Assembly: GCA_903857685.1 (NCBI GenBank)
Contig: CAIOFO010000073.1
Span: forward strand, 1 to 56,437
Source of the DNA: an uncultured Alphaproteobacteria bacterium
GTDB lineage: Bacteria > Pseudomonadota > Alphaproteobacteria > Micropepsales > Micropepsaceae
Direction: 5' to 3'
DNA length: 56,437 nt
In this document: positions 1-56,437 of the stretch, piece after piece
How the letters are laid out: the number at the start of each line of letters is the position of its first letter
Numbering within the stretch: position 1 is the stretch's first letter
The notes under the pieces: model-generated
What the model was told of the DNA's origin: nothing
The model's input: only the letters and a program-made list of their open reading frames with translations
The model's database searches: none
Position numbers and translations under genes: made by a program

Positions 1-288
1 AAAATTGTTCACATTCTTGGTGCTCGCCGAAAAATCGAAAAGGCTAAAAAACTTCCTGTCAACACCTTGATGGTATGCGAAGTGCTTTATCGTTCCGCTC
101 GCGGTAGAGGCATTCAGATGCGCTTCGATCGCAACGACAATGCTTCTTTCAAAATAACTTGCACCGGTCATAAGCAGGACCTTTGCGCTATGAGCTCCAA
201 AGGTTGTAATCGCTGAAAGCTCGCCTGAAGCAGCAACAATTGCTTCTATTTCCTTCAGCTCTTCGTGGACGCGCTCAACCTCGTTCAT
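1..288 (-). CDS. HEPN-like protein, N-terminal part (runs off the window)
   Basis: An open frame starts with ATG at 288-286 and stays open to the window edge, giving 96 residues of the N-terminus. It begins MNEVERVHEELKEIEAIV, a helical start, followed by a helix with the ASYFERSIVVAIEAHL pattern. That S-[YF]-x-E pattern is typical of HEPN-fold proteins of the MAE_28990/RiboL-PSP type, which are helical RNase or RNase-like proteins often encoded beside DUF262 genes. The start lies 12 nt after the DUF262 stop, so the two genes are probably co-transcribed. The catalytic RxxxxH motif, if present, would lie outside the window. Family assignment is from pattern only. Confidence 0.6.
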   Translation of the reverse strand, partial: MNEVERVHEELKEIEAIVAASGELSAITTFGAHSAKVLLMTGASYFERSIVVAIEAHLNASTASGTIKHFAYHQGVDRKFFSLFDFSASTKNVNNF

Positions 289-300
289 CCGCCGTGCCAG

Positions 301-1479
301 CTACGCTGGCGGTCCAAAGATTTTTATTCCAACTGCTAGACGCTCGCTCACGTTCTTCTGCTTGGTCGTGCCTTCCTGCAGGTGCGCTATAAATGTCGGG
401 TCGGCCGCAAGCTCTTTAATTTTCGCGAGACTAAGTGGTGCGATCGCTGCCAAAACCTGGGCATCCCAAATCGGCCGGCAAACTCCGTAAAGGACTGCTT
501 CGAAAAGGGCGATAGAAAACCGACCACTTCCTTCTGAAACAAAGCTACCGAGTGGCAACTCGCTTATGGAATTAAAAAACATTTCCATCAAGGCAGCGAG
601 AAACGCCAATTTGGGACCAACAATTTCCCTTTTTATGGATGCCGACGACAAATCAAGAAATCTGCTCATTGGCGGCAAATATTTATCGTTGCGAACAAGC
701 AACGCGATGCTGCGCAGCAGCAGCTCGACATCTCGCATATAGTCGTCTTCATCTGGCTTTCCGATTGCCCGGCGCCACGCTTCGTTTTTGTTTAAGACAT
801 AGAGAAGGTTATAAAATTGCGATTCATATAGATTGGCTCGCATCTCCTGCGGTCTCAAATTTACCCCGCCGGTGTTTAGCCGATTGTATATTTCACGAAT
901 GGAAGAGTTATCATCTTTGGGTTCATTCTGTTTGATTACAACAATACGTATCGGTTGAAGCTCAAAGCGCCGCTTGAAATCACCGAGACTTTGATAATTC
1001 AGTCCGTGAAGCGGGCTCCGCTGACCATCTTCGCGCTTAGGCAAGTTGATGCGAAAATCCGTAAAAAGGGTTTCGTCCTGGAGCAGTGCTTCTGGAACCT
1101 TCTTATGTTCATTAAAAATCGCCCGGACTTCGGCGCGCTTGTTAACGCGTGGAAAGCGCATTTTTATGAAAAAATAAATTGAGAGTAGCCGCTGCTGCCC
1201 ATCCAGAATTAGCATTCGGTTCCGGTTTTCTTCGAATAAAAATATCTGCGGGACTGGAAGACCGAGCACCAATGATTCTATGAACTTCGAAGCCCTTTTA
1301 ATGTCCCATGTGTAAAACCGCTGGATCGAAGGAATAACAATCGACCCCGATTCAAGGTATGAGGCAATCGTGATTACGTTAAAATCGTTTGGACTTGCAG
1401 TGATGTCATATTCAGTTACTGACAAGCCTTCGTCGTCGTCGGCCACGTCTTCCATAAACGTATTTTCGTTACCTGCCAT
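301..1479 (-). CDS. DUF262 domain protein (ParB/GmrS-type NTPase-nuclease fold)
   Basis: This 392-aa protein has the hallmarks of DUF262: IQRFYTWD near residues 52-59 and the signature DGQQR at 93-97, followed by NRLNTGGVNLRPQEMRANL near 199-217. DUF262 proteins share a ParB/Srx-like fold and occur in defence systems such as the GmrSD modification-dependent restriction enzyme and in stand-alone pairs with HEPN proteins. The DUF1524 HNH half of GmrSD is absent here. The gene starts 13 nt after the restriction endonuclease stop and is followed 12 nt later by the HEPN-like gene, so the three read as one minus-strand operon. Its base composition is clearly more AT-rich than the core genes. A role in phage defence is inferred from family and context. 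Confidence 0.85.
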   Translation of the reverse strand: MAGNENTFMEDVADDDEGLSVTEYDITASPNDFNVITIASYLESGSIVIPSIQRFYTWDIKRASKFIESLVLGLPVPQIFLFEENRNRMLILDGQQRLLSIYFFIKMRFPRVNKRAEVRAIFNEHKKVPEALLQDETLFTDFRINLPKREDGQRSPLHGLNYQSLGDFKRRFELQPIRIVVIKQNEPKDDNSSIREIYNRLNTGGVNLRPQEMRANLYESQFYNLLYVLNKNEAWRRAIGKPDEDDYMRDVELLLRSIALLVRNDKYLPPMSRFLDLSSASIKREIVGPKLAFLAALMEMFFNSISELPLGSFVSEGSGRFSIALFEAVLYGVCRPIWDAQVLAAIAPLSLAKIKELAADPTFIAHLQEGTTKQKNVSERLAVGIKIFGPPA

Positions 1480-1492
1480 TTAAAACCCCGTC

Positions 1493-2341
1493 CTAAACCG
1501 CAAGATCAAGCGGTAAATCAGATATGTCCCGCAGTCTCTTGCCTTGAACCATTATGGCGATCAGCTCTTTTGCATCGTCATTCTGGAGTTCGGCAAGCGT
1601 CTCTTCGAGTTCAGGCAGCGCGAAATGATAGACACAATCAATCTCTCCCGTACCTAATGCAATCGATGCAATGCGGTTAGGTGTGGGTTCTGCCGTAATG
1701 ACCACGATATGTGGCAGACGGCCTTTGCGGTTCTTGACTAAATTAAGACCTTCAGACCGCGCATTTTGAGCGCGGTCGCTGCGGATCGTCCATTTACAGG
1801 AAACGCTAGCGTGCAGGATAGGGTGCGGGCTGTTTGTTGCGCGCAAAACTGCTCGCCTCGCTTCGTGTTCGCTGACAAGAAGTTCCGGATGATTTATTAC
1901 TTCGTCGGTTTCGGGCTGGCGGGCAATCACAATATCGGGCTTAATAAGATAGTCGTTACCGAGCGCCACCGCGACCTCGGTATTTGTCTCGGCAATCTTC
2001 TGGAGAGAAGCAAGATGAAGATATTGCTCAAAGCCAGAAATTGCATAGGCGCCGCGTAAAATATCCCAATGCCCAGGTCTTAAATGACCCAGCTTCAAGA
2101 ACGTTTGGGATAGGAAAGCCGCGCATGCCTCCTCAAATTGCTTGCCAGAGGTCTGTCCCGCTTGCTTTTCCGCCTCTAGTTCTTTGCCTAGGCGCTTAAT
2201 AAGCCCGTTGGCAATTGCAATGCTCGGCTTGCTGTGACTATCGGCGTTAGAAGGAACACCGCCTTGAATTGTTAGGGCTGCCTTGAGCAACGAAGCATGA
2301 AATTCAGCTCTTGCTTCCGCAAAGAGAGATTTACCGCTCAT
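1493..2341 (-). CDS. NgoMIV-family type II restriction endonuclease (predicted GCCGGC)
   Basis: The frame opens at 2473, but the best start is the ATG at 2341, which overlaps the methyltransferase stop as ATGA. This gives 282 aa, close to NgoMIV (about 286 aa). The N-terminus is then MSGKSLFAEARAEF. Visible active-site equivalents are E70, D136 in KPDIVIA and S181-C182-K183, matching NgoMIV E70, D140 and S185-C186-K187. The following RSDR at 187-190 corresponds to NgoMIV's R191/D193/R194 recognition segment. NgoMIV is a tetrameric PD-(D/E)XK enzyme cutting G^CCGGC. The coupled upstream C5-methyltransferase is the expected protecting partner. The catalytic and base-contact residues look intact, so activity is likely. 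Confidence 0.9.
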   Translation of the reverse strand: MSGKSLFAEARAEFHASLLKAALTIQGGVPSNADSHSKPSIAIANGLIKRLGKELEAEKQAGQTSGKQFEEACAAFLSQTFLKLGHLRPGHWDILRGAYAISGFEQYLHLASLQKIAETNTEVAVALGNDYLIKPDIVIARQPETDEVINHPELLVSEHEARRAVLRATNSPHPILHASVSCKWTIRSDRAQNARSEGLNLVKNRKGRLPHIVVITAEPTPNRIASIALGTGEIDCVYHFALPELEETLAELQNDDAKELIAIMVQGKRLRDISDLPLDLAV

Positions 2342-3291
2342 TTTACCACACGGATTTTTCGCCGCACGTTCAGACAAGCTCGAACGCTTTCGGCTACGGC
2401 GCACGCTACCGGCGGCGGAAAGGCGTTTCCTACTTGTCGATATGCGCTGGTTTTGCGGCCTGTGAATTGCCAATCGTCAGGAAACCCCTGGAGGCGCGCG
2501 ACCATGCGCACAGTGAGGCGCGGTCGGCCAATGAAAGAATGCCCCGGTGCCTCGTCAGCGATCCCCATGCCATCAACGCCAAGCTGCGCCCAGGCATTCT
2601 TGGCACGCGATGGCCCTAGATCGGGGCCGCCATGTTTCTTGGACCCACCTACAATCGTGGGCGCAATTTCATCCGCGCGATCTTTCCAAAGGCTGGCACC
2701 TTTCCAGCCTTTTGCCGACATTAAATCGTGAAGGACAGTTCCGACGGTCGCAGGATTGTGCGGCGCGACGGCCGGCCAATCGAAACACTCGGAATAATTC
2801 TTTTTGATTGCTACGATCACAACGCGGGGCCGCAATTGTGGGACGCCAAATTCAGAAGCGTTCAAAAGACGCCAATCAGCTAAGTATCCAAGCTTGCCCA
2901 ATTGGCGCTTGAGTTGCTCGCGATAGTCATCGAAGACTGCTCCAAGAAAACCGCGCACATTTTCAATCATTACTGCGCGGGGACCAATCTCATCTATCAA
3001 GCGAATTGCCGCCGGAAATAAATTGCGCTCATCCAACGCACCTAATTGTTTCCCGGCCACAGAAAATGGTGGGCAAGGCAGCCCGCCTGCGAAGAGATCG
3101 GCCCCTTTATACGGGCGCCCGTCGAACAGCTTGAGGTCGTTTCCAACGACGTTCCATTTCGGACGATTCAACCGCAGTGTCGAACAGCAAGCTGCGTCGT
3201 TATCAACGAGCACAGAATGGCCGAAACCGGCGTTCTCCAGTCCAATTGCCTGCCCCCCAGCGCCTGCACAAACTTCAACGGCTTCGAGCAT
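2338..3291 (-). CDS. DNA (cytosine-5) methyltransferase of the NgoMIV-like system
   Basis: All main C5-methyltransferase motifs are present in order: motif I (EVCAGAGGQAIGLENAGF), motif IV with the catalytic Cys (GGLPCPPFSVAGKQ, about residue 73), motif VI (ENVRG), motif VIII (RPRVVIV), motif IX (RLTVRMVARLQGFPDDW) and motif X (RQVGNAFPPPVA). The frame extends upstream to 3333, but ATG at 3291, preceded by a GGGG tract, puts motif I directly at the N-terminus as is usual. That gives 317 aa. It uses SAM to methylate cytosine, presumably within GCCGGC, and protects DNA from the endonuclease encoded by the overlapping downstream gene. Two inverted repeats lie upstream and may be control sites. 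Confidence 0.92.
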   Translation of the reverse strand: MLEAVEVCAGAGGQAIGLENAGFGHSVLVDNDAACCSTLRLNRPKWNVVGNDLKLFDGRPYKGADLFAGGLPCPPFSVAGKQLGALDERNLFPAAIRLIDEIGPRAVMIENVRGFLGAVFDDYREQLKRQLGKLGYLADWRLLNASEFGVPQLRPRVVIVAIKKNYSECFDWPAVAPHNPATVGTVLHDLMSAKGWKGASLWKDRADEIAPTIVGGSKKHGGPDLGPSRAKNAWAQLGVDGMGIADEAPGHSFIGRPRLTVRMVARLQGFPDDWQFTGRKTSAYRQVGNAFPPPVACAVAESVRACLNVRRKIRVVK

Positions 3292-3376
3292 AAGACCCCA
3301 AGGGTTTGATGGATTTAAGATACAGGAACACAACTGCAGTGGGCCAGAAACGCCCTATCTTGCCTGTCCACCACAA

Positions 3377-3448
3377 AAACGCGAATCGCGTTTCCGCTTT
3401 GTTCATGTTACCAGCGATGGACTAGTACGCAAGAAAAATACTCTTGCG
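3377..3448 (-). promoter_or_regulatory. Two inverted repeats upstream of the methyltransferase (candidate operators)
   Basis: The 326-nt gap between the protease and methyltransferase genes carries a palindrome at 3377-3393 (two 8-nt arms, AAACGCGA and its complement, around one base). It also has an inverted repeat at 3428-3434/3442-3448 (CGCAAGA arms, 7-nt spacer). Both sit 85-160 nt upstream of the methyltransferase start. Restriction-modification promoters are often controlled by the methyltransferase or a C protein, but no C-protein gene is visible here. The operator role is an inference. Confidence 0.3.
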
Positions 3449-3479
3449 CGGCTACCGCCGATTAATGAAACGCTCTCGG

Positions 3480-3584
3480 CTATGCCCGCCTACTAAACGG
3501 ACTTTGGGGAATGTGGACTGGGATTGCGTCGTCGGGCATATCGAAAAAAAGGTGAGCGTGGCACCAACTACAGTTGGGGCACAT
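3480..3584 (-). CDS. Possible small CxxC-containing ORF, 34 aa
   Basis: ATG at 3584 opens a 34-codon frame beginning MCPNCSWCHAHLFFDMPDD and ending with TAG at 3480-3482. The CPNCSWCH cluster resembles a zinc-ribbon half-site. The frame is the same as that of the protease gene, whose stop lies 33 nt upstream of this ATG, so it may be a separated C-terminal extension, a tiny independent gene or chance. No clear ribosome-binding site is seen. Confidence 0.25.
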   Translation of the reverse strand: MCPNCSWCHAHLFFDMPDDAIPVHIPQSPFSRRA

Positions 3585-3617
3585 TCGACCGCTGCCTAGG
3601 CGGATAGCCGTAAACAG

Positions 3618-4436
3618 CTAAACACGCCATCGGGCCAATGCACCCAGCTTCTCAAAAATGCTTTTGGGACCATGGCAAATTACGTGTTCGGGCGTTTCAT
3701 AAAACGCCACGCCCATGAGCCTTGACTCACTAATGAGTTGGTTGCCGCCAGTCTGTGCGGTGGCATAGAAGCGCCACAACCCTCCCCCGCTGGTACCTTT
3801 ATAGCTTCTAGGAAGGCTAAAACCGTCCTCCGGAGACGGTTTGAAGAAAAGCAGATCAAAGCCATCTCTTTCCACAATCTCCGCCACTTTCCCAATATTT
3901 AACAATGCTTCGATTGTTGTTGTTGACCTCGTTTCTGATACTTCCGGGTCATCAATCCATTCGTCTACGGCTCCGCATACCAAATCAAATGCTTCACCAG
4001 ATGGCTCTCCGGCCAAGGCATTTTTATATTGCAATTCCAAGTTCACAATATTTGCGCTAGCTCCAATACTGGACATCAGGTCGGGGGGTAACTGCAAAAA
4101 GGCTATATCTGGACCGGCCCTGCTCCACGGAGGATTTCCCAAAACCACGGGGTAAACATCGGCGCGCTTAATTTTAAGCGCTTGGAATTTGTTGCCCTTT
4201 GAGAAAAGATTTAAACCAATCTCGTCCTGTTTGAGCACAGCTTCGGCAACATGCGCACAGGTCAGAATTCCCTGGTTAGCTCCATATTTAACAAGCGTTC
4301 CGGAACCTCGGCACACAACAGATTCTCGCTCCTGCCGGAGCATTACCACCGTTGCGCGCCCCGCAACGATCTCAGCAATGTTTGTTAATTCCTTTGCCTC
4401 GTCGTGCGCCATAACCGTTATTTTTTCCGATCTCAT
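3618..4436 (-). CDS. Trypsin-like serine peptidase (PA clan)
   Basis: This 272-aa protein shows a chymotrypsin-fold triad: GSGTLV then ILTCAHV with His62, GPDIAFLQL with Asp110, and YKGTSGGGLWRF with Ser216 in a GTSGGG motif. No signal peptide is visible, so it is probably cytoplasmic. Start is uncertain between ATG 4436 and ATG 4412 (MAHDEAKEL). Stand-alone trypsin-like peptidases in defence islands are usually thought to be effectors or to act on a partner protein, but the substrate here is unknown. It precedes the restriction-modification genes on the same strand, with a 326-nt gap, and follows a 67-aa ORF by 5 nt. Base composition is island-like. Confidence 0.75.
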   Translation of the reverse strand: MRSEKITVMAHDEAKELTNIAEIVAGRATVVMLRQERESVVCRGSGTLVKYGANQGILTCAHVAEAVLKQDEIGLNLFSKGNKFQALKIKRADVYPVVLGNPPWSRAGPDIAFLQLPPDLMSSIGASANIVNLELQYKNALAGEPSGEAFDLVCGAVDEWIDDPEVSETRSTTTIEALLNIGKVAEIVERDGFDLLFFKPSPEDGFSLPRSYKGTSGGGLWRFYATAQTGGNQLISESRLMGVAFYETPEHVICHGPKSIFEKLGALARWRV

Positions 4437-4441
4437 GCCTG

Positions 4442-4645
4442 TTACAAGGCTGCTTTGGAGACTTTAGACCCAAAGCTTCTCATTTGATGCCCGACAATAC
4501 TGGTTATTCGCGTCAGGCGTTCCGCGATGGCTACTAGCAGAGAAACTGCGGGCGATCTTTTTGTCAGGGCCTGCGCGTACTGCGCATGTCCCGATTTCCC
4601 GGCCATCTTGAAGCGCCTATCGGCGATCAAAGGGGTATTGGGCAT
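4442..4645 (-). CDS. Small ORF of unknown function, 67 aa, next to the tRNA
   Basis: ATG at 4645 starts a 67-codon frame (MPNTPLIADRRFKMAGKSG...) ending 5 nt before the protease gene. I recognise no domain. The start lies about 47 nt from the tRNA 3' end, the place where a tRNA-targeting integrase would begin, but the peptide has no tyrosine-recombinase motif that I can see. It may be a decayed remnant, a small first gene of the protease transcript, or a non-coding frame. Confidence 0.25.
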   Translation of the reverse strand: MPNTPLIADRRFKMAGKSGHAQYAQALTKRSPAVSLLVAIAERLTRITSIVGHQMRSFGSKVSKAAL

Positions 4646-4658
4646 ATATTGGGCATAT
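4637..4658. repeat. 11-bp tandem repeat (two copies) at the island edge
   Basis: The unit ATTGGGCATAT occurs twice head-to-tail at 4637-4647 and 4648-4658, then continues with ATGC. It lies between the island genes and the 3' end of tRNA-Glu and overlaps the start of the 67-aa ORF. It could be an integrase arm-site remnant, but there is no direct support. Confidence 0.5.
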
Positions 4659-4691
4659 ATGCAGCCGTCTATATTAACTGTTTGAATTGAT

Positions 4692-4766
4692 TGGTGCTCC
4701 CAAGGGGAATTGAACCCCTGTTTCAGCCTTGAGAGGGCCGCGTCCTAACCGCTAGACGATGGGAAC
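4692..4766 (-). tRNA. tRNA-Glu (anticodon CTC)
   Basis: The reverse strand reads a complete 75-nt tRNA with GTTCCCA paired to TGGGAGC in the acceptor stem, an encoded CCA end at 4692-4694, a T-loop of GGTTCAATTCC type, and anticodon CTC within CCCTCTCAAGG. The island genes begin immediately beyond its 3' end, the usual side for insertion of integrative elements. A consensus promoter lies just upstream. Confidence 0.95.
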
Positions 4767-4782
4767 ATGCCGCGGAAAACGG

Positions 4783-4811
4783 CTTATACGGGGGCCGGGA
4801 CCGCCCGGCAA
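4783..4811 (-). promoter_or_regulatory. Sigma-70 type promoter of tRNA-Glu
   Basis: On the minus strand TTGCCG (4811-4806) is separated by exactly 17 nt from TATAAG (4788-4783). Transcription would start near 4776, about 10 nt before the mature tRNA 5' end. The position fits only the tRNA gene. Confidence 0.6.
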
Positions 4812-4905
4812 GTTCCGGTCCCAAAAAGACAAAATCGAAATTCGGGACCGGAACGAGGCGCTTGCGTCCCCGTTGTTTTTGACAGGAACAACAAATGGTT
4901 CTGCC

Positions 4906-5229
4906 ATGACAAGGTTCTTTTTCCATGTGCGCGACAGCAACGATGTCAGCCGGGATACCGAGGGCCAGGAACTGCCCGACCTGGAGGCGGCGCGGCGCGA
5001 GGCGCTGAGCACCAACCGGGAAATGCTGGGCGAGCGGCTGCTGCATGGCGGCTCGCTGGGTCACCGCCAGATCGAAATCGCCAATGAAAAGGGCAAAGTG
5101 CTGGCGGTGCTGAGTTCAAGCGACACGCTTTATCAGGAAGGTCAACTGAGGTCGTTCAGCGACGACGTCACCAAATCGGCGCCCATCGCCGAGGTGAACA
5201 CAATTTCTTCAAAACCCGGGGCACGGTAG
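4906..5229 (+). CDS. DUF6894 family protein
   Basis: This 107-aa protein starts MTRFFFHVRDSNDVSRDTEG and continues with ELPDLEAARREA, the signature of DUF6894, a small family common in alphaproteobacteria with no known function. ATG at 4906 was chosen because the FFFHVRD segment sits at the N-terminus in the family; the frame is open further upstream to 4759, but that part does not resemble the family. The 3' end overlaps the convergent JAMM peptidase gene by 88 nt, an unusually long tail-to-tail overlap. Confidence 0.8.
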   Translation: MTRFFFHVRDSNDVSRDTEGQELPDLEAARREALSTNREMLGERLLHGGSLGHRQIEIANEKGKVLAVLSSSDTLYQEGQLRSFSDDVTKSAPIAEVNTISSKPGAR

Positions 5230-5594
5230 ACAAATCCGGCCAGCCGGCAGCGGACGCCGTCCGTGGCGGCAATCAGCCAGAGGAAATCCACCTCCGCCGC
5301 GCCATCGCGGTCCGATTGCGATGGCGCGGGCTGTCCATCCGGATGGGAATGATAGCAGCCGATCAGGGCATGGCCGCCAGCCCGCGCGGCTTTCAGGGCG
5401 GCGAGATGATCGCCGGGATCGATCTCGAAACGATCCGGCGCCGCCGCGAGGTTGCGCCCCGGATGCAGCGCAACGGCCCGCAGCGCATCACCCTGCCTGG
5501 TGCCTTCGATCAGCCCGCAGCATTCGCGGGGCCAGGCGGCAAGGGCTTCGCGCGCGAACTGATCCTGCAGGGGGACGGGCAAGGCCAGTTTCAC
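5142..5594 (-). CDS. JAMM/MPN-family metallopeptidase (M67)
   Basis: This 150-aa protein has the JAMM zinc site: Glu in PRECCGLIEG and the HSHPDGQPAPSQSD motif (H-x-H, then a downstream S and D). Bacterial stand-alone JAMM proteins remove C-terminal extensions from ubiquitin-like or sulfur-carrier proteins, or act as isopeptidases; the partner is not identifiable here. The start is GTG at 5594, overlapping the preceding membrane-protein stop as GTGA, so the two genes are translationally coupled. The last 88 nt overlap the convergent DUF6894 gene. Confidence 0.85.
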   Translation of the reverse strand: MKLALPVPLQDQFAREALAAWPRECCGLIEGTRQGDALRAVALHPGRNLAAAPDRFEIDPGDHLAALKAARAGGHALIGCYHSHPDGQPAPSQSDRDGAAEVDFLWLIAATDGVRCRLAGFVYRAPGFEEIVFTSAMGADLVTSSLNDLS

Positions 5595-5923
5595 GGCGGC
5601 CCGTCCTTGACCTGCGCCGTCAGCCGGCCGGTGGAGAGGTCCATGACGTCAACCTCGGCGCCGTGCGCGGTCTGGACATGCAGCACAAGCCTGCCGGCGT
5701 CCGTTGCCGCCGAGACGATATGGGCGCCCGGCGCCAGGATCACGCTGGCGGCGGCGCCGGTGACAGCCATTGGCGGGGCATGATGGGCCTGATAAAGCCG
5801 GTATTGCCGCACAAAGCCTGCCGCCACCGCGACCAGGCCCGCGACCAGCAAAACCGAAAGAATGATGACGGCCGCCAGCGCGGCGCGATAAGTTCCACTG
5901 CTTCTGGGATCAGCTTCCGCCAT
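5591..5923 (-). CDS. Small single-pass membrane protein (DUF6476-like)
   Basis: From ATG 5923 the product is 110 aa. A short polar N-terminus is followed by one strong membrane segment (about residues 12-37, AALAAVIILSVLLVAGLVAV) and a soluble C-terminal part with beta-like repeats (VILAPGAHIVSAATDAGRLV, VDVMDLSTGRL). This matches the short alphaproteobacterial DUF6476-type protein encoded beside RluA-family genes. Function is unknown. It couples to the JAMM peptidase gene by GTGA. Its start codon overlaps the divergent pseudouridine synthase start; an alternative ATG at 5941 would overlap more. Confidence 0.65.
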   Translation of the reverse strand: MAEADPRSSGTYRAALAAVIILSVLLVAGLVAVAAGFVRQYRLYQAHHAPPMAVTGAAASVILAPGAHIVSAATDAGRLVLHVQTAHGAEVDVMDLSTGRLTAQVKDGPP

Positions 5924-6944
5924 GCCGGCCACACCCTCCACTTCTGAAACTTATGCCATCACGCCCGAGCAAGCGGGCCAGCGGCTGGATCGCGCCCTGA
6001 CGGCTTTGATGCCGGACCTCAGCCGTTCGCGCCTTCAGGAACTGATCGGCAAGGGCGCGGTTGTGCTGGCCGGGGATCATGGACAAGAAAACGCGGCGAT
6101 AAAAGACCCCAACCGCCGGGTCAAGGCCGGCGAGGCCTATACGGTGGCGATTCCCGCCACGATTTCGGCGCGCCCGCTGGGACAGGATATCCCGCTCAAC
6201 GTGGTCTATGAGGATAAGGAACTGATCGTGATCGAAAAACCCGCCGGGCTGGTGGTGCATCCGGCCGCCGGCAATCCCGACGGCACCCTGGTCAATGCCC
6301 TGATCGCCCATTGCGGCGATGAGCTGATCGGCATTGGCGGCGAGGCGCGACCCGGCATCGTGCACCGCCTCGACAAGGACACATCGGGCCTGCTGGTCGC
6401 CGCCAAGACGGAGCGGGCGATGGCCAGCCTGGCCAAGCAGTTCGCCAATCACACCATCGAGCGGGCCTATCATGCTCTGGTATGGGGCGCGCCGCGCGCG
6501 CGCGAGGGCGTGATCGAAGGCCAGATCGGCCGCAGCCCGTTCGACCGCAAGCGCATGGCGGTACTGCGCGGCGGCGGCAAGCTGGCGCGCACCCGCTACA
6601 AGGTGCTGGAGACGTTCGGCCCGGCGGAGCGGCCTGTCGCCTCCCTGATCGAATGCCGGCTGGAAACCGGCCGCACCCACCAGATCCGCGTGCACCTGAC
6701 CCATCTGGGGCATCCCCTGATCGGCGACCCCCAATATGGCCGCGCCCGCCAGGCGCCGCGCGCCAAGACCCCGGCCGAAGAAACTGCGTTTACACTGGCA
6801 GCGGATTTTCCCCGTCAGGCACTGCACGCTTTTATTCTGGGATTCCAGCACCCTACCCTGCACAAGACCAAACGCTTTGAATCGCCCTGGCCGGCGGATT
6901 TCGCCGCCCTGGCGGCGGCGCTGCGGAACTTGAAAAATCCCTGA
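5922..6944 (+). CDS. rluD: RluA-family 23S rRNA pseudouridine synthase (RluD-like)
   Basis: The 340-aa protein has an N-terminal S4-like RNA-binding region (GQRLDRALTALMPDLSRSRLQELI) and a C-terminal catalytic domain with the RluA signature HRLDKDTSGLL, whose Asp is the nucleophile, plus ETGRTHQIRVHL. It isomerises uridines in 23S rRNA; the C/D specificity follows length and the S4 domain. ATG 5922 is the only credible start near the S4 domain. That ATG overlaps the ATG of the divergent membrane protein by two bases, so both promoters must lie inside the opposing gene or the true start uses another codon downstream. Confidence 0.9.
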   Translation: MPATPSTSETYAITPEQAGQRLDRALTALMPDLSRSRLQELIGKGAVVLAGDHGQENAAIKDPNRRVKAGEAYTVAIPATISARPLGQDIPLNVVYEDKELIVIEKPAGLVVHPAAGNPDGTLVNALIAHCGDELIGIGGEARPGIVHRLDKDTSGLLVAAKTERAMASLAKQFANHTIERAYHALVWGAPRAREGVIEGQIGRSPFDRKRMAVLRGGGKLARTRYKVLETFGPAERPVASLIECRLETGRTHQIRVHLTHLGHPLIGDPQYGRARQAPRAKTPAEETAFTLAADFPRQALHAFILGFQHPTLHKTKRFESPWPADFAALAAALRNLKNP

Positions 6945-7052
6945 ACCCATCCCACTTCCCTAACACGCATCGGGGCGGATTCTGGTCCATAAGGGGCGTT
7001 CGCACGTTAAAGCCAACGCCAGCCACCGTGAGGCGTACATGAGGGGGTTTGA

Positions 7053-7916
7053 ATGAGCAGCCGCGGCCTTCCCGCGCTTTCCAGCGACAGCGGTCTCTCG
7101 CGCTATCTGAGCGAGATCCGCAAGTTTCCGCTTTTGACTCTGGAAGAAGAATATATGTTCGCCAAGCGCCTCAAGGAGCATGGCGACGCCGAAGCGGCGC
7201 GCCGCCTTGTCACCTCGCATTTGCGCCTGGTCGCCAAGATCGCCATGGGCTATCGCGGCTACGGATTGCCGGTGTCCGAGATCGTGGCCGAAGGCAATGT
7301 CGGATTGATGCAGGCGGTCAAGCGCTTCGAACCCGACAAGGGATTCCGCCTCGCCACCTATGCCATGTGGTGGATCAGGGCCTCGATCCAGGAATATGTC
7401 CTCAGGTCCTGGAGCATGGTGAAGCTGGGCACCACGGCAGCGCAGAAGAAACTGTTCTTCAACCTGCGCAAGGCCAAGTCCAATATCGGCGCCATAGAGG
7501 AAGGCGATCTCACCCATGCCCACACGGTGAAACTGGCCGACCAGCTGGGCGTGACCGAGCGCGAAGTCACCGACATGAACCGGCGGCTGTCCGGCCCCGA
7601 TTCTTCACTCAATGCGCCGCTGCGCAGCGAATCCGAAAGCGAATGGCAGGACTGGCTGGCCGACGACACCATGGACCAGGAAACCCGCATGGCGGAGCGC
7701 GAGGAACTGGGCGACCGCCACGATCTTCTTTCCAATGCCATGTCCACCCTGACCGAGCGCGAGCGCGACATCATCCAGTCCCGCCGCCTGCAGGATGAAC
7801 CCGCCACGCTGGAGGAATTGTCGCAGAAATTCGGCGTCAGCCGGGAGCGGGTGCGCCAGATCGAGGTGCGTGCTTTCGAGAAGTTGCAGAAAGCCATGGC
7901 AGGCAAGGCTGCATAA
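7053..7916 (+). CDS. rpoH: RNA polymerase heat-shock sigma factor RpoH (sigma-32)
   Basis: The 287-aa protein contains region 2 (LVTSHLRLVAKIAMGYRGYGLPVSEIVAEGN, with FRLATYAMWWIRASIQEYVL), the RpoH box QKKLFFNLR that separates RpoH from other group 2/3 sigma factors, and a region 4 helix-turn-helix (LEELSQKFGVSRERVRQIEVRAFEKL). It directs transcription of heat-shock genes. A GAGGGG ribosome-binding site lies 6 nt before ATG 7053. No consensus promoter was obvious in the 108-nt upstream gap. It is monocistronic or ends before the MpaB-type gene 37 nt downstream. Confidence 0.96.
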   Translation: MSSRGLPALSSDSGLSRYLSEIRKFPLLTLEEEYMFAKRLKEHGDAEAARRLVTSHLRLVAKIAMGYRGYGLPVSEIVAEGNVGLMQAVKRFEPDKGFRLATYAMWWIRASIQEYVLRSWSMVKLGTTAAQKKLFFNLRKAKSNIGAIEEGDLTHAHTVKLADQLGVTEREVTDMNRRLSGPDSSLNAPLRSESESEWQDWLADDTMDQETRMAEREELGDRHDLLSNAMSTLTERERDIIQSRRLQDEPATLEELSQKFGVSRERVRQIEVRAFEKLQKAMAGKAA

Positions 7917-7953
7917 GGCGGGAACAGGCCCCGCAATCCGGCGTTATCCGGCC

Positions 7954-8847
7954 ATGACCGGGCTTGCCGCCGCACTGGGCCGCCGATTCACGCAAGAGAT
8001 GTTGGCCGGCGGCGGCATGCCGATGCCGGACTTCTCCAGGCCTTTGGGCGAGCCCGCGCTGGTGCCCGCCGATTCCGTTTCCTGGCGCGTCTTCAAAAAT
8101 CCCGTCGCCCTGTTCACCGGCGGCATCGCCGCGGTGCTGCTTGAACTGGCAGAGCCGGGGGTCCGGTCCGGCGTCTGGGATCACTCATCCTTCCGCACGG
8201 CGCCGCTGGCGCGGATGAAACGGACCGGCATGGCCGCCATGGTGACGGTGTATGGCGCGCGCAGCGTGGCGCAAAGCATGATCGCGGGGGTGCGCCGCCG
8301 TCACGGGCAGGTCACGGGCGCCACGCCGGGCGGCGCCCTCTACCAGGCCAACGACCCCGAATTGCTGGACTGGGTCCAGGCGACGGCAAGTTTCGGCTTC
8401 CTGGAAGGCTATTGCCTTTATGTGCAGCCGCTCGCGGGCCCGGAGCGCGACCAATTCTATGCCGAGGGCGGCGCGGCGGCGGCCTTGTACCGCGCCAGCG
8501 CCGCGCCCCGCTCCCGCGCCGACCAGTCTGCGCTTTTTGCGGCGATGACGCCCCGGCTGGAACGCTCGGACATCATTTTCGAATTTCTCGACATCATGCG
8601 GCAGGCCCCGCTGCTGCCGGTTTGGCTGCGTCCGCTGCAGGGTCTTTTCATCCGGGCCGGAACGGAAATATTGCCTGGCGAATTGCGCGCCAAGCTTGGG
8701 CTCGATGAAAAATACGGACTGGCGCCCTGGGAGCGCAGCCTCATGCGCCGGATCGGGGCTTTCAGCGACCGGCTCCGCATCACGGCGAGCCCGCCTGTCC
8801 AGGCCTGCGTGCGGCTGGGCCTGCCGGCGGATTATCTTTATCGCTGA
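7954..8847 (+). CDS. Oxygenase MpaB family protein (DUF2236)
   Basis: The 297-aa product from ATG 7954 matches the MpaB/B' rubber-oxygenase-like catalytic domain (formerly DUF2236): SWRVFKNPVALFTGGIAAVLLELAEPGVRSGVWDHSSFRTAPLARMKRT, with the heme-coordinating-type FGLEGY-like segment ASFGFLEGYCLYVQPL and His-rich RRRHGQVTGAT. Members are single-domain heme oxygenases or uncharacterised proteins. The frame is open further upstream within rpoH, but family homology begins after ATG 7954. Substrate is unknown. Confidence 0.8.
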   Translation: MTGLAAALGRRFTQEMLAGGGMPMPDFSRPLGEPALVPADSVSWRVFKNPVALFTGGIAAVLLELAEPGVRSGVWDHSSFRTAPLARMKRTGMAAMVTVYGARSVAQSMIAGVRRRHGQVTGATPGGALYQANDPELLDWVQATASFGFLEGYCLYVQPLAGPERDQFYAEGGAAAALYRASAAPRSRADQSALFAAMTPRLERSDIIFEFLDIMRQAPLLPVWLRPLQGLFIRAGTEILPGELRAKLGLDEKYGLAPWERSLMRRIGAFSDRLRITASPPVQACVRLGLPADYLYR

Positions 8848-8944
8848 CGAAACAGCCTCGGTGCAAACGCAGTGCCGCCATGCGTCCGGCGCGGTTTCCC
8901 GTTTCCAAGGGTCAGCTAGTCTTGCCCCGTCACAGGGGATCACC

Positions 8945-9781
8945 ATGAAGCTCAAACTATGGCAGGTGGACGCGTTTGCGCCCAAGGTGTTGGAAGGCAA
9001 TCCCGCGGCCGTCGTTCCGCTGGAGCGCTGGATTGAAACCGAACTGATGCAGAAAATCGCCGGCGAGAACAATCTGGCCGAGACGGCATTCTTCGTGCGC
9101 AAGAGCGCCGGCGACTATGACTTGCGCTGGTTCACGCCCAACTCCGAAGTGGAACTGTGCGGCCATGCCACGCTGGCCAGCGCCCATGTCATTTTCAACA
9201 TGCTCGATCCCGCCCTGAACGAGGTGCGGTTCCAGACCCGCTCCGGCGAACTGAAAGTCTCGCGCGGACCGGACGGCCGCAATGTGATGTCCCTGCCCTC
9301 CGCCGCGTCGGAACCATATATGCCGCCGCCGGGTTTCGCCGCCGCGCTGGGCGCGGCGCTGGGCACGCTGCCGCCGGTGGAATTGCATTTCAGCCGCAAG
9401 GGCGGCGCCGGCGCCGGCGCGCTGATCGCGGTGTGGCCTTCGCCTGCCGACATCAAGGCGCTGAAGCCGGACGGCAATCTGGAAGCGGTGCTGCTGCGGA
9501 TCGAGGCCGGCTCGCTTCTGGCAACGACCAAAGGCGATGGCGCGCCTTATGATTTCGTCTCGCGTTTTTTCGCGCCCTATTTCGGCGTGCCCGAGGATCC
9601 GGTGACCGGCTCGGCGCATTGCGCCCTGACGCCTTTCTGGGCAAAGCGGCTGGGCAAGAAAACCCTGCTGGCGCGGCAGGCCAGCGCCCGCGGCGGAGAT
9701 ATTCTGTGCACGGACGATGGCGCGCGCACGGTGCTTGCGGGACCCTGCGCCCTGTACCTGACGGGCGAAATAGAAGTTTAG
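8945..9781 (+). CDS. PhzF-family epimerase/isomerase-like protein
   Basis: The 278-aa protein starts MKLKLWQVDAFAPKVLEGNPAAVV and has the PhzF hallmarks: NLAETAFF with the catalytic Glu, RWFTPNSEVELCGHATLASA, and DPVTGSAHCAL near the C-terminus. PhzF itself isomerises dihydro-hydroxyanthranilate in phenazine synthesis. Genomic homologues outside phenazine clusters, as here, have unknown substrates. The ribosome-binding AGGGG lies in a small CCCC/GGGG hairpin (8925-8938) just before the ATG. The stop overlaps the convergent DUF3775 stop by 4 nt. Confidence 0.88.
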   Translation: MKLKLWQVDAFAPKVLEGNPAAVVPLERWIETELMQKIAGENNLAETAFFVRKSAGDYDLRWFTPNSEVELCGHATLASAHVIFNMLDPALNEVRFQTRSGELKVSRGPDGRNVMSLPSAASEPYMPPPGFAAALGAALGTLPPVELHFSRKGGAGAGALIAVWPSPADIKALKPDGNLEAVLLRIEAGSLLATTKGDGAPYDFVSRFFAPYFGVPEDPVTGSAHCALTPFWAKRLGKKTLLARQASARGGDILCTDDGARTVLAGPCALYLTGEIEV

Positions 9782-10278
9782 AGATTACGATCCGGCTTGC
9801 GGTCGGGCATGTTGCCCAGCGGTTCATTCTCGGCATTGACGCCTTCGGTCTTGTCGTCCTCGTCCACAATGCCTTCGTCGAACAACGCCATGCCGTCTTC
9901 CAGATAGTCGCCCAGCAGCGGCAGACCGATCAGATATTCGGCGGCGCGCTTGCCATGTTCGGAACGGGCCGTGCTGACTGCCTCGTCCCATTCCTCCAGG
10001 TCGTAGGTGCCGCGTCCCAGCCAGGCCAGCGCAATCAGTTCGGCGCGCTCGTCTTCGTTCAGTTCGCGGATGGCGCCCACCAGTTCTTCCCGCGTCGCGT
10101 CGTCCGCCTTGTCCTCCAGAATGTCGGCAATGCCGTCATCGCTGGGATTGGAGCCGCTGTCCGGATCGCTGTCGCTTTGCTTGACGTCGAACTCGCGGGC
10201 CTTCTCGATGATGAAAGCCAGCGTGTCGCTGGCGATGCCCAGTGTGGGCGAGTCGGTCGTTTTGGCGGCGATCGGCAT
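9778..10278 (-). CDS. DUF3775 domain protein
   Basis: The 166-aa acidic protein contains DDGIADILEDKADDATREELVGAIRELNEDERAELIALAWLGRG, the DUF3775 core, followed by HGKRAAEYLIGLPLLGDYLEDG. The family is alphaproteobacterial and uncharacterised. ATG 10278 is well supported, with the open DNA of the serC divergent promoter region upstream. The 3' end touches the phzF-like gene tail to tail. Confidence 0.85.
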   Translation of the reverse strand: MPIAAKTTDSPTLGIASDTLAFIIEKAREFDVKQSDSDPDSGSNPSDDGIADILEDKADDATREELVGAIRELNEDERAELIALAWLGRGTYDLEEWDEAVSTARSEHGKRAAEYLIGLPLLGDYLEDGMALFDEGIVDEDDKTEGVNAENEPLGNMPDRKPDRNL

Positions 10279-10337
10279 GATTTTCCCTGCTTTTCCGTGC
10301 CAAGGGGAAACGCGCCAGACCTTGGTAATGTTCCTTA

Positions 10338-10366
10338 TTGACTGGGGTCCGCCATCACCCTATATC
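10338..10366 (+). promoter_or_regulatory. Sigma-70 promoter of serC
   Basis: TTGACT (10338-10343) and TATATC (10361-10366) are separated by exactly 17 nt. A start near 10373 would leave a leader of about 40 nt before the serC ATG at 10414. This lies in the 135-nt divergent gap with the DUF3775 gene. Confidence 0.65.
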
Positions 10367-10413
10367 GGCGCCGGGCCACACCTCCCCAACGAGGTGCTAT
10401 CATTCTGGAAGGA

Positions 10414-11586
10414 ATGAATGACATGACTGAAGTGACCAAACCGGCTGTGCGTCCCGCGCGGCCTTTTTTTTCGTCCGGACCCTGCGCCAAGCGCCCCGGC
10501 TGGACCCCCGAAGCCCTCAAAGGCGCGCTGGTGGGACGCTCCCACCGCTCCAAGCCCGGCAAAGCCAAGCTGAAGGACGCGATTGAGCGCACCCGGAAAA
10601 TCCTGGGCATTCCCGCCGATTACAAGATCGGCATCATGCCCGCCTCGGACACCGGCGCCATGGAAATGGCAATGTGGTCGCTGCTGGGGCCGATGGAAAT
10701 CGACATCTTTGCCTGGGAAAGCTTCGGCGAGGACTGGGTCACCGACACGGTCAAGCAGCTCAAGCTGAAGGCCGAGGTGCACAAGGCCGGCTACGGCAAG
10801 CTGCCGGAACTGAAGGCGGCGAAAAACCGCGATATCGTGTTCCTGTGGAACGGCACCACCTCCGGCGTGAAGGTTCCGAATGGCGACTGGATTCCGGCCG
10901 ACCGCGAAGGCATCACCATTTGCGACGCCACCAGCGCCGCCTTTGCCATGGAGCTGCCCTGGGACAAGCTGGATGCCACCACCTTCTCCTGGCAGAAAGT
11001 GCTGGGCGGCGAAGCGGCGCACGGCATTCTGGTGCTGTCCCCCAATGCCGTGAAGCGGCTGGAGGCTTACACCCCGCATTGGCCGATGCCGAAAATTTTC
11101 CGCATGACCAAGGGCGGCAAGCTCGTGGACGGTATTTTCGAAGGCGAGACCATCAACACGCCCTCGATGATCGCGGTGGAGGATTATCTCGACGCCCTGA
11201 CCTGGGCCGACGGCGTGGGCGGCCTGAAGGGCCTGATCGCCCGCTCCAACGCCAATCTCAAGGTGCTGGCCGACTGGACCAAGAAAGCCGGCTGGGCCGA
11301 TTTCCTGGCCGAGAATGAAGCGATCCGCTCCAACACCTCGGTCTGCCTCAAGATCACCGATCCCTGGTTCGCCGCCCTCAGCGACGAAGCCAAGGCCGAA
11401 GCCGCCAAGAAGATCGCTTCCGTTCTTGAAAAAGAGGGCGTCGCGCTCGACATCGCCGGCTATCGCGCCGCGCCGCCGGGCCTGCGCATCTGGTGCGGCG
11501 CCACGGTCGACACCGCCGACCTTCAGGCGCTGACTCCCTGGCTCGATTGGGCGTTCGCCCAGGTCAAAGCGCCCCAGGCCGCCTGA
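10414..11586 (+). CDS. serC: Phosphoserine aminotransferase
   Basis: The 390-aa protein is the alphaproteobacterial-type SerC, recognised from [48 protein letters not shown] and the PLP lysine in [10 protein letters not shown]. It converts 3-phosphohydroxypyruvate and glutamate to phosphoserine, the second step of serine synthesis, and probably also acts in PLP synthesis. ATG 10414 follows GGAAGG; ATG 10423 is an alternative. It precedes serA, which supplies its substrate, with a hairpin between them. Confidence 0.95.
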
Positions 11587-11592
11587 TCCCTC

Positions 11593-11622
11593 AATCCCGG
11601 CGCGCGCAAAGCCGCCGGGATT
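11593..11622 (+). terminator. Hairpin with T-run between serC and serA
   Basis: Ten-nt arms (11593-11602 and 11613-11622) around a 10-nt loop form a perfect GC-rich stem that runs into TTTTCC. It could terminate or attenuate part of the serC transcript, or set the serC/serA ratio. Confidence 0.5.
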
Positions 11623-11655
11623 TTCCTTTCCCCATTTTCATTCATGGAGCTTCCC

Positions 11656-13233
11656 ATGCCCAAGGTTCTGATCGCCGACAAGCTTTCGCCCGCCGCCGTC
11701 GCCATCTTCAAGGAGCGCGGCGTCGAAATCGACAACAAGCCGGGCATGACCAAGGAAGAATTGCTGGCTGTGGTGGACCAGTATGACGGCATCGCCATCC
11801 GCTCGGCGACCAAGATCACCGCCGATGTCATCAAGGCCGCCAAGAAACTGAAAGTCGTGGCCCGCGCCGGTATCGGCGTCGACAATGTCGATATCCCCGC
11901 CGCCACCGCCGCCGGCGTGATCGTGATGAACACGCCCTTCGGCAACTCCATCACCACCGCCGAGCATGCCATCTCGCTGATGCTGGCCCTGGCCCGCGAA
12001 TTGCCCGCCGCCAACGCCTCGACCCAGGCCGGCAAATGGGAAAAGAACCGCTTCATGGGCGTGGAAATCACCGGCAAGGTGCTGGGCCTGATCGGCGCCG
12101 GCAATATCGGCAGCATCGTCGCCGACCGCGCCCGCGGGTTGAAGATGCGGGTGATCGCCTATGACCCCTTCCTGTCGCCGGAGCGGGCCGAGGACATGGG
12201 CGTGGAGAAGGTGGAACTGAACGACCTGCTCGCCCGCGCCGATTTCATCACCCTGCATGTGCCGATGACGCCGGAGACCAAGAATATTCTCTCGGCCGAA
12301 GCCATCGCCAAGACCAAGAAAGGCGTGCGCATCGTCAATTGCGCCCGCGGCGGCCTGATCGACGAAGCGGCGCTCAAGGCGGCGCTCGACAGCGGCCAAG
12401 TCGCGGGCGCGGCGCTGGACGTGTTCGCCGTCGAACCGGCCAAGGAAAATGTCCTGTTCGGCAACGAAAAGGTGGTGGCGACGCCGCATCTGGGCGCTTC
12501 CACCAACGAGGCGCAGGAGAATGTCGCACTGCAGGTCGCAGAGCAGATTTCCGATTATCTCCTGACCGGCGCCATCACCAATGCCCTCAACATGCCGTCC
12601 ATCTCGGCGGCCGAGGCACAGAAAGTCGGGCCGTGGATTTCGCTGGCGGAAAAGCTGGGCTCCTTCGCGGGCCAGCTGACCGGCACCAGCCTGACGGCGG
12701 TGGAAATCATCTATGAAGGCACCGCCGCGACGCTCAACACCCGCGCCCTGACCCAGGCGGCATTGTCGGGCCTGCTCAAGCCGATGCTGTCCGAGGTCAA
12801 CATGGTCAACGCCCCCATCATCGCCAAGGAACGCGGCATCAAGGTCAGCGAGACGCGCCGCGACCGCCAGGGCATTTATGAAGGCTATATCAAGATCGTG
12901 GTCACCATGGGCGACACCACCCGCCGCGTCGCCGGCACGGTGTTCTCGGACGGCCGCCCGCGCATGATCCAGATCAAGGATATCAACCTAGACGCCGAAT
13001 TCGCGCCGCACATGCTTTATGTGGTGAACGAGGACAAGCCGGGCTTCATCGGCAGGCTGGGCACGATCCTGGGCGACGCCAAGGTCAATATCGCCAACTT
13101 CACCCTGGGCCGCAGCGCCCCCGGCCAGGATGCGATCTGCCTTGTCGAGGTGGACGGCCAGGTGGCCGACAGCACGATCGCCGCCATCACCGCGCTGCCG
13201 CAGGTCCGCATGGCGAAGGCGCTGGCATTCTAG
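11656..13233 (+). CDS. serA: D-3-phosphoglycerate dehydrogenase
   Basis: This 525-aa SerA of the long type has a 2-hydroxyacid dehydrogenase core (KVLGLIGAGNIGSIVADRARG NAD loop; catalytic Arg in NCARGGLIDE and His in TPHLGASTNEAQ), an intervening domain, and a C-terminal ACT domain (MLYVVNEDKPGFIGRLGTIL) for serine feedback. It oxidises 3-phosphoglycerate in the first step of serine synthesis. An in-frame ATG exists at 11644, but ATG 11656 is preferred because the GGAG at 11646-11649 is correctly spaced for it and the family begins MPKVLIADKLSP. A rho-independent terminator follows. Confidence 0.96.
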   Translation: MPKVLIADKLSPAAVAIFKERGVEIDNKPGMTKEELLAVVDQYDGIAIRSATKITADVIKAAKKLKVVARAGIGVDNVDIPAATAAGVIVMNTPFGNSITTAEHAISLMLALARELPAANASTQAGKWEKNRFMGVEITGKVLGLIGAGNIGSIVADRARGLKMRVIAYDPFLSPERAEDMGVEKVELNDLLARADFITLHVPMTPETKNILSAEAIAKTKKGVRIVNCARGGLIDEAALKAALDSGQVAGAALDVFAVEPAKENVLFGNEKVVATPHLGASTNEAQENVALQVAEQISDYLLTGAITNALNMPSISAAEAQKVGPWISLAEKLGSFAGQLTGTSLTAVEIIYEGTAATLNTRALTQAALSGLLKPMLSEVNMVNAPIIAKERGIKVSETRRDRQGIYEGYIKIVVTMGDTTRRVAGTVFSDGRPRMIQIKDINLDAEFAPHMLYVVNEDKPGFIGRLGTILGDAKVNIANFTLGRSAPGQDAICLVEVDGQVADSTIAAITALPQVRMAKALAF

Positions 13234-13260
13234 AAAAAACACCTGTCGAGACGGAAAAAT

Positions 13261-13290
13261 AGGGGCGGCCCGTCAGGGGCCGCCCCTTTT
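13261..13290 (+). terminator. Rho-independent terminator after serA
   Basis: Ten-nt arms (13261-13270 and 13278-13287, AGGGGCGGCC type) around a 7-nt loop are followed by T residues to 13290. It lies 27 nt past the serA stop and before the convergent chorismate mutase gene. Confidence 0.85.
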
Positions 13291-13317
13291 CATTCGTGCG
13301 GCAGCGTACAATGAATT

Positions 13318-13608
13318 CTAGGTCTTGGCCGCGCGGATGGATTCGTGGTGCCGGATCACTTCCTTGACCACAAAGGCGAGGAATTTCTCGGCGAAGTCCG
13401 GATCGAGCTTGGCGCCACTGGCCAGGGCGCGCAGCCGCGCTATCTGGGCGGCCTCGCGCGCCGGATCGGCGGGCGGCAGATCGTGAAGGGCCTTGTAATG
13501 GCCGACGGCCTGCGTGCATTTGAACCGTTCCGCCAGAAGATGGATCAACGCCGCATCGATATTGTCAATGCTGTCCCTGAGCCGTGAAAGTTCCGGATGC
13601 CCCGCCAT
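13318..13608 (-). CDS. Chorismate mutase (AroQ class)
   Basis: The 96-aa all-helical protein begins with LSRLRDSIDNIDAALIHLLAERFKCTQAVGHYK, the AroQ first helix with catalytic Arg and Lys, followed by DPAREAAQIARLRALA and FLAFVVKEVIRHHESI. It converts chorismate to prephenate for phenylalanine and tyrosine synthesis. It is a stand-alone domain rather than a fusion to prephenate dehydratase. It converges with serA at the terminator. Confidence 0.92.
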   Translation of the reverse strand: MAGHPELSRLRDSIDNIDAALIHLLAERFKCTQAVGHYKALHDLPPADPAREAAQIARLRALASGAKLDPDFAEKFLAFVVKEVIRHHESIRAAKT

Positions 13609-13653
13609 GCCTCAAGTCCCTCCGCTGCCTGCTTTTTCGGCAGGCGTGCCGAT

Positions 13654-13678
13654 CTTTACCCTGTCTCTTAAGGTAAAG
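13654..13678. promoter_or_regulatory. Inverted repeat in the aroQ-mlaA divergent gap
   Basis: CTTTACC at 13654-13660 is repeated inverted at 13672-13678 with an 11-nt spacer. It lies 46 nt upstream of the chorismate mutase ATG and well upstream of the mlaA-like gene. A regulatory role is only suggested by position. Confidence 0.25.
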
Positions 13679-13818
13679 CCGCGTCCGCGCCAATCATTCC
13701 GCGATTTGATGCAGTGCGTAAATGGTTTTTTGGGACAGGTCCTGCGGCCTGCCGTATATTGGCTTTCAGCAGAATGGGGCTTGGTCCCGAACCGGCAATG
13801 ATTCCGGGCGGCGGCCAT

Positions 13819-14542
13819 ATGGGGCGGATGGATCTGAAGAAACTGGCCTTGGTGTGCGCGCTCGGCTTTCTGGCCGCCGGCTGCGCTTCCGCGGACAATC
13901 AGGAAGCCGCGGCCGCGGATGAACCGCACCTTCTTCGATCTCAACCAGCGCATCGATCGTCATGCCGTCCTGCCGGCGGCGACCTTCTACAACGACACGG
14001 TGCCGCTGCCGGCGCGCCGCGGGGTGCATAATTTCCTCGGCAACCTGAACGGGCCGGTCAATTTCGCCAACGACATTCTGGAGACACAGTTCGGCAATGC
14101 CGGCAGGGCGGCGGCGCGCTTTGTCATCAACTCCACCATCGGCGTGGCGGGAATTTTCGATGTCGCCACCGGTTGGGGACTGCCGGCACGCGACCGCGAT
14201 TTCGGCGAGACGCTGGGCGTCTATGGCGTGCCGCAAGGCCCCTATCTTGTTGTGCCGGTTGTCGGCCCCGCAGCCGTGCGCGATGTGGGCGGTTATTATG
14301 TGGATGGCTTTTTCTCACCGCTCTACTATTGGCATGTGCGATACACCGGCGCGCAATATGTCGGCCTGGTTCGGGCCGCTGCCGGAGCGGTGGACTCGCG
14401 CGCCGCCAACATCGTCACCTATCGCGATATCGAGCGTGCCTCGGTGGATTTCTACGCCACCATGCGGGACCTGTACCGTCAGCGCCGCCAGCGCCTGGTG
14501 GAAGACAGTACCGCCTCCAGCGCGGAATTGCCGGATTTCTGA
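13819..14542 (+). pseudogene. mlaA: mlaA/vacJ-like lipoprotein gene, frame broken
   Basis: The N-terminal frame (ATG 13819 or 13828) gives MDLKKLALVCALGFLAAGC, a lipoprotein signal with lipobox LAAGC, then runs to ADEP at 13918-13926. The MlaA body (MNRTFFDLNQRIDR, VHNFLGNLNGPVNFANDIL, NSTIGVAGIFDVATGWGLP, ETLGVYGVPQGPYLVVPVVGP) continues in the +1 frame from 13919 to 14542. Inserting a second copy of GATGAACC (present once at 13918-13925) restores ADEPMNRTFF, exactly the family's D-P/E-P-MNR junction. MlaA is the outer-membrane lipoprotein that removes phospholipids from the outer leaflet. The defect may be a real mutation, a phase switch, or a sequencing/assembly error. It precedes hpnN. 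Confidence 0.85.
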
Positions 14543-14601
14543 CCCATCCCGGCCGTCTTTTAGAAGGCCGCGAAACAGGTTAAGCCTTCCGGCGGATTCC
14601 C

Positions 14602-17208
14602 ATGCCCATCATCGAGCGCACCGTCACCTTCTGCTGCCGCCACGCCGCCCTGACGGTGCTGGCCGCGCTGCTCATTACCCTGGGCGCGGCCTATTACACC
14701 CAGACCCATTTCAACATGAACACCGACAGCGAGCAGCTGATCTCGGCCAAGGTGAGTTGGCGCCAGCGCGAGCTCGCCTTTGACAGCAAATTCCCCGGCC
14801 AATCCAACCTGATCGCGGTGGTGATTGACGGGGCGACGCCGGAACTGGCCGAAGCCGCCGCAGCCTCGCTGTCCGCCCGCATCGCGGCGGACAAGGCGCT
14901 GTTTCCGTCGGTGCGCCGTCCCGACGGCGGCGAATTCTTCGATCACAATGGCCTGCTGTTCCTGCCGCTTTCGGATGTGCAGGCCACGGCGCAGCAATTG
15001 TTCAAGGCCCAGCCATTTCTGGGCGCCCTGGCTGCGGACCCCTCGCTGCGGGGAATACTGGACAGCCTTTCCACCGCTCTCATGGGGGTGACGGCGGGGC
15101 AGGCGAAACTCGCCGATCTGGACGCGCCGATGGCGCGCTTCGAAGACAGTTTCGCGGCGGCCGCGAACGGCCAGGTGAAATTTCTCTCCTGGCGCTCACT
15201 GATCACCGGCGCGCCGCCGCGGCCGGAGGAAATTCGCCGCTTCATCGAAGTCCAGCCGGCGCTGGACTTCAATGCCCTGGAGCCGGGCCTGAAAGCCTCG
15301 AACGCCATTCGGGACGCCGCCCTGGCGCTGGGCCTGACGCCGGAAAATGGGGTACGGGTGCGTCTGACCGGCGATGTGCCACTGTCGGATGAAGAATTCG
15401 CGTCGCTCACCGACCGCGTCTGGCTGATGGGCGGCACCATGCTGGGCGGCGTGCTGCTGACGCTGTGGCTGGCGCTGCGCTCCTTCAAGCTGATCCTGGC
15501 GATATTGGTGACGCTGGTCGTGGGATTGGCCGCCACCATGGCGCTGGGCCTTTTGGCGGTCGGCGTGTTCAACATCATCTCCATCGCCTTCATCGCCCTG
15601 TTCGTCGGTCTGGGAGTGGATTTCGGCATACAATTCTCGGTGCGCTATCGCAGCGAGCGCTTTCATCAGCCCGATCTGGCCAGGGCGCTGTGCCATACCG
15701 GGCGCAGCGTCGGCGTACCCCTGGCGCTGGCAGCCCTGGCCACCGCAGTTGGGTTCTTCTCGTTCCTGCCCACCGAATATACCGGTGTTGCCGAGCTCGG
15801 CTTTGTTGCCGGCGTCGGCATGATCGCGGCCTTCCTCACCAGCATCACGCTGCTCCCCGCGCTCTTGATGCTGCTGAATCCGGAGGCGGAGGGCGAGGAT
15901 GTCGGTTTCACCGGCCTGGCGCCGATGGATCGCTATCTGACCCAGCACCGCAAGACGGTCCTGCGCATCGCGGCGCTGGCGGGCACGGTGGCGCTGGTGC
16001 TGACCGTGTACCTGCGCTTCGACTCCAATCCGCTGGATTTGCGCAGCCCCAAGGTCGAATCCGTCTCGACCCTGTTCGACCTGATGAAAAATCCGCAAAC
16101 CTCGCCCAACACCATTGATGCGGCGGCACCGTCCCTGGCGGCGGCGGATAGCCTGGCGGCGAAACTTTCCAGCCTGCCGCTGGTCGCCCAGGCGCTGACG
16201 CTGTCCAGCTTCATTCCGGACAACCAGGACCGCAAGCTGGCGGTGATCGCCGATGCCAATGGCCTGCTGGATTCCACGCTCAATCCGTTTGACGTCAAGC
16301 CGCCGCCCGGTGATGCCGAGGTCAAGGCCAGCCTGACCGCCACCGCCGCCAAGCTGCAGGCCGCCGCCGGCAAGGACACGGGTGCATCGGCAGACGTTGC
16401 GCGCCGCATGGCCGGCACATTGAACCAGCTGGCGGCCGGCAGCTTACAGAACCGCATGCGCGCCGCCAGGGCCTTTGTCCCGGGACTTCAGACCATGCTG
16501 CGGCAAGTGTCGGCTTCCCTGACGCCGCAGAAAGTGACCCTGCAATCCATCCCGGCCGGGATGAAATCGGAATGGCTCGCCAGGGACGGCAGCGCGCGCG
16601 TCCAGACCTTTCCCAAGGACACCAGCAACGATCCCGCCGCCTTGTCCGCCTTCAGCGATCAGGTGCTGGCCACGGCCCCCCAGGCAACGGGTGCGCCGAT
16701 CTCGATCCGCGAATCCGGCCGCACCATCGTCAGCGCCTTTGTCGAGGCCGGCATCCTGTCCTTTGTTGCCATCATCATCCTGCTGGCGGTGGTGCTGAGA
16801 CGGGCGGATGACGTGATACGGACCCTGGCGCCGCTGGTGCTGGCGGGCCTTCTGACCCTGGCCAGCTGTGTCGCGCTGAACCTGAAGCTGAACTTCGCCA
16901 ATATTATCGCCCTGCCCCTGCTGCTGGGGATCGGCGTGGCCTTCAACATCTATTTCGTGGTGGCGTGGCGGGCGGGGGCGAAGAATTTCCTGCAATCGGC
17001 GCTGACCCGGGCCGTGATCTTTTCGGCTCTCACCACCGCGACCGGTTTCGGCACGCTGTGGCTATCCAATCATCCCGGTACCGCCAGCATGGGCGAGTTG
17101 CTGATGATCTCGCTGGCCTGGACCTTGGTGACGACATTGTTCGTGTCGCCGGCGTTGCTGGGGCCGCCGCCCCCGCAGGGCGAACGCAAGCATGAGAAGC
17201 TGATCTAG
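14602..17208 (+). CDS. hpnN: Hopanoid-associated RND/MMPL transporter HpnN
   Basis: The 868-aa protein has two RND halves: an N-terminal membrane segment, a large periplasmic loop, a group of helices (about residues 275-430, with GLGVDFGIQFSVRYRSERF), a second TM and loop, and a final helix bundle (about 710-860, NIIALPLLLGIGVAFNIYF). This is the MMPL-family architecture of HpnN, which moves hopanoids to the outer membrane in Rhodopseudomonas. The context (hpnM convergent, mlaA-like gene upstream, hpn operon downstream) supports the name. The stop overlaps that of hpnM by 4 nt. Confidence 0.9.
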   Translation: MPIIERTVTFCCRHAALTVLAALLITLGAAYYTQTHFNMNTDSEQLISAKVSWRQRELAFDSKFPGQSNLIAVVIDGATPELAEAAAASLSARIAADKALFPSVRRPDGGEFFDHNGLLFLPLSDVQATAQQLFKAQPFLGALAADPSLRGILDSLSTALMGVTAGQAKLADLDAPMARFEDSFAAAANGQVKFLSWRSLITGAPPRPEEIRRFIEVQPALDFNALEPGLKASNAIRDAALALGLTPENGVRVRLTGDVPLSDEEFASLTDRVWLMGGTMLGGVLLTLWLALRSFKLILAILVTLVVGLAATMALGLLAVGVFNIISIAFIALFVGLGVDFGIQFSVRYRSERFHQPDLARALCHTGRSVGVPLALAALATAVGFFSFLPTEYTGVAELGFVAGVGMIAAFLTSITLLPALLMLLNPEAEGEDVGFTGLAPMDRYLTQHRKTVLRIAALAGTVALVLTVYLRFDSNPLDLRSPKVESVSTLFDLMKNPQTSPNTIDAAAPSLAAADSLAAKLSSLPLVAQALTLSSFIPDNQDRKLAVIADANGLLDSTLNPFDVKPPPGDAEVKASLTATAAKLQAAAGKDTGASADVARRMAGTLNQLAAGSLQNRMRAARAFVPGLQTMLRQVSASLTPQKVTLQSIPAGMKSEWLARDGSARVQTFPKDTSNDPAALSAFSDQVLATAPQATGAPISIRESGRTIVSAFVEAGILSFVAIIILLAVVLRRADDVIRTLAPLVLAGLLTLASCVALNLKLNFANIIALPLLLGIGVAFNIYFVVAWRAGAKNFLQSALTRAVIFSALTTATGFGTLWLSNHPGTASMGELLMISLAWTLVTTLFVSPALLGPPPPQGERKHEKLI

Positions 17209-17810
17209 CTTCCCAGTTCCTGGTCCGCCAGGGCGTTGATCTTTTTCGCCAGGCCCTGCGGCCCGCTGGCCGTAAGGGTGGAGGCGAAATCGGCGCGCTT
17301 CTGGGCCAGCTGGCTGATGTTGCCGGCCAGATAGACATCCACGATCTTCCAGCTGCTGCCCGCCTGATGCAGGCGATAATTGAAGGCGATGGCGTCGCCG
17401 CTGGCGGGCTTCAGGGTGGACTTGACGAATTTGTCGGTGCCGCGTTCCGAGACGGCGGGATCGACGGTGAATTTCTCGCCGCTATAGGAATCGAAGTTGC
17501 GCGCATAATTGGCAATGGTCATGCGCTCAAAGGCATCGGTCAGCGTCTTCTGGTCGGCGGCGGAAATGGAGGACCAGGTCGGACCCACCGACAGCGCCAT
17601 CATGCCGGGTAGGTCGAAGTCCTGCTCAACGGCCGGCCTCAGCTTCTCATAGTGGTTCTTGGCGCCGCCGCCCGCCTTCATGCTGGCGGTTAGTGCGTCA
17701 TAAAAATTCTGCACCGAGGCGGCGGCGGGGTCGCTCCCCTGGGCCAGGGCGGGCGCCGCGGCGGTGCAAACAAGAACGGCAGCGGAAACAGTCTGGACAA
17801 TGCGGTTCAT
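17205..17810 (-). CDS. hpnM: HpnM, MlaC/Ttg2D-like periplasmic lipid-binding protein
   Basis: From ATG 17810 the product is 201 aa with a Sec signal peptide (MNRIVQTVSAAVLVCTAAAPALAQ). The mature part is MlaC-like: FYDALTASMKAGG, LRPAVEQDFDLPGMMALSVGPTW, FERMTIANYARNFDSYSGEKF, and WKIVDVYLAGNISQLAQKRADFAS. MlaC proteins carry phospholipids across the periplasm; HpnM is the hopanoid-cluster member. The frame is open upstream to 17903, but the signal peptide fixes the start. A 141-nt gap separates it from dxs upstream on the same strand. Confidence 0.88.
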   Translation of the reverse strand: MNRIVQTVSAAVLVCTAAAPALAQGSDPAAASVQNFYDALTASMKAGGGAKNHYEKLRPAVEQDFDLPGMMALSVGPTWSSISAADQKTLTDAFERMTIANYARNFDSYSGEKFTVDPAVSERGTDKFVKSTLKPASGDAIAFNYRLHQAGSSWKIVDVYLAGNISQLAQKRADFASTLTASGPQGLAKKINALADQELGS

Positions 17811-17951
17811 GAATATGCCTTTTGCAAATGCCTTTCCGGGAAAACGCGCCAGCCGAATTATTGCTGCGCCAACCGGGCAAAAATAAGGACGCATGGCCGG
17901 CACAGCCTAGTGCCACGTTTCTGCGGGCCGTGCGAGCCTCAAAAAACGGGC

Positions 17952-19769
17952 TTACTCCGCCGCCCCGGCCCGGCTCCGGACCAGATGGGAGCGCAGCAGG
18001 TGGGCGATGCCCTTGGCGGAAAGACCCACCGTTTCATATTGGCGGGCGGGATCGTCATGTTCCTGAAAGACATCGGGCAAGGTCAGGGTGCGAATCTCCA
18101 GCCCCGGCCGCAGCAGCCCCTCATTGGCCAGGAATGTCAGCACCTGGGCGCCGAAGCCGCCGGCCGCGCCTTCTTCCAGCGTCACCAGCAGGTCGTGGCT
18201 GCGAACCAGGCGGCGGATCAGGTCGGTGTCCAGCGGCTTGGCAAAACGGGCATCCGCCACGGTGATGGAAACGCCTTCGGCCGCCAGCGTCTCGGCCGCC
18301 GCCAGGGCGGGCTGCAGCCGCGTGCCCAGGCTTAAAATTGCCGCCTGTGATCCCTCGCGCACGACCCGGCCCTTGCCGATCGCCAGCACCTGGCCGCGCT
18401 CCGGAAGCGCCGTGCCTACACCTTCGCCGCGTGGAAAGCGGATGGCGCAGGGGCCTTCGTCATAGGCCGCGGCGGTGGCCACCATGTTCATCAGCTCGGC
18501 CTCATTGGACGGCGCCATCACCACCATGTTCGGCAGGCAGGTCAGATAGGCCAGGTCGAAGGCGCCGGCATGGGTGGCGCCGTCGGAGCCCACCAGCCCG
18601 GCCCGGTCAATGGCAAAGCGGACCGGCAGGTTCTGCAAGGCAACGTCATGCACCAGCTGGTCGTAGCCGCGCTGCAGGAAGGTGGAATAGATGGCGCAGA
18701 ACGGCTTGATGCCTTCGGCGGCCAGGCCCGCTGCGAACGTCACCGCATGCTGCTCGGCAATGCCGACATCGAATGTGCGATGGGGAAAACGTTTCTGGAA
18801 AGCGTCCACGCCGGTGCCCGACGGCATGGCGGCGGTGATGGCGACGATGCGCGGATCATGCTCGGCTTCGGCGATCAATCCTTTGGCGAAAACCGCCGTA
18901 TAGGTGGGGGCGCCGGCTGCGGCTTTGGCCTGCACGCCGGTGGCGATGTCGAACTTGGCGGTGGCATGACCCTTGTCGGCGGACTTCTCCGCCGGGCCGT
19001 AGCCGCGGCCTTTCTCCGTCACCGCGTGAATCAGAACCGGCCTTGACTCATTCTTGGTGTGATCCTTGTCGCGCAATGTTTCGAACAGTTTCACCAGCCC
19101 GTTCACATCATGGCCGTCCACCGGCCCGATATATTCAAAACCCAGATTGGTGAAGAGCGATGCCTCGGCGCCCGCTTTGGCAACCAGCCCGCGCAGATGC
19201 GCGTCCAGGGCGCCGACCGGCGGGGCGATGGACATGGCATTGTCGTTGAGCACCACGATCAGGCGGCTTTTCAGGGCCCCGGCATTGTTGAGCGCCTCAT
19301 AGGCCATGCCGGCGCTCATGGCGCCGTCGCCGATCACCGCGATGACATGGTTGGCGCCGCCCTTGAGGTCGCGCGCCACAGCCATGCCCAGCGCCGCCGA
19401 AATCGAGGTCGAGGAATGGGCCGCGCCGAAGGGATCGAAGGCGCTTTCGCTGCGCCTGGTGAAACCGGACAGGCCGCCGGGCTTGCGGATGCTGCGAATG
19501 CGCGACCTGCGGCCGGTGAGAATCTTGTGGGGATAGGCCTGGTGGCCGACATCCCAGATCAGCTTGTCCCTGGGGGCGTTGAACACATAATGCAGCGCCA
19601 CGGTGAGTTCGACCACGCCCAGGCCGGCGCCGAAATGTCCGCCGGTCACCGAGACAGCGTCGATCGTTTCGGCGCGCAACTCCGCCGCCAGTTGCGCCAG
19701 CTTGTCCTTGCCGATCTTTTTCAGATCCGCGGGCAACTCAATCTTGTCCAGGAGCGGCGTACTGCTCAT
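17952..19769 (-). CDS. dxs: 1-deoxy-D-xylulose-5-phosphate synthase
   Basis: This ThDP transketolase-like enzyme joins pyruvate and glyceraldehyde-3-phosphate, the first step of the MEP isoprenoid pathway. Motifs seen are [21 protein letters not shown] with the catalytic His, [17 protein letters not shown], the ThDP GDG motif in [20 protein letters not shown], and [19 protein letters not shown] in the second domain. ATG 19769 overlaps the ispA stop as TGATG; a GTG at 19772 is also possible. The 605-aa length is slightly short because the loop between PPVGALDAH and [10 protein letters not shown] lacks roughly 35 residues present in most homologues. Confidence 0.95.
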
Positions 19770-20740
19770 CACGCCTCCCGGTCCAGCAGGAACAGCGGCA
19801 GGCCGGAAAGCTCGGGCGAGCGCGCGGCGTAGGGCCCCAGTGCGGCGATGGCGGCCTGCGCGCGCCTGTGCGCTTCGGCGCGGGCGCCGTCCACGCCCAG
19901 CAGCGTCACCAGCGTCGCCTTGCCCATGCCGGCATCCTTGCCCACGGCCTTGCCGGTTTTCTCGACGGTGGACGTGACGTCGAGCAGGTCGTCGGTGATC
20001 TGGAACACCACGCCCATTTCGCGGGCATAGGCGCGCAGGCGAGCGCGGTCTTCCGCCGAAGCCTTGCCGAGGATCGGTCCGGCCTCGCAGGAGAATTCGA
20101 ACAATTGGCCGGTCTTGAGGCGCTGGAGGTTGACCACATCCTCGACACCGAATTTTTCGCCCGCCGTCAAGGTATCGGCGATCATGTCAATCACCTGGCC
20201 GCCGATCATGCCGTCATGGCCCGAAGCTTCCGCCAGCCGCGCCACCAGGGCGATGCGCACCGCCGGATCGGGATGGGTCTTTTCATCCGCGAGAATTTCG
20301 AAGGCGATGGTGAGCAGCCCGTCGCCCGCCAGCACCGCCGTCATCTCGTCGAAGGCGATATGGGTGGTGGGACGGCCGCGCCGCATATCGTCGTCATCCA
20401 TGCAGGGCAGATCGTCATGCACCAGCGAATAGGTGTGCAGCACCTCGATGGCGCTGCCGACCCGAAGGCTGTGGGCGTCATCGACCCCGAACAGGCGGGC
20501 GGAATGGAGCACCAGGAATGGCCGCAGCCGCTTGCCGCCGGCGAAGGTGGCATAGCGCATGGCTTCCTGGACGCGGCCTTGGGGGCCGTGCGGGCGAGGC
20601 AAGACCGTTTGCAGGGTTGCGTCCACCGCCATGGCCGCAGCCGCAATGGCGCGGGGCAAGGCATCGGAACGGGCTTCCACAGAGCTCGGGGCGGGCTCCC
20701 CGGCCTTTTTCTTGTCCATGGTCACGTCCAACTGCCCCAT
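19769..20740 (-). CDS. ispA: Polyprenyl (farnesyl) diphosphate synthase
   Basis: The 323-aa protein has the two aspartate-rich motifs of trans-prenyl synthases: [10 protein letters not shown] (FARM) and DDLLD (SARM), plus [18 protein letters not shown] and KTGQLFEF. It makes C15 (possibly C20) diphosphate from IPP and DMAPP. The farnesyl product feeds hpnC/D in the same locus. ATG 20740 is used; ATG 20719 (MDKKKAGEP) is a possible shorter start. No xseB gene is found upstream, although it is often adjacent in proteobacteria. It overlaps dxs by 1 nt. Confidence 0.92.
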
Positions 20741-21055
20741 TTAGCGCCCGCCCACTTCAGGTCCTATGGCTGGATTGGCCCCCCAAATCCATCCCAAATT
20801 CCTGAGTCGGGCCCTATTACGGGACAATCTGGTATCGGCGCGGCCCCGACGCAACGATTTTCCCAGCCGAATCAGCCGGTCGGCGCTGATTCTGGCAAAT
20901 TGGCCACATGGCGGTTCCCACCCATTTAGCCCTTCCGGCTGTGGGGTTGAATGGGGTATCCCGATGCTGGAAACTGCCGATTGCTGCGTTGCACAGAGGA
21001 CCCCATCTTGTTGGCCGACGGCCAAATGGGCGGCCGGCTTCGCAAAAGGAGTTTT
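20741..21055. promoter_or_regulatory. ispA-ispH divergent intergenic region with two inverted repeats
   Basis: This 315-nt gap has no convincing gene. It holds an inverted repeat at 20869-20876/20885-20892 (GAATCAGC arms, 8-nt spacer) and a palindrome at 21011-21017/21019-21025 (TTGGCCG arms, one base between), the latter 21 nt before the ispH ribosome-binding site. Both look like operator or RNA hairpin elements shared by precursor-supply genes. No T-run follows either repeat, so they are not terminators. Confidence 0.4.
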
Positions 21056-21979
21056 ATGCGAGTCATTCTTGCCCAGCCGCGCGGCTTTTGTGCCGGCGTC
21101 GTCCGCGCCATCGATATCGTGGAAAAGGCGCTCGATAAATATGGCGAGCCCGTCTATGTGCGCCACGAGATCGTGCACAACAAGCATGTCGTCCAGACAT
21201 TGAAGAACAAGGGCGCGCGTTTCGTCGAGGAACTGGATGAGGTGCCCGAAGGCGCCGTGACCGTGTTCAGCGCCCATGGCGTGCCCCAATCGGTGGTCAA
21301 GACCGCCCAGGATCGCGGCTTGCCGGTCCTCGACGCCACCTGCCCGCTTGTTTCCAAGGTGCATAACCAGGGCAAGCGCTATGTCAGCCATGGCCGCACC
21401 CTGATCCTGATCGGCCATGCCGGCCATCCCGAAGTGGAAGGCACCATGGGCCAGGTCGGTGCCCCGGTGCATCTGGTGCAATGCGAGGCCGATGTCTCCA
21501 CCCTGCCGATCCCGGTCGGCCAGCCGGTCGCCTATATTACCCAGACCACGCTTTCGATCGACGACACCAAGGGCATCATTGTCGAGCTCAAGAAACGCTT
21601 CCGCGATATCGTCGGCCCCGAGACGAGTGATATCTGCTACGCCACCCAGAACCGCCAGACCTCGGTGCGCGAACTGGCCAAGGTCGCCGATGTGATCCTG
21701 GTTGTGGGGGCGAAGAATTCCTCAAACTCCAATCGCCTGCGCGAGATCGGCATTGAGGAAGGCGTGCCGTCCTATCTGATCAATGACGGCAGCGAGCTCG
21801 ATCCCGAATGGGTGCGCGGCAAGGCGGTTGTGGGGCTGACGGCCGGCGCCTCGGCGCCGGAAAGCCTGGTGCAGCACGTGATTGACGCGCTGGGCGAAAT
21901 CGAACAGGTCAAGGTCGAACAAATGGACGGCAAGAAGGAACATATCGAATTCCGCCTGCCCGCCGAGTTGAGGGTTTAA
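21056..21979 (+). CDS. ispH: 4-hydroxy-3-methylbut-2-enyl diphosphate reductase
   Basis: The 307-aa enzyme starts [19 protein letters not shown], with the first iron-sulfur Cys in FCAGV. Further motifs are [22 protein letters not shown] (second Cys), the third Cys in [10 protein letters not shown], and KNSSNSNRL with TAGASAPE. It makes IPP and DMAPP in the last MEP step. ATG 21056 follows AGGAG; the frame is open upstream to 20951 but lacks similarity. The stop is 2 nt from the hpnH start, so the two are co-transcribed. Confidence 0.96.
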
Positions 21980-21981
21980 AG

Positions 21982-23145
21982 ATGGGACTTCCCATACGCC
22001 AAGCCGCCAAGATCGGCGCCTATGTGATGAAAAAGCATCTGTCGGGCCAGAAGAAGTATCCCCTGGTGCTGATGCTTGAGCCCTTGTTCCGCTGCAATTT
22101 GGCCTGCGCCGGCTGCGGCAAGATCGATTATCCCGATGAAATATTGAACCAGCGCCTGTCCTATGACCAGTGCATGGCCGCGATCGACGAATGCGGCGCG
22201 CCCGCCGTCTCCATCGCCGGCGGCGAGCCGCTGCTTCACCGCGACATGGCCAAGATCGTCAAGGGTTTCATCGAGCGCGACAAGTTCGTGATCCTCTGCA
22301 CCAACGCCCTGCTGCTGTCGAAAAAGATCGACCAGTATGAGCCGCATGAGAATTTCACCTGGTCCATCCATCTGGACGGCGACAAGGCGATGCATGACAA
22401 GTCGGTTTGCCTGGACGGTACGTATGACAAGGCCGTCGCCGCCATCAAGCTGGCCAAGTCGCGCGGCTTTCGCACCCAGATCAACTGCACCCTGTTCGAA
22501 GGCTCGGACCCGGACCGCACCGCCAAATTCTTCGACGAGATGATGGCGATGGGCCTGGACGGCATCACCGTCTCGCCGGGTTATGCCTATGAGCGCGCGC
22601 CCGACCAGCAGCACTTCTTGAACCGCGAGAATACCAAGAAAATGTTCCGCGAGATTTTCGCCCGCGGCCATGGCGGCAAGGATTGGGAATTTACCCAGTC
22701 CAGCCTGTTCCTGGATTTCCTGGCCGGCAACCGAACCTATGAATGCACGCCCTGGTCCATGCCGCTGCTGACCGTGTTCGGCTGGCAGAAGCCCTGCTAC
22801 CTGCTGGGCGAAGGCTATGCCGCGACGTTCGCCGAATTGATGGAAGGCACCGAGTGGCAGAAATACGGGGTCGGCAATTACGAGAAATGCGCCAACTGCA
22901 TGGTCCATTGCGGCTTCGAGGGCAGCGCGGTTCTGGACAGCACCCGCAATCCCTTCCAGATCCTGCCCATCCTGATGCGCGGCGTGAAGACCGACGGCCC
23001 GATGGCCCCCGACATTGACCTGTCGAAACAGCGCCCGGCGGAGTTCACCTTCGCCCGCCATGTCGAGCACAAAATGTCGGAGATCAAGACCGGCCGGTCA
23101 AATACCACAGAGACCGGACCCGCAGAGGTCGCGGCAGCGGAGTAG
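21982..23145 (+). CDS. hpnH: Adenosyl-hopene transferase HpnH (radical SAM)
   Basis: The 387-aa protein has the radical SAM cluster motif CNLACAGC (CxxxCxxC), GGEPLLHRD, and the SPASM-like C-terminal Cys residues (ECTPW, GKPCYLLGEGY-type, YEKCANCMVHCGF). HpnH adds adenosine to hopene (diploptene) to make adenosylhopane, the first side-chain step of C35 hopanoids. It starts 2 nt after ispH. The 3' end overlaps the convergent hpnG by 48 nt, placing the two sequential enzymes' genes tail to tail. Confidence 0.95.
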   Translation: MGLPIRQAAKIGAYVMKKHLSGQKKYPLVLMLEPLFRCNLACAGCGKIDYPDEILNQRLSYDQCMAAIDECGAPAVSIAGGEPLLHRDMAKIVKGFIERDKFVILCTNALLLSKKIDQYEPHENFTWSIHLDGDKAMHDKSVCLDGTYDKAVAAIKLAKSRGFRTQINCTLFEGSDPDRTAKFFDEMMAMGLDGITVSPGYAYERAPDQQHFLNRENTKKMFREIFARGHGGKDWEFTQSSLFLDFLAGNRTYECTPWSMPLLTVFGWQKPCYLLGEGYAATFAELMEGTEWQKYGVGNYEKCANCMVHCGFEGSAVLDSTRNPFQILPILMRGVKTDGPMAPDIDLSKQRPAEFTFARHVEHKMSEIKTGRSNTTETGPAEVAAAE

Positions 23146-23754
23146 CTGCGCGAAGGCCTTGCCGGATGCCCGGCCGGTGCGGATCAGCGCCGGGATCTGC
23201 AGCGGGTTCTTGACCACCGACCACAACACTCTGGTGAGCGCGATGCCGCCATCCGGCCTCATCGCCACCAGGGCTGCCGGCGGCAGCACATGCGATGCAT
23301 CGTCGGAAATGATCCTGAGGCCAGCCAGCTTGAGGCCGCGTGAGGCAGCAAAGCGGGCCGCCACCTGGCTTTCCATATCCACCGCCAGCGCCCCGGTTGC
23401 GTCGTAGAGCGCGGCCTTGGCCAGCGGGTTTTCCAGAATGATGTTGCTGCCGATCAGCGGCCCCTGATGCGCGCCGGGCAATTTCGCCGCCAGAGCCACG
23501 CGCCAGAGATTGTCGCAGCGCCACTTTTCGGCGCCGAAGGTAATCTGGTCGGCAATCACCACATCGCCCACTTTCAGGAGTGGCGACAAGGCCCCGGCCA
23601 AGCCGATGGAGATCACGCCAGTAATGTCGCCATGCAGGGCGTCCAGCTTGCGCGCCAATCCCGCGGCATCGCCGCCGCCCGCCACCGCCACCACGTCCTC
23701 GGTGCCGGCGATTTCGGCTTCCCGCGTCAAACCGGTGACGGCGAGGATGGTCAC
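23098..23754 (-). CDS. hpnG: Adenosylhopane nucleosidase/phosphorylase HpnG
   Basis: From GTG 23754 (overlapping the shc stop as GTGA) the product is 218 aa and belongs to the nucleoside phosphorylase / MTA-SAH nucleosidase superfamily: VISIGLAGALSPLLKVGDVVIADQI, ALAVDMESQVAARFAA with the ribose-binding Met-Glu, and IISDDASHVLPP with the catalytic Asp. HpnG removes adenine from adenosylhopane to give ribosylhopane. The frame is open upstream into shc, but homology starts at the GTG. It is last in the long minus-strand hpn operon. Confidence 0.88.
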   Translation of the reverse strand: MTILAVTGLTREAEIAGTEDVVAVAGGGDAAGLARKLDALHGDITGVISIGLAGALSPLLKVGDVVIADQITFGAEKWRCDNLWRVALAAKLPGAHQGPLIGSNIILENPLAKAALYDATGALAVDMESQVAARFAASRGLKLAGLRIISDDASHVLPPAALVAMRPDGGIALTRVLWSVVKNPLQIPALIRTGRASGKAFAQLLRCRDLCGSGLCGI

Positions 23755-25682
23755 AGCCCGAATTCCGTGCGCCGCGAATTGCCGCTTTTGAGATTGCGGT
23801 AACGCGCCAGCGCCCAGAGCGGGAAGAATTTCGGATAGCCGTGATAATTCAGATAGAAGACGCGCGGGAAGCCGCCGCCGGTGTAGTGCGCCTGTTCCCA
23901 CAACCCATCCGGCTGCTGGTTGGCGAACAGCCAGGCGATGCCCCGCGCCACCGCCGAATGATCCACCTGCCCCGCCGCCATCAGGCCCAGCATCGCCCAG
24001 GCGGTTTGCGAGGCGGTGGAGGGCGCCGGTTCATGGCCTTGGTAGTCCAGCTTGTAGCTGTTGCAGTCCTCGCCCCAGCCGCCGTCCGAATTCTGGATAT
24101 TGATCAGCCAGTCCGCACCTCGCTTCATGGTGTCATGATCCGGCGCAAGCCCCGCGCCGTTCAGCCCCGCCAGCGCCGACCAGGTGCCATAGATGTAATT
24201 CACCCCCCAGCGGCCGAACCAGGAGCCGTCTTTCATCTGTGTACGAATTAAATAGTCCATACCCAATTTGAGCCGCGCGGCATCGCCGCCCAGCTGCGCG
24301 ATCATGCCGACACAGCGGCCCGAGACATCCTCGGTCGGCGGATCGAGCAGCGCGCCGTGATCTGCGAAGGGGATATTGTTGAGGTAAAAATAGCTGTTGT
24401 CGGCGTCGAAGGCGCCCCAGCCGCCATCCCGGCTTTGCAGGCCGTCAATCCATTCGGCGGCGCGGGCGATGGCGGCGTCATAGCCGCTGGCCAGCCCACG
24501 CTTCTGCGCCCGGTCCATCGCCATCACCACCACGGCGGTGTCGTCGGTGTCGGGATAATAATCGTTGCGGTACTGGAAGGCCCAGCCGCCCGGCCGCACA
24601 TCGGGTTTTTCTTCGGCCCAGTCGCCCTTCACATCCAGGATCTGCAGCGGCTTCAGCCATTCCAGCGCCCGCGTCACGGCGGCTTCGGCCTTGGCATCGC
24701 CGGTTTCCAGCAGGGCATGCGCGACAAGGCCCGTATCCCAGACCGGCGAGACGCAGGGCTGGCAATAGGCTTCTTCGTCCTTGATCACCAGAAGATTTTC
24801 AACAGATTTGCGGGCGATGGCGCGGTCGGGATGATCCGGCGGAAAGCCCAGCACGTCATACATCATCACGCTGTTGGCCATGGCGGGATAGATGGCGCCC
24901 AGCCCGTCCTCGCCGTTCAGCCGCTCCGTCGTCCATGCGCGGCATTTCTCGATGGCGCGGGCGCGCAAGCTTTTCGGCCAAAACGGTTCGAACCGCTTCA
25001 GGCCCCAGTCCAGCGCGGCAAAGAACGCCGACCAGCCGGCGCTCTGGTGCGGCGCGCGCGGACTGGCGGCGCCCACGCCCGGTACGAACAGTTCGGCGAT
25101 CTGTACGCCGCGCGGATTGCGCGCCAGCGGCCGCTTCGCCGCCAGCACCAGCAGCGGCACGATCACGGTGCGGGCCCAATAGCTCATCTTGGACAGATGG
25201 ATGGGAATCCAGCGCGGCAGCAGGATCAGTTCCACGGGCACGGTGGGGACATTCGACCAGCTGGTCTGGCCATAGAGCGCCAGCAGAATGCGGGTAAAGA
25301 CGTTGGCCTTGATGGCGCCGCCGCGCTGGTGCAGAGCTTCGCGCGCCCGCGCCATGTGCGGCGCATGGATGTCGTCGCCGATCATCTTGAGGGCGAAGTA
25401 GGCCTTCACCGTGGCGGAAATATCGAAACCGCCTTCATGGTAAAGCGGCCAGCCGCCATGGGCGCCCTGGATGCGGCGCAGATAGACGCCGATCTTGCGT
25501 TCCAGCTCCAGGTTGGGCGTTTCCGCCAGGTAATGCACCAGCAGGACGTATTCCGCCGGGATGGTGGCGTCGGCTTCCAGCTCATAGACCCAATGGCCGT
25601 CGGGGCGCTGCTGCGCCAGCAGAGCCTCGGTGGCGGAACGAATGCTGCCGTCCAGGCTGGGAAATGGGGCCAACTGGTTCAT
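23751..25682 (-). CDS. shc: Squalene-hopene cyclase
   Basis: This 643-aa class II triterpene cyclase has the catalytic DxDD acid in YPDTDDTAVV and several QW-type repeats (DGGWGAFDADNSYFYLNNIPF, DGSWFGRWGVNYIYGTWSAL, DGGWGEDCNSY, DGLWEQAHYTGGGFPRVFYLNYHGYP). It is a membrane-associated enzyme converting squalene to hopene/hopanol. The ATG at 25682 (MNQLAPFPSLDG) is the only start consistent with the family, although the frame runs to 26033. It lies 8 nt after hpnE and overlaps hpnG. Confidence 0.97.
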   Translation of the reverse strand: MNQLAPFPSLDGSIRSATEALLAQQRPDGHWVYELEADATIPAEYVLLVHYLAETPNLELERKIGVYLRRIQGAHGGWPLYHEGGFDISATVKAYFALKMIGDDIHAPHMARAREALHQRGGAIKANVFTRILLALYGQTSWSNVPTVPVELILLPRWIPIHLSKMSYWARTVIVPLLVLAAKRPLARNPRGVQIAELFVPGVGAASPRAPHQSAGWSAFFAALDWGLKRFEPFWPKSLRARAIEKCRAWTTERLNGEDGLGAIYPAMANSVMMYDVLGFPPDHPDRAIARKSVENLLVIKDEEAYCQPCVSPVWDTGLVAHALLETGDAKAEAAVTRALEWLKPLQILDVKGDWAEEKPDVRPGGWAFQYRNDYYPDTDDTAVVVMAMDRAQKRGLASGYDAAIARAAEWIDGLQSRDGGWGAFDADNSYFYLNNIPFADHGALLDPPTEDVSGRCVGMIAQLGGDAARLKLGMDYLIRTQMKDGSWFGRWGVNYIYGTWSALAGLNGAGLAPDHDTMKRGADWLINIQNSDGGWGEDCNSYKLDYQGHEPAPSTASQTAWAMLGLMAAGQVDHSAVARGIAWLFANQQPDGLWEQAHYTGGGFPRVFYLNYHGYPKFFPLWALARYRNLKSGNSRRTEFGL

Positions 25683-25690
25683 GATGGCGA

Positions 25691-26950
25691 CTATAAGGAT
25701 AGTTGCCGCAGCGCCAAAGCCGCCGCCGTTTCGCCCGACTGGACCGCGCCTTCTATAGTGGCGGGCAGGCCGGTATCGGTCCAGTCGCCGGCCAGGAAGA
25801 AATTGCGCCAGCCGGTCGCCGCCGCAGGCCGCATCGCATTCTGCGCCGGGGTGGCGGCGAAGGTGGCGCGCTTTTCCTTGACGATCTGCCACTTGGGCAA
25901 TGGCGCGGAAATGTCCAGGGCGGCGCAGACTTCCGCCCACAATGTCTGCGCCAGGTCGGCGCGATCCCGGTCCACGATCGCGTCCGCAGCCGAAACGGTC
26001 ACGGAAATGCGGTCCGGGAAGGTGAATATCCATTCCGCCGTGCCGCCGATCATACCCTGCATGCCAGAAGCGCCGGCCGGCGCCGGATATTTGAAATGGG
26101 CATTGATGATGCTGCGGAATTCAGTCGGCGCCGACAGGCGCGGCACCAGGTCCCTGGCCACCCAGGGCGGCACCGCCAGGATCACCATGTCCTGGCCGGA
26201 CAGCGGCAGGGTGGCATCGGGAAATTCCAAGGCCGCTGCGGCGCGCCCGCCAAAGGTGATGGCGCGCAGCCTTTCGTTGAACCGTATCTGGGCACCCCGC
26301 GCCTTGAGAAATTCCAGCGCGGGATCGATAAAGGCCGCCGCCAGCGTGGGATGGGCTATTCGGGTGCGATAGGCGTTGCCGCCACGCAGGAAAGTCCTGC
26401 GCACCAGGGCACCGGCCAGCACGGCGGATGCCTCTTCCGGCCGGGTGTTCAGCGCCCCCAGGAAGAAAGGCTGCAGCAGCCTTTCCCACAACACGCCCTT
26501 GCAGGACAGCACATCGCATATGCGCTGGCCCGGACGCGCCAGCAGCAATTTGGTCAGTTCCAGATATTCGGCCGGTACCGTCCCAGGCACCCGGCGCCTG
26601 GCGTCGAACACCCAGGTGGGTACGCGGCCGGGATTGGGCCTGATAGTCCAGCGCTCGCCGGTCGCGAGGGCAAAAAAATCCTTCTCGGGCAATGCCGAGC
26701 CTTGCATCGCGGCGCTGGCGCCGATGCGACGCAGATATCCAAAGGCCGCCTGGTTTCCGGTCAGGATGAAATGATTGCCATTGTCTATCACGCCGTCGAA
26801 ATTGGGATCGAAATAGGAGCGGCAACGCCCGCCCGCCTGCCCCGCCGCTTCGAACAACGTCACGGCTACGCCACGCCCTGCCAGGCAGGTGGCGGCAGCA
26901 AGGCCCGCCAGCCCCGCCCCGATCACATGGGCATGCGCAGCCGTCTTCAT
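25691..26950 (-). CDS. hpnE: Hydroxysqualene dehydroxylase HpnE
   Basis: The 419-aa flavoprotein starts with a Rossmann FAD motif (HVIGAGLAGLAAATCLAGRGVAVTLFEA) followed by AGGRCRSYF, and ends with the carotenoid/squalene-oxidoreductase-type FLAGDWTDTGLPATIEGAVQSG. HpnE reduces hydroxysqualene to squalene in the three-step HpnCDE route. ATG 26950 overlaps the hpnD stop as ATGA. Confidence 0.93.
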   Translation of the reverse strand: MKTAAHAHVIGAGLAGLAAATCLAGRGVAVTLFEAAGQAGGRCRSYFDPNFDGVIDNGNHFILTGNQAAFGYLRRIGASAAMQGSALPEKDFFALATGERWTIRPNPGRVPTWVFDARRRVPGTVPAEYLELTKLLLARPGQRICDVLSCKGVLWERLLQPFFLGALNTRPEEASAVLAGALVRRTFLRGGNAYRTRIAHPTLAAAFIDPALEFLKARGAQIRFNERLRAITFGGRAAAALEFPDATLPLSGQDMVILAVPPWVARDLVPRLSAPTEFRSIINAHFKYPAPAGASGMQGMIGGTAEWIFTFPDRISVTVSAADAIVDRDRADLAQTLWAEVCAALDISAPLPKWQIVKEKRATFAATPAQNAMRPAAATGWRNFFLAGDWTDTGLPATIEGAVQSGETAAALALRQLSL

Positions 26951-27807
26951 AGAAATTTCGAGCGCAGCACCAGCGACAGGAGCTTGCCCTTGCCAAGCGA
27001 GACGCGGCGGCGCGGCGGTGCGAAACCGGCGGCTTCGGTGGCGCTGAGAATTTCCGAATAGACCGCGCCCATCAGCCAGGGTGTGGCGATACGGCCTTTG
27101 GGTTTGACCGTCAGCACGGCTTGCGCCTTGTCGTAATGCTCATGCGCCAGGGCCGACACCTGGCGGCAGACCGTGTCCACCCGGGGATCGGATACCACCA
27201 TCCTGGGATCCAGGGATTTGAATCCCGCCGCGAAAAGATACTCGCGCGGCAGATAGAGGCGGCCGATATCGGCATCTTCATCGATATCGCGCAATATGTT
27301 GGTGAGCTGCAGGGCGCGGCCAAGATGATGGGCCAACTGGAAGCCGGGGCCTTCCTCCATCCCGAACACCTTGATCGAAAGACGGCCGACAGCGCTGGCC
27401 ACCCGCTCGCAATAAAGATCGAGCGTGATGAGATCGGGGGCCACGATGTCCTCGGCGACATCCATGTCCATGCCGTCCAGAATGGTCAGGAAATCTTCCT
27501 TGCGCAGGCCATACTGCATCACCGCCGGGGCCAGGAACGCGGCCTGCGCGCAAGGCGCCCCGGCAAAAAGCGCCTCCAGGTCGGCACGCCAGGCGTCGAG
27601 CCGCTCATGCCGTTCCGGCCGCGTCCCGACGCCGTCATCGGCGATGTCGTCGACCCGGCGGCAGAACGCATAGATCGCGAACATGGCGTCGCGCTCCTGC
27701 CTGGCCATCAGCCGCATCGCGGTATAGAAGGAGCTGCCGCTGGCCTTTTTCTTGACGGCCTTGGACTGAGGCGCATTCATCTGGGGCGCGTTCATGCTGT
27801 CGGGCAT
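26947..27807 (-). CDS. hpnD: Presqualene diphosphate synthase HpnD
   Basis: This 286-aa squalene/phytoene synthase-family protein has both Asp-rich motifs, FCRRVDDIADD and LTNILRDIDEDADIGRLYLP. It joins two farnesyl diphosphates to presqualene diphosphate. The N-terminus is unusually rich in Lys and Met (MPDSMNAPQMNAPQSKAVKKK); ATG 27795 is an alternative start. It follows hpnC by 7 nt and overlaps hpnE. Confidence 0.93.
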   Translation of the reverse strand: MPDSMNAPQMNAPQSKAVKKKASGSSFYTAMRLMARQERDAMFAIYAFCRRVDDIADDGVGTRPERHERLDAWRADLEALFAGAPCAQAAFLAPAVMQYGLRKEDFLTILDGMDMDVAEDIVAPDLITLDLYCERVASAVGRLSIKVFGMEEGPGFQLAHHLGRALQLTNILRDIDEDADIGRLYLPREYLFAAGFKSLDPRMVVSDPRVDTVCRQVSALAHEHYDKAQAVLTVKPKGRIATPWLMGAVYSEILSATEAAGFAPPRRRVSLGKGKLLSLVLRSKFL

Positions 27808-27814
27808 CGGAAAC

Positions 27815-28657
27815 TCATTTTATCAGGCGCCGGAGGGCGAAGCCGGGCAGCATCGTCAGGAACAGCGCCGCGACGGCGGGTTTGGAGTGATGCACGGTCT
27901 GGGATAGCGGATCGCGGCGGGTCAGCTTGGTGTTCAAATCTTCGGCGAGGGTTTGAATGAGATCGACTTCCAAGGCAAGCCTCGTACCCCGCAATTGCCG
28001 CCCAAAATTCCTGGATTTTGCCAGCAATCCCGCGTTTTTCCGGGCCAGGGCGGCGATCACGCTTTTCAACGCCGGGCTGGCGGCGGGAGCGGCCAAATCT
28101 CCCGCTTCCGCCCCTGCCGCAGCAAGAGCGTCCTCGGGGAGATAGACCCGGTTCAGCTGGCGGTAATCCTTGGCGCAATCCTGAAGGTGATTGATGATTT
28201 GCAGGGCGGCGCAGAGTGCGTCATTGGCGTGCCATGAGTCGCGGCTTTCGCCGTGCACGTCGAGGACAAAACGGCCCACCGGCATGGCCGAATAGCGGCA
28301 ATAGTCCAGCAGATCCTCCCAGTCGCGGTAACGCAGCTTGGTCACATCGCGGCGAAAGGCCTCCAGAAGGTCGAGGGCGTGGGCGGGCCCCAGATTCTTC
28401 TCCGCCAGCGCGGTGCGCAGGTTTACGCCTTCGGGCGAGGCATCGCTTTCCCCCACCAGAGTGGCGCGCATTTCTTCCAGCAGGCGCAATTTTTCAGCCG
28501 GCGATGCTGTGGCGTGATCCGCAATATCGTCGGCGAAGCGCACGAAACCGTAGAAGGCCAGTATCGCCGGACGGTGCCGGGGGGCGATCAGGAAAGACGC
28601 GACCGGGAAATTCTCGTCCTTGTGGCCCTTGCCTGACTGGAGCACCTCGCCGCTCAT
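27815..28657 (-). CDS. hpnC: Hydroxysqualene synthase HpnC
   Basis: The 280-aa squalene/phytoene synthase homologue has HKDENFPVASFLIAPRHRPAILAFYGFVRFADDIADHA and the second motif IINHLQDCAKDYRQLNRVYLP. HpnC converts presqualene diphosphate to hydroxysqualene. ATG 28657 overlaps the hpnB stop as ATGA; the frame is open to 28855 but that part lies inside hpnB. It is followed by hpnD after 7 nt. Confidence 0.93.
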   Translation of the reverse strand: MSGEVLQSGKGHKDENFPVASFLIAPRHRPAILAFYGFVRFADDIADHATASPAEKLRLLEEMRATLVGESDASPEGVNLRTALAEKNLGPAHALDLLEAFRRDVTKLRYRDWEDLLDYCRYSAMPVGRFVLDVHGESRDSWHANDALCAALQIINHLQDCAKDYRQLNRVYLPEDALAAAGAEAGDLAAPAASPALKSVIAALARKNAGLLAKSRNFGRQLRGTRLALEVDLIQTLAEDLNTKLTRRDPLSQTVHHSKPAVAALFLTMLPGFALRRLIK

Positions 28658-29826
28658 GCCTTTTCGCTCCGGATATTTTCCATGGCCTGCGCTCGGCCCT
28701 TCCACATGCCGCCCCGCCCGAGCCAGTGCTGCAGCGCGGAGTCGAACGTGAAGCCGGCGTAAAAAATGCCGATCAGGGGCAAGGCGATGCCCCACAAAGG
28801 CGACAGGCGATAGAAACGCAGGATCGGCTGGAACATCAGCGCCATGATGATCCATGCCGTCCAGCCCGCCAATTGCGGAATCTCCCAGGCGAACAGGGCA
28901 GTCATGACTGGCGCGACATACACGACGCCCAGACCCAGCAGGGTGCCGATCAACAGGAGCGGCGAGAAATCCAGCTGGGCATAGGCCGAACGCGACACCA
29001 TGTGGCGAATTTCGGAAAGCCGCTCATAGGGCCGAAGCGACACCGCCCGGTCTGTCAGGCCCAGCCAGATGGGGCCTTGCGCCTTCATGGCGCGGGCCAG
29101 GGCGCAATCGTCAATGATGTTGTGCCGAATGGCTTCAATGCCGCCCGCCGCGTCCAAGGCGCTCTTGCGCGCCAGCATGCAGCCGCCTGCCGCCGCCGCG
29201 ATGGGCCGGGCAGGATCGTTGACGGCGCCAAACGGAAACAGCATTTCGAAAAAAAACACGAAGGCGGGAACCAGGAAATGCTCGGCGGCCGTGCGGCAGG
29301 ACAACCGCGCCATCAGCGAGACCAGGGCCTTGTCGCCGCTTTGCGCCCGCGCCACCAGCCGGGAAAGGTTGTCCGGGCTATGGGCGATATCGGCATCGGT
29401 GAACCAGAGAAATTCCGGCGAAATCCCGGCGGCATGATCGCAGCCCTGCTTCATCGCCCAGAGCTTGCCGGTCCAGCCCGGGGGCCGCGGAGCGCCGCCG
29501 ATTACGGTCAGCCTGTCCGAAGCCAAGGCGCGGGCGAGATCTCCGGTGCCGTCATCGGACTGGTCGTCCACCAGGATGACGCGCAAGTCCCCCCCATATT
29601 CCTGGGCCAGCAGACTGGCGATGCTGTGCTGAATGACGTCGGCCTCATTGCGCGCCGGCACCACCGCAACCACCGATGGCCAGCGGGCGGGTGCGGGCGG
29701 TTCGCCCCGCGTGTCGCGCTCATTCAATTGCCAGAACCAGTCACGGCCCAGCAGCAGGTAAAGCCAGATTGCCAGCGGCAAGAAGCCAAACACGATGCCC
29801 GCAATCGTTACCCAATCGTCTGTCAC
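28654..29826 (-). CDS. hpnB: Hopanoid-associated glycosyltransferase HpnB
   Basis: The 390-aa GT2 protein has an N-terminal membrane segment (WVTIAGIVFGFLPLAIWLYLL), a GT-A nucleotide-sugar domain (VVAVVPARNEADVI, VILVDDQSDDGTGDLA, WFTDADIAH with the metal Asp residues), and C-terminal membrane helices. It is the HpnB family found in hopanoid clusters; the exact sugar transfer is not settled. GTG 29826 overlaps the hpnA stop as GTGA. Confidence 0.9.
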   Translation of the reverse strand: MTDDWVTIAGIVFGFLPLAIWLYLLLGRDWFWQLNERDTRGEPPAPARWPSVVAVVPARNEADVIQHSIASLLAQEYGGDLRVILVDDQSDDGTGDLARALASDRLTVIGGAPRPPGWTGKLWAMKQGCDHAAGISPEFLWFTDADIAHSPDNLSRLVARAQSGDKALVSLMARLSCRTAAEHFLVPAFVFFFEMLFPFGAVNDPARPIAAAAGGCMLARKSALDAAGGIEAIRHNIIDDCALARAMKAQGPIWLGLTDRAVSLRPYERLSEIRHMVSRSAYAQLDFSPLLLIGTLLGLGVVYVAPVMTALFAWEIPQLAGWTAWIIMALMFQPILRFYRLSPLWGIALPLIGIFYAGFTFDSALQHWLGRGGMWKGRAQAMENIRSEKA

Positions 29827-30815
29827 GACAAGTACCCGTTGGTGCCGAACCAGGTCAGCGCATCCTTCAGGCCCTCCCGGTAAGGCCGCGCCGCAAAGCC
29901 CAATTCGGCTTTCGCCTTGGCGGAGGAAAAAAACATCCAGTAGCGCGACATGCGCAGCGCATCGGCGGTGAGAAAGGGCTGCCGGCCCGTTAGCCGCGCC
30001 ATCAGTTCGGCGCCATAAGCGAGCGGGAACAGGGGCCAGCGCGGCAATTTTACGCGTGGGGGGCGGCGGCCGGTCAGCCCAGCGATGTCGCCCAGCATGG
30101 TTTCTAGCGAAACATCCTCGCCGCCCAGAATATAATTCTGCCCGATACGGCCTTTTTCCAGCGCCAGGAAATGGCCTTCCGCCACATCCTCGACATGCAC
30201 CAGGTTCAGGCCGGTATCGACAAAGGCGGGCATGCGGCCGGTGGCGGCCTCGACAATGATGCGGCCGGTCGGGGTTGGCTTGATGTCGCGCGGCCCGATG
30301 GGCGTGGAAGGCGACACGATCACGGCGGGAAGATTCTTTTCCACGATCAGGCGTTCGACTTCGCGTTCGGCCACCAGCTTGCTGCGCTTATAGGCGCCGA
30401 TCACGCTTTGCGGCGTGTGGCGCGAGGCCTCATCCACCGCCTCGCCGGCGCCGGGCTTCAGGGCGGCCACCGACGACGTATAGACGACCCGCTCCACGCC
30501 GGCGCGGAGCGCAGCCTGCATGGTGGCGCGGGCGCCATCCAGATTGTTGCGTTCAATCTCGCCCGGATCCCGGGCCCAAAGCCGGTAATCCGCCGCGACA
30601 TGAAACAGGTAACGCGCGCCGGACATGGCGGCGGCCATGGAAGCGGCGTCGCGCATGTCGCCGCTGACCGGTTCGACATCCAGGCCCCTGATATTGGCGC
30701 GGCTGGCGGTGGGCCGCATCAGCACTCTGGTTTTAAAGCCCCGCGCCACGGCCGCGCGCGCCACGGCCGCGCCGACAAAACCGGAAGCTCCCGTCACCAG
30801 CACGATATCACTCAT
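29823..30815 (-). CDS. hpnA: Hopanoid-associated NAD-dependent sugar epimerase/dehydratase HpnA
   Basis: The 330-aa extended SDR starts MSDIVLVTGASGFVGAAVARAA (GxxGxxG NAD motif), with VYTSSVAALKPG for the catalytic Ser region and a later VIGAYKRSKLVAE (YxxxK). It matches HpnA of hopanoid clusters, thought to modify a nucleotide sugar or side chain. ATG 30815 is preferred to a GTG at 30830. It overlaps hpnL by 8 nt. Confidence 0.9.
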   Translation of the reverse strand: MSDIVLVTGASGFVGAAVARAAVARGFKTRVLMRPTASRANIRGLDVEPVSGDMRDAASMAAAMSGARYLFHVAADYRLWARDPGEIERNNLDGARATMQAALRAGVERVVYTSSVAALKPGAGEAVDEASRHTPQSVIGAYKRSKLVAEREVERLIVEKNLPAVIVSPSTPIGPRDIKPTPTGRIIVEAATGRMPAFVDTGLNLVHVEDVAEGHFLALEKGRIGQNYILGGEDVSLETMLGDIAGLTGRRPPRVKLPRWPLFPLAYGAELMARLTGRQPFLTADALRMSRYWMFFSSAKAKAELGFAARPYREGLKDALTWFGTNGYLS

Positions 30816-31800
30816 GGTTGAGACTCGCACCGGAGAATGCTCTGCGACTTTCGACGCTCTGCCAGTAAATCAGCGCCGGAACGCCCAGCACGATCTCCCG
30901 CGCGCGCTTGAGGAGCGACACAGCAAGCCCCAGCTCGGCCGGGAGCCCGAACAGCGGCGCCAGCATGGCATAGCCGGCCTCCTGCACCCCGATGGCGGCG
31001 GGCACGAAAGCCGCGATGCTGCGGATGGTGCAGAGCAGCGCTTCCAGCGCGAGGGCGTTGACCAGATTGATCTGGCCGCCGACCAGGCGGAACGCAATGA
31101 ACGTGCCGCCGCCGGCGGTGAACCATGCCAGCAGGTGCAGCGCCGCCGAGGCAGCCAGCCGCGCGTGAGAATCGTAAATATCTTCAATCGCGGCCCGGAA
31201 TGAAACGCCCTGCCTGACCTGCGGGAAAAATCGCCCGGCCATTTTTTCGGCAAATCCCGCGCCGCGCCTGAGCAAAATGACCAGCAATGTAATACCTGGA
31301 ACCGCCAGCAGCAGAACGACGATCATCGCCTCGGCGAGCGGGCCGCCATTTTGCAGATGGCGAAAATGCGTGAAACCGATTCCGAGGCCGAAAGCCAGGA
31401 ACACCACCTGCGCCATGGCTTCGGTGGTGGCGTCGGCGGCAATCGATGCCGCGGCATAGGCGGCATCCATGCCCTTGAGAATCATCAGCCGAGCCGCTGC
31501 CACCATGCCGCCCACCGGCGAGAAAGGTGAAATCTCGGCAATGGAATCGCGCACCAGGCGGGCAATGTAGAGCTGGGCGACCGGGCGGCGCTGCAAGGGC
31601 GGCAGCAGAAAGTACAAGGCGAAACCCAGCGGAACAAACATCAGCAGCGCGTAAAGGCACAGCAGCGCCAATCCGCCGAAGCTGGCGCGAGCGATGCTGG
31701 CGAATACCGCGCCAAAGCCAATGGCCCAGATGAGATAGACGGCGGCGACCAGACCCGCCAGCAGCGCGACGGTCACGCCGATCTTGGGGGTCCATTTCAT
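30808..31800 (-). CDS. hpnL: HpnL, flippase-like integral membrane protein
   Basis: The 330-aa protein has about eight membrane segments (LLAGLVAAVYLIWAIGFGAVF, LALLCLYALLMFVPLGFALYFLL, MIVVLLLAVPGITLLVIL, and others) and the LPG-synthase/UPF0104 pattern ARLVRDSIAEISPFSPVGGMVAAARLM with FVPAAIGVQEAGYAML. This is the TIGR03476-type HpnL of hopanoid loci, an inner-membrane protein of unclear function. It follows the first diiron gene by 6 nt. Confidence 0.88.
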   Translation of the reverse strand: MKWTPKIGVTVALLAGLVAAVYLIWAIGFGAVFASIARASFGGLALLCLYALLMFVPLGFALYFLLPPLQRRPVAQLYIARLVRDSIAEISPFSPVGGMVAAARLMILKGMDAAYAAASIAADATTEAMAQVVFLAFGLGIGFTHFRHLQNGGPLAEAMIVVLLLAVPGITLLVILLRRGAGFAEKMAGRFFPQVRQGVSFRAAIEDIYDSHARLAASAALHLLAWFTAGGGTFIAFRLVGGQINLVNALALEALLCTIRSIAAFVPAAIGVQEAGYAMLAPLFGLPAELGLAVSLLKRAREIVLGVPALIYWQSVESRRAFSGASLNHE

Positions 31801-31806
31801 AACAGA

Positions 31807-32655
31807 TCAGGCCGGCAGCGGCTTGGCGCGGAAGCTCCACAGGCGCATCGCTCCCAGGGCGGTTTCGGCCAGCTGGGGCAGGAAGCTCGGGCGCAGCAAT
31901 TCGGCATCGAATGCGCCCATGCGGCGGCGGTTTTCGGAATAGCAATCCTCGAGAAACCGCCGGAAGGTGAAGCCGTCCAGGAAGACGCTGGCCTGGGTGG
32001 CCGTGAATTCCTTGCCGTCATTCAAATCCTTGCCGCGCTTAGCGGTGCCGATCATCCGGCCCAGCGCACGCATGTAGAAGCGGAAACTGGTGAAGGGCAG
32101 CAGCAGGCGCGCGACAATTCCCTTGCGCGCCTGGGTATAGGCCATCCAGTTGACGAAAAAAACGATATGCCTTGTTTCCTCATACATCAGGGTTTCGAAG
32201 ATGTTGAACATCTCCTGGGGCAGAAACTCCGACTGCAAGGCGATCTTGAAAACGCCAAATCCGAGAAATGAATCCATGCATTCGCCGAAACCGAAATCCT
32301 TGAAGCGGGTTTCGACATTGTCGGAAACGTCCTCCAGCGGGCGCTCCGCCGCATCGATGCCGTATTTCTCAATCATCACCCGGATCAGCTGGGCGTGACG
32401 GGCTTCCTCGAAGCCCTGCAGCTTGACGGCCTCCTTCAGCACCGGGTCGGTGATGGTTTCGGTAAAGGCGGCAACGATCGCCCCCGCCCGCCGCTCGGTG
32501 TAGAAAACCTCTTCCCAGAAAGGCACGGATTTCAGGCGCTGCAGCGCCGCCTCGTCCAGCTCCGGCCAGGGCAGCGCATTGGGATCAAACTCGGTATAGG
32601 TCCGCATGAAATGGCCGCAGAATGTGTCGCGATGTTCCTGGGAGCCGATTTTCAT
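31807..32655 (-). CDS. Ferritin-like diiron protein A in the hopanoid operon
   Basis: The 282-aa protein carries a full ferritin/RNR-type diiron set: E54 (YTERRAG), E84xxH87 (QGFEEARHAQLI), E125 (GFGECMDSF) and E160xxH163 (MYEETRHIVFFVNW). The helix-rich spacing fits a four-helix bundle oxidase/oxygenase/desaturase. It is paralogous to the next gene upstream (same motif order and similar flanks) and overlaps it by 4 nt. It lies between hpnK and hpnL in one transcriptional unit with the hopanoid genes. I know of no named hopanoid enzyme of this type. A role in hopanoid oxidation or desaturation is inferred from position and chemistry. Confidence 0.75.
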   Translation of the reverse strand: MKIGSQEHRDTFCGHFMRTYTEFDPNALPWPELDEAALQRLKSVPFWEEVFYTERRAGAIVAAFTETITDPVLKEAVKLQGFEEARHAQLIRVMIEKYGIDAAERPLEDVSDNVETRFKDFGFGECMDSFLGFGVFKIALQSEFLPQEMFNIFETLMYEETRHIVFFVNWMAYTQARKGIVARLLLPFTSFRFYMRALGRMIGTAKRGKDLNDGKEFTATQASVFLDGFTFRRFLEDCYSENRRRMGAFDAELLRPSFLPQLAETALGAMRLWSFRAKPLPA

Positions 32656-33560
32656 GCCGCGACTTTCTTTTTCGGTCCGATGAATTTCAATGCCAGCCGG
32701 GCCAGGAACGGCACGAAACGGGGCCGCTTGAGGCGATTGTCGTACGGCGCCAGCCGGCGGTCATTCTCGGCAAGACAAAGGGCGATCAGTTCGCCCACGT
32801 CAACATCCGAGCCCAGCGCTTCGGCGCCATTGACGGTGAAATTATTGTCCTGCTGGCCGTTGGAAACGTCCGAGGCGATGCCCATGCGCTCATAGACCAG
32901 GAACAGCCAGACCGCCAGAACCTTGAGCTCGAACCAGGGGCGGCGCCAGAATGGCATGTTGCGGCGATGCCAGGCGACCCAGTTCACGAAAAACAGAATG
33001 TGGCGCGCCTCCTCGTTCACGACGGGATCGAAGGTCTCGACCAGTTCCGGCGGGAAATAGCCGGTGTCCTTCGCCGCCTTGAACAGGCCGAAGGCGAAGA
33101 AGGAATCGATGCATTCGCTGTAGCCGGTGACCAGGAAGGCCCATTCGGGATTTTTCGGTTTTTCATAGACCGGCTCGGGCGCCAGCTTGATGCCATAGGC
33201 TTCGACCAGATTGGCCAGGACATGGCGATGGCGCCGTTCTTCAAAGCCGTTCAGTTCGATCGCCTTGCGCAGCAGGGCATCGGGCACGCCTTCGGCATAG
33301 GTGCAGACATTCAGTCCGGCGCGGTTCTCGGTCTGTACCGCGATATCCCAGATCGGCAGCGCCGTGATGCGCTTTTCCGCCTCCTCGCCAAGCTTGGGCC
33401 AGTCCAACACCGCCGGCTTGTAGGGATCGTGGGTGTCGAGCAGGGTCTTGCAGAACAGCCGCTTGTGTTCGTCGCCGCCCCATTTGATCGGGCCATCGCC
33501 CGGCATTGTGCCGGTGTCGCGGGTCAGATCGGGCGGTATGGCAAAAGCCGGACTACTCAT
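32652..33560 (-). CDS. Ferritin-like diiron protein B (paralogue of A)
   Basis: The 302-aa protein repeats the diiron pattern: E78 (TENRAG), E108xxH111 (NGFEERRHRHVL), E149 (GYSECIDSF) and E184xxH187 (NEEARHILFFVNWVA). ATG 33560 is chosen over a preceding TTG. It has an extra N-terminal segment and shorter spacing differences from protein A, so the two probably form different subunits or act on different substrates. The stop and the start of A overlap (ATGA). hpnK lies 48 nt upstream. Function is unknown. Confidence 0.75.
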   Translation of the reverse strand: MSSPAFAIPPDLTRDTGTMPGDGPIKWGGDEHKRLFCKTLLDTHDPYKPAVLDWPKLGEEAEKRITALPIWDIAVQTENRAGLNVCTYAEGVPDALLRKAIELNGFEERRHRHVLANLVEAYGIKLAPEPVYEKPKNPEWAFLVTGYSECIDSFFAFGLFKAAKDTGYFPPELVETFDPVVNEEARHILFFVNWVAWHRRNMPFWRRPWFELKVLAVWLFLVYERMGIASDVSNGQQDNNFTVNGAEALGSDVDVGELIALCLAENDRRLAPYDNRLKRPRFVPFLARLALKFIGPKKKVAA

Positions 33561-33608
33561 CAATGACAGCCTTAAGTGCTTGAATTGTCAGCGTCGAGCG
33601 CTGTTTTC

Positions 33609-34451
33609 CTAGTGTACCGGAAAGTCGCCAAAGCCGCCAAGACGAATATCGCCGGCCGCGATCAACGCCGCCATGCGGGGGTCCGTCAAAGCCGCCATTT
33701 CGGCGCGATATTCATATCCCGGGGCGGAGCCGGGATATTCGCCGGTGGCCGGGTGCATATATATCTCCGAAAGCCCATCTGGCAGGTGGGTTAACAGCCC
33801 GGCAAGGCGCGCGGCATTCATAGCGCCCGACCAGGCAAGACCGAACACCTGGTCCGGCGCGGCAATGCCGGCCCTTTTTAACCGGCCGCGCAGGGCGCGC
33901 GCGAAAGGCGCTGTCAGCGCCACGCGTGCGCAAGTCCCGTGCGGTTCCACTTGGCGCAGGATGTGCTGCGGCTCCAGTGGCACCCGCGCGCCGCGCACGC
34001 CATGGCGCCTGCCGATGCTGACGATCAGGCCCGCGATGGTGGGGTGCAGATGGAAATGCTTGTGGGCGTTGACATGATCGAGGCGCAGGCCGGTCGCGTC
34101 AAAGGCTGCGAACTGGGCTTCGATCTCGGCCTCCAGCTGGCGGCGCACCTTGGGCAGGAAAAACATCGCCGCCCCTGCCCGTGCCATGTCGGTGCGGAAA
34201 TGCCCGCGATCGTCCACCAGGTCGGGCACATCGGCGGCGGGAAGAACCGGCCGTCCCTCCACCAGCACCAGATGCAGGCCGATGCGCAGCGACGGCAATG
34301 CCTTTGCCCTTCGCACCGCATCGGCGCTCGCGGCGCCTGACACCATCAGGCTGGCGGCGGTGAGAATGCCGTTTTCGTGGCAGCGCTGAACGGCGTCGTT
34401 GACCTCGGGTGACGCCCCGTAGTCATCGGCGGTAATGATGAGCCGCTTCAT
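33609..34451 (-). CDS. hpnK: Hopanoid biosynthesis protein HpnK (ChbG/YdjC-type deacetylase)
   Basis: The 280-aa protein starts MKRLIITADDYGASPEVNDAV, with the metal-binding Asp pair, then GLHLVLVEGRPV, LDHVNAHKHFHLHP (His ligands) and a C-terminal EIYMHPATGEYPGS. This is the carbohydrate deacetylase YdjC fold. HpnK deacetylates N-acetylglucosaminyl bacteriohopanetetrol made by HpnI. ATG 34451 fixes the start at the motif; upstream extension lacks similarity. A 153-nt gap with hairpins separates it from hpnJ. Confidence 0.92.
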   Translation of the reverse strand: MKRLIITADDYGASPEVNDAVQRCHENGILTAASLMVSGAASADAVRRAKALPSLRIGLHLVLVEGRPVLPAADVPDLVDDRGHFRTDMARAGAAMFFLPKVRRQLEAEIEAQFAAFDATGLRLDHVNAHKHFHLHPTIAGLIVSIGRRHGVRGARVPLEPQHILRQVEPHGTCARVALTAPFARALRGRLKRAGIAAPDQVFGLAWSGAMNAARLAGLLTHLPDGLSEIYMHPATGEYPGSAPGYEYRAEMAALTDPRMAALIAAGDIRLGGFGDFPVH

Positions 34452-34500
34452 GGTTGATGCGGCGCCCTGCCGCTCGCCCAAGCTCGCGGCGCTCGGCACT

Positions 34501-34561
34501 CGAAACGGTCCGTCGTTAGCGACAGCGTCGTGCGACGACCGTTTCGTTCGCCTGCGGCGAA
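34501..34561. repeat. Strong hairpins between hpnJ and hpnK
   Basis: A long inverted repeat (arms 34501-34509 and 34538-34546, CGAAACGGT type, extended by CGTCG/CGACG with one bulge) is followed by a second small hairpin (TTCGCC 34547-34552 / GGCGAA 34556-34561). It is the only substantial gap (153 nt) inside the otherwise coupled hpn operon. It could be an RNA-processing or attenuation element, or a REP-like repeat. Confidence 0.55.
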
Positions 34562-34604
34562 CCGCTTCTCGCCGTCCGCCGTGACGATGAGGTTCCTCAC
34601 GCCG

Positions 34605-36032
34605 TCAGGAGACGATCATGTCTTCGCGGTGGCGCAGGAACTGGAAGAATTCCACGCCTTCGCGCAAGCGCCGCACCAGCATATCGCGCGAGGTGAGCAT
34701 CTCGCCCACGATCTCGGCGATCTTGGAGGGGCGGAAATAGAATTTCTTGTAGAACTCCTCCACCGACTCGAAGATCTCGGTATGCCCCAGATGCGGGTAG
34801 TTGAGCGGCGCGATCTGGGTGCCGTCGTCGGTCAACAGGTCGACATCGCTGGCGAACCAGCCATTTTCCTTGGCCTGCTTGTAGAGATAGGTGCCGGGAT
34901 AGGGCGCCGCCAGCGAAACCTGCAGGGTGCGCGGATTGACTTCCTTGGCGAAGGCCAGGGTTTCCTGGATGGTTTCGCGGGTCTCTCCCGGCAGGCCCAG
35001 AATGAAGGTGCCGTGCACCACAATGCCCAGATCATGGCAATCGCGGGCAAAGCGCTTGGCGACTTCGACCAACAGGCCCTTCTTGATATTGTGCAGAATC
35101 TTCTGGTTGCCGGATTCATAGCCGACCAGCAGCAGGCGAAGGCCGCCCTTCTTCATCGCTTCCAGCGTCTTGCGCGGAACATTGGCCTTGGCGTTGCACG
35201 ACCACACCACGCCCAGCTTGCCCAGTTCGGCGGCCAGCTTTTCGACGCGATCGTGATTGTCGGTTAGCGTGTCGTCGTCGAAGAAGATCTCCTTCACTTG
35301 CGGGAAATTCTCTTTCACATACTTCACTTCCTCGACCACTTTCTCGATCGACTTGAAGCGGTAATTGTGCCCGCCGATGGTCTGGGGCCACAGGCAAAAG
35401 GTGCAGCGCGACTTGCAGCCGCGGCCGGTGTACCAGGACATGTAAGGGTGCAGCAGGTAGCCGCCGAAATACTTTTCCACCTTGAGCTGCTTGTAGATCG
35501 GCAGCACCGAGGGCAGCTTGTCCATGTCCATCAGGATTTCGCGCTCGGGATTGGTGACGATCTCGCCCGAGGCGTTGCGCCAGGTCAGGCCCTTGATGCC
35601 GGACCAGTCGTCGCCCCTGGCCAGTTCCTGGATGGTGAATTCATATTCATTGCGGCAGACGAAATCGAGCGCCGGACAGGCGGCCATGCTCTGGTCGGGT
35701 TCAACCGCGACCTTGGCGCCGATGAAGCCGATCTTGGCGGTGGGATTGATTGCCCGGATCATGGTGGCGGTCTTGCAGTCCGACTTGAAGCTGGGCGTCG
35801 AGGTGTGAATGACGATCAGTTCATGCGCCTTCACATCGGCTTCGATGTCCTTGAAGGATGTGTCGTGCGGCGGGGCATCAATGATCTTGGAACCCGGCAC
35901 CATCACGGCGGCCTGGGCCAGCCAGGTGGGGAACCAGAAGCTCTTCACTTCACGCTTCATCTGGTAGCGCGCGCCGGCGCCGCCGTCATAACCGTCGAAG
36001 GACGGCGCCTGGAGGAAAAGTGACTTCATCAT
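34605..36032 (-). CDS. hpnJ: Hopanoid radical SAM protein HpnJ
   Basis: The 475-aa protein has an N-terminal B12-binding-like domain (LFLQAPSFDGYDGGAGARYQ, VIHTSTPSFKSD) and a radical SAM domain with CKSRCTFC, then GYESGNQKILHNIKKGL and GLPGETRETIQETL. HpnJ is the ring-contracting enzyme that makes the cyclitol ether of bacteriohopanetetrol from the glucosamine form. ATG 36032 overlaps the hpnI stop. It follows hpnI, its substrate supplier. Confidence 0.92.
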   Translation of the reverse strand: MMKSLFLQAPSFDGYDGGAGARYQMKREVKSFWFPTWLAQAAVMVPGSKIIDAPPHDTSFKDIEADVKAHELIVIHTSTPSFKSDCKTATMIRAINPTAKIGFIGAKVAVEPDQSMAACPALDFVCRNEYEFTIQELARGDDWSGIKGLTWRNASGEIVTNPEREILMDMDKLPSVLPIYKQLKVEKYFGGYLLHPYMSWYTGRGCKSRCTFCLWPQTIGGHNYRFKSIEKVVEEVKYVKENFPQVKEIFFDDDTLTDNHDRVEKLAAELGKLGVVWSCNAKANVPRKTLEAMKKGGLRLLLVGYESGNQKILHNIKKGLLVEVAKRFARDCHDLGIVVHGTFILGLPGETRETIQETLAFAKEVNPRTLQVSLAAPYPGTYLYKQAKENGWFASDVDLLTDDGTQIAPLNYPHLGHTEIFESVEEFYKKFYFRPSKIAEIVGEMLTSRDMLVRRLREGVEFFQFLRHREDMIVS

Positions 36033-37192
36033 TGCAGAGCCTCAACCGATTCCGAAGAAAGAACGCCGCTACGTTCGACCGACAGGCGGGTTCCCCGCCA
36101 ATGCACCGTCTCACCTGATAGCGACGCGACAAATACACCAAAACTCAAGAGATCCCGCAGGGGCAACAACCAGGCGGGTCCGGCATTGGTGTCGAAAATA
36201 CGGTCGATGCGGTACTTCAGAATTAATCGCGCGCCAAGCGCAATTCCCAGGATCGCCAGGCTGGCGGGACGGAAATCCAGCAAAACCGCTGCCATCAGCG
36301 CCAATGGAACCGCAAATGTAATGATGCTGCCCGCATGTCCGACCGGGTTGATGCGGCGGATGGTGCGGTTCCAGCGCAGTTCATGATTGACAAGTTCCGC
36401 CGCCGAGGTTTCGGTGGCGCTGTGGCTGACGCCCAGAGCAGGGATGGTCAGCTCAAGCCCCAGCTGGCGCACCGCCCGGCCCATTTCATAATCGTCCGCC
36501 AGATAATCGGCGAAGGCGGCGAAGCCTCCGATTTTCTCCAGCACGGCGCGGGTGAAGGCGATGGTGGAGCCCATGCAGGGTTCTGCCAGCCCCAGCGAAA
36601 CACCGGTCACGACATTGGGCAGGAAATCATAGGAGGTGCCCATCGCCGCCAGGGTGGGCCACAGGCCGCGGTTCCCGGCTTCTCCCTTATAGAGGCAGGT
36701 GACAAGGCCGACACCCGGCCGCGCCAGCGCGCCCGTCACCTCGCTGAGCCAATTGGGCGGCACACGGATATCGCTGTCGCTCAAAACCAATATGCCATGC
36801 TTGGCGGCGGGCATCATGTTGATGAGGTTGGAGACCTTGGCATTGGGTCCATACATCGCCGGTTCGGCGACAATGCAGGTATCAAAGCCGGGATATTTTT
36901 CCTGCAGTCCCCGCACCACCTCGATGGCGGGATCTGCTTGGTCATGCACGCCGAATACGATCTGGATCGGGGCGGCAAAATCCTGGGCGAAGAAGCTTTC
37001 CAGATTTTCCTTCAGGCCCGGTTCGCCCAGATAAAGCGGCTTGAGAATGGTGACAGGGGCATCGGAACGGTGCTGCGAAGACGGCGCGCGCATGAATCGG
37101 CCGGCCGCCAGCACGGCCATGACGGCATAGCCCGCGCCGCACAAAGCAAGCACGACCAAAAACCAGCCAAATTCCATCGAAATCAAGGCCAT
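36029..37192 (-). CDS. hpnI: Hopanoid glycosyltransferase HpnI
   Basis: The 387-aa GT2 enzyme starts at ATG 37192, supported by GGAG five nt upstream (an alternative ATG is at 37177). It has an N-terminal membrane helix, APVTILKPLYLGEPGLKENL, ILVLSDSDIRVPPNWL (metal DxD), DYEMGRAVR and the QxxRW-like LRWNRTIRR, then C-terminal membrane segments. HpnI adds N-acetylglucosamine to bacteriohopanetetrol. It is the first gene of the minus-strand hpn operon, so its upstream DNA should carry the main promoter. Confidence 0.92.
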   Translation of the reverse strand: MALISMEFGWFLVVLALCGAGYAVMAVLAAGRFMRAPSSQHRSDAPVTILKPLYLGEPGLKENLESFFAQDFAAPIQIVFGVHDQADPAIEVVRGLQEKYPGFDTCIVAEPAMYGPNAKVSNLINMMPAAKHGILVLSDSDIRVPPNWLSEVTGALARPGVGLVTCLYKGEAGNRGLWPTLAAMGTSYDFLPNVVTGVSLGLAEPCMGSTIAFTRAVLEKIGGFAAFADYLADDYEMGRAVRQLGLELTIPALGVSHSATETSAAELVNHELRWNRTIRRINPVGHAGSIITFAVPLALMAAVLLDFRPASLAILGIALGARLILKYRIDRIFDTNAGPAWLLPLRDLLSFGVFVASLSGETVHWRGTRLSVERSGVLSSESVEALQ

Positions 37193-37281
37193 CACCACTC
37201 CAGCGCCCCCACCGGAGACACTTATATACATAATGGCGGCGAGCGCAGGGAAGATAGGTAAGGGCGGAACTTGCCACAATA

Positions 37282-37297
37282 TGCGACATTCTTGCCA
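37282..37297 (-). promoter_or_regulatory. Possible sigma-54-type promoter upstream of hpnI
   Basis: The minus strand reads TGGCAAGAATGTCGCA, which has GG and GC ten bases apart and matches most of the TGGCACG-N4-TTGCW consensus (weakest at the C of CAC and one T). A start about 12 nt downstream would give a leader of roughly 80 nt before hpnI ATG 37192. No enhancer-binding regulator is encoded in the window. This is a pattern match only. Confidence 0.3.
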
Positions 37298-37390
37298 CCC
37301 CGGCCCGCAATTGCTGGGATTATGCCCTTAAGGCCCTGCCCGGCCGGGTGCACCCAACCTGTGCGAATCATTACCGTCGTGTGGGCGAAT

Positions 37391-38395
37391 TCAGGCGTGC
37401 CGCTTCCTGCGCTGCGGCGGCTGGCTCTGCATCAGGCGGCGCATCTTTTCCGCGGCAATCGTCGCCAGCCAATTTCCGAAAAACTTGATGGTGTGGCCAT
37501 GCCAGGACTGGAGCGGCAACGCGCCAGAGATGATCGCATTATAACCGGCCAATGCACTGCCGCCGGCGCCGGCCTCCAGTGCGGTCAGGGCAATTTCCGT
37601 GGCGCGGTCGAAATAATTCTCCGGCACGGCCGGGCGCTCGCCGCTTTCGCCACGCAGGAAGCGGCCGACGTCACGCAGATATTCCCGGCCCAGGGTCTCG
37701 GCGCCATATTCCGGATGGCCCTGCAGGAACAGGAACCGGCTGCGGCCCGGCATGTCGCGGGCGAAACTGTCCACCTCGCCGCCCCGAAGGCGCGACAGGA
37801 TGCGATAGCCGCGCGCCGCCAGTTCGTTTTCGGCAACGCCATTGCGGCGTGAATGCGGCACATGGATCAGCGTTTCAAGACCGGTCTGCAGCGGCTCGCC
37901 GCCGCTGCGTTCCGCGGTGAATACGCCAGACAATTTCCGCGGCAATTTCCGGCGCACGATGCCGTCCAGATGCAGCACGGCGGCATGCGCCGCCAGGCAG
38001 GAGAAAAGAGTGGAAATCGTGCCGATCTCGGCCCAGTCAATCAGATGGGCAAGGCCATCCCAGTAACTTTCCTGCCGCATGTCCTCGGCGCGCGGCTCGG
38101 CGCCGGTGACGATCAGGGCGTCAATGGCCGCCATGGGAAGGCTGTCGGCATCGGCATAGAAGCCTTCCATGCGCGAGCGCGCCAGTTCGCCGCGCTCGAT
38201 CTGGGCCAGTGAGAACAGATGCAGACGCACATCCAGCGTACCAGCGGCTCCCTTGAGCAGGCGGGCGAATTGCAGTTCCGTGGCGCGCATCGCCGTGTCG
38301 GGCATGTTGTTGACCAGCCCGACATGGATTGTGCCGCGATAAACCCCGCGGCCACCGCCCAGCGCGAATTTTTCAACCGGGTTGTCGAAGCTCAT
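37391..38395 (-). CDS. metA: Homoserine O-acyltransferase, MetA (HTS) family
   Basis: The 334-aa protein has the HTS family signatures: LVNNMPDTAMRATELQF, the catalytic Cys in FSCLAAHAAVL, and the His-Glu pair in FLFLQGHPEYGAETLGREYLRD. It acylates homoserine with succinyl- or acetyl-CoA in methionine synthesis. The N-terminus is shorter than E. coli MetA and the acyl donor cannot be read from sequence. It overlaps metY as ATGA, giving a two-gene methionine operon. Confidence 0.88.
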   Translation of the reverse strand: MSFDNPVEKFALGGGRGVYRGTIHVGLVNNMPDTAMRATELQFARLLKGAAGTLDVRLHLFSLAQIERGELARSRMEGFYADADSLPMAAIDALIVTGAEPRAEDMRQESYWDGLAHLIDWAEIGTISTLFSCLAAHAAVLHLDGIVRRKLPRKLSGVFTAERSGGEPLQTGLETLIHVPHSRRNGVAENELAARGYRILSRLRGGEVDSFARDMPGRSRFLFLQGHPEYGAETLGREYLRDVGRFLRGESGERPAVPENYFDRATEIALTALEAGAGGSALAGYNAIISGALPLQSWHGHTIKFFGNWLATIAAEKMRRLMQSQPPQRRKRHA

Positions 38396-39711
38396 TCCGC
38401 TGCCCGCAGCACCTGGCCGCCGGCCCTGGCGGCGGCGAGCGCCTGGGCGATGTCGGCGATGATGTCGTCCACATGCTCGATGCCGATCGAAAGCCGGATG
38501 GCTTCCGGCGTGACGCCGGCCTTGCGCTGCTCGGCTTCCGGCATCTGGCGATGGGTGGTGGAAGCGGGGTGGCAGGCCAGCGACTTGGCGTCACCGATGT
38601 TGACCAGCCGCTTGACCAGCTTCAGGGCGTCATAAAAGCGCTTGCCGGCCTCAAATCCGCCCTTGACGCCAAAAGTCAGCAGGGAGGGCACTTGGCCGCC
38701 GAGATATTTTTCGGCCAATGCGTGATAGCGGCTGTCGGGAAAGCCGGCATATTCGACCCATTCCACATGCTTGCTGGTCTTGAGAAAGCCGGCCACGGCG
38801 CGGGCATTCTCGACATGGCGCGCGACGCGCAGGGCCACAGTTTCGATGCCCTGCAGCAGCAGGAAGGCGCTCATCGGGCTGAGGATGGCGCCCGTGGTGC
38901 GCTGAAGCACGCTGCGGGCGCGGGCGGTGAAGGCGGCGCGGCCAAAGCGTTCGGCATAAACAAGGCCGTGATAGGACTCATCGGGCTGGGTGAATTGCGG
39001 GAAGCGGCCGGCCTGCGCCTGCCAGTCGAAATTGCCGCCATCCACCAGGATGCCGCCCATCGCCGAACCATGCCCGCCCATGAATTTGGTCAGCGAATGC
39101 ACCACGATGTCGGCGCCGTACTCTATCGGCCGCAGCAGGATGGGCGTCGCCACGGTATTGTCCACGATCAACGGCACGCCATGGGCGTGCGCGAGTTTGG
39201 CGATGGCTTCGATGTCGCAGACATTGCCGGCGGGATTGCCCACCGTCTCGCAGAACAGGGCCCGGGTGTTTTCGTCAATCTGGGCCGCCATCGCTTCGGC
39301 GCTGTCGCCGGCGGCAAAACGCGCCATGACGCCGGAGCGCGGCATCACATGCGCCAGCAGCGTGTGGCTGGTGCCGTAAAGCTGCGGCGTGGCGACGATG
39401 TTGGCGCCCCCACTTCCATTCGAAGTGTCTGCGACATTGGCAAAGGCATAATGCAGCGCCGCCTGTCCCGAAGCGGTGGCCAGCGCGGCGACGCCGCCTT
39501 CCAGATCCGCCACGCGTTTTTCCAGCACCGCGACGGTAGGGTTGGAGATGCGGCTATAGAGATAGCCATCCTCTTCCAAGTTGAACAATGCGGTGGCGTG
39601 ATCGGCGCTGTCAAAAGCATAGGCCGCCGTCTGGTAGATCGGCACCGCCACCGCATGGGTCGCGGGATCGGAGTCGAAGCCGGAATGGATGGCGATGGTT
39701 TCGGGGCGCAT
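38392..39711 (-). CDS. metY: O-acetylhomoserine sulfhydrylase-type Cys/Met PLP enzyme
   Basis: The 439-aa protein starts MRPETIAIHSGFDSDPATHAVAVPIYQTAAYAF, with YSRISNPTVAVLE, GGVAALATASGQAAL, PIEYGADIVVHSLTKFMGGHG (PLP lysine), and the MetY-like length and insert. It forms homocysteine from acylhomoserine and sulfide, the step after metA. ATG 39711 fixes the start. The upstream 179-nt divergent gap has a hairpin but no riboswitch I could confirm. Confidence 0.9.
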   Translation of the reverse strand: MRPETIAIHSGFDSDPATHAVAVPIYQTAAYAFDSADHATALFNLEEDGYLYSRISNPTVAVLEKRVADLEGGVAALATASGQAALHYAFANVADTSNGSGGANIVATPQLYGTSHTLLAHVMPRSGVMARFAAGDSAEAMAAQIDENTRALFCETVGNPAGNVCDIEAIAKLAHAHGVPLIVDNTVATPILLRPIEYGADIVVHSLTKFMGGHGSAMGGILVDGGNFDWQAQAGRFPQFTQPDESYHGLVYAERFGRAAFTARARSVLQRTTGAILSPMSAFLLLQGIETVALRVARHVENARAVAGFLKTSKHVEWVEYAGFPDSRYHALAEKYLGGQVPSLLTFGVKGGFEAGKRFYDALKLVKRLVNIGDAKSLACHPASTTHRQMPEAEQRKAGVTPEAIRLSIGIEHVDDIIADIAQALAAARAGGQVLRAAE

Positions 39712-39833
39712 AACCGGGCTCTTTGGCGTAAGCACGCAGTGTAAGGTCCGGTGATTAATGAACCTTTCTGCGAATGCCGGAGCCGCGGGTTCATCGCCGG
39801 CCTCTGCGGCCGCCGCCGATGCTCCCGTTAACG

Positions 39834-39851
39834 CGGTTTCCACGCAAACCG
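39834..39851. promoter_or_regulatory. Inverted repeat in the metY / acyl-CoA synthetase divergent gap
   Basis: CGGTTT at 39834-39839 is repeated inverted (AAACCG) at 39846-39851 with a 6-nt spacer, 40 nt before the acyl-CoA synthetase ATG. A second stem near the metY start (39741-39764, AAGGTTC paired with GGACCTT on the minus strand) was also seen. Regulatory meaning is inferred from position. Confidence 0.25.
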
Positions 39852-39890
39852 GCTAACTTGGAAGGCCTGAAGCGTTCCGTTTTGAGACAA

Positions 39891-41639
39891 ATGTCACCAG
39901 CCTGGAAAATTGCCACCGCCCCCGAACATTCCGCGTCCAAGACGTGGCTACGGGCGCTTGAAATGACGGCAAGGATTGATGCCGCGCCGGAGCGCATATT
40001 TCCACTTGTGATCGAGGAACTGGGCGCCCGCTTCGGCGATGCGCCGGCCCTGTTCTCGCCGAGCGAAAATTTCAGCCATGCCGGCCTTGCCGGGCGGACC
40101 AACCAATATGCGCGCTGGGCCCTGGGCCAGGGCATCGCCAAGGGCGACACGATCTGCCTGCTGATGCCCAACCGCGGCGAATATCTGGCGATCTGGCTGG
40201 GCCTGACGCGCATCGGCGCCGTGGTGGCGCTGATCAACACCCATCTGAGCGGCGAAGGCCTGGCCAATTGCATCACCGTCGCGGCGCCAAAACATATCAT
40301 GGTGGATACGCGGCTGGACGCGGCGCTCGACGGGCTGGAAACCAACGCAATTGTCTGGCGTCACGGGCCGGGGTTCCTGGAATTGATTGCGGCCTTGCCG
40401 GACGCGCCGCTGACGGCGTCGGAAAGGCGTACCGTCACGCTCAGCGACCCGGCGCTGCTGATTTACACATCGGGCACCACCGGCCTGCCCAAGGCCGCCT
40501 TTGTCAGCCATCACCGGGTGATGATGTGGACGCACTGGTTCGCCGGCATGATGGACGCTGGCGGGGATGACCGGCTCTACAATTGCCTGCCCATGTATCA
40601 CTCCGTCGGCGGCGTGGTGGCATCGGGCGCGGTGCTGCTGGCGGGCGGCGCCGTCATCCTGCGCGAGAAATTTTCCGCCAGCGCCTTCTGGAACGACGTG
40701 GCGCAGAGCGGCGCCACCATCTTCCAGTATATCGGCGAGTTGTGCCGCTACCTGCTGAAGTCGGACGCGGCGCCTGCGCCCCACAGCCTGCGCCTGATCT
40801 GCGGCAATGGCCTGTCGGCGGATGTCTGGCAGGCCTTCCAGGCCCGTTTTCATATTCCGCAGGTGCTGGAATTCTATGCCGCCACCGAAGGCAATTTCTC
40901 GCTTTACAACGCGGAAGGCAAAGCCGGCGCCATTGGCCGGGTGCCGGGCTTTCTCAAGCACCGCTTCGGCATTGCCCTGATCAAACAGGGCCCGGACGGC
41001 GAAGCCTCTCGCGGGCCGGACGGTTTCTGCCAGCGCGTGGCGACGGGTGAGGCGGGCGAAGCCATTGGCCGGATCGCGGGCGGCGCGGCCCGCTTTGAGG
41101 GCTATAGCGATGCGGCGGCCACGGCCCGCAAAATCCTGCGCAATGTTTTTCAATCCGGCGACGCCTATGTCCGCACCGGCGACCTGATGCGCCAGGATGC
41201 GGCCGGCTTTTATTACTTCGTGGACCGGCTTGGCGACACATTCCGCTGGAAAGGCGAAAATGTCGCCACCACCGAAGTGGCCGCCGCCCTGGCCGCCTAT
41301 CCCGGCATCATCGCCGCCAATGTCTATGGCGTTGCCGTGCCCGGCAATGACGGCAAGGCCGGGATGGCGGCGATTGAAGCGGGCGAAAAATTCGCTTTGC
41401 CGGGCCTGAAAGCGCACCTGGCGTCAAGGCTGCCGGCCTATGCACGGCCGCTGTTTCTGCGCCTGGTTCCGTCGCTGGAGGTCACTGAGACGTTCAAGCA
41501 GAAAAAGCAGCATCTTGCGGCGGAGGGTTTCGATCCTTCAGCCATCGCGGACGACCTGTTTGCCGATGACGGCGAATCCTATGTGACGCTGGATGCCCCG
41601 CTTTATGCCCGGATCAGTTCCGGCCTGATGCGGTTCTGA
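39891..41639 (+). CDS. FATP-type long-chain acyl-CoA synthetase
   Basis: From ATG 39891 the product is 582 aa. The AMP-binding motif is LLIYTSGTTGLPKAAFVSHHR, with YAATEGNFSL, YVRTGDLMRQDAAGFYYFVDRLGDTFRWKGENVATTEV (adenylate-forming core motifs) and a C-terminal ETFKQKKQHL. The ATEGN and RWKGENV motifs match the very-long-chain/FATP branch. It activates fatty acids to acyl-CoA at the membrane. The frame is open to 39774 without clear homology. The 3' end overlaps the convergent hydrolase by 37 nt. Confidence 0.88.
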   Translation: MSPAWKIATAPEHSASKTWLRALEMTARIDAAPERIFPLVIEELGARFGDAPALFSPSENFSHAGLAGRTNQYARWALGQGIAKGDTICLLMPNRGEYLAIWLGLTRIGAVVALINTHLSGEGLANCITVAAPKHIMVDTRLDAALDGLETNAIVWRHGPGFLELIAALPDAPLTASERRTVTLSDPALLIYTSGTTGLPKAAFVSHHRVMMWTHWFAGMMDAGGDDRLYNCLPMYHSVGGVVASGAVLLAGGAVILREKFSASAFWNDVAQSGATIFQYIGELCRYLLKSDAAPAPHSLRLICGNGLSADVWQAFQARFHIPQVLEFYAATEGNFSLYNAEGKAGAIGRVPGFLKHRFGIALIKQGPDGEASRGPDGFCQRVATGEAGEAIGRIAGGAARFEGYSDAAATARKILRNVFQSGDAYVRTGDLMRQDAAGFYYFVDRLGDTFRWKGENVATTEVAAALAAYPGIIAANVYGVAVPGNDGKAGMAAIEAGEKFALPGLKAHLASRLPAYARPLFLRLVPSLEVTETFKQKKQHLAAEGFDPSAIADDLFADDGESYVTLDAPLYARISSGLMRF

Positions 41640-42601
41640 GTGCGGCGCTCCGGCATTTCCGGCAAATTCACCGCATAGCGGATCTCCGCCCCGATCAGGT
41701 GCAAGGCCTGATGGGCATAGGGGATCATGCGCGCCATGCAATAGAAATAATGGATCATGCCGGGATGGACGCGGCCATGCACTTTCACGCCCGCGTCCGA
41801 GAGCCTGGCGGCATAGGCTTCGCCTTCATCGCCAAAGGGATCGAACTGGCCGGTATGGATGAAGGCGGGCGGCAGGCCGGAAAAATCATCCGCCAGCAGC
41901 GGCGACAGGCGCGGATCGCCGCGGTCTGCGCCGGGACAATAAAGCTCCAGGTCGCGCTGCAGGGTCTGGCGGTCGAGGAAATAGCCGTCGGCCAGTTCGC
42001 GGCGGGCGGCGCTTTCGCCGTGAATATCCAGGATCGGGCAGATCAGCAATTGAAAGGCGATGGCAGGCCCGCCCCCGTCGCGCGCCATCCGGCAGATGGC
42101 GGCTGCCAGGGTGCCGCCAGCGGAATCGCCGGCAATGCCCAGCCGCGCCGGATCAATGCCGAAGGCTTTCGGGGTGCGAGCGATATGACGCCAGGCGGCG
42201 AACCCGTCTTCCAGCGCATGCGGAAAGGGGTGTTCGGGCGCCAGGCGATAATCCACCGCGACGATGCGACAGCCGCTTTCATTGGCCAGCCTGCGGCACA
42301 AGCCGTCATGGCTCTCAAGGCTGCCCGCCACCCAGCCGCCGCCGTGAAAGAACACCATGCCCGGCAGAATACATTCCGGCTTGCCCAGCGGTGAATAGGT
42401 GCGCAGCACGATGGCGCCGTCGCTGACGGAAAAAAGCTGGTCGCGGACGCCGCCGATTTCGACGCTGCCGGGCGTGTCCACCAGCTCGGCCAGGGTATTG
42501 AGGGCGCGGCGGCGTTCTCCGGCATCGTCATAGCCGCCGCGTGCCTGCCCCGCCGCGGCGAGCATTTCCAGAAAGCGGCGGGCATGGCGGTCCAGCGGCA
42601 T
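41603..42601 (-). CDS. Alpha/beta hydrolase, hormone-sensitive-lipase family
   Basis: The 332-aa protein has the HSL motif HGGGW, the nucleophile elbow GDSAGG, an Asp in GQFDPFGDEGEAY and the His in HPGMIHYFY. The fold is a type IV esterase. Coupling to a carrier-protein gene by TGATG suggests action on a carrier-bound or released product, possibly as an off-loading thioesterase. Substrate is unknown. Confidence 0.87.
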   Translation of the reverse strand: MPLDRHARRFLEMLAAAGQARGGYDDAGERRRALNTLAELVDTPGSVEIGGVRDQLFSVSDGAIVLRTYSPLGKPECILPGMVFFHGGGWVAGSLESHDGLCRRLANESGCRIVAVDYRLAPEHPFPHALEDGFAAWRHIARTPKAFGIDPARLGIAGDSAGGTLAAAICRMARDGGGPAIAFQLLICPILDIHGESAARRELADGYFLDRQTLQRDLELYCPGADRGDPRLSPLLADDFSGLPPAFIHTGQFDPFGDEGEAYAARLSDAGVKVHGRVHPGMIHYFYCMARMIPYAHQALHLIGAEIRYAVNLPEMPERRTQNRIRPELIRA

Positions 42602-42849
42602 CAGGCCGCCTTTGCAGTAACCGAAACCAGGGCTTCGATGGCGCGGACGGTATCGAAATTATCCGGTGTCATGGCGCTTTGCGGAAATTCGATGTCAAAT
42701 TCCGCCTCAATGGCCAGCATCAGATTGACCATGTCCAGCGATGTCAGTCCCGCATCGCGCAGATTGTCATCCGAGCCGGGAATGGTGTTCTTGCCGCGCT
42801 TGACCAGCATGCGGCATGCGATCGCGATGACGCGCTCGGCCGGGGACAT
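42601..42849 (-). CDS. Acyl/aminoacyl carrier protein (82 aa)
   Basis: The 82-aa protein is a carrier-protein fold with the phosphopantetheine Ser in GLTSLDMVNLMLAIEAEFDIEF. It is not the housekeeping AcpP (weaker acidity, different helix II). Its neighbours are the HSL-type hydrolase (coupled, TGATG) and, divergently, an acyl-CoA dehydrogenase and an aminoacyl:carrier-protein ligase. It is a likely acceptor of an aminoacyl group from the ligase at 44228-45157. Confidence 0.88.
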   Translation of the reverse strand: MSPAERVIAIACRMLVKRGKNTIPGSDDNLRDAGLTSLDMVNLMLAIEAEFDIEFPQSAMTPDNFDTVRAIEALVSVTAKAA

Positions 42850-43037
42850 GGAATACTCCGCCTTGTTCCCCGGCAGGATAGCTGTTCAGCCGTAAAGCAT
42901 TGGTTGCCCCCGGAGCGGTGGCCTTTGACGCGCGACCTGGCAAAAGCGGCTGTTAAGACTTCGCTTACCATGCAGCGGCAGTTTCACGCTTGCTTCAGTT
43001 TTTTCCCCTATCTTTCGCCCATTCATTGGGCGAATTC

Positions 43038-44225
43038 ATGCTGAACAATCTCAAGACTGCTCCCGCCGCACTGGAAGCACCGCTGGTCCGCGCCGAACGC
43101 GCTGCCGCGATTGCCGCCGTCCACGCCGCCAGCGTGGATAGCGAGGCCCGCTTTCCGGAAGAAGCCATGGCCGCCCTGAAGGCGGAAAAGCTGCTGGGCA
43201 TCATGGTGCCCGCCAGCCTGGGCGGCGAGGAAGCCGGTGTCGCCGAGGTGGTGGATGTCTGCTTCCGCCTGGGCCGCGCCTGCTCCTCCACCGGCATGAT
43301 TTACGCCATGCACCAGGTCAAGGCGGCCTGCGTGGTGCATCACGGCATGGCCAGCGCCTGGCACCGCGATTTCATGAGCCGCATGATCGCCGATCAGCTT
43401 CTGCTGGCCTCCTCAACCACCGAGGGCAAGGGCGGCGGCAATGTCCGGTCCTCCGAGGCCGCCGTGGAACAGGCGGATGGCCGCATCGTGCTGCTGCGCG
43501 ACGCCAGCGTGATTTCCTATGGCGTCCAGGCCGATGCGGTGGTGACCACTGCCCGGCGCGACGCCGATGCCGATGCCTCCGACCAGGTGCTGGTGGTGTT
43601 CGACAAGAAAAACTACTCGCTGGAAAAAACCGGCGGCTGGGACACGCTGGGCATGCGCGGCACCTGCAGCGCGGGCTTCTCGCTCAAGGCCGTGGGCGCG
43701 GCGGAACAGATCATGCCGGTGCCCTATGGCGCCATTCACAGCCAGAGCATGGTGCCGACCGCCCATCTGATGTGGTCGGCCGTCTGGGCCGGCATCGCCG
43801 CCGGGGCGGTGGAACGGGCCCGCAAATTCATGCGCAAGGCGCAGCGCGCGGGCGGCGAGTTACCGCCCGGCCTGCCGCATTTCACCCAATCGCTGGCGTC
43901 CTTGCGTTCCCTGCGCGCCCTGATCGCCGCCACCCTGAACCGTTATGAGAGCATCGCCCACGATCCCAAGGCCCTCACCGCCGTGGATTTCCAGACCGCG
44001 ATCAGCCTGTTGAAGGTGGATGCCTCGGAACTGGCCGTCCAGACCGTGATGGCGGCCATGCGCGCCACCGGCCTGTCCGGCTATCGCAATGACAGCGATG
44101 TCTCGGTCGGCCGCTCCCTGCGCGATGTGCTGTCCTCACCCATCATGATCAACAATGACCGCATCCTGTCGAGCCTGTCGGCCTCGACGCTGCTGAGCGA
44201 GATCCCCTCTTCCATCCGGGACTGA
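43038..44225 (+). CDS. Acyl-CoA dehydrogenase family protein
   Basis: The 395-aa flavoprotein from ATG 43038 has FPEEAMAALKAEKLLGIMVPASLGGEEAG, LLASSTTEGKGGGNVRSSEAAV and WDTLGMRGTCSAGFSLKAV, and a helical C-terminus. In biosynthetic clusters such enzymes often oxidise acyl or aminoacyl groups on carrier proteins rather than on CoA. The ligase gene follows 2 nt downstream, so the two act together. The usual catalytic Glu could not be confirmed by eye. Confidence 0.85.
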   Translation: MLNNLKTAPAALEAPLVRAERAAAIAAVHAASVDSEARFPEEAMAALKAEKLLGIMVPASLGGEEAGVAEVVDVCFRLGRACSSTGMIYAMHQVKAACVVHHGMASAWHRDFMSRMIADQLLLASSTTEGKGGGNVRSSEAAVEQADGRIVLLRDASVISYGVQADAVVTTARRDADADASDQVLVVFDKKNYSLEKTGGWDTLGMRGTCSAGFSLKAVGAAEQIMPVPYGAIHSQSMVPTAHLMWSAVWAGIAAGAVERARKFMRKAQRAGGELPPGLPHFTQSLASLRSLRALIAATLNRYESIAHDPKALTAVDFQTAISLLKVDASELAVQTVMAAMRATGLSGYRNDSDVSVGRSLRDVLSSPIMINNDRILSSLSASTLLSEIPSSIRD

Positions 44226-44227
44226 CC

Positions 44228-45157
44228 ATGACGATCACCACCAAAATCCCGCATCACCAATTCGAGCCGGATCACCTGGACGATCTGGCGCGGCAATTGT
44301 TCAAGCCCTCGGGCGTGGACGGCGTCTATGGCCGCACCGGCGAATATGAAAGCGTGATCGAGGCCCTGGCGGCGCTGATCACGCGCCATCGCCCGGCGGA
44401 AGCCGAAATATTCCGCTTTGCGCCTGTGATGAGCCGGGCCAGCCTGGAAAAACAGGGCTATCTGCAAAGCTTTCCCAACCTGGTCGGCGCGGTGTGCTGC
44501 CTGGAAGGCAGCGAGCGCGAAATCGCCACGTCCGCGAACAAGAATGACAATGGCGGCAGCTGGACGGAAGACCTGGTCCCATCCGACCTGGTGCTGGCGC
44601 CGGCCGCCTGTTACCCGATCTACCCCATCGCCGCCGAGCGCGGCGTGGTGCCCGATCAGGGTTATGTCTTCGACGTCGCTGCGGACTGCTTCCGCCATGA
44701 ACCGTCGCGCCATGTCGATCGCTTCCAGACCTTCCGGATGCGCGAATATGTCCGCATCGGCACGCCGGAACAGATTCAGGCGTTTCGCGACTCTTGGGTC
44801 CCCCGGGCCGAAGGAATTGCCGACCTGATCGGCCTTCCCTACACGGTGGACGTCGCCAATGATCCCTTTTTCGGCCGGGTCGGCACAATGATGGCCAGCC
44901 AGCAGCGCGCCGATGCGCTGAAATTCGAATTGCTGGTGCCGGTGCGCTCGAAAGAATCGCCCACCGCCTGCATGAGCTTCAATTATCACAAGGAACATTT
45001 CGGCGAAGTCTGGAGCCTGCACAACGCCAGGGGCGAAGTGCTGCACACCGGCTGCGTCGCTTTCGGCATGGACCGGCTGGCGGTGGCGCTGTTCGTCATC
45101 CACGGCGCCAGGGTGGCTGAGTGGCCGGCCACGGTACGCGAAGCTTTAAAACTCTAA
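44228..45157 (+). CDS. Amino acid:[carrier protein] ligase (aaRS-like)
   Basis: The 309-aa protein is a truncated class II seryl-tRNA-synthetase homologue without a tRNA-binding domain: motif 2 RFQTFRMREYVRIG, motif 3 GCVAFGMDRLAVALF. C128 (AACYPIYP), E173 and C276 occupy the zinc-ligand positions known in Bradyrhizobium Bll0957 (C131, E176, C279). That family activates Gly or Ala with ATP and transfers it to the phosphopantetheine of a small carrier protein. The carrier at 42601-42849 is the likely partner. It is coupled to the acyl-CoA dehydrogenase gene. Confidence 0.88.
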   Translation: MTITTKIPHHQFEPDHLDDLARQLFKPSGVDGVYGRTGEYESVIEALAALITRHRPAEAEIFRFAPVMSRASLEKQGYLQSFPNLVGAVCCLEGSEREIATSANKNDNGGSWTEDLVPSDLVLAPAACYPIYPIAAERGVVPDQGYVFDVAADCFRHEPSRHVDRFQTFRMREYVRIGTPEQIQAFRDSWVPRAEGIADLIGLPYTVDVANDPFFGRVGTMMASQQRADALKFELLVPVRSKESPTACMSFNYHKEHFGEVWSLHNARGEVLHTGCVAFGMDRLAVALFVIHGARVAEWPATVREALKL

Positions 45158-45164
45158 TTCTCGA

Positions 45165-45265
45165 CCGCCTGATCAGGCGGTTCCTGAGCAGGAGCGAGGA
45201 GCGATGTGGGCGAATAGTCCCATGAGCGACGAGCGACGAACTCAGGGACCGAAATGATCAGGCGG
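45165..45265. repeat. Palindromic intergenic repeat between two convergent genes
   Basis: A perfect 16-nt palindrome (45165-45180) is followed by GAG/CGA-rich imperfect inverted sequence, and the 11-mer TGATCAGGCGG occurs at 45170-45180 and again at 45255-45265, where it overlaps the reductase stop. It probably acts as a bidirectional terminator or is a repeat family member. Confidence 0.45.
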
Positions 45266-45986
45266 TATTTCCGGCATCAACCGTGAGCACGGTACCCGTA
45301 ATATTGCGCGCGGCGTCGCTCATCAGGTAACTGACCGCGCCGGCGACATCGTCCACATCCACCAGGCGCTTGAGAGCGCTGCGGGCGGCGATCTTGGCGG
45401 TCTGCTCGTCCTTCATGCCGGCGGTCATGTCGGTATTCATAAAGCCCGGCGCCACGGCATTCACCGTGATGTTCAGCCCGCCGACCTCGCGCGCCAACGA
45501 GCGAGTGAAGCCCAGCAACGATGCCTTGGTCGCGCCATAGACCGACAAGCCGCTATAGCCGGTGGAGGCGATGATCGAGGCGATGTTGACGATGCGGCCT
45601 TCGCCCGCCGTCATCATGGTGCGGACCGCGTATTTGGTCAGGATGACGGGCGAAAGCGTGTTGAGGCGGACCAGCTTCTCGATGTCCGAATTGTGCATGT
45701 TGGATAGCAGCCCGCTGGTGCCCAGCGCGGCATTGTTCACCAGGCCATAGAGCGGGCCATGCTCCGCCTTGAAAGCCCGCAGCAGTTCGGCAATGCCGGC
45801 GGTCTTGGAAAGATCATAGGGCATGTAATGAAGGCTGACCTCCGCCGCCATGGCGGCTTTCAGTTCGTCGCTCTCGCTGCGCGCCAGGGCAAATACGCGA
45901 TAGCCCTCCGCCGCCAGCGTTTTGGCGATGGCAAGGCCGACCCCGCGCGAGCCGCCGCTGACCAGGATGTTGCGTTCCTTATCCAT
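45258..45986 (-). CDS. 3-oxoacyl-[carrier protein] reductase-like SDR (FabG-type)
   Basis: The 242-aa SDR has ILVSGGSRGVGLAIA (NADP motif), GLVNNAALG (NNAG-type), NIASIIASTGYSGLSVYGATKAS (Ser, Tyr, Lys of the active site) and VNAVAPGFMNTDMT. It reduces a ketone on a carrier-bound or free substrate. It overlaps the upstream AMP-ligase gene by 8 nt, and thus forms a unit with the ligase and carrier protein. Confidence 0.9.
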   Translation of the reverse strand: MDKERNILVSGGSRGVGLAIAKTLAAEGYRVFALARSESDELKAAMAAEVSLHYMPYDLSKTAGIAELLRAFKAEHGPLYGLVNNAALGTSGLLSNMHNSDIEKLVRLNTLSPVILTKYAVRTMMTAGEGRIVNIASIIASTGYSGLSVYGATKASLLGFTRSLAREVGGLNITVNAVAPGFMNTDMTAGMKDEQTAKIAARSALKRLVDVDDVAGAVSYLMSDAARNITGTVLTVDAGNTA

Positions 45987-47352
45987 GGCGCGCCAGCTTT
46001 CCGCCCGCTGTCAGTTCCAGCCTTTCGACAAAGCGGACCAGGGCCGGCACCTTGAAGGCGGGCAATTGCGCCCGGCACAGCGCCAGCAGGCTTTCCTTGA
46101 AAGTCGCATTGTCGTTGGCGGCATCCGCCAGCACCACATCGGCCACCACCAGGGCGCCGGTGATGGGATTCTTGCGGCTCGAGACCCGCGACAGCGCCAC
46201 GCCGGGATGACGGTTTATCACGGCTTCCACTTCTTCCGGATTTATCTTGAGGCCGCCGACATTGATGATGCCGCCGCGCCGTCCGGCAAAGTGGTAGCGC
46301 GTGCCGCGCAATTCGACCATGTCGCCGCTATCCACCCAGCCATCGTCTTTCAAAGCTTCGGCGCCGCCGACATAGCCCATGGCGGTGCGCGGCGAACGCA
46401 GATGCAGCGTGCCACCCTCCACCTTCATCTCCACTGCGCCCATCTTCTGCGCGTCAAGGCGGCCGACAAAGTCCGCCGGAAAGCCTTCCAGCCCGTCGGT
46501 GACTTCAAAGCCCACCCCGGCCTCGGTCGAGGCATAGGCATGGCCGATGGCGGCAGCGGGAAATTGCAATTTCAGGGCATCCAGCACGGCCTGGCCGGCG
46601 ATCTCGCCCGACAGGCGGACATAACGCGGGGCGATGCGGCCTATGGCCGGACTCATCAGTGCGCGCCGCCAATGCGACGGCGTGCCGGTAAGATGGCTGA
46701 CCCCGGCCTGCCCCAGGCGCATGAGAAATTCCGTCGCCGTCTCGTCCGGCTCGGAGAGGACAAGCGAGGCGCCGCCGATCAGGGCGCGCAGCAGAATCTG
46801 AAGGCCGCCATAGCGGCGAATATCATAGAAAGTGCCCCAGACGATTTTCTCGCCGGCGCCGGGGGAGATTGCGCCCGGCTTCATGATTGCTCCAGCCAGG
46901 CCAGCCAGCGAATGCGCCACCATCTTGGGCGCCCCGCTGGTGCCGGAAGTGAACATGACCCATTCGGTGACGCGCGCCTGTCCGGCCGCATCCGCGGCCT
47001 TCAGATCGGGCGATACCGTCACAGACCTCAGGCCCGTGACGACCGCGCCGTCGGCGACCAGTGTATCAATCCCGGCACGATGGATCACATCCGCCAGATG
47101 TTCATCCTTGAGGTCGGGCGGCGCGATCACCAGCCGGGCCGCGACGCCGTCCAGCGCCACCAGCGCCAGGGCCGCGTTCAACTGGCTGGTGGTGCGGATC
47201 AGGACATGGGCGTCCTTCAATGATGCCGGCGCCACCGACAAGGGATTGCCGTTTGCCAACGCGGCCATGGGCACGCGGACATCCCGCGCCACCAGCGCGC
47301 CATCCGTGCCCGCCAGTGCGGCCTTCAGATCAAGCCGCGGCGGCATCTTCAT
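45979..47352 (-). CDS. AMP-forming acyl ligase, class I adenylate-forming
   Basis: The 457-aa protein has the AMP motif WVMFTSGTSGAPKMVAHSL, YASTEAGVGFEV, DDGWVDSGDMVELRGTRYHFAGRRGGIINVGGLKINPEEVEAVI and a final SerLys-type KLARHG. It is shorter than typical FadD. With the coupled carrier protein it likely loads an acyl or aryl group onto phosphopantetheine. Substrate unknown. It overlaps the carrier-protein gene by 23 nt. Confidence 0.88.
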   Translation of the reverse strand: MKMPPRLDLKAALAGTDGALVARDVRVPMAALANGNPLSVAPASLKDAHVLIRTTSQLNAALALVALDGVAARLVIAPPDLKDEHLADVIHRAGIDTLVADGAVVTGLRSVTVSPDLKAADAAGQARVTEWVMFTSGTSGAPKMVAHSLAGLAGAIMKPGAISPGAGEKIVWGTFYDIRRYGGLQILLRALIGGASLVLSEPDETATEFLMRLGQAGVSHLTGTPSHWRRALMSPAIGRIAPRYVRLSGEIAGQAVLDALKLQFPAAAIGHAYASTEAGVGFEVTDGLEGFPADFVGRLDAQKMGAVEMKVEGGTLHLRSPRTAMGYVGGAEALKDDGWVDSGDMVELRGTRYHFAGRRGGIINVGGLKINPEEVEAVINRHPGVALSRVSSRKNPITGALVVADVVLADAANDNATFKESLLALCRAQLPAFKVPALVRFVERLELTAGGKLARHG

Positions 47353-47578
47353 AGAATTTCACGAAATCGGCCACGGTCACGGGGAAGAAGACATCTTCTG
47401 CGGCCGTGAAGGGGTCCACGCCCAGTTCGTCTTCCAGCTTTGCCACGATTATGGCGAAGCACAGCGAGTCCAGGCCGGAATCCAGCAGCACGGTGTCGGG
47501 CGCCAGCTGGGTCAGTTCCTTTTCCTGGTCGCGCGCCACCTGTTCGAATTGCTCAATGATCTTCGCCTGCAGGTCCAT
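47330..47578 (-). CDS. Second acyl carrier protein (82 aa)
   Basis: From ATG 47578 the 82-aa product has the carrier motif DSGLDSLCFAIIVAKLEDELGVDPF, with phosphopantetheine Ser at LDSL. It precedes the AMP ligase and the SDR in a minus-strand unit. It differs in sequence from the carrier at 42601-42849, so two loading routes are likely. The frame is open upstream to 47731 but lacks similarity. Confidence 0.9.
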   Translation of the reverse strand: MDLQAKIIEQFEQVARDQEKELTQLAPDTVLLDSGLDSLCFAIIVAKLEDELGVDPFTAAEDVFFPVTVADFVKFYEDAAAA

Positions 47579-47687
47579 ATCCGCCAATCCCTTGAAAACG
47601 GGGCATTCTAGGGGTCCGAGCTTTAACGATCCGCTAATGGGAAAAGCCGCATAAAGGCCTTTGAACAGGCCCTGAAATGCTCGCGTC

Positions 47688-49370
47688 ATGACCCTGCACG
47701 CCCTGCCCTCCGCCCGGCATATCGTCCGCACTGCGGCCCAGGTGCTGGTGGACCAGCTTGTGCTGCAGAAAGTGGATCATGTCTTCTGCATCCCGGGCGA
47801 AAGCTACCTGCCGGTACTGGACGCGCTGACGGATTGCGGCATCCAGGTCACGGTCTGCCGCAACGAGGGCGGCGCCGCGATGATGGCGGAAGCCTATGGC
47901 AAGGCCACCGGCCGTCCCGGCATCTGCTTTGTCACCCGCGCCCCCGGCGCCACCAATGCCGCGGCCGGGGTGCATGTCGCAAGCCAGGATTCCACGCCGC
48001 TGATCCTGTTCGTCGGACAGGTCGAGCGCCGCTTCCTGGGCCGCGATGCGGTGCAGGAAATGGATTATCGCGCCGTGTTCGGATCCATGACCAAATGGGC
48101 GGCGCAGATCGACAATGCCGCCCGTACCGCGGAATATGTCGGCCGCGCTTTCGCGCTCGCCATGGCGGGACGGCCGGGCCCGGTGGTGCTGGCGCTGCCG
48201 CGCGACATGCTGGCCCAGCCCGCCGATTGCCGCGACATCCCCTATGTCGAAGCCGTGGAGACCGCGCCGGGCAAGGCCGAGATGGCGGCGCTGGAAGATT
48301 TTCTGGCCAAGGCGCGGCGGCCGATGCTGATGATCGGCGGAAGCCGCTGGAACGAAGCGGCGCGCGAACAGATTGCCCGCTTCGCGGCGCGCTTTGACCT
48401 GGCCGTAGCCACCAGCTATCGCCGCGCGCCCTTGTTCGACCAGATGCTGCCCAATTATGCCGGCGACATCGGTCTTTTGGCCAATCCCAAACTGGTGGCG
48501 CGGATCAAGGCCAGCGATCTGGTGATCGTGGCGGGGGCGCGGCTGAACCAGACCACCACCCAGGATTATTCCCTGTTCGATGAGCGCCAGAAACTGGTGC
48601 ATGCCTATGCGGAAGCCAGCGAGATCGGCCGCGTCTTCCGGACGGACCTGGCGATCCATGCCACGCCCCGATGCTTCGCCGCGGCGCTCGACACACTGAT
48701 CCCGCGCGCGCCGGGACGCTGGACGGATGAGACGCTTGCCGCCAATGCCGAATACCGCGCTTTCTCGGATGCGGCGCTCGAGCAGCCGGGCGCAATGAAT
48801 TTGAGCGCGATGATGATCTGGCTGCGCGAAAACCTGCCGGATGACGCCATCATCACCAATGGCGCAGGCGGTTTCGCCGCCTGGATCCATCGCTTCTACC
48901 GATTCCGCAAGTTCGGCACCCATTTCGCGCCGGTGTCGCAATCCATGGGCTATGGCGTGCCCGCCGCGGTTGCCCTCAAGCGGCTTTATCCGGGCCGCCG
49001 CGTGGTTTCGATCAGCGGCGACGGCGATTTCCTGATGAGCGGCCAGGAATTCATGACCGCCGCGCAGTATGAACTGCCGATCATCGCCCTGGTGCTGGAC
49101 AATGGCATGTATGGTTCGGTCCGGCTGCACCAGGAAAAGAACTATCCCGGCCGGGTTTCCGCCACCACGCTGAAAAATCCTGACTTCGCGCTGTGGGCGA
49201 AAAGCTGCGGCGGCTTCGGTGTGACGGTGACGAGGACGGAAGATTTCGCCGGCGCTTTCCGCGCCGCCGAAGCGTCCGGCCTGCCATCCATCGTTCACGT
49301 CAAGTATGATGCCGATGGCGTGTGGCCTGGCGCCACACTGAGCGGGGCGCGGGCGTCGGCGCTGCGCTAG
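47688..49370 (+). CDS. ThDP-dependent enzyme of the acetolactate synthase family
   Basis: The 560-aa protein has the catalytic Glu in CRNEGGAAMMAEAYGKATGRPG and the ThDP motif SGDGDFLMSGQEFMTAAQYELPIIALVLDNGMYGSV. It resembles IlvB-type large subunits, but no regulatory subunit gene is adjacent, so it may be a C-C ligase or decarboxylase of the nearby pathway rather than valine synthesis. It diverges from the carrier-protein unit (109-nt gap) and overlaps the deacetylase stop by 4 nt. Confidence 0.88.
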   Translation: MTLHALPSARHIVRTAAQVLVDQLVLQKVDHVFCIPGESYLPVLDALTDCGIQVTVCRNEGGAAMMAEAYGKATGRPGICFVTRAPGATNAAAGVHVASQDSTPLILFVGQVERRFLGRDAVQEMDYRAVFGSMTKWAAQIDNAARTAEYVGRAFALAMAGRPGPVVLALPRDMLAQPADCRDIPYVEAVETAPGKAEMAALEDFLAKARRPMLMIGGSRWNEAAREQIARFAARFDLAVATSYRRAPLFDQMLPNYAGDIGLLANPKLVARIKASDLVIVAGARLNQTTTQDYSLFDERQKLVHAYAEASEIGRVFRTDLAIHATPRCFAAALDTLIPRAPGRWTDETLAANAEYRAFSDAALEQPGAMNLSAMMIWLRENLPDDAIITNGAGGFAAWIHRFYRFRKFGTHFAPVSQSMGYGVPAAVALKRLYPGRRVVSISGDGDFLMSGQEFMTAAQYELPIIALVLDNGMYGSVRLHQEKNYPGRVSATTLKNPDFALWAKSCGGFGVTVTRTEDFAGAFRAAEASGLPSIVHVKYDADGVWPGATLSGARASALR

Positions 49371-50101
49371 CCCAGCGCGACGGCGACAGCCTCGCGCATC
49401 GGCAGGATATCGATCCGCGCTTCCGCCAGACGATCCAGCACTTCTGCCAGCATGGCCGGCGTGGCGCCATATTCGCTCGGGCAGTCCGAGACGTCATGGG
49501 TATAGAAGCTGATCCAGCCATTATTGTGCAGGGCGCGGGCGATGGCGGCGGCCAGCATGTCCCGCGAGAAGCTGCGTTTCTCGATGGGCATGGCGTTCAA
49601 TTGCGCCAGGTCGATGCGGCCCTCATTGATGCCGTGATGCACGCCGCGCAGATTGGTGAAAAGCGGCGCGAAGAATTTCTTGGTGCGGACCGAGGAGGCG
49701 CCGTGCGGATAGGCATAGCTTTCCAGTTTCGCGCCGCCCAGGAACGGCGCCAGGAATTCGGCATTGCGCTGCCGGTCGGCGGCCAGCGCCGCGTTGGAAA
49801 GATGGGGCGTCTGCGCATGGCCATAGCCATGGCAGGCGATCTCATGGCCGGCCGCCGCCAGGGCGCGCAGGTCGCTTTCGTCATAGAAGACGGTGCCGTT
49901 GACGCTGCGGCCGCAGAAGTTTCCCGCCGTGTAATAGGTGCCGCGCACCTTGTGGCGCGCCAGCAGCGCTCCGCCGGTTTCCCAGGCCGATTTCGGAAAA
50001 TCGTCAAAGGTGATGCTGGCGACGGGACGGTGGCCCTGCATGCGGGCCGGCCGGACCCGCGCCATGCGGGCGACGAAACGGGTAAGGCTCATCGAAAGCA
50101 T
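49367..50101 (-). CDS. Polysaccharide deacetylase family protein (NodB domain)
   Basis: From ATG 50101 (or 50092) the 244-aa product has the NodB motifs VASITFDDFPKSAWETGG (catalytic Asp and metal Asp), EIACHGYGHAQTPHL (His box), YAYPHGASSVRT and a C-terminal FYTHDVSDCPSEYG. Metal-dependent N-deacetylases act on amino sugars and sometimes on imino compounds. No signal peptide is clear, so it may be cytoplasmic and belong to the preceding cluster. Confidence 0.86.
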   Translation of the reverse strand: MLSMSLTRFVARMARVRPARMQGHRPVASITFDDFPKSAWETGGALLARHKVRGTYYTAGNFCGRSVNGTVFYDESDLRALAAAGHEIACHGYGHAQTPHLSNAALAADRQRNAEFLAPFLGGAKLESYAYPHGASSVRTKKFFAPLFTNLRGVHHGINEGRIDLAQLNAMPIEKRSFSRDMLAAAIARALHNNGWISFYTHDVSDCPSEYGATPAMLAEVLDRLAEARIDILPMREAVAVALG

Positions 50102-50236
50102 GGCCTTATGTAGCCTGGGAAGCGTTAATCTTTGGGATACGGAGCGTCGGCCAGTAAAAGTGCAAGGCGGTTTTGCGTGGGCCGCGCGACCATAAAATAA
50201 GTCGACAAAGCCTTGGCGGACGGGCATTTTCCCGCC

Positions 50237-51271
50237 ATGCCGCAGACCCTGAAAATCGGTGACATCGTCATTCCCGGCCGGGTGCTGACCGCGCCCATGA
50301 CCGGGGTTTCAGACTTGCCTTTTCGCCAGACGGCATCGGCGCAGGGCGCGGCCTATGTCGCCACCGAAATGGTGGCTTGCGACAGCTTTGCCCGCGGACG
50401 CCCGGATGTGGTGCGAAGAGCCGCCATTGGCAGCGGCCTGCCGCTGATGGTGGTGCAGTTGGTCGGACGGCAGGCGGAATGGATCGCCAAGGGCGCCAAG
50501 CTGGCGGAGCAGGCCGGCGCCGACATCATCGATCTCAACATGGGATGTCCCTGCAAGGAAGTGACGGGGGCGCTGTCCGGCTCGGCCCTGATGCGCGAGC
50601 CAGAACTGGCGGCGCGGCTGATCGCGGCGGCGGTGGAAGCCACCTCGCGGCCCGTCACCCTGAAGATGCGGCTTGGCTGGGACAGCCACTGGATGAATGC
50701 GCCCGAAATTGCTGCCCGGGCGGAACAGCTCGGCGTCAAGGCGGTCACCATTCATGGCCGCACCCGCCAGCAATTCTACAAAGGCCAGGCCGACTGGCAC
50801 GCCGTGGCCGCGGTCAAGCAGGCGGTAAAAATTCCCGTCATCGTCAATGGCGACATCACCGATCTGGCCTCGGCCCGCGCGGCGCTGGACCAGTCCGGCG
50901 CCGACGCCATCATGATCGGCCGGGGCTCCTATGGCCGGTCCTGGCTGGCGGCGGCGCTGGACCGGGCACTGGCCGAGGGCGCGGCGAATCTTTCCGAGCC
51001 GGGGCCGGCGGAACGGTTTGAAATCATCCTCGCCCACCTCGCCCGTTCCCTGAAATTTTACGGCGAAGCGCTGGGCCTGCGCGTCTTCCGCAAACATCTG
51101 GGCTGGTATGTGGAAAATGCCCCGCTTTCGCTGTTCGGCGGCGATTCCGCGGCACGGCGCAACGAAAAGGCCCGTCTGTGTCAAATCGACCGCGCCGGCG
51201 CCCTGGAGGCCGGCCTGGCCGCACTTTGGACAAACCAGCCCCTTTCAATTGCCGCCGCCGTCCCTATCTAA
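50237..51271 (+). CDS. dusB: tRNA-dihydrouridine synthase (DusB-like)
   Basis: The 344-aa flavoenzyme from ATG 50237 has [39 protein letters not shown] (catalytic Cys in GCPC), [18 protein letters not shown] and [34 protein letters not shown]. It reduces uridine in tRNA D-loops. The ATG follows a weak ribosome-binding site; a TTG at 50213 is an alternative. It is not followed by ntrB/ntrC, its common alphaproteobacterial neighbours. Confidence 0.93.
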
Positions 51272-51345
51272 GGCGGTACGCATGGGTTTTGGCGCCCTGA
51301 TCTGCTAAGGAGCGCCGCCCTCTGGGGATCTATCAAGGGGATTTC

Positions 51346-52422
51346 ATGATACGTCGATTGGGGCCGTTCCTGCTGGTTGCCGTGGCATTGTCGGGCTGCG
51401 GCCAGCCGCAGCGGCCGAAATTCCCTCCTCCGGCTGTGGGCTTTGTCGTCATCAAGGAGCAGCCGGTTGCGCTGACCGCCGAGCTGCCCGGCCGCACCGA
51501 TCCCTATGCGGTTTCGGATGTGCGGCCCCAAGTGTCCGGCATCATCCTGCACCGGCTCTTTACCGAAGGCTCCATGGTCAAGGCCGGCCAGCCGCTCTAC
51601 CAGATCGATCCGGCGCCCTATCAGGCGGCCTATGAAAGCGCCCAGGCAAGCCTTGCCAGCACCAAAGTGAAGGCCGAGCGTTATGCCGCGCTGCTTGCCG
51701 CCAATGCCATCGCGCCCCAGGAGGCCGACGATGCCAAGGCCGCCTATCTGCAGGCCAAGGCGACCGCCGATAACGCGCGCATCAACCTCAATTACACCCA
51801 TATCGCCGCGCCGATCAGCGGCCGTATCGGCGCCTCCAGCGTCACCGAAGGCGCGCTGGTGACCGCCAGCCAGGCCACCGCGCTGGCCACCATCTCGACG
51901 CTTGATCCCATCTATGTCGACATTGACCAGTCCAGTTCCGAACTGCTGGCGCTCAAGCGCGCCGCCCAGGCGGGCCAGATCGCCGCCGGCGGCGCCGATG
52001 TGACGATGAAACTGGATGACGGCAGCGACTATCCCCTCAAGGGCAAGCTGCAATTCACCGATGTGACGGTGGACCCGTCCACCGGATCGGTGCGGCTGCG
52101 CGCGATCTTTCCCAATTCCGATGGCTTGCTGCTGCCCGGCATGTATGTCCGCGCCACGGTGAACCAGGGCACCGATCCGCACGGCATCCTGGCGCCCCAG
52201 CAAGGTGTCGGCCACGACGCCAAGGGTGAGCCCACCGCGTTGGTGGTGGACGACAAGAACACCGCACGCCTTCGGGTGCTGAAGACCGGCCGCGCCGTGG
52301 GCGGCGACTGGCAGGTGCTGGACGGGCTCAAGCCCGGCGACAAGCTGATTGTGGAAGGCCTGCAGAAAGCACAGCCCGACATGGTGGTAACGCCGATGCC
52401 CGCCCTAAACGTCAAGCCATAG
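51346..52422 (+). CDS. RND efflux periplasmic adaptor (AcrA/MexA type)
   Basis: The 358-aa lipoprotein has a signal with lipobox VALSGC, a biotinyl-lipoyl region (RPQVSGIILHRLFTEGSMVKAGQPLYQIDP), a coiled-coil hairpin with ANAIAPQEADDAKAAYLQAKA, and beta-barrel/membrane-proximal domains (DVTVDPSTGSVRLRAIFPN, LLPGMYVRA). It links the inner-membrane pump to an outer-membrane channel, which is not encoded here. The pump gene begins 11 nt downstream. Confidence 0.94.
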   Translation: MIRRLGPFLLVAVALSGCGQPQRPKFPPPAVGFVVIKEQPVALTAELPGRTDPYAVSDVRPQVSGIILHRLFTEGSMVKAGQPLYQIDPAPYQAAYESAQASLASTKVKAERYAALLAANAIAPQEADDAKAAYLQAKATADNARINLNYTHIAAPISGRIGASSVTEGALVTASQATALATISTLDPIYVDIDQSSSELLALKRAAQAGQIAAGGADVTMKLDDGSDYPLKGKLQFTDVTVDPSTGSVRLRAIFPNSDGLLLPGMYVRATVNQGTDPHGILAPQQGVGHDAKGEPTALVVDDKNTARLRVLKTGRAVGGDWQVLDGLKPGDKLIVEGLQKAQPDMVVTPMPALNVKP

Positions 52423-52433
52423 GCGGGAGCGAC

Positions 52434-55400
52434 ATGGGGTTCTCCCGTTTCTTCATTGATCGCCCGGTCTTTGCCTGGGTCATCGCCATCGTCATCATGC
52501 TGGCGGGCAGCATTGCCGCCTTCACCCTGCCGGTGGAGCAGTATCCCGTAATCGCCCCGCCCGCGGTGGTGGTGAGTACATTCTATCCCGGCGCCGATGC
52601 CGAGACGCTGCAGAATTCCGTCACCCAGGTAATCGAGCAGCAGCTCACCGGGCTCGACCATCTGCTTTACTTCTCGTCAGCCTCCAATGCCGACGGCTCG
52701 GTGATGATTACGGCCACCTTCGCGGCGGGCACCAATCCCGACATCGCCCAGGTGCAGGTGCAGAACAAGGTGCAGCAGGCGATTCCGCAATTGCCGGCCC
52801 AGGTGCAGCAGCAGGGCGTCACCGTCACCAAGGCGCAGTCCAATTTCATCCTGATTGTGGCGGTCTATGACGATAGCGGCCGCTACAACAATATCGATAT
52901 CGCCGATTTCATCACGTCCAAGATGGTGGATCCGCTGAGCCGCGTCACCGGCGTCGGCAATGTGCAGGTATTCGGTTCGCAATATGCCATGCGCATCTGG
53001 CTGGACCCCTACAAGCTGCACAATTTCGGCCTGATGCCGTCCGACATTTCCAATGCCATCAGGGCGCAGAACACCCAGGTGTCTGCCGGTTCGATCGGCG
53101 CCCAGCCTGCCGCGCCGGGACAGGAATTGAACGCCACCGTCACCGCCCAATCGCAGCTGCAGACACCGGAGCAGTTCCGCGACATCATCCTCAAGACCGA
53201 TCCGGCCGGCGCCGTGGTGCGCCTGCGCGATGTGGCGCGCATCGAACTGGGCGCCGAATCCTATGCCATCGAAAGCCTGTTCAACGGCAAGCCGGCGGCC
53301 GGCGCCGCCATCCTGCTGTCGCCCGGCGCCAATGCGCTCAAGACCGTGGATGCGGTGAAGGCGCGGGCCGATGGGCTGCGCGCCAGCCTGCCGCCGGGCA
53401 TGAAAATGAGCTACCCGATCGACAACACGGACTTCATCCGGCTGTCGATTCGCCAGGTGGTTGTGACCCTGGCGGAAGCGATCGCGCTGGTGGTGCTGGT
53501 GATGTACATCTTCCTGCAGAACTGGCGCACCACCCTGGTGCCCGCCGTGGCGGTGCCGGTGGTGCTGCTGGGCACTTTCGGCGTGCTGGCCATCTTCGGC
53601 TACACCATCAACACCCTCACGCTCTTCGCGCTGGTGCTGGTGATCGGCCTGCTGGTGGATGACGCCATCGTGGTGGTGGAGAATGTCGAGCGCATCATGC
53701 GCGAGGAAAGGCTGCCGCCCCGCGAAGCCACTCTGAAATCCATGAGCGAAATCACGGGCGCCCTGATCGGCATCGGCCTGGTGCTGACCGCGGTGTTCCT
53801 GCCGATGGCGTTCTTCGGCGGCTCGACCGGCGTGATCTACCGGCAATTCTCGGTCACCATCGTATCGGCCATGCTGCTGTCGATCATGTGCGCCCTGGTG
53901 CTGACCCCGGCGCTGTGCGCCACCCTGCTGAGGCCCTATTCTGATGCGCATGCCGCTTCCGGCTTGCTCGCCGGCTTCTTTGCCTGGTTCAACCGCAATT
54001 TCGAGCGCATGCGCAAGGGCTATCGCAACAATCTCGGCAAGCTGCTGAATCATCCCCGCTGGATGATGCTGGGTTATGCCGTCATCGTGGCGGTGCTGAT
54101 CTTCACCTTTGTGCGCCTTCCCACCGGCTTCCTGCCCGGAGAAGATCAGGGCTTTGTCATCAGCCTGATCACCCTGCCGCCCGGCGCCACCCAGGACCGC
54201 ACCATGGCGGTGGCCACCCAAGTCGGCCAGCATTTCCTGGTGGACGAAAAGGCCAATGTGGATTTCGTCTTTACCGTGGCGGGTTTCAGCTTCCTCGGCG
54301 CGGGCCAGAATGCCGGCATCGCCTTCAGCCATCTGCGCCCCTGGGATGAGCGTCCCGGCAAGGTCAACAGCGCCGATGCCATCGCCGCCCGCGCCTTCGG
54401 AAAATTCATGATGCTGCCGACCGCCCAGGTCTTCCCCCTGGTGCCGCCGGCGGTGCAGGAGCTGGGCAATTCCAACGGCTTTGAAATCGAGCTGCAGGAC
54501 CGGGGCAATCTGGGCCATGCCGGATTGATCCAGGCGCGCAACATGCTTCTGGGCCTGACGGCGCACGACCCTGTGTTCCAGCAGGTCTTTCCCAACAGCC
54601 TGGACGACACGCCGCAGCTTCACATCGACATCGACCAGGGCAAGGCCAATGCCCTGGGCGTCGCTACCGCGGACGCCAATGCCACTCTGTCGGCGGCCTG
54701 GGGCGGCAACTTCGTCAACAATTTCATCGACCGCGCCCGCGTCAAGCGCGTCTACATGCAGGGCGACGCGCCCTTCCGCATGACGCCGCAGGACCTGGAC
54801 CGCTGGTATGTCCGCACTTCGAGCGGAACCATGGCACCGTTCTCGTCCTTCGCCACGGCGAACTGGACGGTTGGGCCAACCACCCTGACCCGCTACAACG
54901 GCTTTCCCTCCATCGACATCCAGGGCGTGCCCGCTCCGGGCGTCAGCACCGGCACGGCGCTGGCGGAGATGGACAAGCTGTTCCAGCAACTGCCCCAGGG
55001 CGTGGGTTATGAACTGACCGGCCTGTCGTTCCAGGAAGAAGCCTCCGGCACCCAGGCCCCGGCGCTTTATGCCCTCTCCATCTTCATCATCTATCTCTGC
55101 CTGGCGGCGCTGTATGAAAGCTGGGCGATCCCGCTGTCGGTGATGATGGTCATTCCGCTTGGCGTGGTCGGCGCCATCCTGGCGGCCAAGTTCCGCGGCC
55201 TGTTCAACGACATTTATTTCCAGGTCGGATTGCTGGCCACCATCGGCCTGTCGGCCAAGAACGCCATCCTGATCGTGGAGTTCGCGGTGGACAATGAAAA
55301 GCGCGGCCAGAAGGCGCTGGAAGCAGCGATGAACGCGGCGCGGGTGCGCCTGCGGCCCATCCTGATGACCTCGATCGCCTTCATCGCCGGCGTCTCGCCA

Positions 55401-55550
55401 TTGGCCATCGCCACCGGTCCCGGCGCCGGCAGCCAGAACGACATCGGTACCGGCGTGATCGGCGGCATGCTGACGGCGACCATCCTGGCCGTGTTCTTCG
55501 TGCCGCTTTTCTTCGTGCTGGTGAACCGGGGCCTGCAACACCACGATTAG
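52434..55550 (+). CDS. RND multidrug efflux permease (HAE-1 family, AcrB-like)
   Basis: The 1038-aa protein has 12 membrane segments in two halves, FSRFFIDRPVFAWVIAIVIMLAGSIA at the start, the proton-relay Asp pair in LLVDDAIVVVENVERIM, and the conserved SNGFEIELQDRG and LSAKNAILIVEFA segments. It exports hydrophobic compounds by proton exchange. It is paired with the adaptor at 51346-52422. The VOC gene follows 10 nt downstream. No local TetR-type regulator is seen. Confidence 0.95.
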   Translation: MGFSRFFIDRPVFAWVIAIVIMLAGSIAAFTLPVEQYPVIAPPAVVVSTFYPGADAETLQNSVTQVIEQQLTGLDHLLYFSSASNADGSVMITATFAAGTNPDIAQVQVQNKVQQAIPQLPAQVQQQGVTVTKAQSNFILIVAVYDDSGRYNNIDIADFITSKMVDPLSRVTGVGNVQVFGSQYAMRIWLDPYKLHNFGLMPSDISNAIRAQNTQVSAGSIGAQPAAPGQELNATVTAQSQLQTPEQFRDIILKTDPAGAVVRLRDVARIELGAESYAIESLFNGKPAAGAAILLSPGANALKTVDAVKARADGLRASLPPGMKMSYPIDNTDFIRLSIRQVVVTLAEAIALVVLVMYIFLQNWRTTLVPAVAVPVVLLGTFGVLAIFGYTINTLTLFALVLVIGLLVDDAIVVVENVERIMREERLPPREATLKSMSEITGALIGIGLVLTAVFLPMAFFGGSTGVIYRQFSVTIVSAMLLSIMCALVLTPALCATLLRPYSDAHAASGLLAGFFAWFNRNFERMRKGYRNNLGKLLNHPRWMMLGYAVIVAVLIFTFVRLPTGFLPGEDQGFVISLITLPPGATQDRTMAVATQVGQHFLVDEKANVDFVFTVAGFSFLGAGQNAGIAFSHLRPWDERPGKVNSADAIAARAFGKFMMLPTAQVFPLVPPAVQELGNSNGFEIELQDRGNLGHAGLIQARNMLLGLTAHDPVFQQVFPNSLDDTPQLHIDIDQGKANALGVATADANATLSAAWGGNFVNNFIDRARVKRVYMQGDAPFRMTPQDLDRWYVRTSSGTMAPFSSFATANWTVGPTTLTRYNGFPSIDIQGVPAPGVSTGTALAEMDKLFQQLPQGVGYELTGLSFQEEASGTQAPALYALSIFIIYLCLAALYESWAIPLSVMMVIPLGVVGAILAAKFRGLFNDIYFQVGLLATIGLSAKNAILIVEFAVDNEKRGQKALEAAMNAARVRLRPILMTSIAFIAGVSPLAIATGPGAGSQNDIGTGVIGGMLTATILAVFFVPLFFVLVNRGLQHHD

Positions 55551-55560
55551 GGAGAGAGAC

Positions 55561-56328
55561 ATGCCGGACAGCTTCTTCTGGTATGACGTCATGACCACCG
55601 ACATAAAGGCGGCGGCGAAATTCTATGGCGAAGTCGTGGGCTGGACGGCGCAGAGCGCCGGCACTCCGCAGATGGAATATTCCGTCTTCAATGTCGGAAC
55701 GCGCGGCGTTGCCGGGCTGATGCCGTTGCCGGAAGAGTACGCCAAAATGGGCGGGCGCCCGGCCTGGATGGGCTACATCCTGGTGGATGACGTGGACGCG
55801 ATGGCGGCGCTCATCCAGGCCGAAGGCGGCAAGCTGCATCGCGGCCCTTTCACCGTACCGGGCGTAATCCGCATGGCGGTGGTGTCCGATCCGCAAGGGG
55901 CCGGCTTCCTGATCGCCAAGCCGCTGGTGGAAGACGCGCCGCCGCCGCTTGCGCCGGGAGCACCCGGCACCATCGGCTGGCACGAACTTTATGCCGTTCA
56001 TTGGCAATCGGCCTTCGCCTTTTACGAAAAACTGTTCGGCTGGACCAAGTCGGACGCCATCAACATGGGACCGATGGGCACCTATCAGCTGTTCAAGACC
56101 GGCGGTGAATATGCCGCCGGGGGCATGATGACCAAGCCCGCGGCGATCCCGGTGCCCTATTGGGGGTACTACTTCAACGTGGACGCCCTTGATGCCGCTT
56201 CGGCGCGGGTGACGGCGGGCGGCGGCAAGATCCTCAACGGCCCGATGGAAGTGCCCGGCCCGATGTGGGTGGTCAATTGCATGGACCCCCAGGGCGCGGT
56301 GTTCTCGCTGGTGGCCCCCAAGCGTTAA
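55561..56328 (+). CDS. VOC family protein (two glyoxalase-like domains)
   Basis: The 255-aa protein has two tandem VOC domains: FFWYDVMTTDIKAAAKFYGEVVGWT in the first, and WHELYAVHWQSAFAFYEKLFGWT in the second, each with the beta-alpha-beta pattern and VSDPQGAGFLIAK or MDPQGAVFSLVAPKR. Members include glyoxalase-like and dioxygenase-like enzymes and drug-binding proteins. Substrate is unknown. It is probably co-transcribed with the efflux pump (10-nt gap). Confidence 0.87.
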   Translation: MPDSFFWYDVMTTDIKAAAKFYGEVVGWTAQSAGTPQMEYSVFNVGTRGVAGLMPLPEEYAKMGGRPAWMGYILVDDVDAMAALIQAEGGKLHRGPFTVPGVIRMAVVSDPQGAGFLIAKPLVEDAPPPLAPGAPGTIGWHELYAVHWQSAFAFYEKLFGWTKSDAINMGPMGTYQLFKTGGEYAAGGMMTKPAAIPVPYWGYYFNVDALDAASARVTAGGGKILNGPMEVPGPMWVVNCMDPQGAVFSLVAPKR

Positions 56329-56366
56329 GGTTTGCGCGTCCGGCAGGCGCGGCGTAAAAGCCCGCA

Positions 56367-56437
56367 ATGGGCATCTCGCGCAAATTTTCCATCGCCCCGA
56401 TGATGGAGACAGATTTTGTCTCAGCAATATCAGTAGA
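56367..56437 (+). pseudogene. dusA: dusA-like 5' fragment, homology lost at codon 14 (window edge)
   Basis: ATG 56367 opens MGISRKFSIAPMME, matching the start of DusA (KFSIAPMM-D-W-TDRH). After codon 14 the expected WTDRHCR is missing, and the DNA becomes AT-rich (TDFVSAISV, open to the window end). The 5' end of dusA is a known attachment site for a family of integrases. A short inverted repeat (56406-56411/56417-56422, GAGACA arms) lies exactly where homology stops. This is probably an attachment-site junction, but only 71 nt are visible. Confidence 0.5.

Follow-up and report, generated by a model that had tools for sequence, protein, structure and literature searches.

Hopanoids are cholesterol-like lipids of bacteria and are used as biomarkers. 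In R2lox, the metal ligands include two ExxH pairs, a long-chain lipid is bound at the metal site, and a Val-Tyr ether crosslink is located beside the Mn/Fe site. R2lox and the ribonucleotide reductase subunit R2 resemble FerA, one of two adjacent proteins described here under coined names (FerA and FerB), in the predicted all-helical fold and in the presence of two ExxH ligand pairs, whereas they differ in the identity of 4-17% found in the structural matches listed, in the absence of a Pfam or NCBIfam model match and in the linkage of the FerA gene to hopanoid genes. Among solved structures, the family profile matched the sequence of the MiaE-like tRNA hydroxylase 5ux1 best, but this match was partial and non-significant, and the AurF-type diiron oxygenases showed a weak profile similarity that remained below the gathering score.

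The hopanoid methylases HpnP and HpnR also perform optional hopanoid tailoring, but they are radical SAM and not diiron proteins. Proteins of the sterol desaturase family (also HpnX) have likewise been proposed as hopanoid oxidisers (PMC12583986, PMC6460317). The protein of PMC6460317 is described as a membrane protein with histidine motifs, whereas FerA and FerB contain carboxylate-rich ExxH sites, and the candidates of PMC12583986 are reported outside the hpn cluster, unlike FerA and FerB in the present locus. The genes for bacteriohopanepentol and bacteriohopanehexol are described as not known in the 2025 survey of Alphaproteobacteria, where the steps lacking genes include the extra side-chain hydroxyls (pentol, hexol) and the ring double bonds (PMC12583986). 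No paper pointing to FerA or FerB was found in the literature searched, and the two proteins form an unnamed family within a known pathway.

The window, which is the whole analysed stretch of 56,437 nucleotides from an uncultured member of the Micropepsaceae (Alphaproteobacteria; contig CAIOFO010000073.1), was found to contain the following features.

14602..17208, plus strand: hpnN, hopanoid transporter (NF052374, 1118 bits against a cut-off of 1100)
17205..17903, minus strand: hpnM (TIGR03481, 172 bits against 160)
17952..19772, minus strand: dxs (TIGR00204, 746 bits against 466)
19769..20740, minus strand: FPP synthase (NF045485, 303 bits against 275)
20951..21979, plus strand: ispH (NF002188, 478 bits against 420)
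21982..23145, plus strand: hpnH, adenosyl-hopene transferase (TIGR03470, 526 bits against 225)
23101..23901, minus strand: hpnG, stretch scanned (TIGR03468, 187.9 bits against 187.1, barely over the cut-off)
23787..25652, minus strand: shc, squalene-hopene cyclase, matched part (TIGR01507, 741 bits against 431, genome search)
25691..26950, minus strand: hpnE (TIGR03467, 372 bits against 283)
26947..27807, minus strand: hpnD (TIGR03465, 303 bits against 279)
27815..28855, minus strand: ORF taken to be hpnC-like (squalene synthesis) from its position between hpnB and hpnD
28654..29826, minus strand: hpnB (TIGR03469, 525 bits against 379)
29823..30830, minus strand: hpnA (TIGR03466, 466 bits against 368)
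30808..31800, minus strand: hpnL, putative membrane protein (TIGR03476, 233 bits against 196)
31807..32655, minus strand: FerB, ancient paralogue of FerA (ORF, identity to FerA, tree)
32652..33560, minus strand: FerA, putative diiron protein, R2/R2lox-like (ORF, conserved ligands, AlphaFold2 model, PDB fold ranking)
33609..34499, minus strand: hpnK (TIGR03473, 366 bits against 233)
34605..36032, minus strand: hpnJ, radical SAM protein (TIGR03471, 748 bits against 578)
36029..37279, minus strand: hpnI, BHT glucosamine glycosyltransferase (TIGR03472, 439 bits against 310)

FerA and FerB were found as minus-strand ORFs of 302 and 282 amino acids, respectively, and the span 31807-33560 extends from the stop codon of FerB through the ATG of FerA. 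The two ORFs overlap by 4 nt (ATGA) and share 33% identity across 267 residues in a gap-free alignment. FerA is separated from hpnK by 48 nt and FerB from hpnL by 6 nt, and hpnA and hpnB overlap by 4 nt. In its called form, the hpnC-like ORF extends into hpnB, so that a start farther downstream is probable. The original prediction had described tandem paralogues, each with a full E...ExxH...E...ExxH set, coupled by ATGA between hpnK and hpnL within a complete hopanoid cluster; the ORFs, the alignment and the gaps confirmed the arrangement of the pair, and the NCBIfam cut-offs confirmed the cluster around it, with HpnC assigned by position.

The ligand set, in FerA numbering, was found to consist of E78, E108-H111, E149 and E184-H187. 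In an alignment of 60 members (52 FerA-type and 8 FerB-type), the residues E78, E108, E149, E184 and H187 were conserved in 60/60 and H111 in 59/60, and a loose version of the motif arose in 0.9% and 0.6% of 20,000 shuffles of the two proteins. The AlphaFold2 model of FerA (mean pLDDT 85.9, pTM 0.87) assigned each ligand stretch to one of four long helices, at residues 71-89, 95-121, 138-166 and 171-201, so that a fold without a metal site is not what the model predicts, and the predicted E...ExxH...E...ExxH arrangement on a four-helix bundle is that of a ferritin-like carboxylate-bridged diiron protein. The model of a fused A-B protein was of low confidence (pLDDT 65, pTM 0.46) and was set aside.

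In the Foldseek search of the PDB with the FerA model, R2lox was ranked first (6f6f and 4hr0, probability 1.00, E 6e-3, TM about 0.50-0.55), with no match at E 0.001. By VIA-align, R2lox 6qrz was found at Z 14.6, with an rmsd of 3.8 and 213 aligned residues, where helical models without a clear relative typically reach 14; the chains of R2 and methane monooxygenase among the matches listed were found at Z 13.2-14.1. The structural match is moderate for a helical protein, and the predicted fold, although it comes from a confident model, is therefore termed R2/R2lox-like and FerA is not called a member of that family.

Neither FerA nor FerB exceeded the cut-off of any Pfam or NCBIfam model. In Pfam, FerB scored 19.6 bits against 24.7 for Ferritin_2 (PF13668) and 14.8 bits against 22.8 for Rubrerythrin (PF02915), and FerA was unmatched by both; at E up to 0.01, Ferritin_2 matched 7/60 and Rubrerythrin 6/60 members. 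AurF (PF11583) gave scores of 12.7 and 15.4 bits against a gathering score of 29.6 and matched 5/60 members at E up to 0.01. Membership in AurF, Rubrerythrin, Ferritin_2 and Metal_hydrol was rejected, since all of these scores were under the Pfam cut-offs. At a threshold of E up to 1, no small-subunit family of ribonucleotide reductase appeared in Pfam or NCBIfam, and Pfam gave no match to the membrane fatty acid hydroxylase and sterol desaturase family. The search of PHROGs returned nothing useful for the pair, and the family profile compared with the sequences of solved structures gave the MiaE-like 5ux1 mentioned above at E 0.015.

The occurrence of FerA was found to follow that of hpnH in every sample of genomes, with p values given by Fisher tests in which kinship is ignored. 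Among 385 genomes of the window's class, 27 contained FerA (5 of them from the window's genus) and 106 contained HpnH over the cut-off; HpnH was present in 27/27 genomes with FerA vs 79/358 without it (p 5e-17, kinship ignored). For the 97 genomes of the Dyella family (12 with FerA and 17 with HpnH), HpnH was present in 12/12 vs 5/85 (p 9e-12, kinship ignored), and in the family of Endobacter, the Acetobacteraceae (60 genomes, 31 with FerA and 52 with HpnH), it was present in 30/31 vs 22/29 (p 0.02, kinship ignored). The lone genome of the latter family with FerA and without HpnH (G430) contained a cyclase over the cut-off. The 89 genomes of the presumed Sphingomonadales, that is, of the order of one MAG so labelled, contained FerA in 2 and HpnH in 16, and both FerA genomes (2/2) also contained HpnH. 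Among 20 named or MAG loci checked from the best 80 of 481, 19/20 were located in genomes with HpnH, the exception being a Myxococcales MAG (G398) without HpnH, in which a cyclase-like match was found below the cut-off. The control genomes contained HpnH over the cut-off in 0/14. Outside the class sample, HpnH was accepted at E up to 1e-60, and all of these matches pass the cut-off except that of one genome without FerA (G407, family of Endobacter); the samples overlap by at least two genomes with the same coordinates (G026 = G442 and G334 = G458).

The plasmid records, searched for FerA with a homologue from another genome (L053) as the query and not with the protein of the window, contained a FerA homologue in 13 and HpnH in 31. 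Both were present in 11 records, from Burkholderia (4), Cupriavidus (4) and Caballeronia (3), and the HpnH plasmids without FerA belonged to Mycetohabitans (9), Azospirillum (7), Streptomyces (2), Roseomonas (1) and Methylobacterium (1), the replicon alone being examined.

Homologues scattered through genomes lacking hopanoid genes would have spoken against the hopanoid reading of the original prediction. Such a scatter was not observed in these samples; FerA occurred with hopanoid genes and not without them, apart from G430 and G398, and that reading was largely borne out. FerA and FerB are almost certainly a real, uncharacterised family of putative diiron proteins tied to hopanoid biosynthesis. 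In the window's class, HpnJ was found in 13/27 genomes with FerA vs 11/53 tested genomes with HpnH and without FerA (p 0.019; 53 of 79 tested). HpnJ is not required for FerA, since 14/27 FerA genomes showed no HpnJ, and an obligate link to the synthesis of the cyclitol ether was rejected on this ground.

The gene neighbourhoods were surveyed at the best 80 of 481 confirmed loci, with a flank of up to 8 kb and with shc left out. An hpn gene was present in the flank at 37/80 loci, and at 28/80 this was a gene other than hpnL alone. The neighbours of FerA at these 80 loci were hpnL (33), hpnJ (25), hpnK (23), hpnA (22), hpnI (21) and hpnB (17). The hpn-linked loci included alphaproteobacterial MAGs, Nevskia MAGs and Dyella, and hpn genes were likewise found next to FerA in gamma- and betaproteobacteria. 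The gene orders were hpnK-FerA-FerB-hpnL, hpnK-FerA-hpnA, hpnL-FerA (Nevskia and Dyella) and hpnJ-FerA-hpnL (gammaproteobacterial MAGs), followed by hpnI-hpnL type-FerA-hpnJ in Caballeronia, where FerA was matched in 2 pieces and the copy may therefore be frameshifted. In Cupriavidus metallidurans, FerA was located 6 nt before hpnB, and the genes that follow are hpnA, in the opposite orientation, ispH and hpnH; no redox partner adjoining FerA was found there among 7 genes scanned.

At the remaining 43/80 loci, including those of Burkholderia, Paraburkholderia and the named Acetobacteraceae, no hpn gene was present in the flank, although some contigs are short and an absent neighbour may lie past the contig end. 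The genomes with unlinked FerA (Burkholderia, Acetobacteraceae) nonetheless carry hpnH, and FerA therefore accompanies hpnH even without linkage.

FerA and FerB are read here as R2/R2lox-type diiron (or Mn/Fe) oxidases for hopanoids, most likely side-chain hydroxylases, with a probability of about 0.5. The family is almost confined to hopanoid-making bacteria, which makes it a strong candidate for an oxidation step without an assigned gene, and R2lox, the nearest fold, binds a lipid at its metal site, which was counted in favour of the hydroxylase reading. FerA and FerB would act on hopanoids after HpnH, by an O2-dependent hydroxylation of the side chain; the metals, the use of O2, the substrate, the carbons modified, a soluble or membrane-associated state and the action of FerA before FerB are inferred. 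Of the two kinds of chemistry offered in the original prediction, unsaturation and the addition of oxygen, the latter is thus favoured here in the form of side-chain hydroxylation, with desaturation as the main alternative. Tentatively, the two may be the missing side-chain hydroxylases that act in turn on C-31 and C-30, sometimes as a fusion, in Alpha-, Beta- and some Gammaproteobacteria. FerA would introduce the first extra hydroxyl at C-31 (bacteriohopanepentol series), followed by the introduction of the next hydroxyl at C-30 (hexol series) by FerB. This family, unnamed in Pfam and NCBIfam, tracks hpnH across classes, in and outside the hpn clusters, and offers a direct target for deletion and assay, which would give the penta- and hexa-functionalised lipids a genetic basis and probably a link to O2. 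If the hydroxylase reading is true, these hopanoids would gain a first genetic marker, one that probably depends on O2.

FerA was found in Acidiphilium and Acidisphaera in the genome scan (best 80 of 481 loci). Rhodopila and Acidocella are presumed to be near these two genera, and Frateuria aurantia is taken to be a relative of Dyella. Pentol and hexol are reported at 6-50% in 9/10 Acetobacteraceae strains, with 0 in Muricoccus (PMC12583986, Table 3), and the same source gives 19-21% pentol for Rhodopila and Acidocella, with 0% and 3% unsaturation, respectively. Pentol together with 0-1% unsaturation is also given there for Sphingomonas mali and for Enhydrobacter and Nitrospirillum, of which E. 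aerosaccus and N. amazonense are strong pentol makers, whereas Afipia shows 43% unsaturation and no pentol, and the tested relatives of Methylorubrum extorquens likewise lack pentol. A likely pentol cyclitol ether is reported for B. cenocepacia (PMC8560942), the B. cenocepacia with FerA (L083) being another strain than those profiled there, and penta-functionalised hopanoids are reported for Frateuria aurantia (PMC4339782). As far as these sources go, the profiles of the Acetobacteraceae, B. cenocepacia and Frateuria favour hydroxylation, the agreement being at the level of the group and not strain-matched.

Several observations were counted against hydroxylation. Pentols are reported in 6/8 strains of the hopanoid-making Sphingomonadales (PMC12583986), and the presence of FerA in 2/16 of the HpnH-containing genomes of the presumed Sphingomonadales counts against one universal pentol enzyme; the 14 loci with HpnH and without FerA contained no hpnI, hpnJ or hpnK near hpnH and may be unlike the pentol-making strains. 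The authors of that survey sought pentol genes near the hpn clusters of their strains and describe no candidates (PMC12583986), which would imply that in those strains FerA was unlinked, absent or passed over. The pentols are described there as mostly cyclitol ethers, and HpnJ in only 13/27 of the FerA genomes was counted against hydroxylation. Penta- or hexa-functionalised hopanoids are also reported for type I methanotrophs (PMC5100885), for three strains of Acidobacteria (PMC5462960) and for Alicyclobacillus (cited in PMC8537080), and their presence in these groups was counted likewise. The pentol cyclitol ether is also reported in an isolate of Rhodopila whose anaerobic growth was investigated (PMC8590665), which is awkward for an enzyme that uses O2. 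The moderate structural matches (Foldseek E 6e-3, Z 14.6) were placed on the same side.

The chief rival is a desaturation of the hopanoid rings at delta-6 and delta-11 by FerA and FerB, with a mechanism like that of stearoyl-ACP desaturase; this is considered unlikely. Two paralogues would suit two desaturation sites, and the genes for desaturation are described as unassigned (PMC12583986). Unsaturated hopanoids are reported at 49-82% in 7 acetic acid bacteria (PMC12583986), in whose family FerA was found in 31/60 genomes, and B. cenocepacia, which carries FerA, is reported to make them as well (PMC8560942), so that both groups fit desaturation too. The 0-1% unsaturation given for the Sphingomonadales strains (PMC12583986) would agree with the small number of FerA genomes among the presumed Sphingomonadales. 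The profiles of Rhodopila and Acidocella, in which pentol is 19-21% and unsaturation is 0% and 3%, speak against desaturation, as do the candidates published for this step, which are proteins of the sterol desaturase family (PMC6460317, PMC12583986), and the rows listed in the fold search, which were chains of R2lox, R2 and methane monooxygenase.

Another oxidation of hopanoids, such as the formation of a 32-oxo group ahead of hydration, a modification connected with a head group, or an aerobic step with hpnA, hpnB or hpnL, was judged rather improbable. It is suggested by the neighbours hpnL, hpnJ, hpnK, hpnA, hpnI and hpnB, which were frequent beside FerA among the best 80 of 481 loci, and by the higher frequency of HpnJ in the FerA genomes noted above. 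A 32-oxo intermediate is proposed in pentol formation in PMC12583986, in which hpnA, hpnB and hpnL are described as without established roles. Against it, in the parts of the literature looked at unsystematically, FerA was not seen to vary with any further feature of hopanoids. Proteins with a ferritin-like fold are widespread and serve many functions, but the view of FerA and FerB as ferritin-like proteins of a general, stress or iron function, placed in the operon by chance, is hardly credible and was rejected on the counts of co-occurrence with hpnH, which hold also where FerA is unlinked, and the hpn neighbours were found to recur across loci.

In the hydroxylase reading, FerA and FerB would work in succession or within a complex, and the distribution of the two genes bears on this. 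In a tree of 131 rows, obtained by a quick search, a single branch (SH-aLRT 100) separated the A from the B sequences. In the samples searched, every genome with a FerB-type gene also contained FerA; among the FerA genomes, FerB was present in 8/27 of those of the window's class, 12/31 of those of the Endobacter family and 2/12 of those of the Dyella family, the status of FerB in the latter two families being judged by 32-37% identity to FerA. The presence of FerB only alongside FerA would fit the formation of hexol after pentol. The ATGA coupling and the natural fusions suggest that the two act in sequence or as a complex; FerA and FerB were fused as one ORF in 5 MAG loci, and the fusion was also present in one Acetobacteraceae genome (G334 = G458).

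FerA and FerB were found to be encoded by a single continuous ORF at the loci L071, L072, L074, L075 and L078, and likewise at L037 (G334:C1); these single-ORF loci are natural fusions of the pair. Two FerA copies of equal score, 13 kb apart, were found in the small Acetobacteraceae genome G432:

G432:C1:1003757, FerA copy
G432:C1:1017263, FerA copy

One FerA homologue (L145:4110-4952) was found to contain the substitution H111Q, in which the first metal-ligand His is replaced by Gln. A FerA homologue was also present in G398 (locus L147), a MAG labelled Myxococcales, in which the genome search did not find HpnH and returned only a cyclase-like match below the cut-off. Lateral transfer, a binning error or another substrate are possible readings of FerA without HpnH in this genome.

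In the HpnH-positive, FerA-negative genomes sampled from the order of G392, the name of which is uncertain, hpnI, hpnJ and hpnK were not seen near hpnH (L174-L187), and the G+C content of these loci ranged widely, from 0.49 to 0.71.

At hpnN and hpnG the window contains these genes and ORFs:

13919-14542, gene for an MlaA-like lipoprotein, scoring 110 bits and so short of the cut-off of 375
14602-17208, hpnN
23098-23901, hpnG ORF as called
23751-26033, cyclase ORF

The MlaA-like gene precedes hpnN with a gap of 59 nt and is perhaps part of lipid transport. The cyclase ORF and the called hpnG ORF share 151 nt; the true hpnG start is probably downstream of the called one, because the profile match begins at residue 51.

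Among the plasmids with FerA are these two:

NC_007974.2, 749838-768626, reversed, Cupriavidus metallidurans CH34 megaplasmid (L149)
Caballeronia zhejiangensis plasmid p3, FerA without annotation (L150)

The megaplasmid stretch groups FerA, hpnB, hpnA, ispH and hpnH, and has no entries in the distributed gene table. On p3, FerA is flanked by an hpnL-type gene and hpnJ, and this copy may be frameshifted, since its match is split into two pieces.
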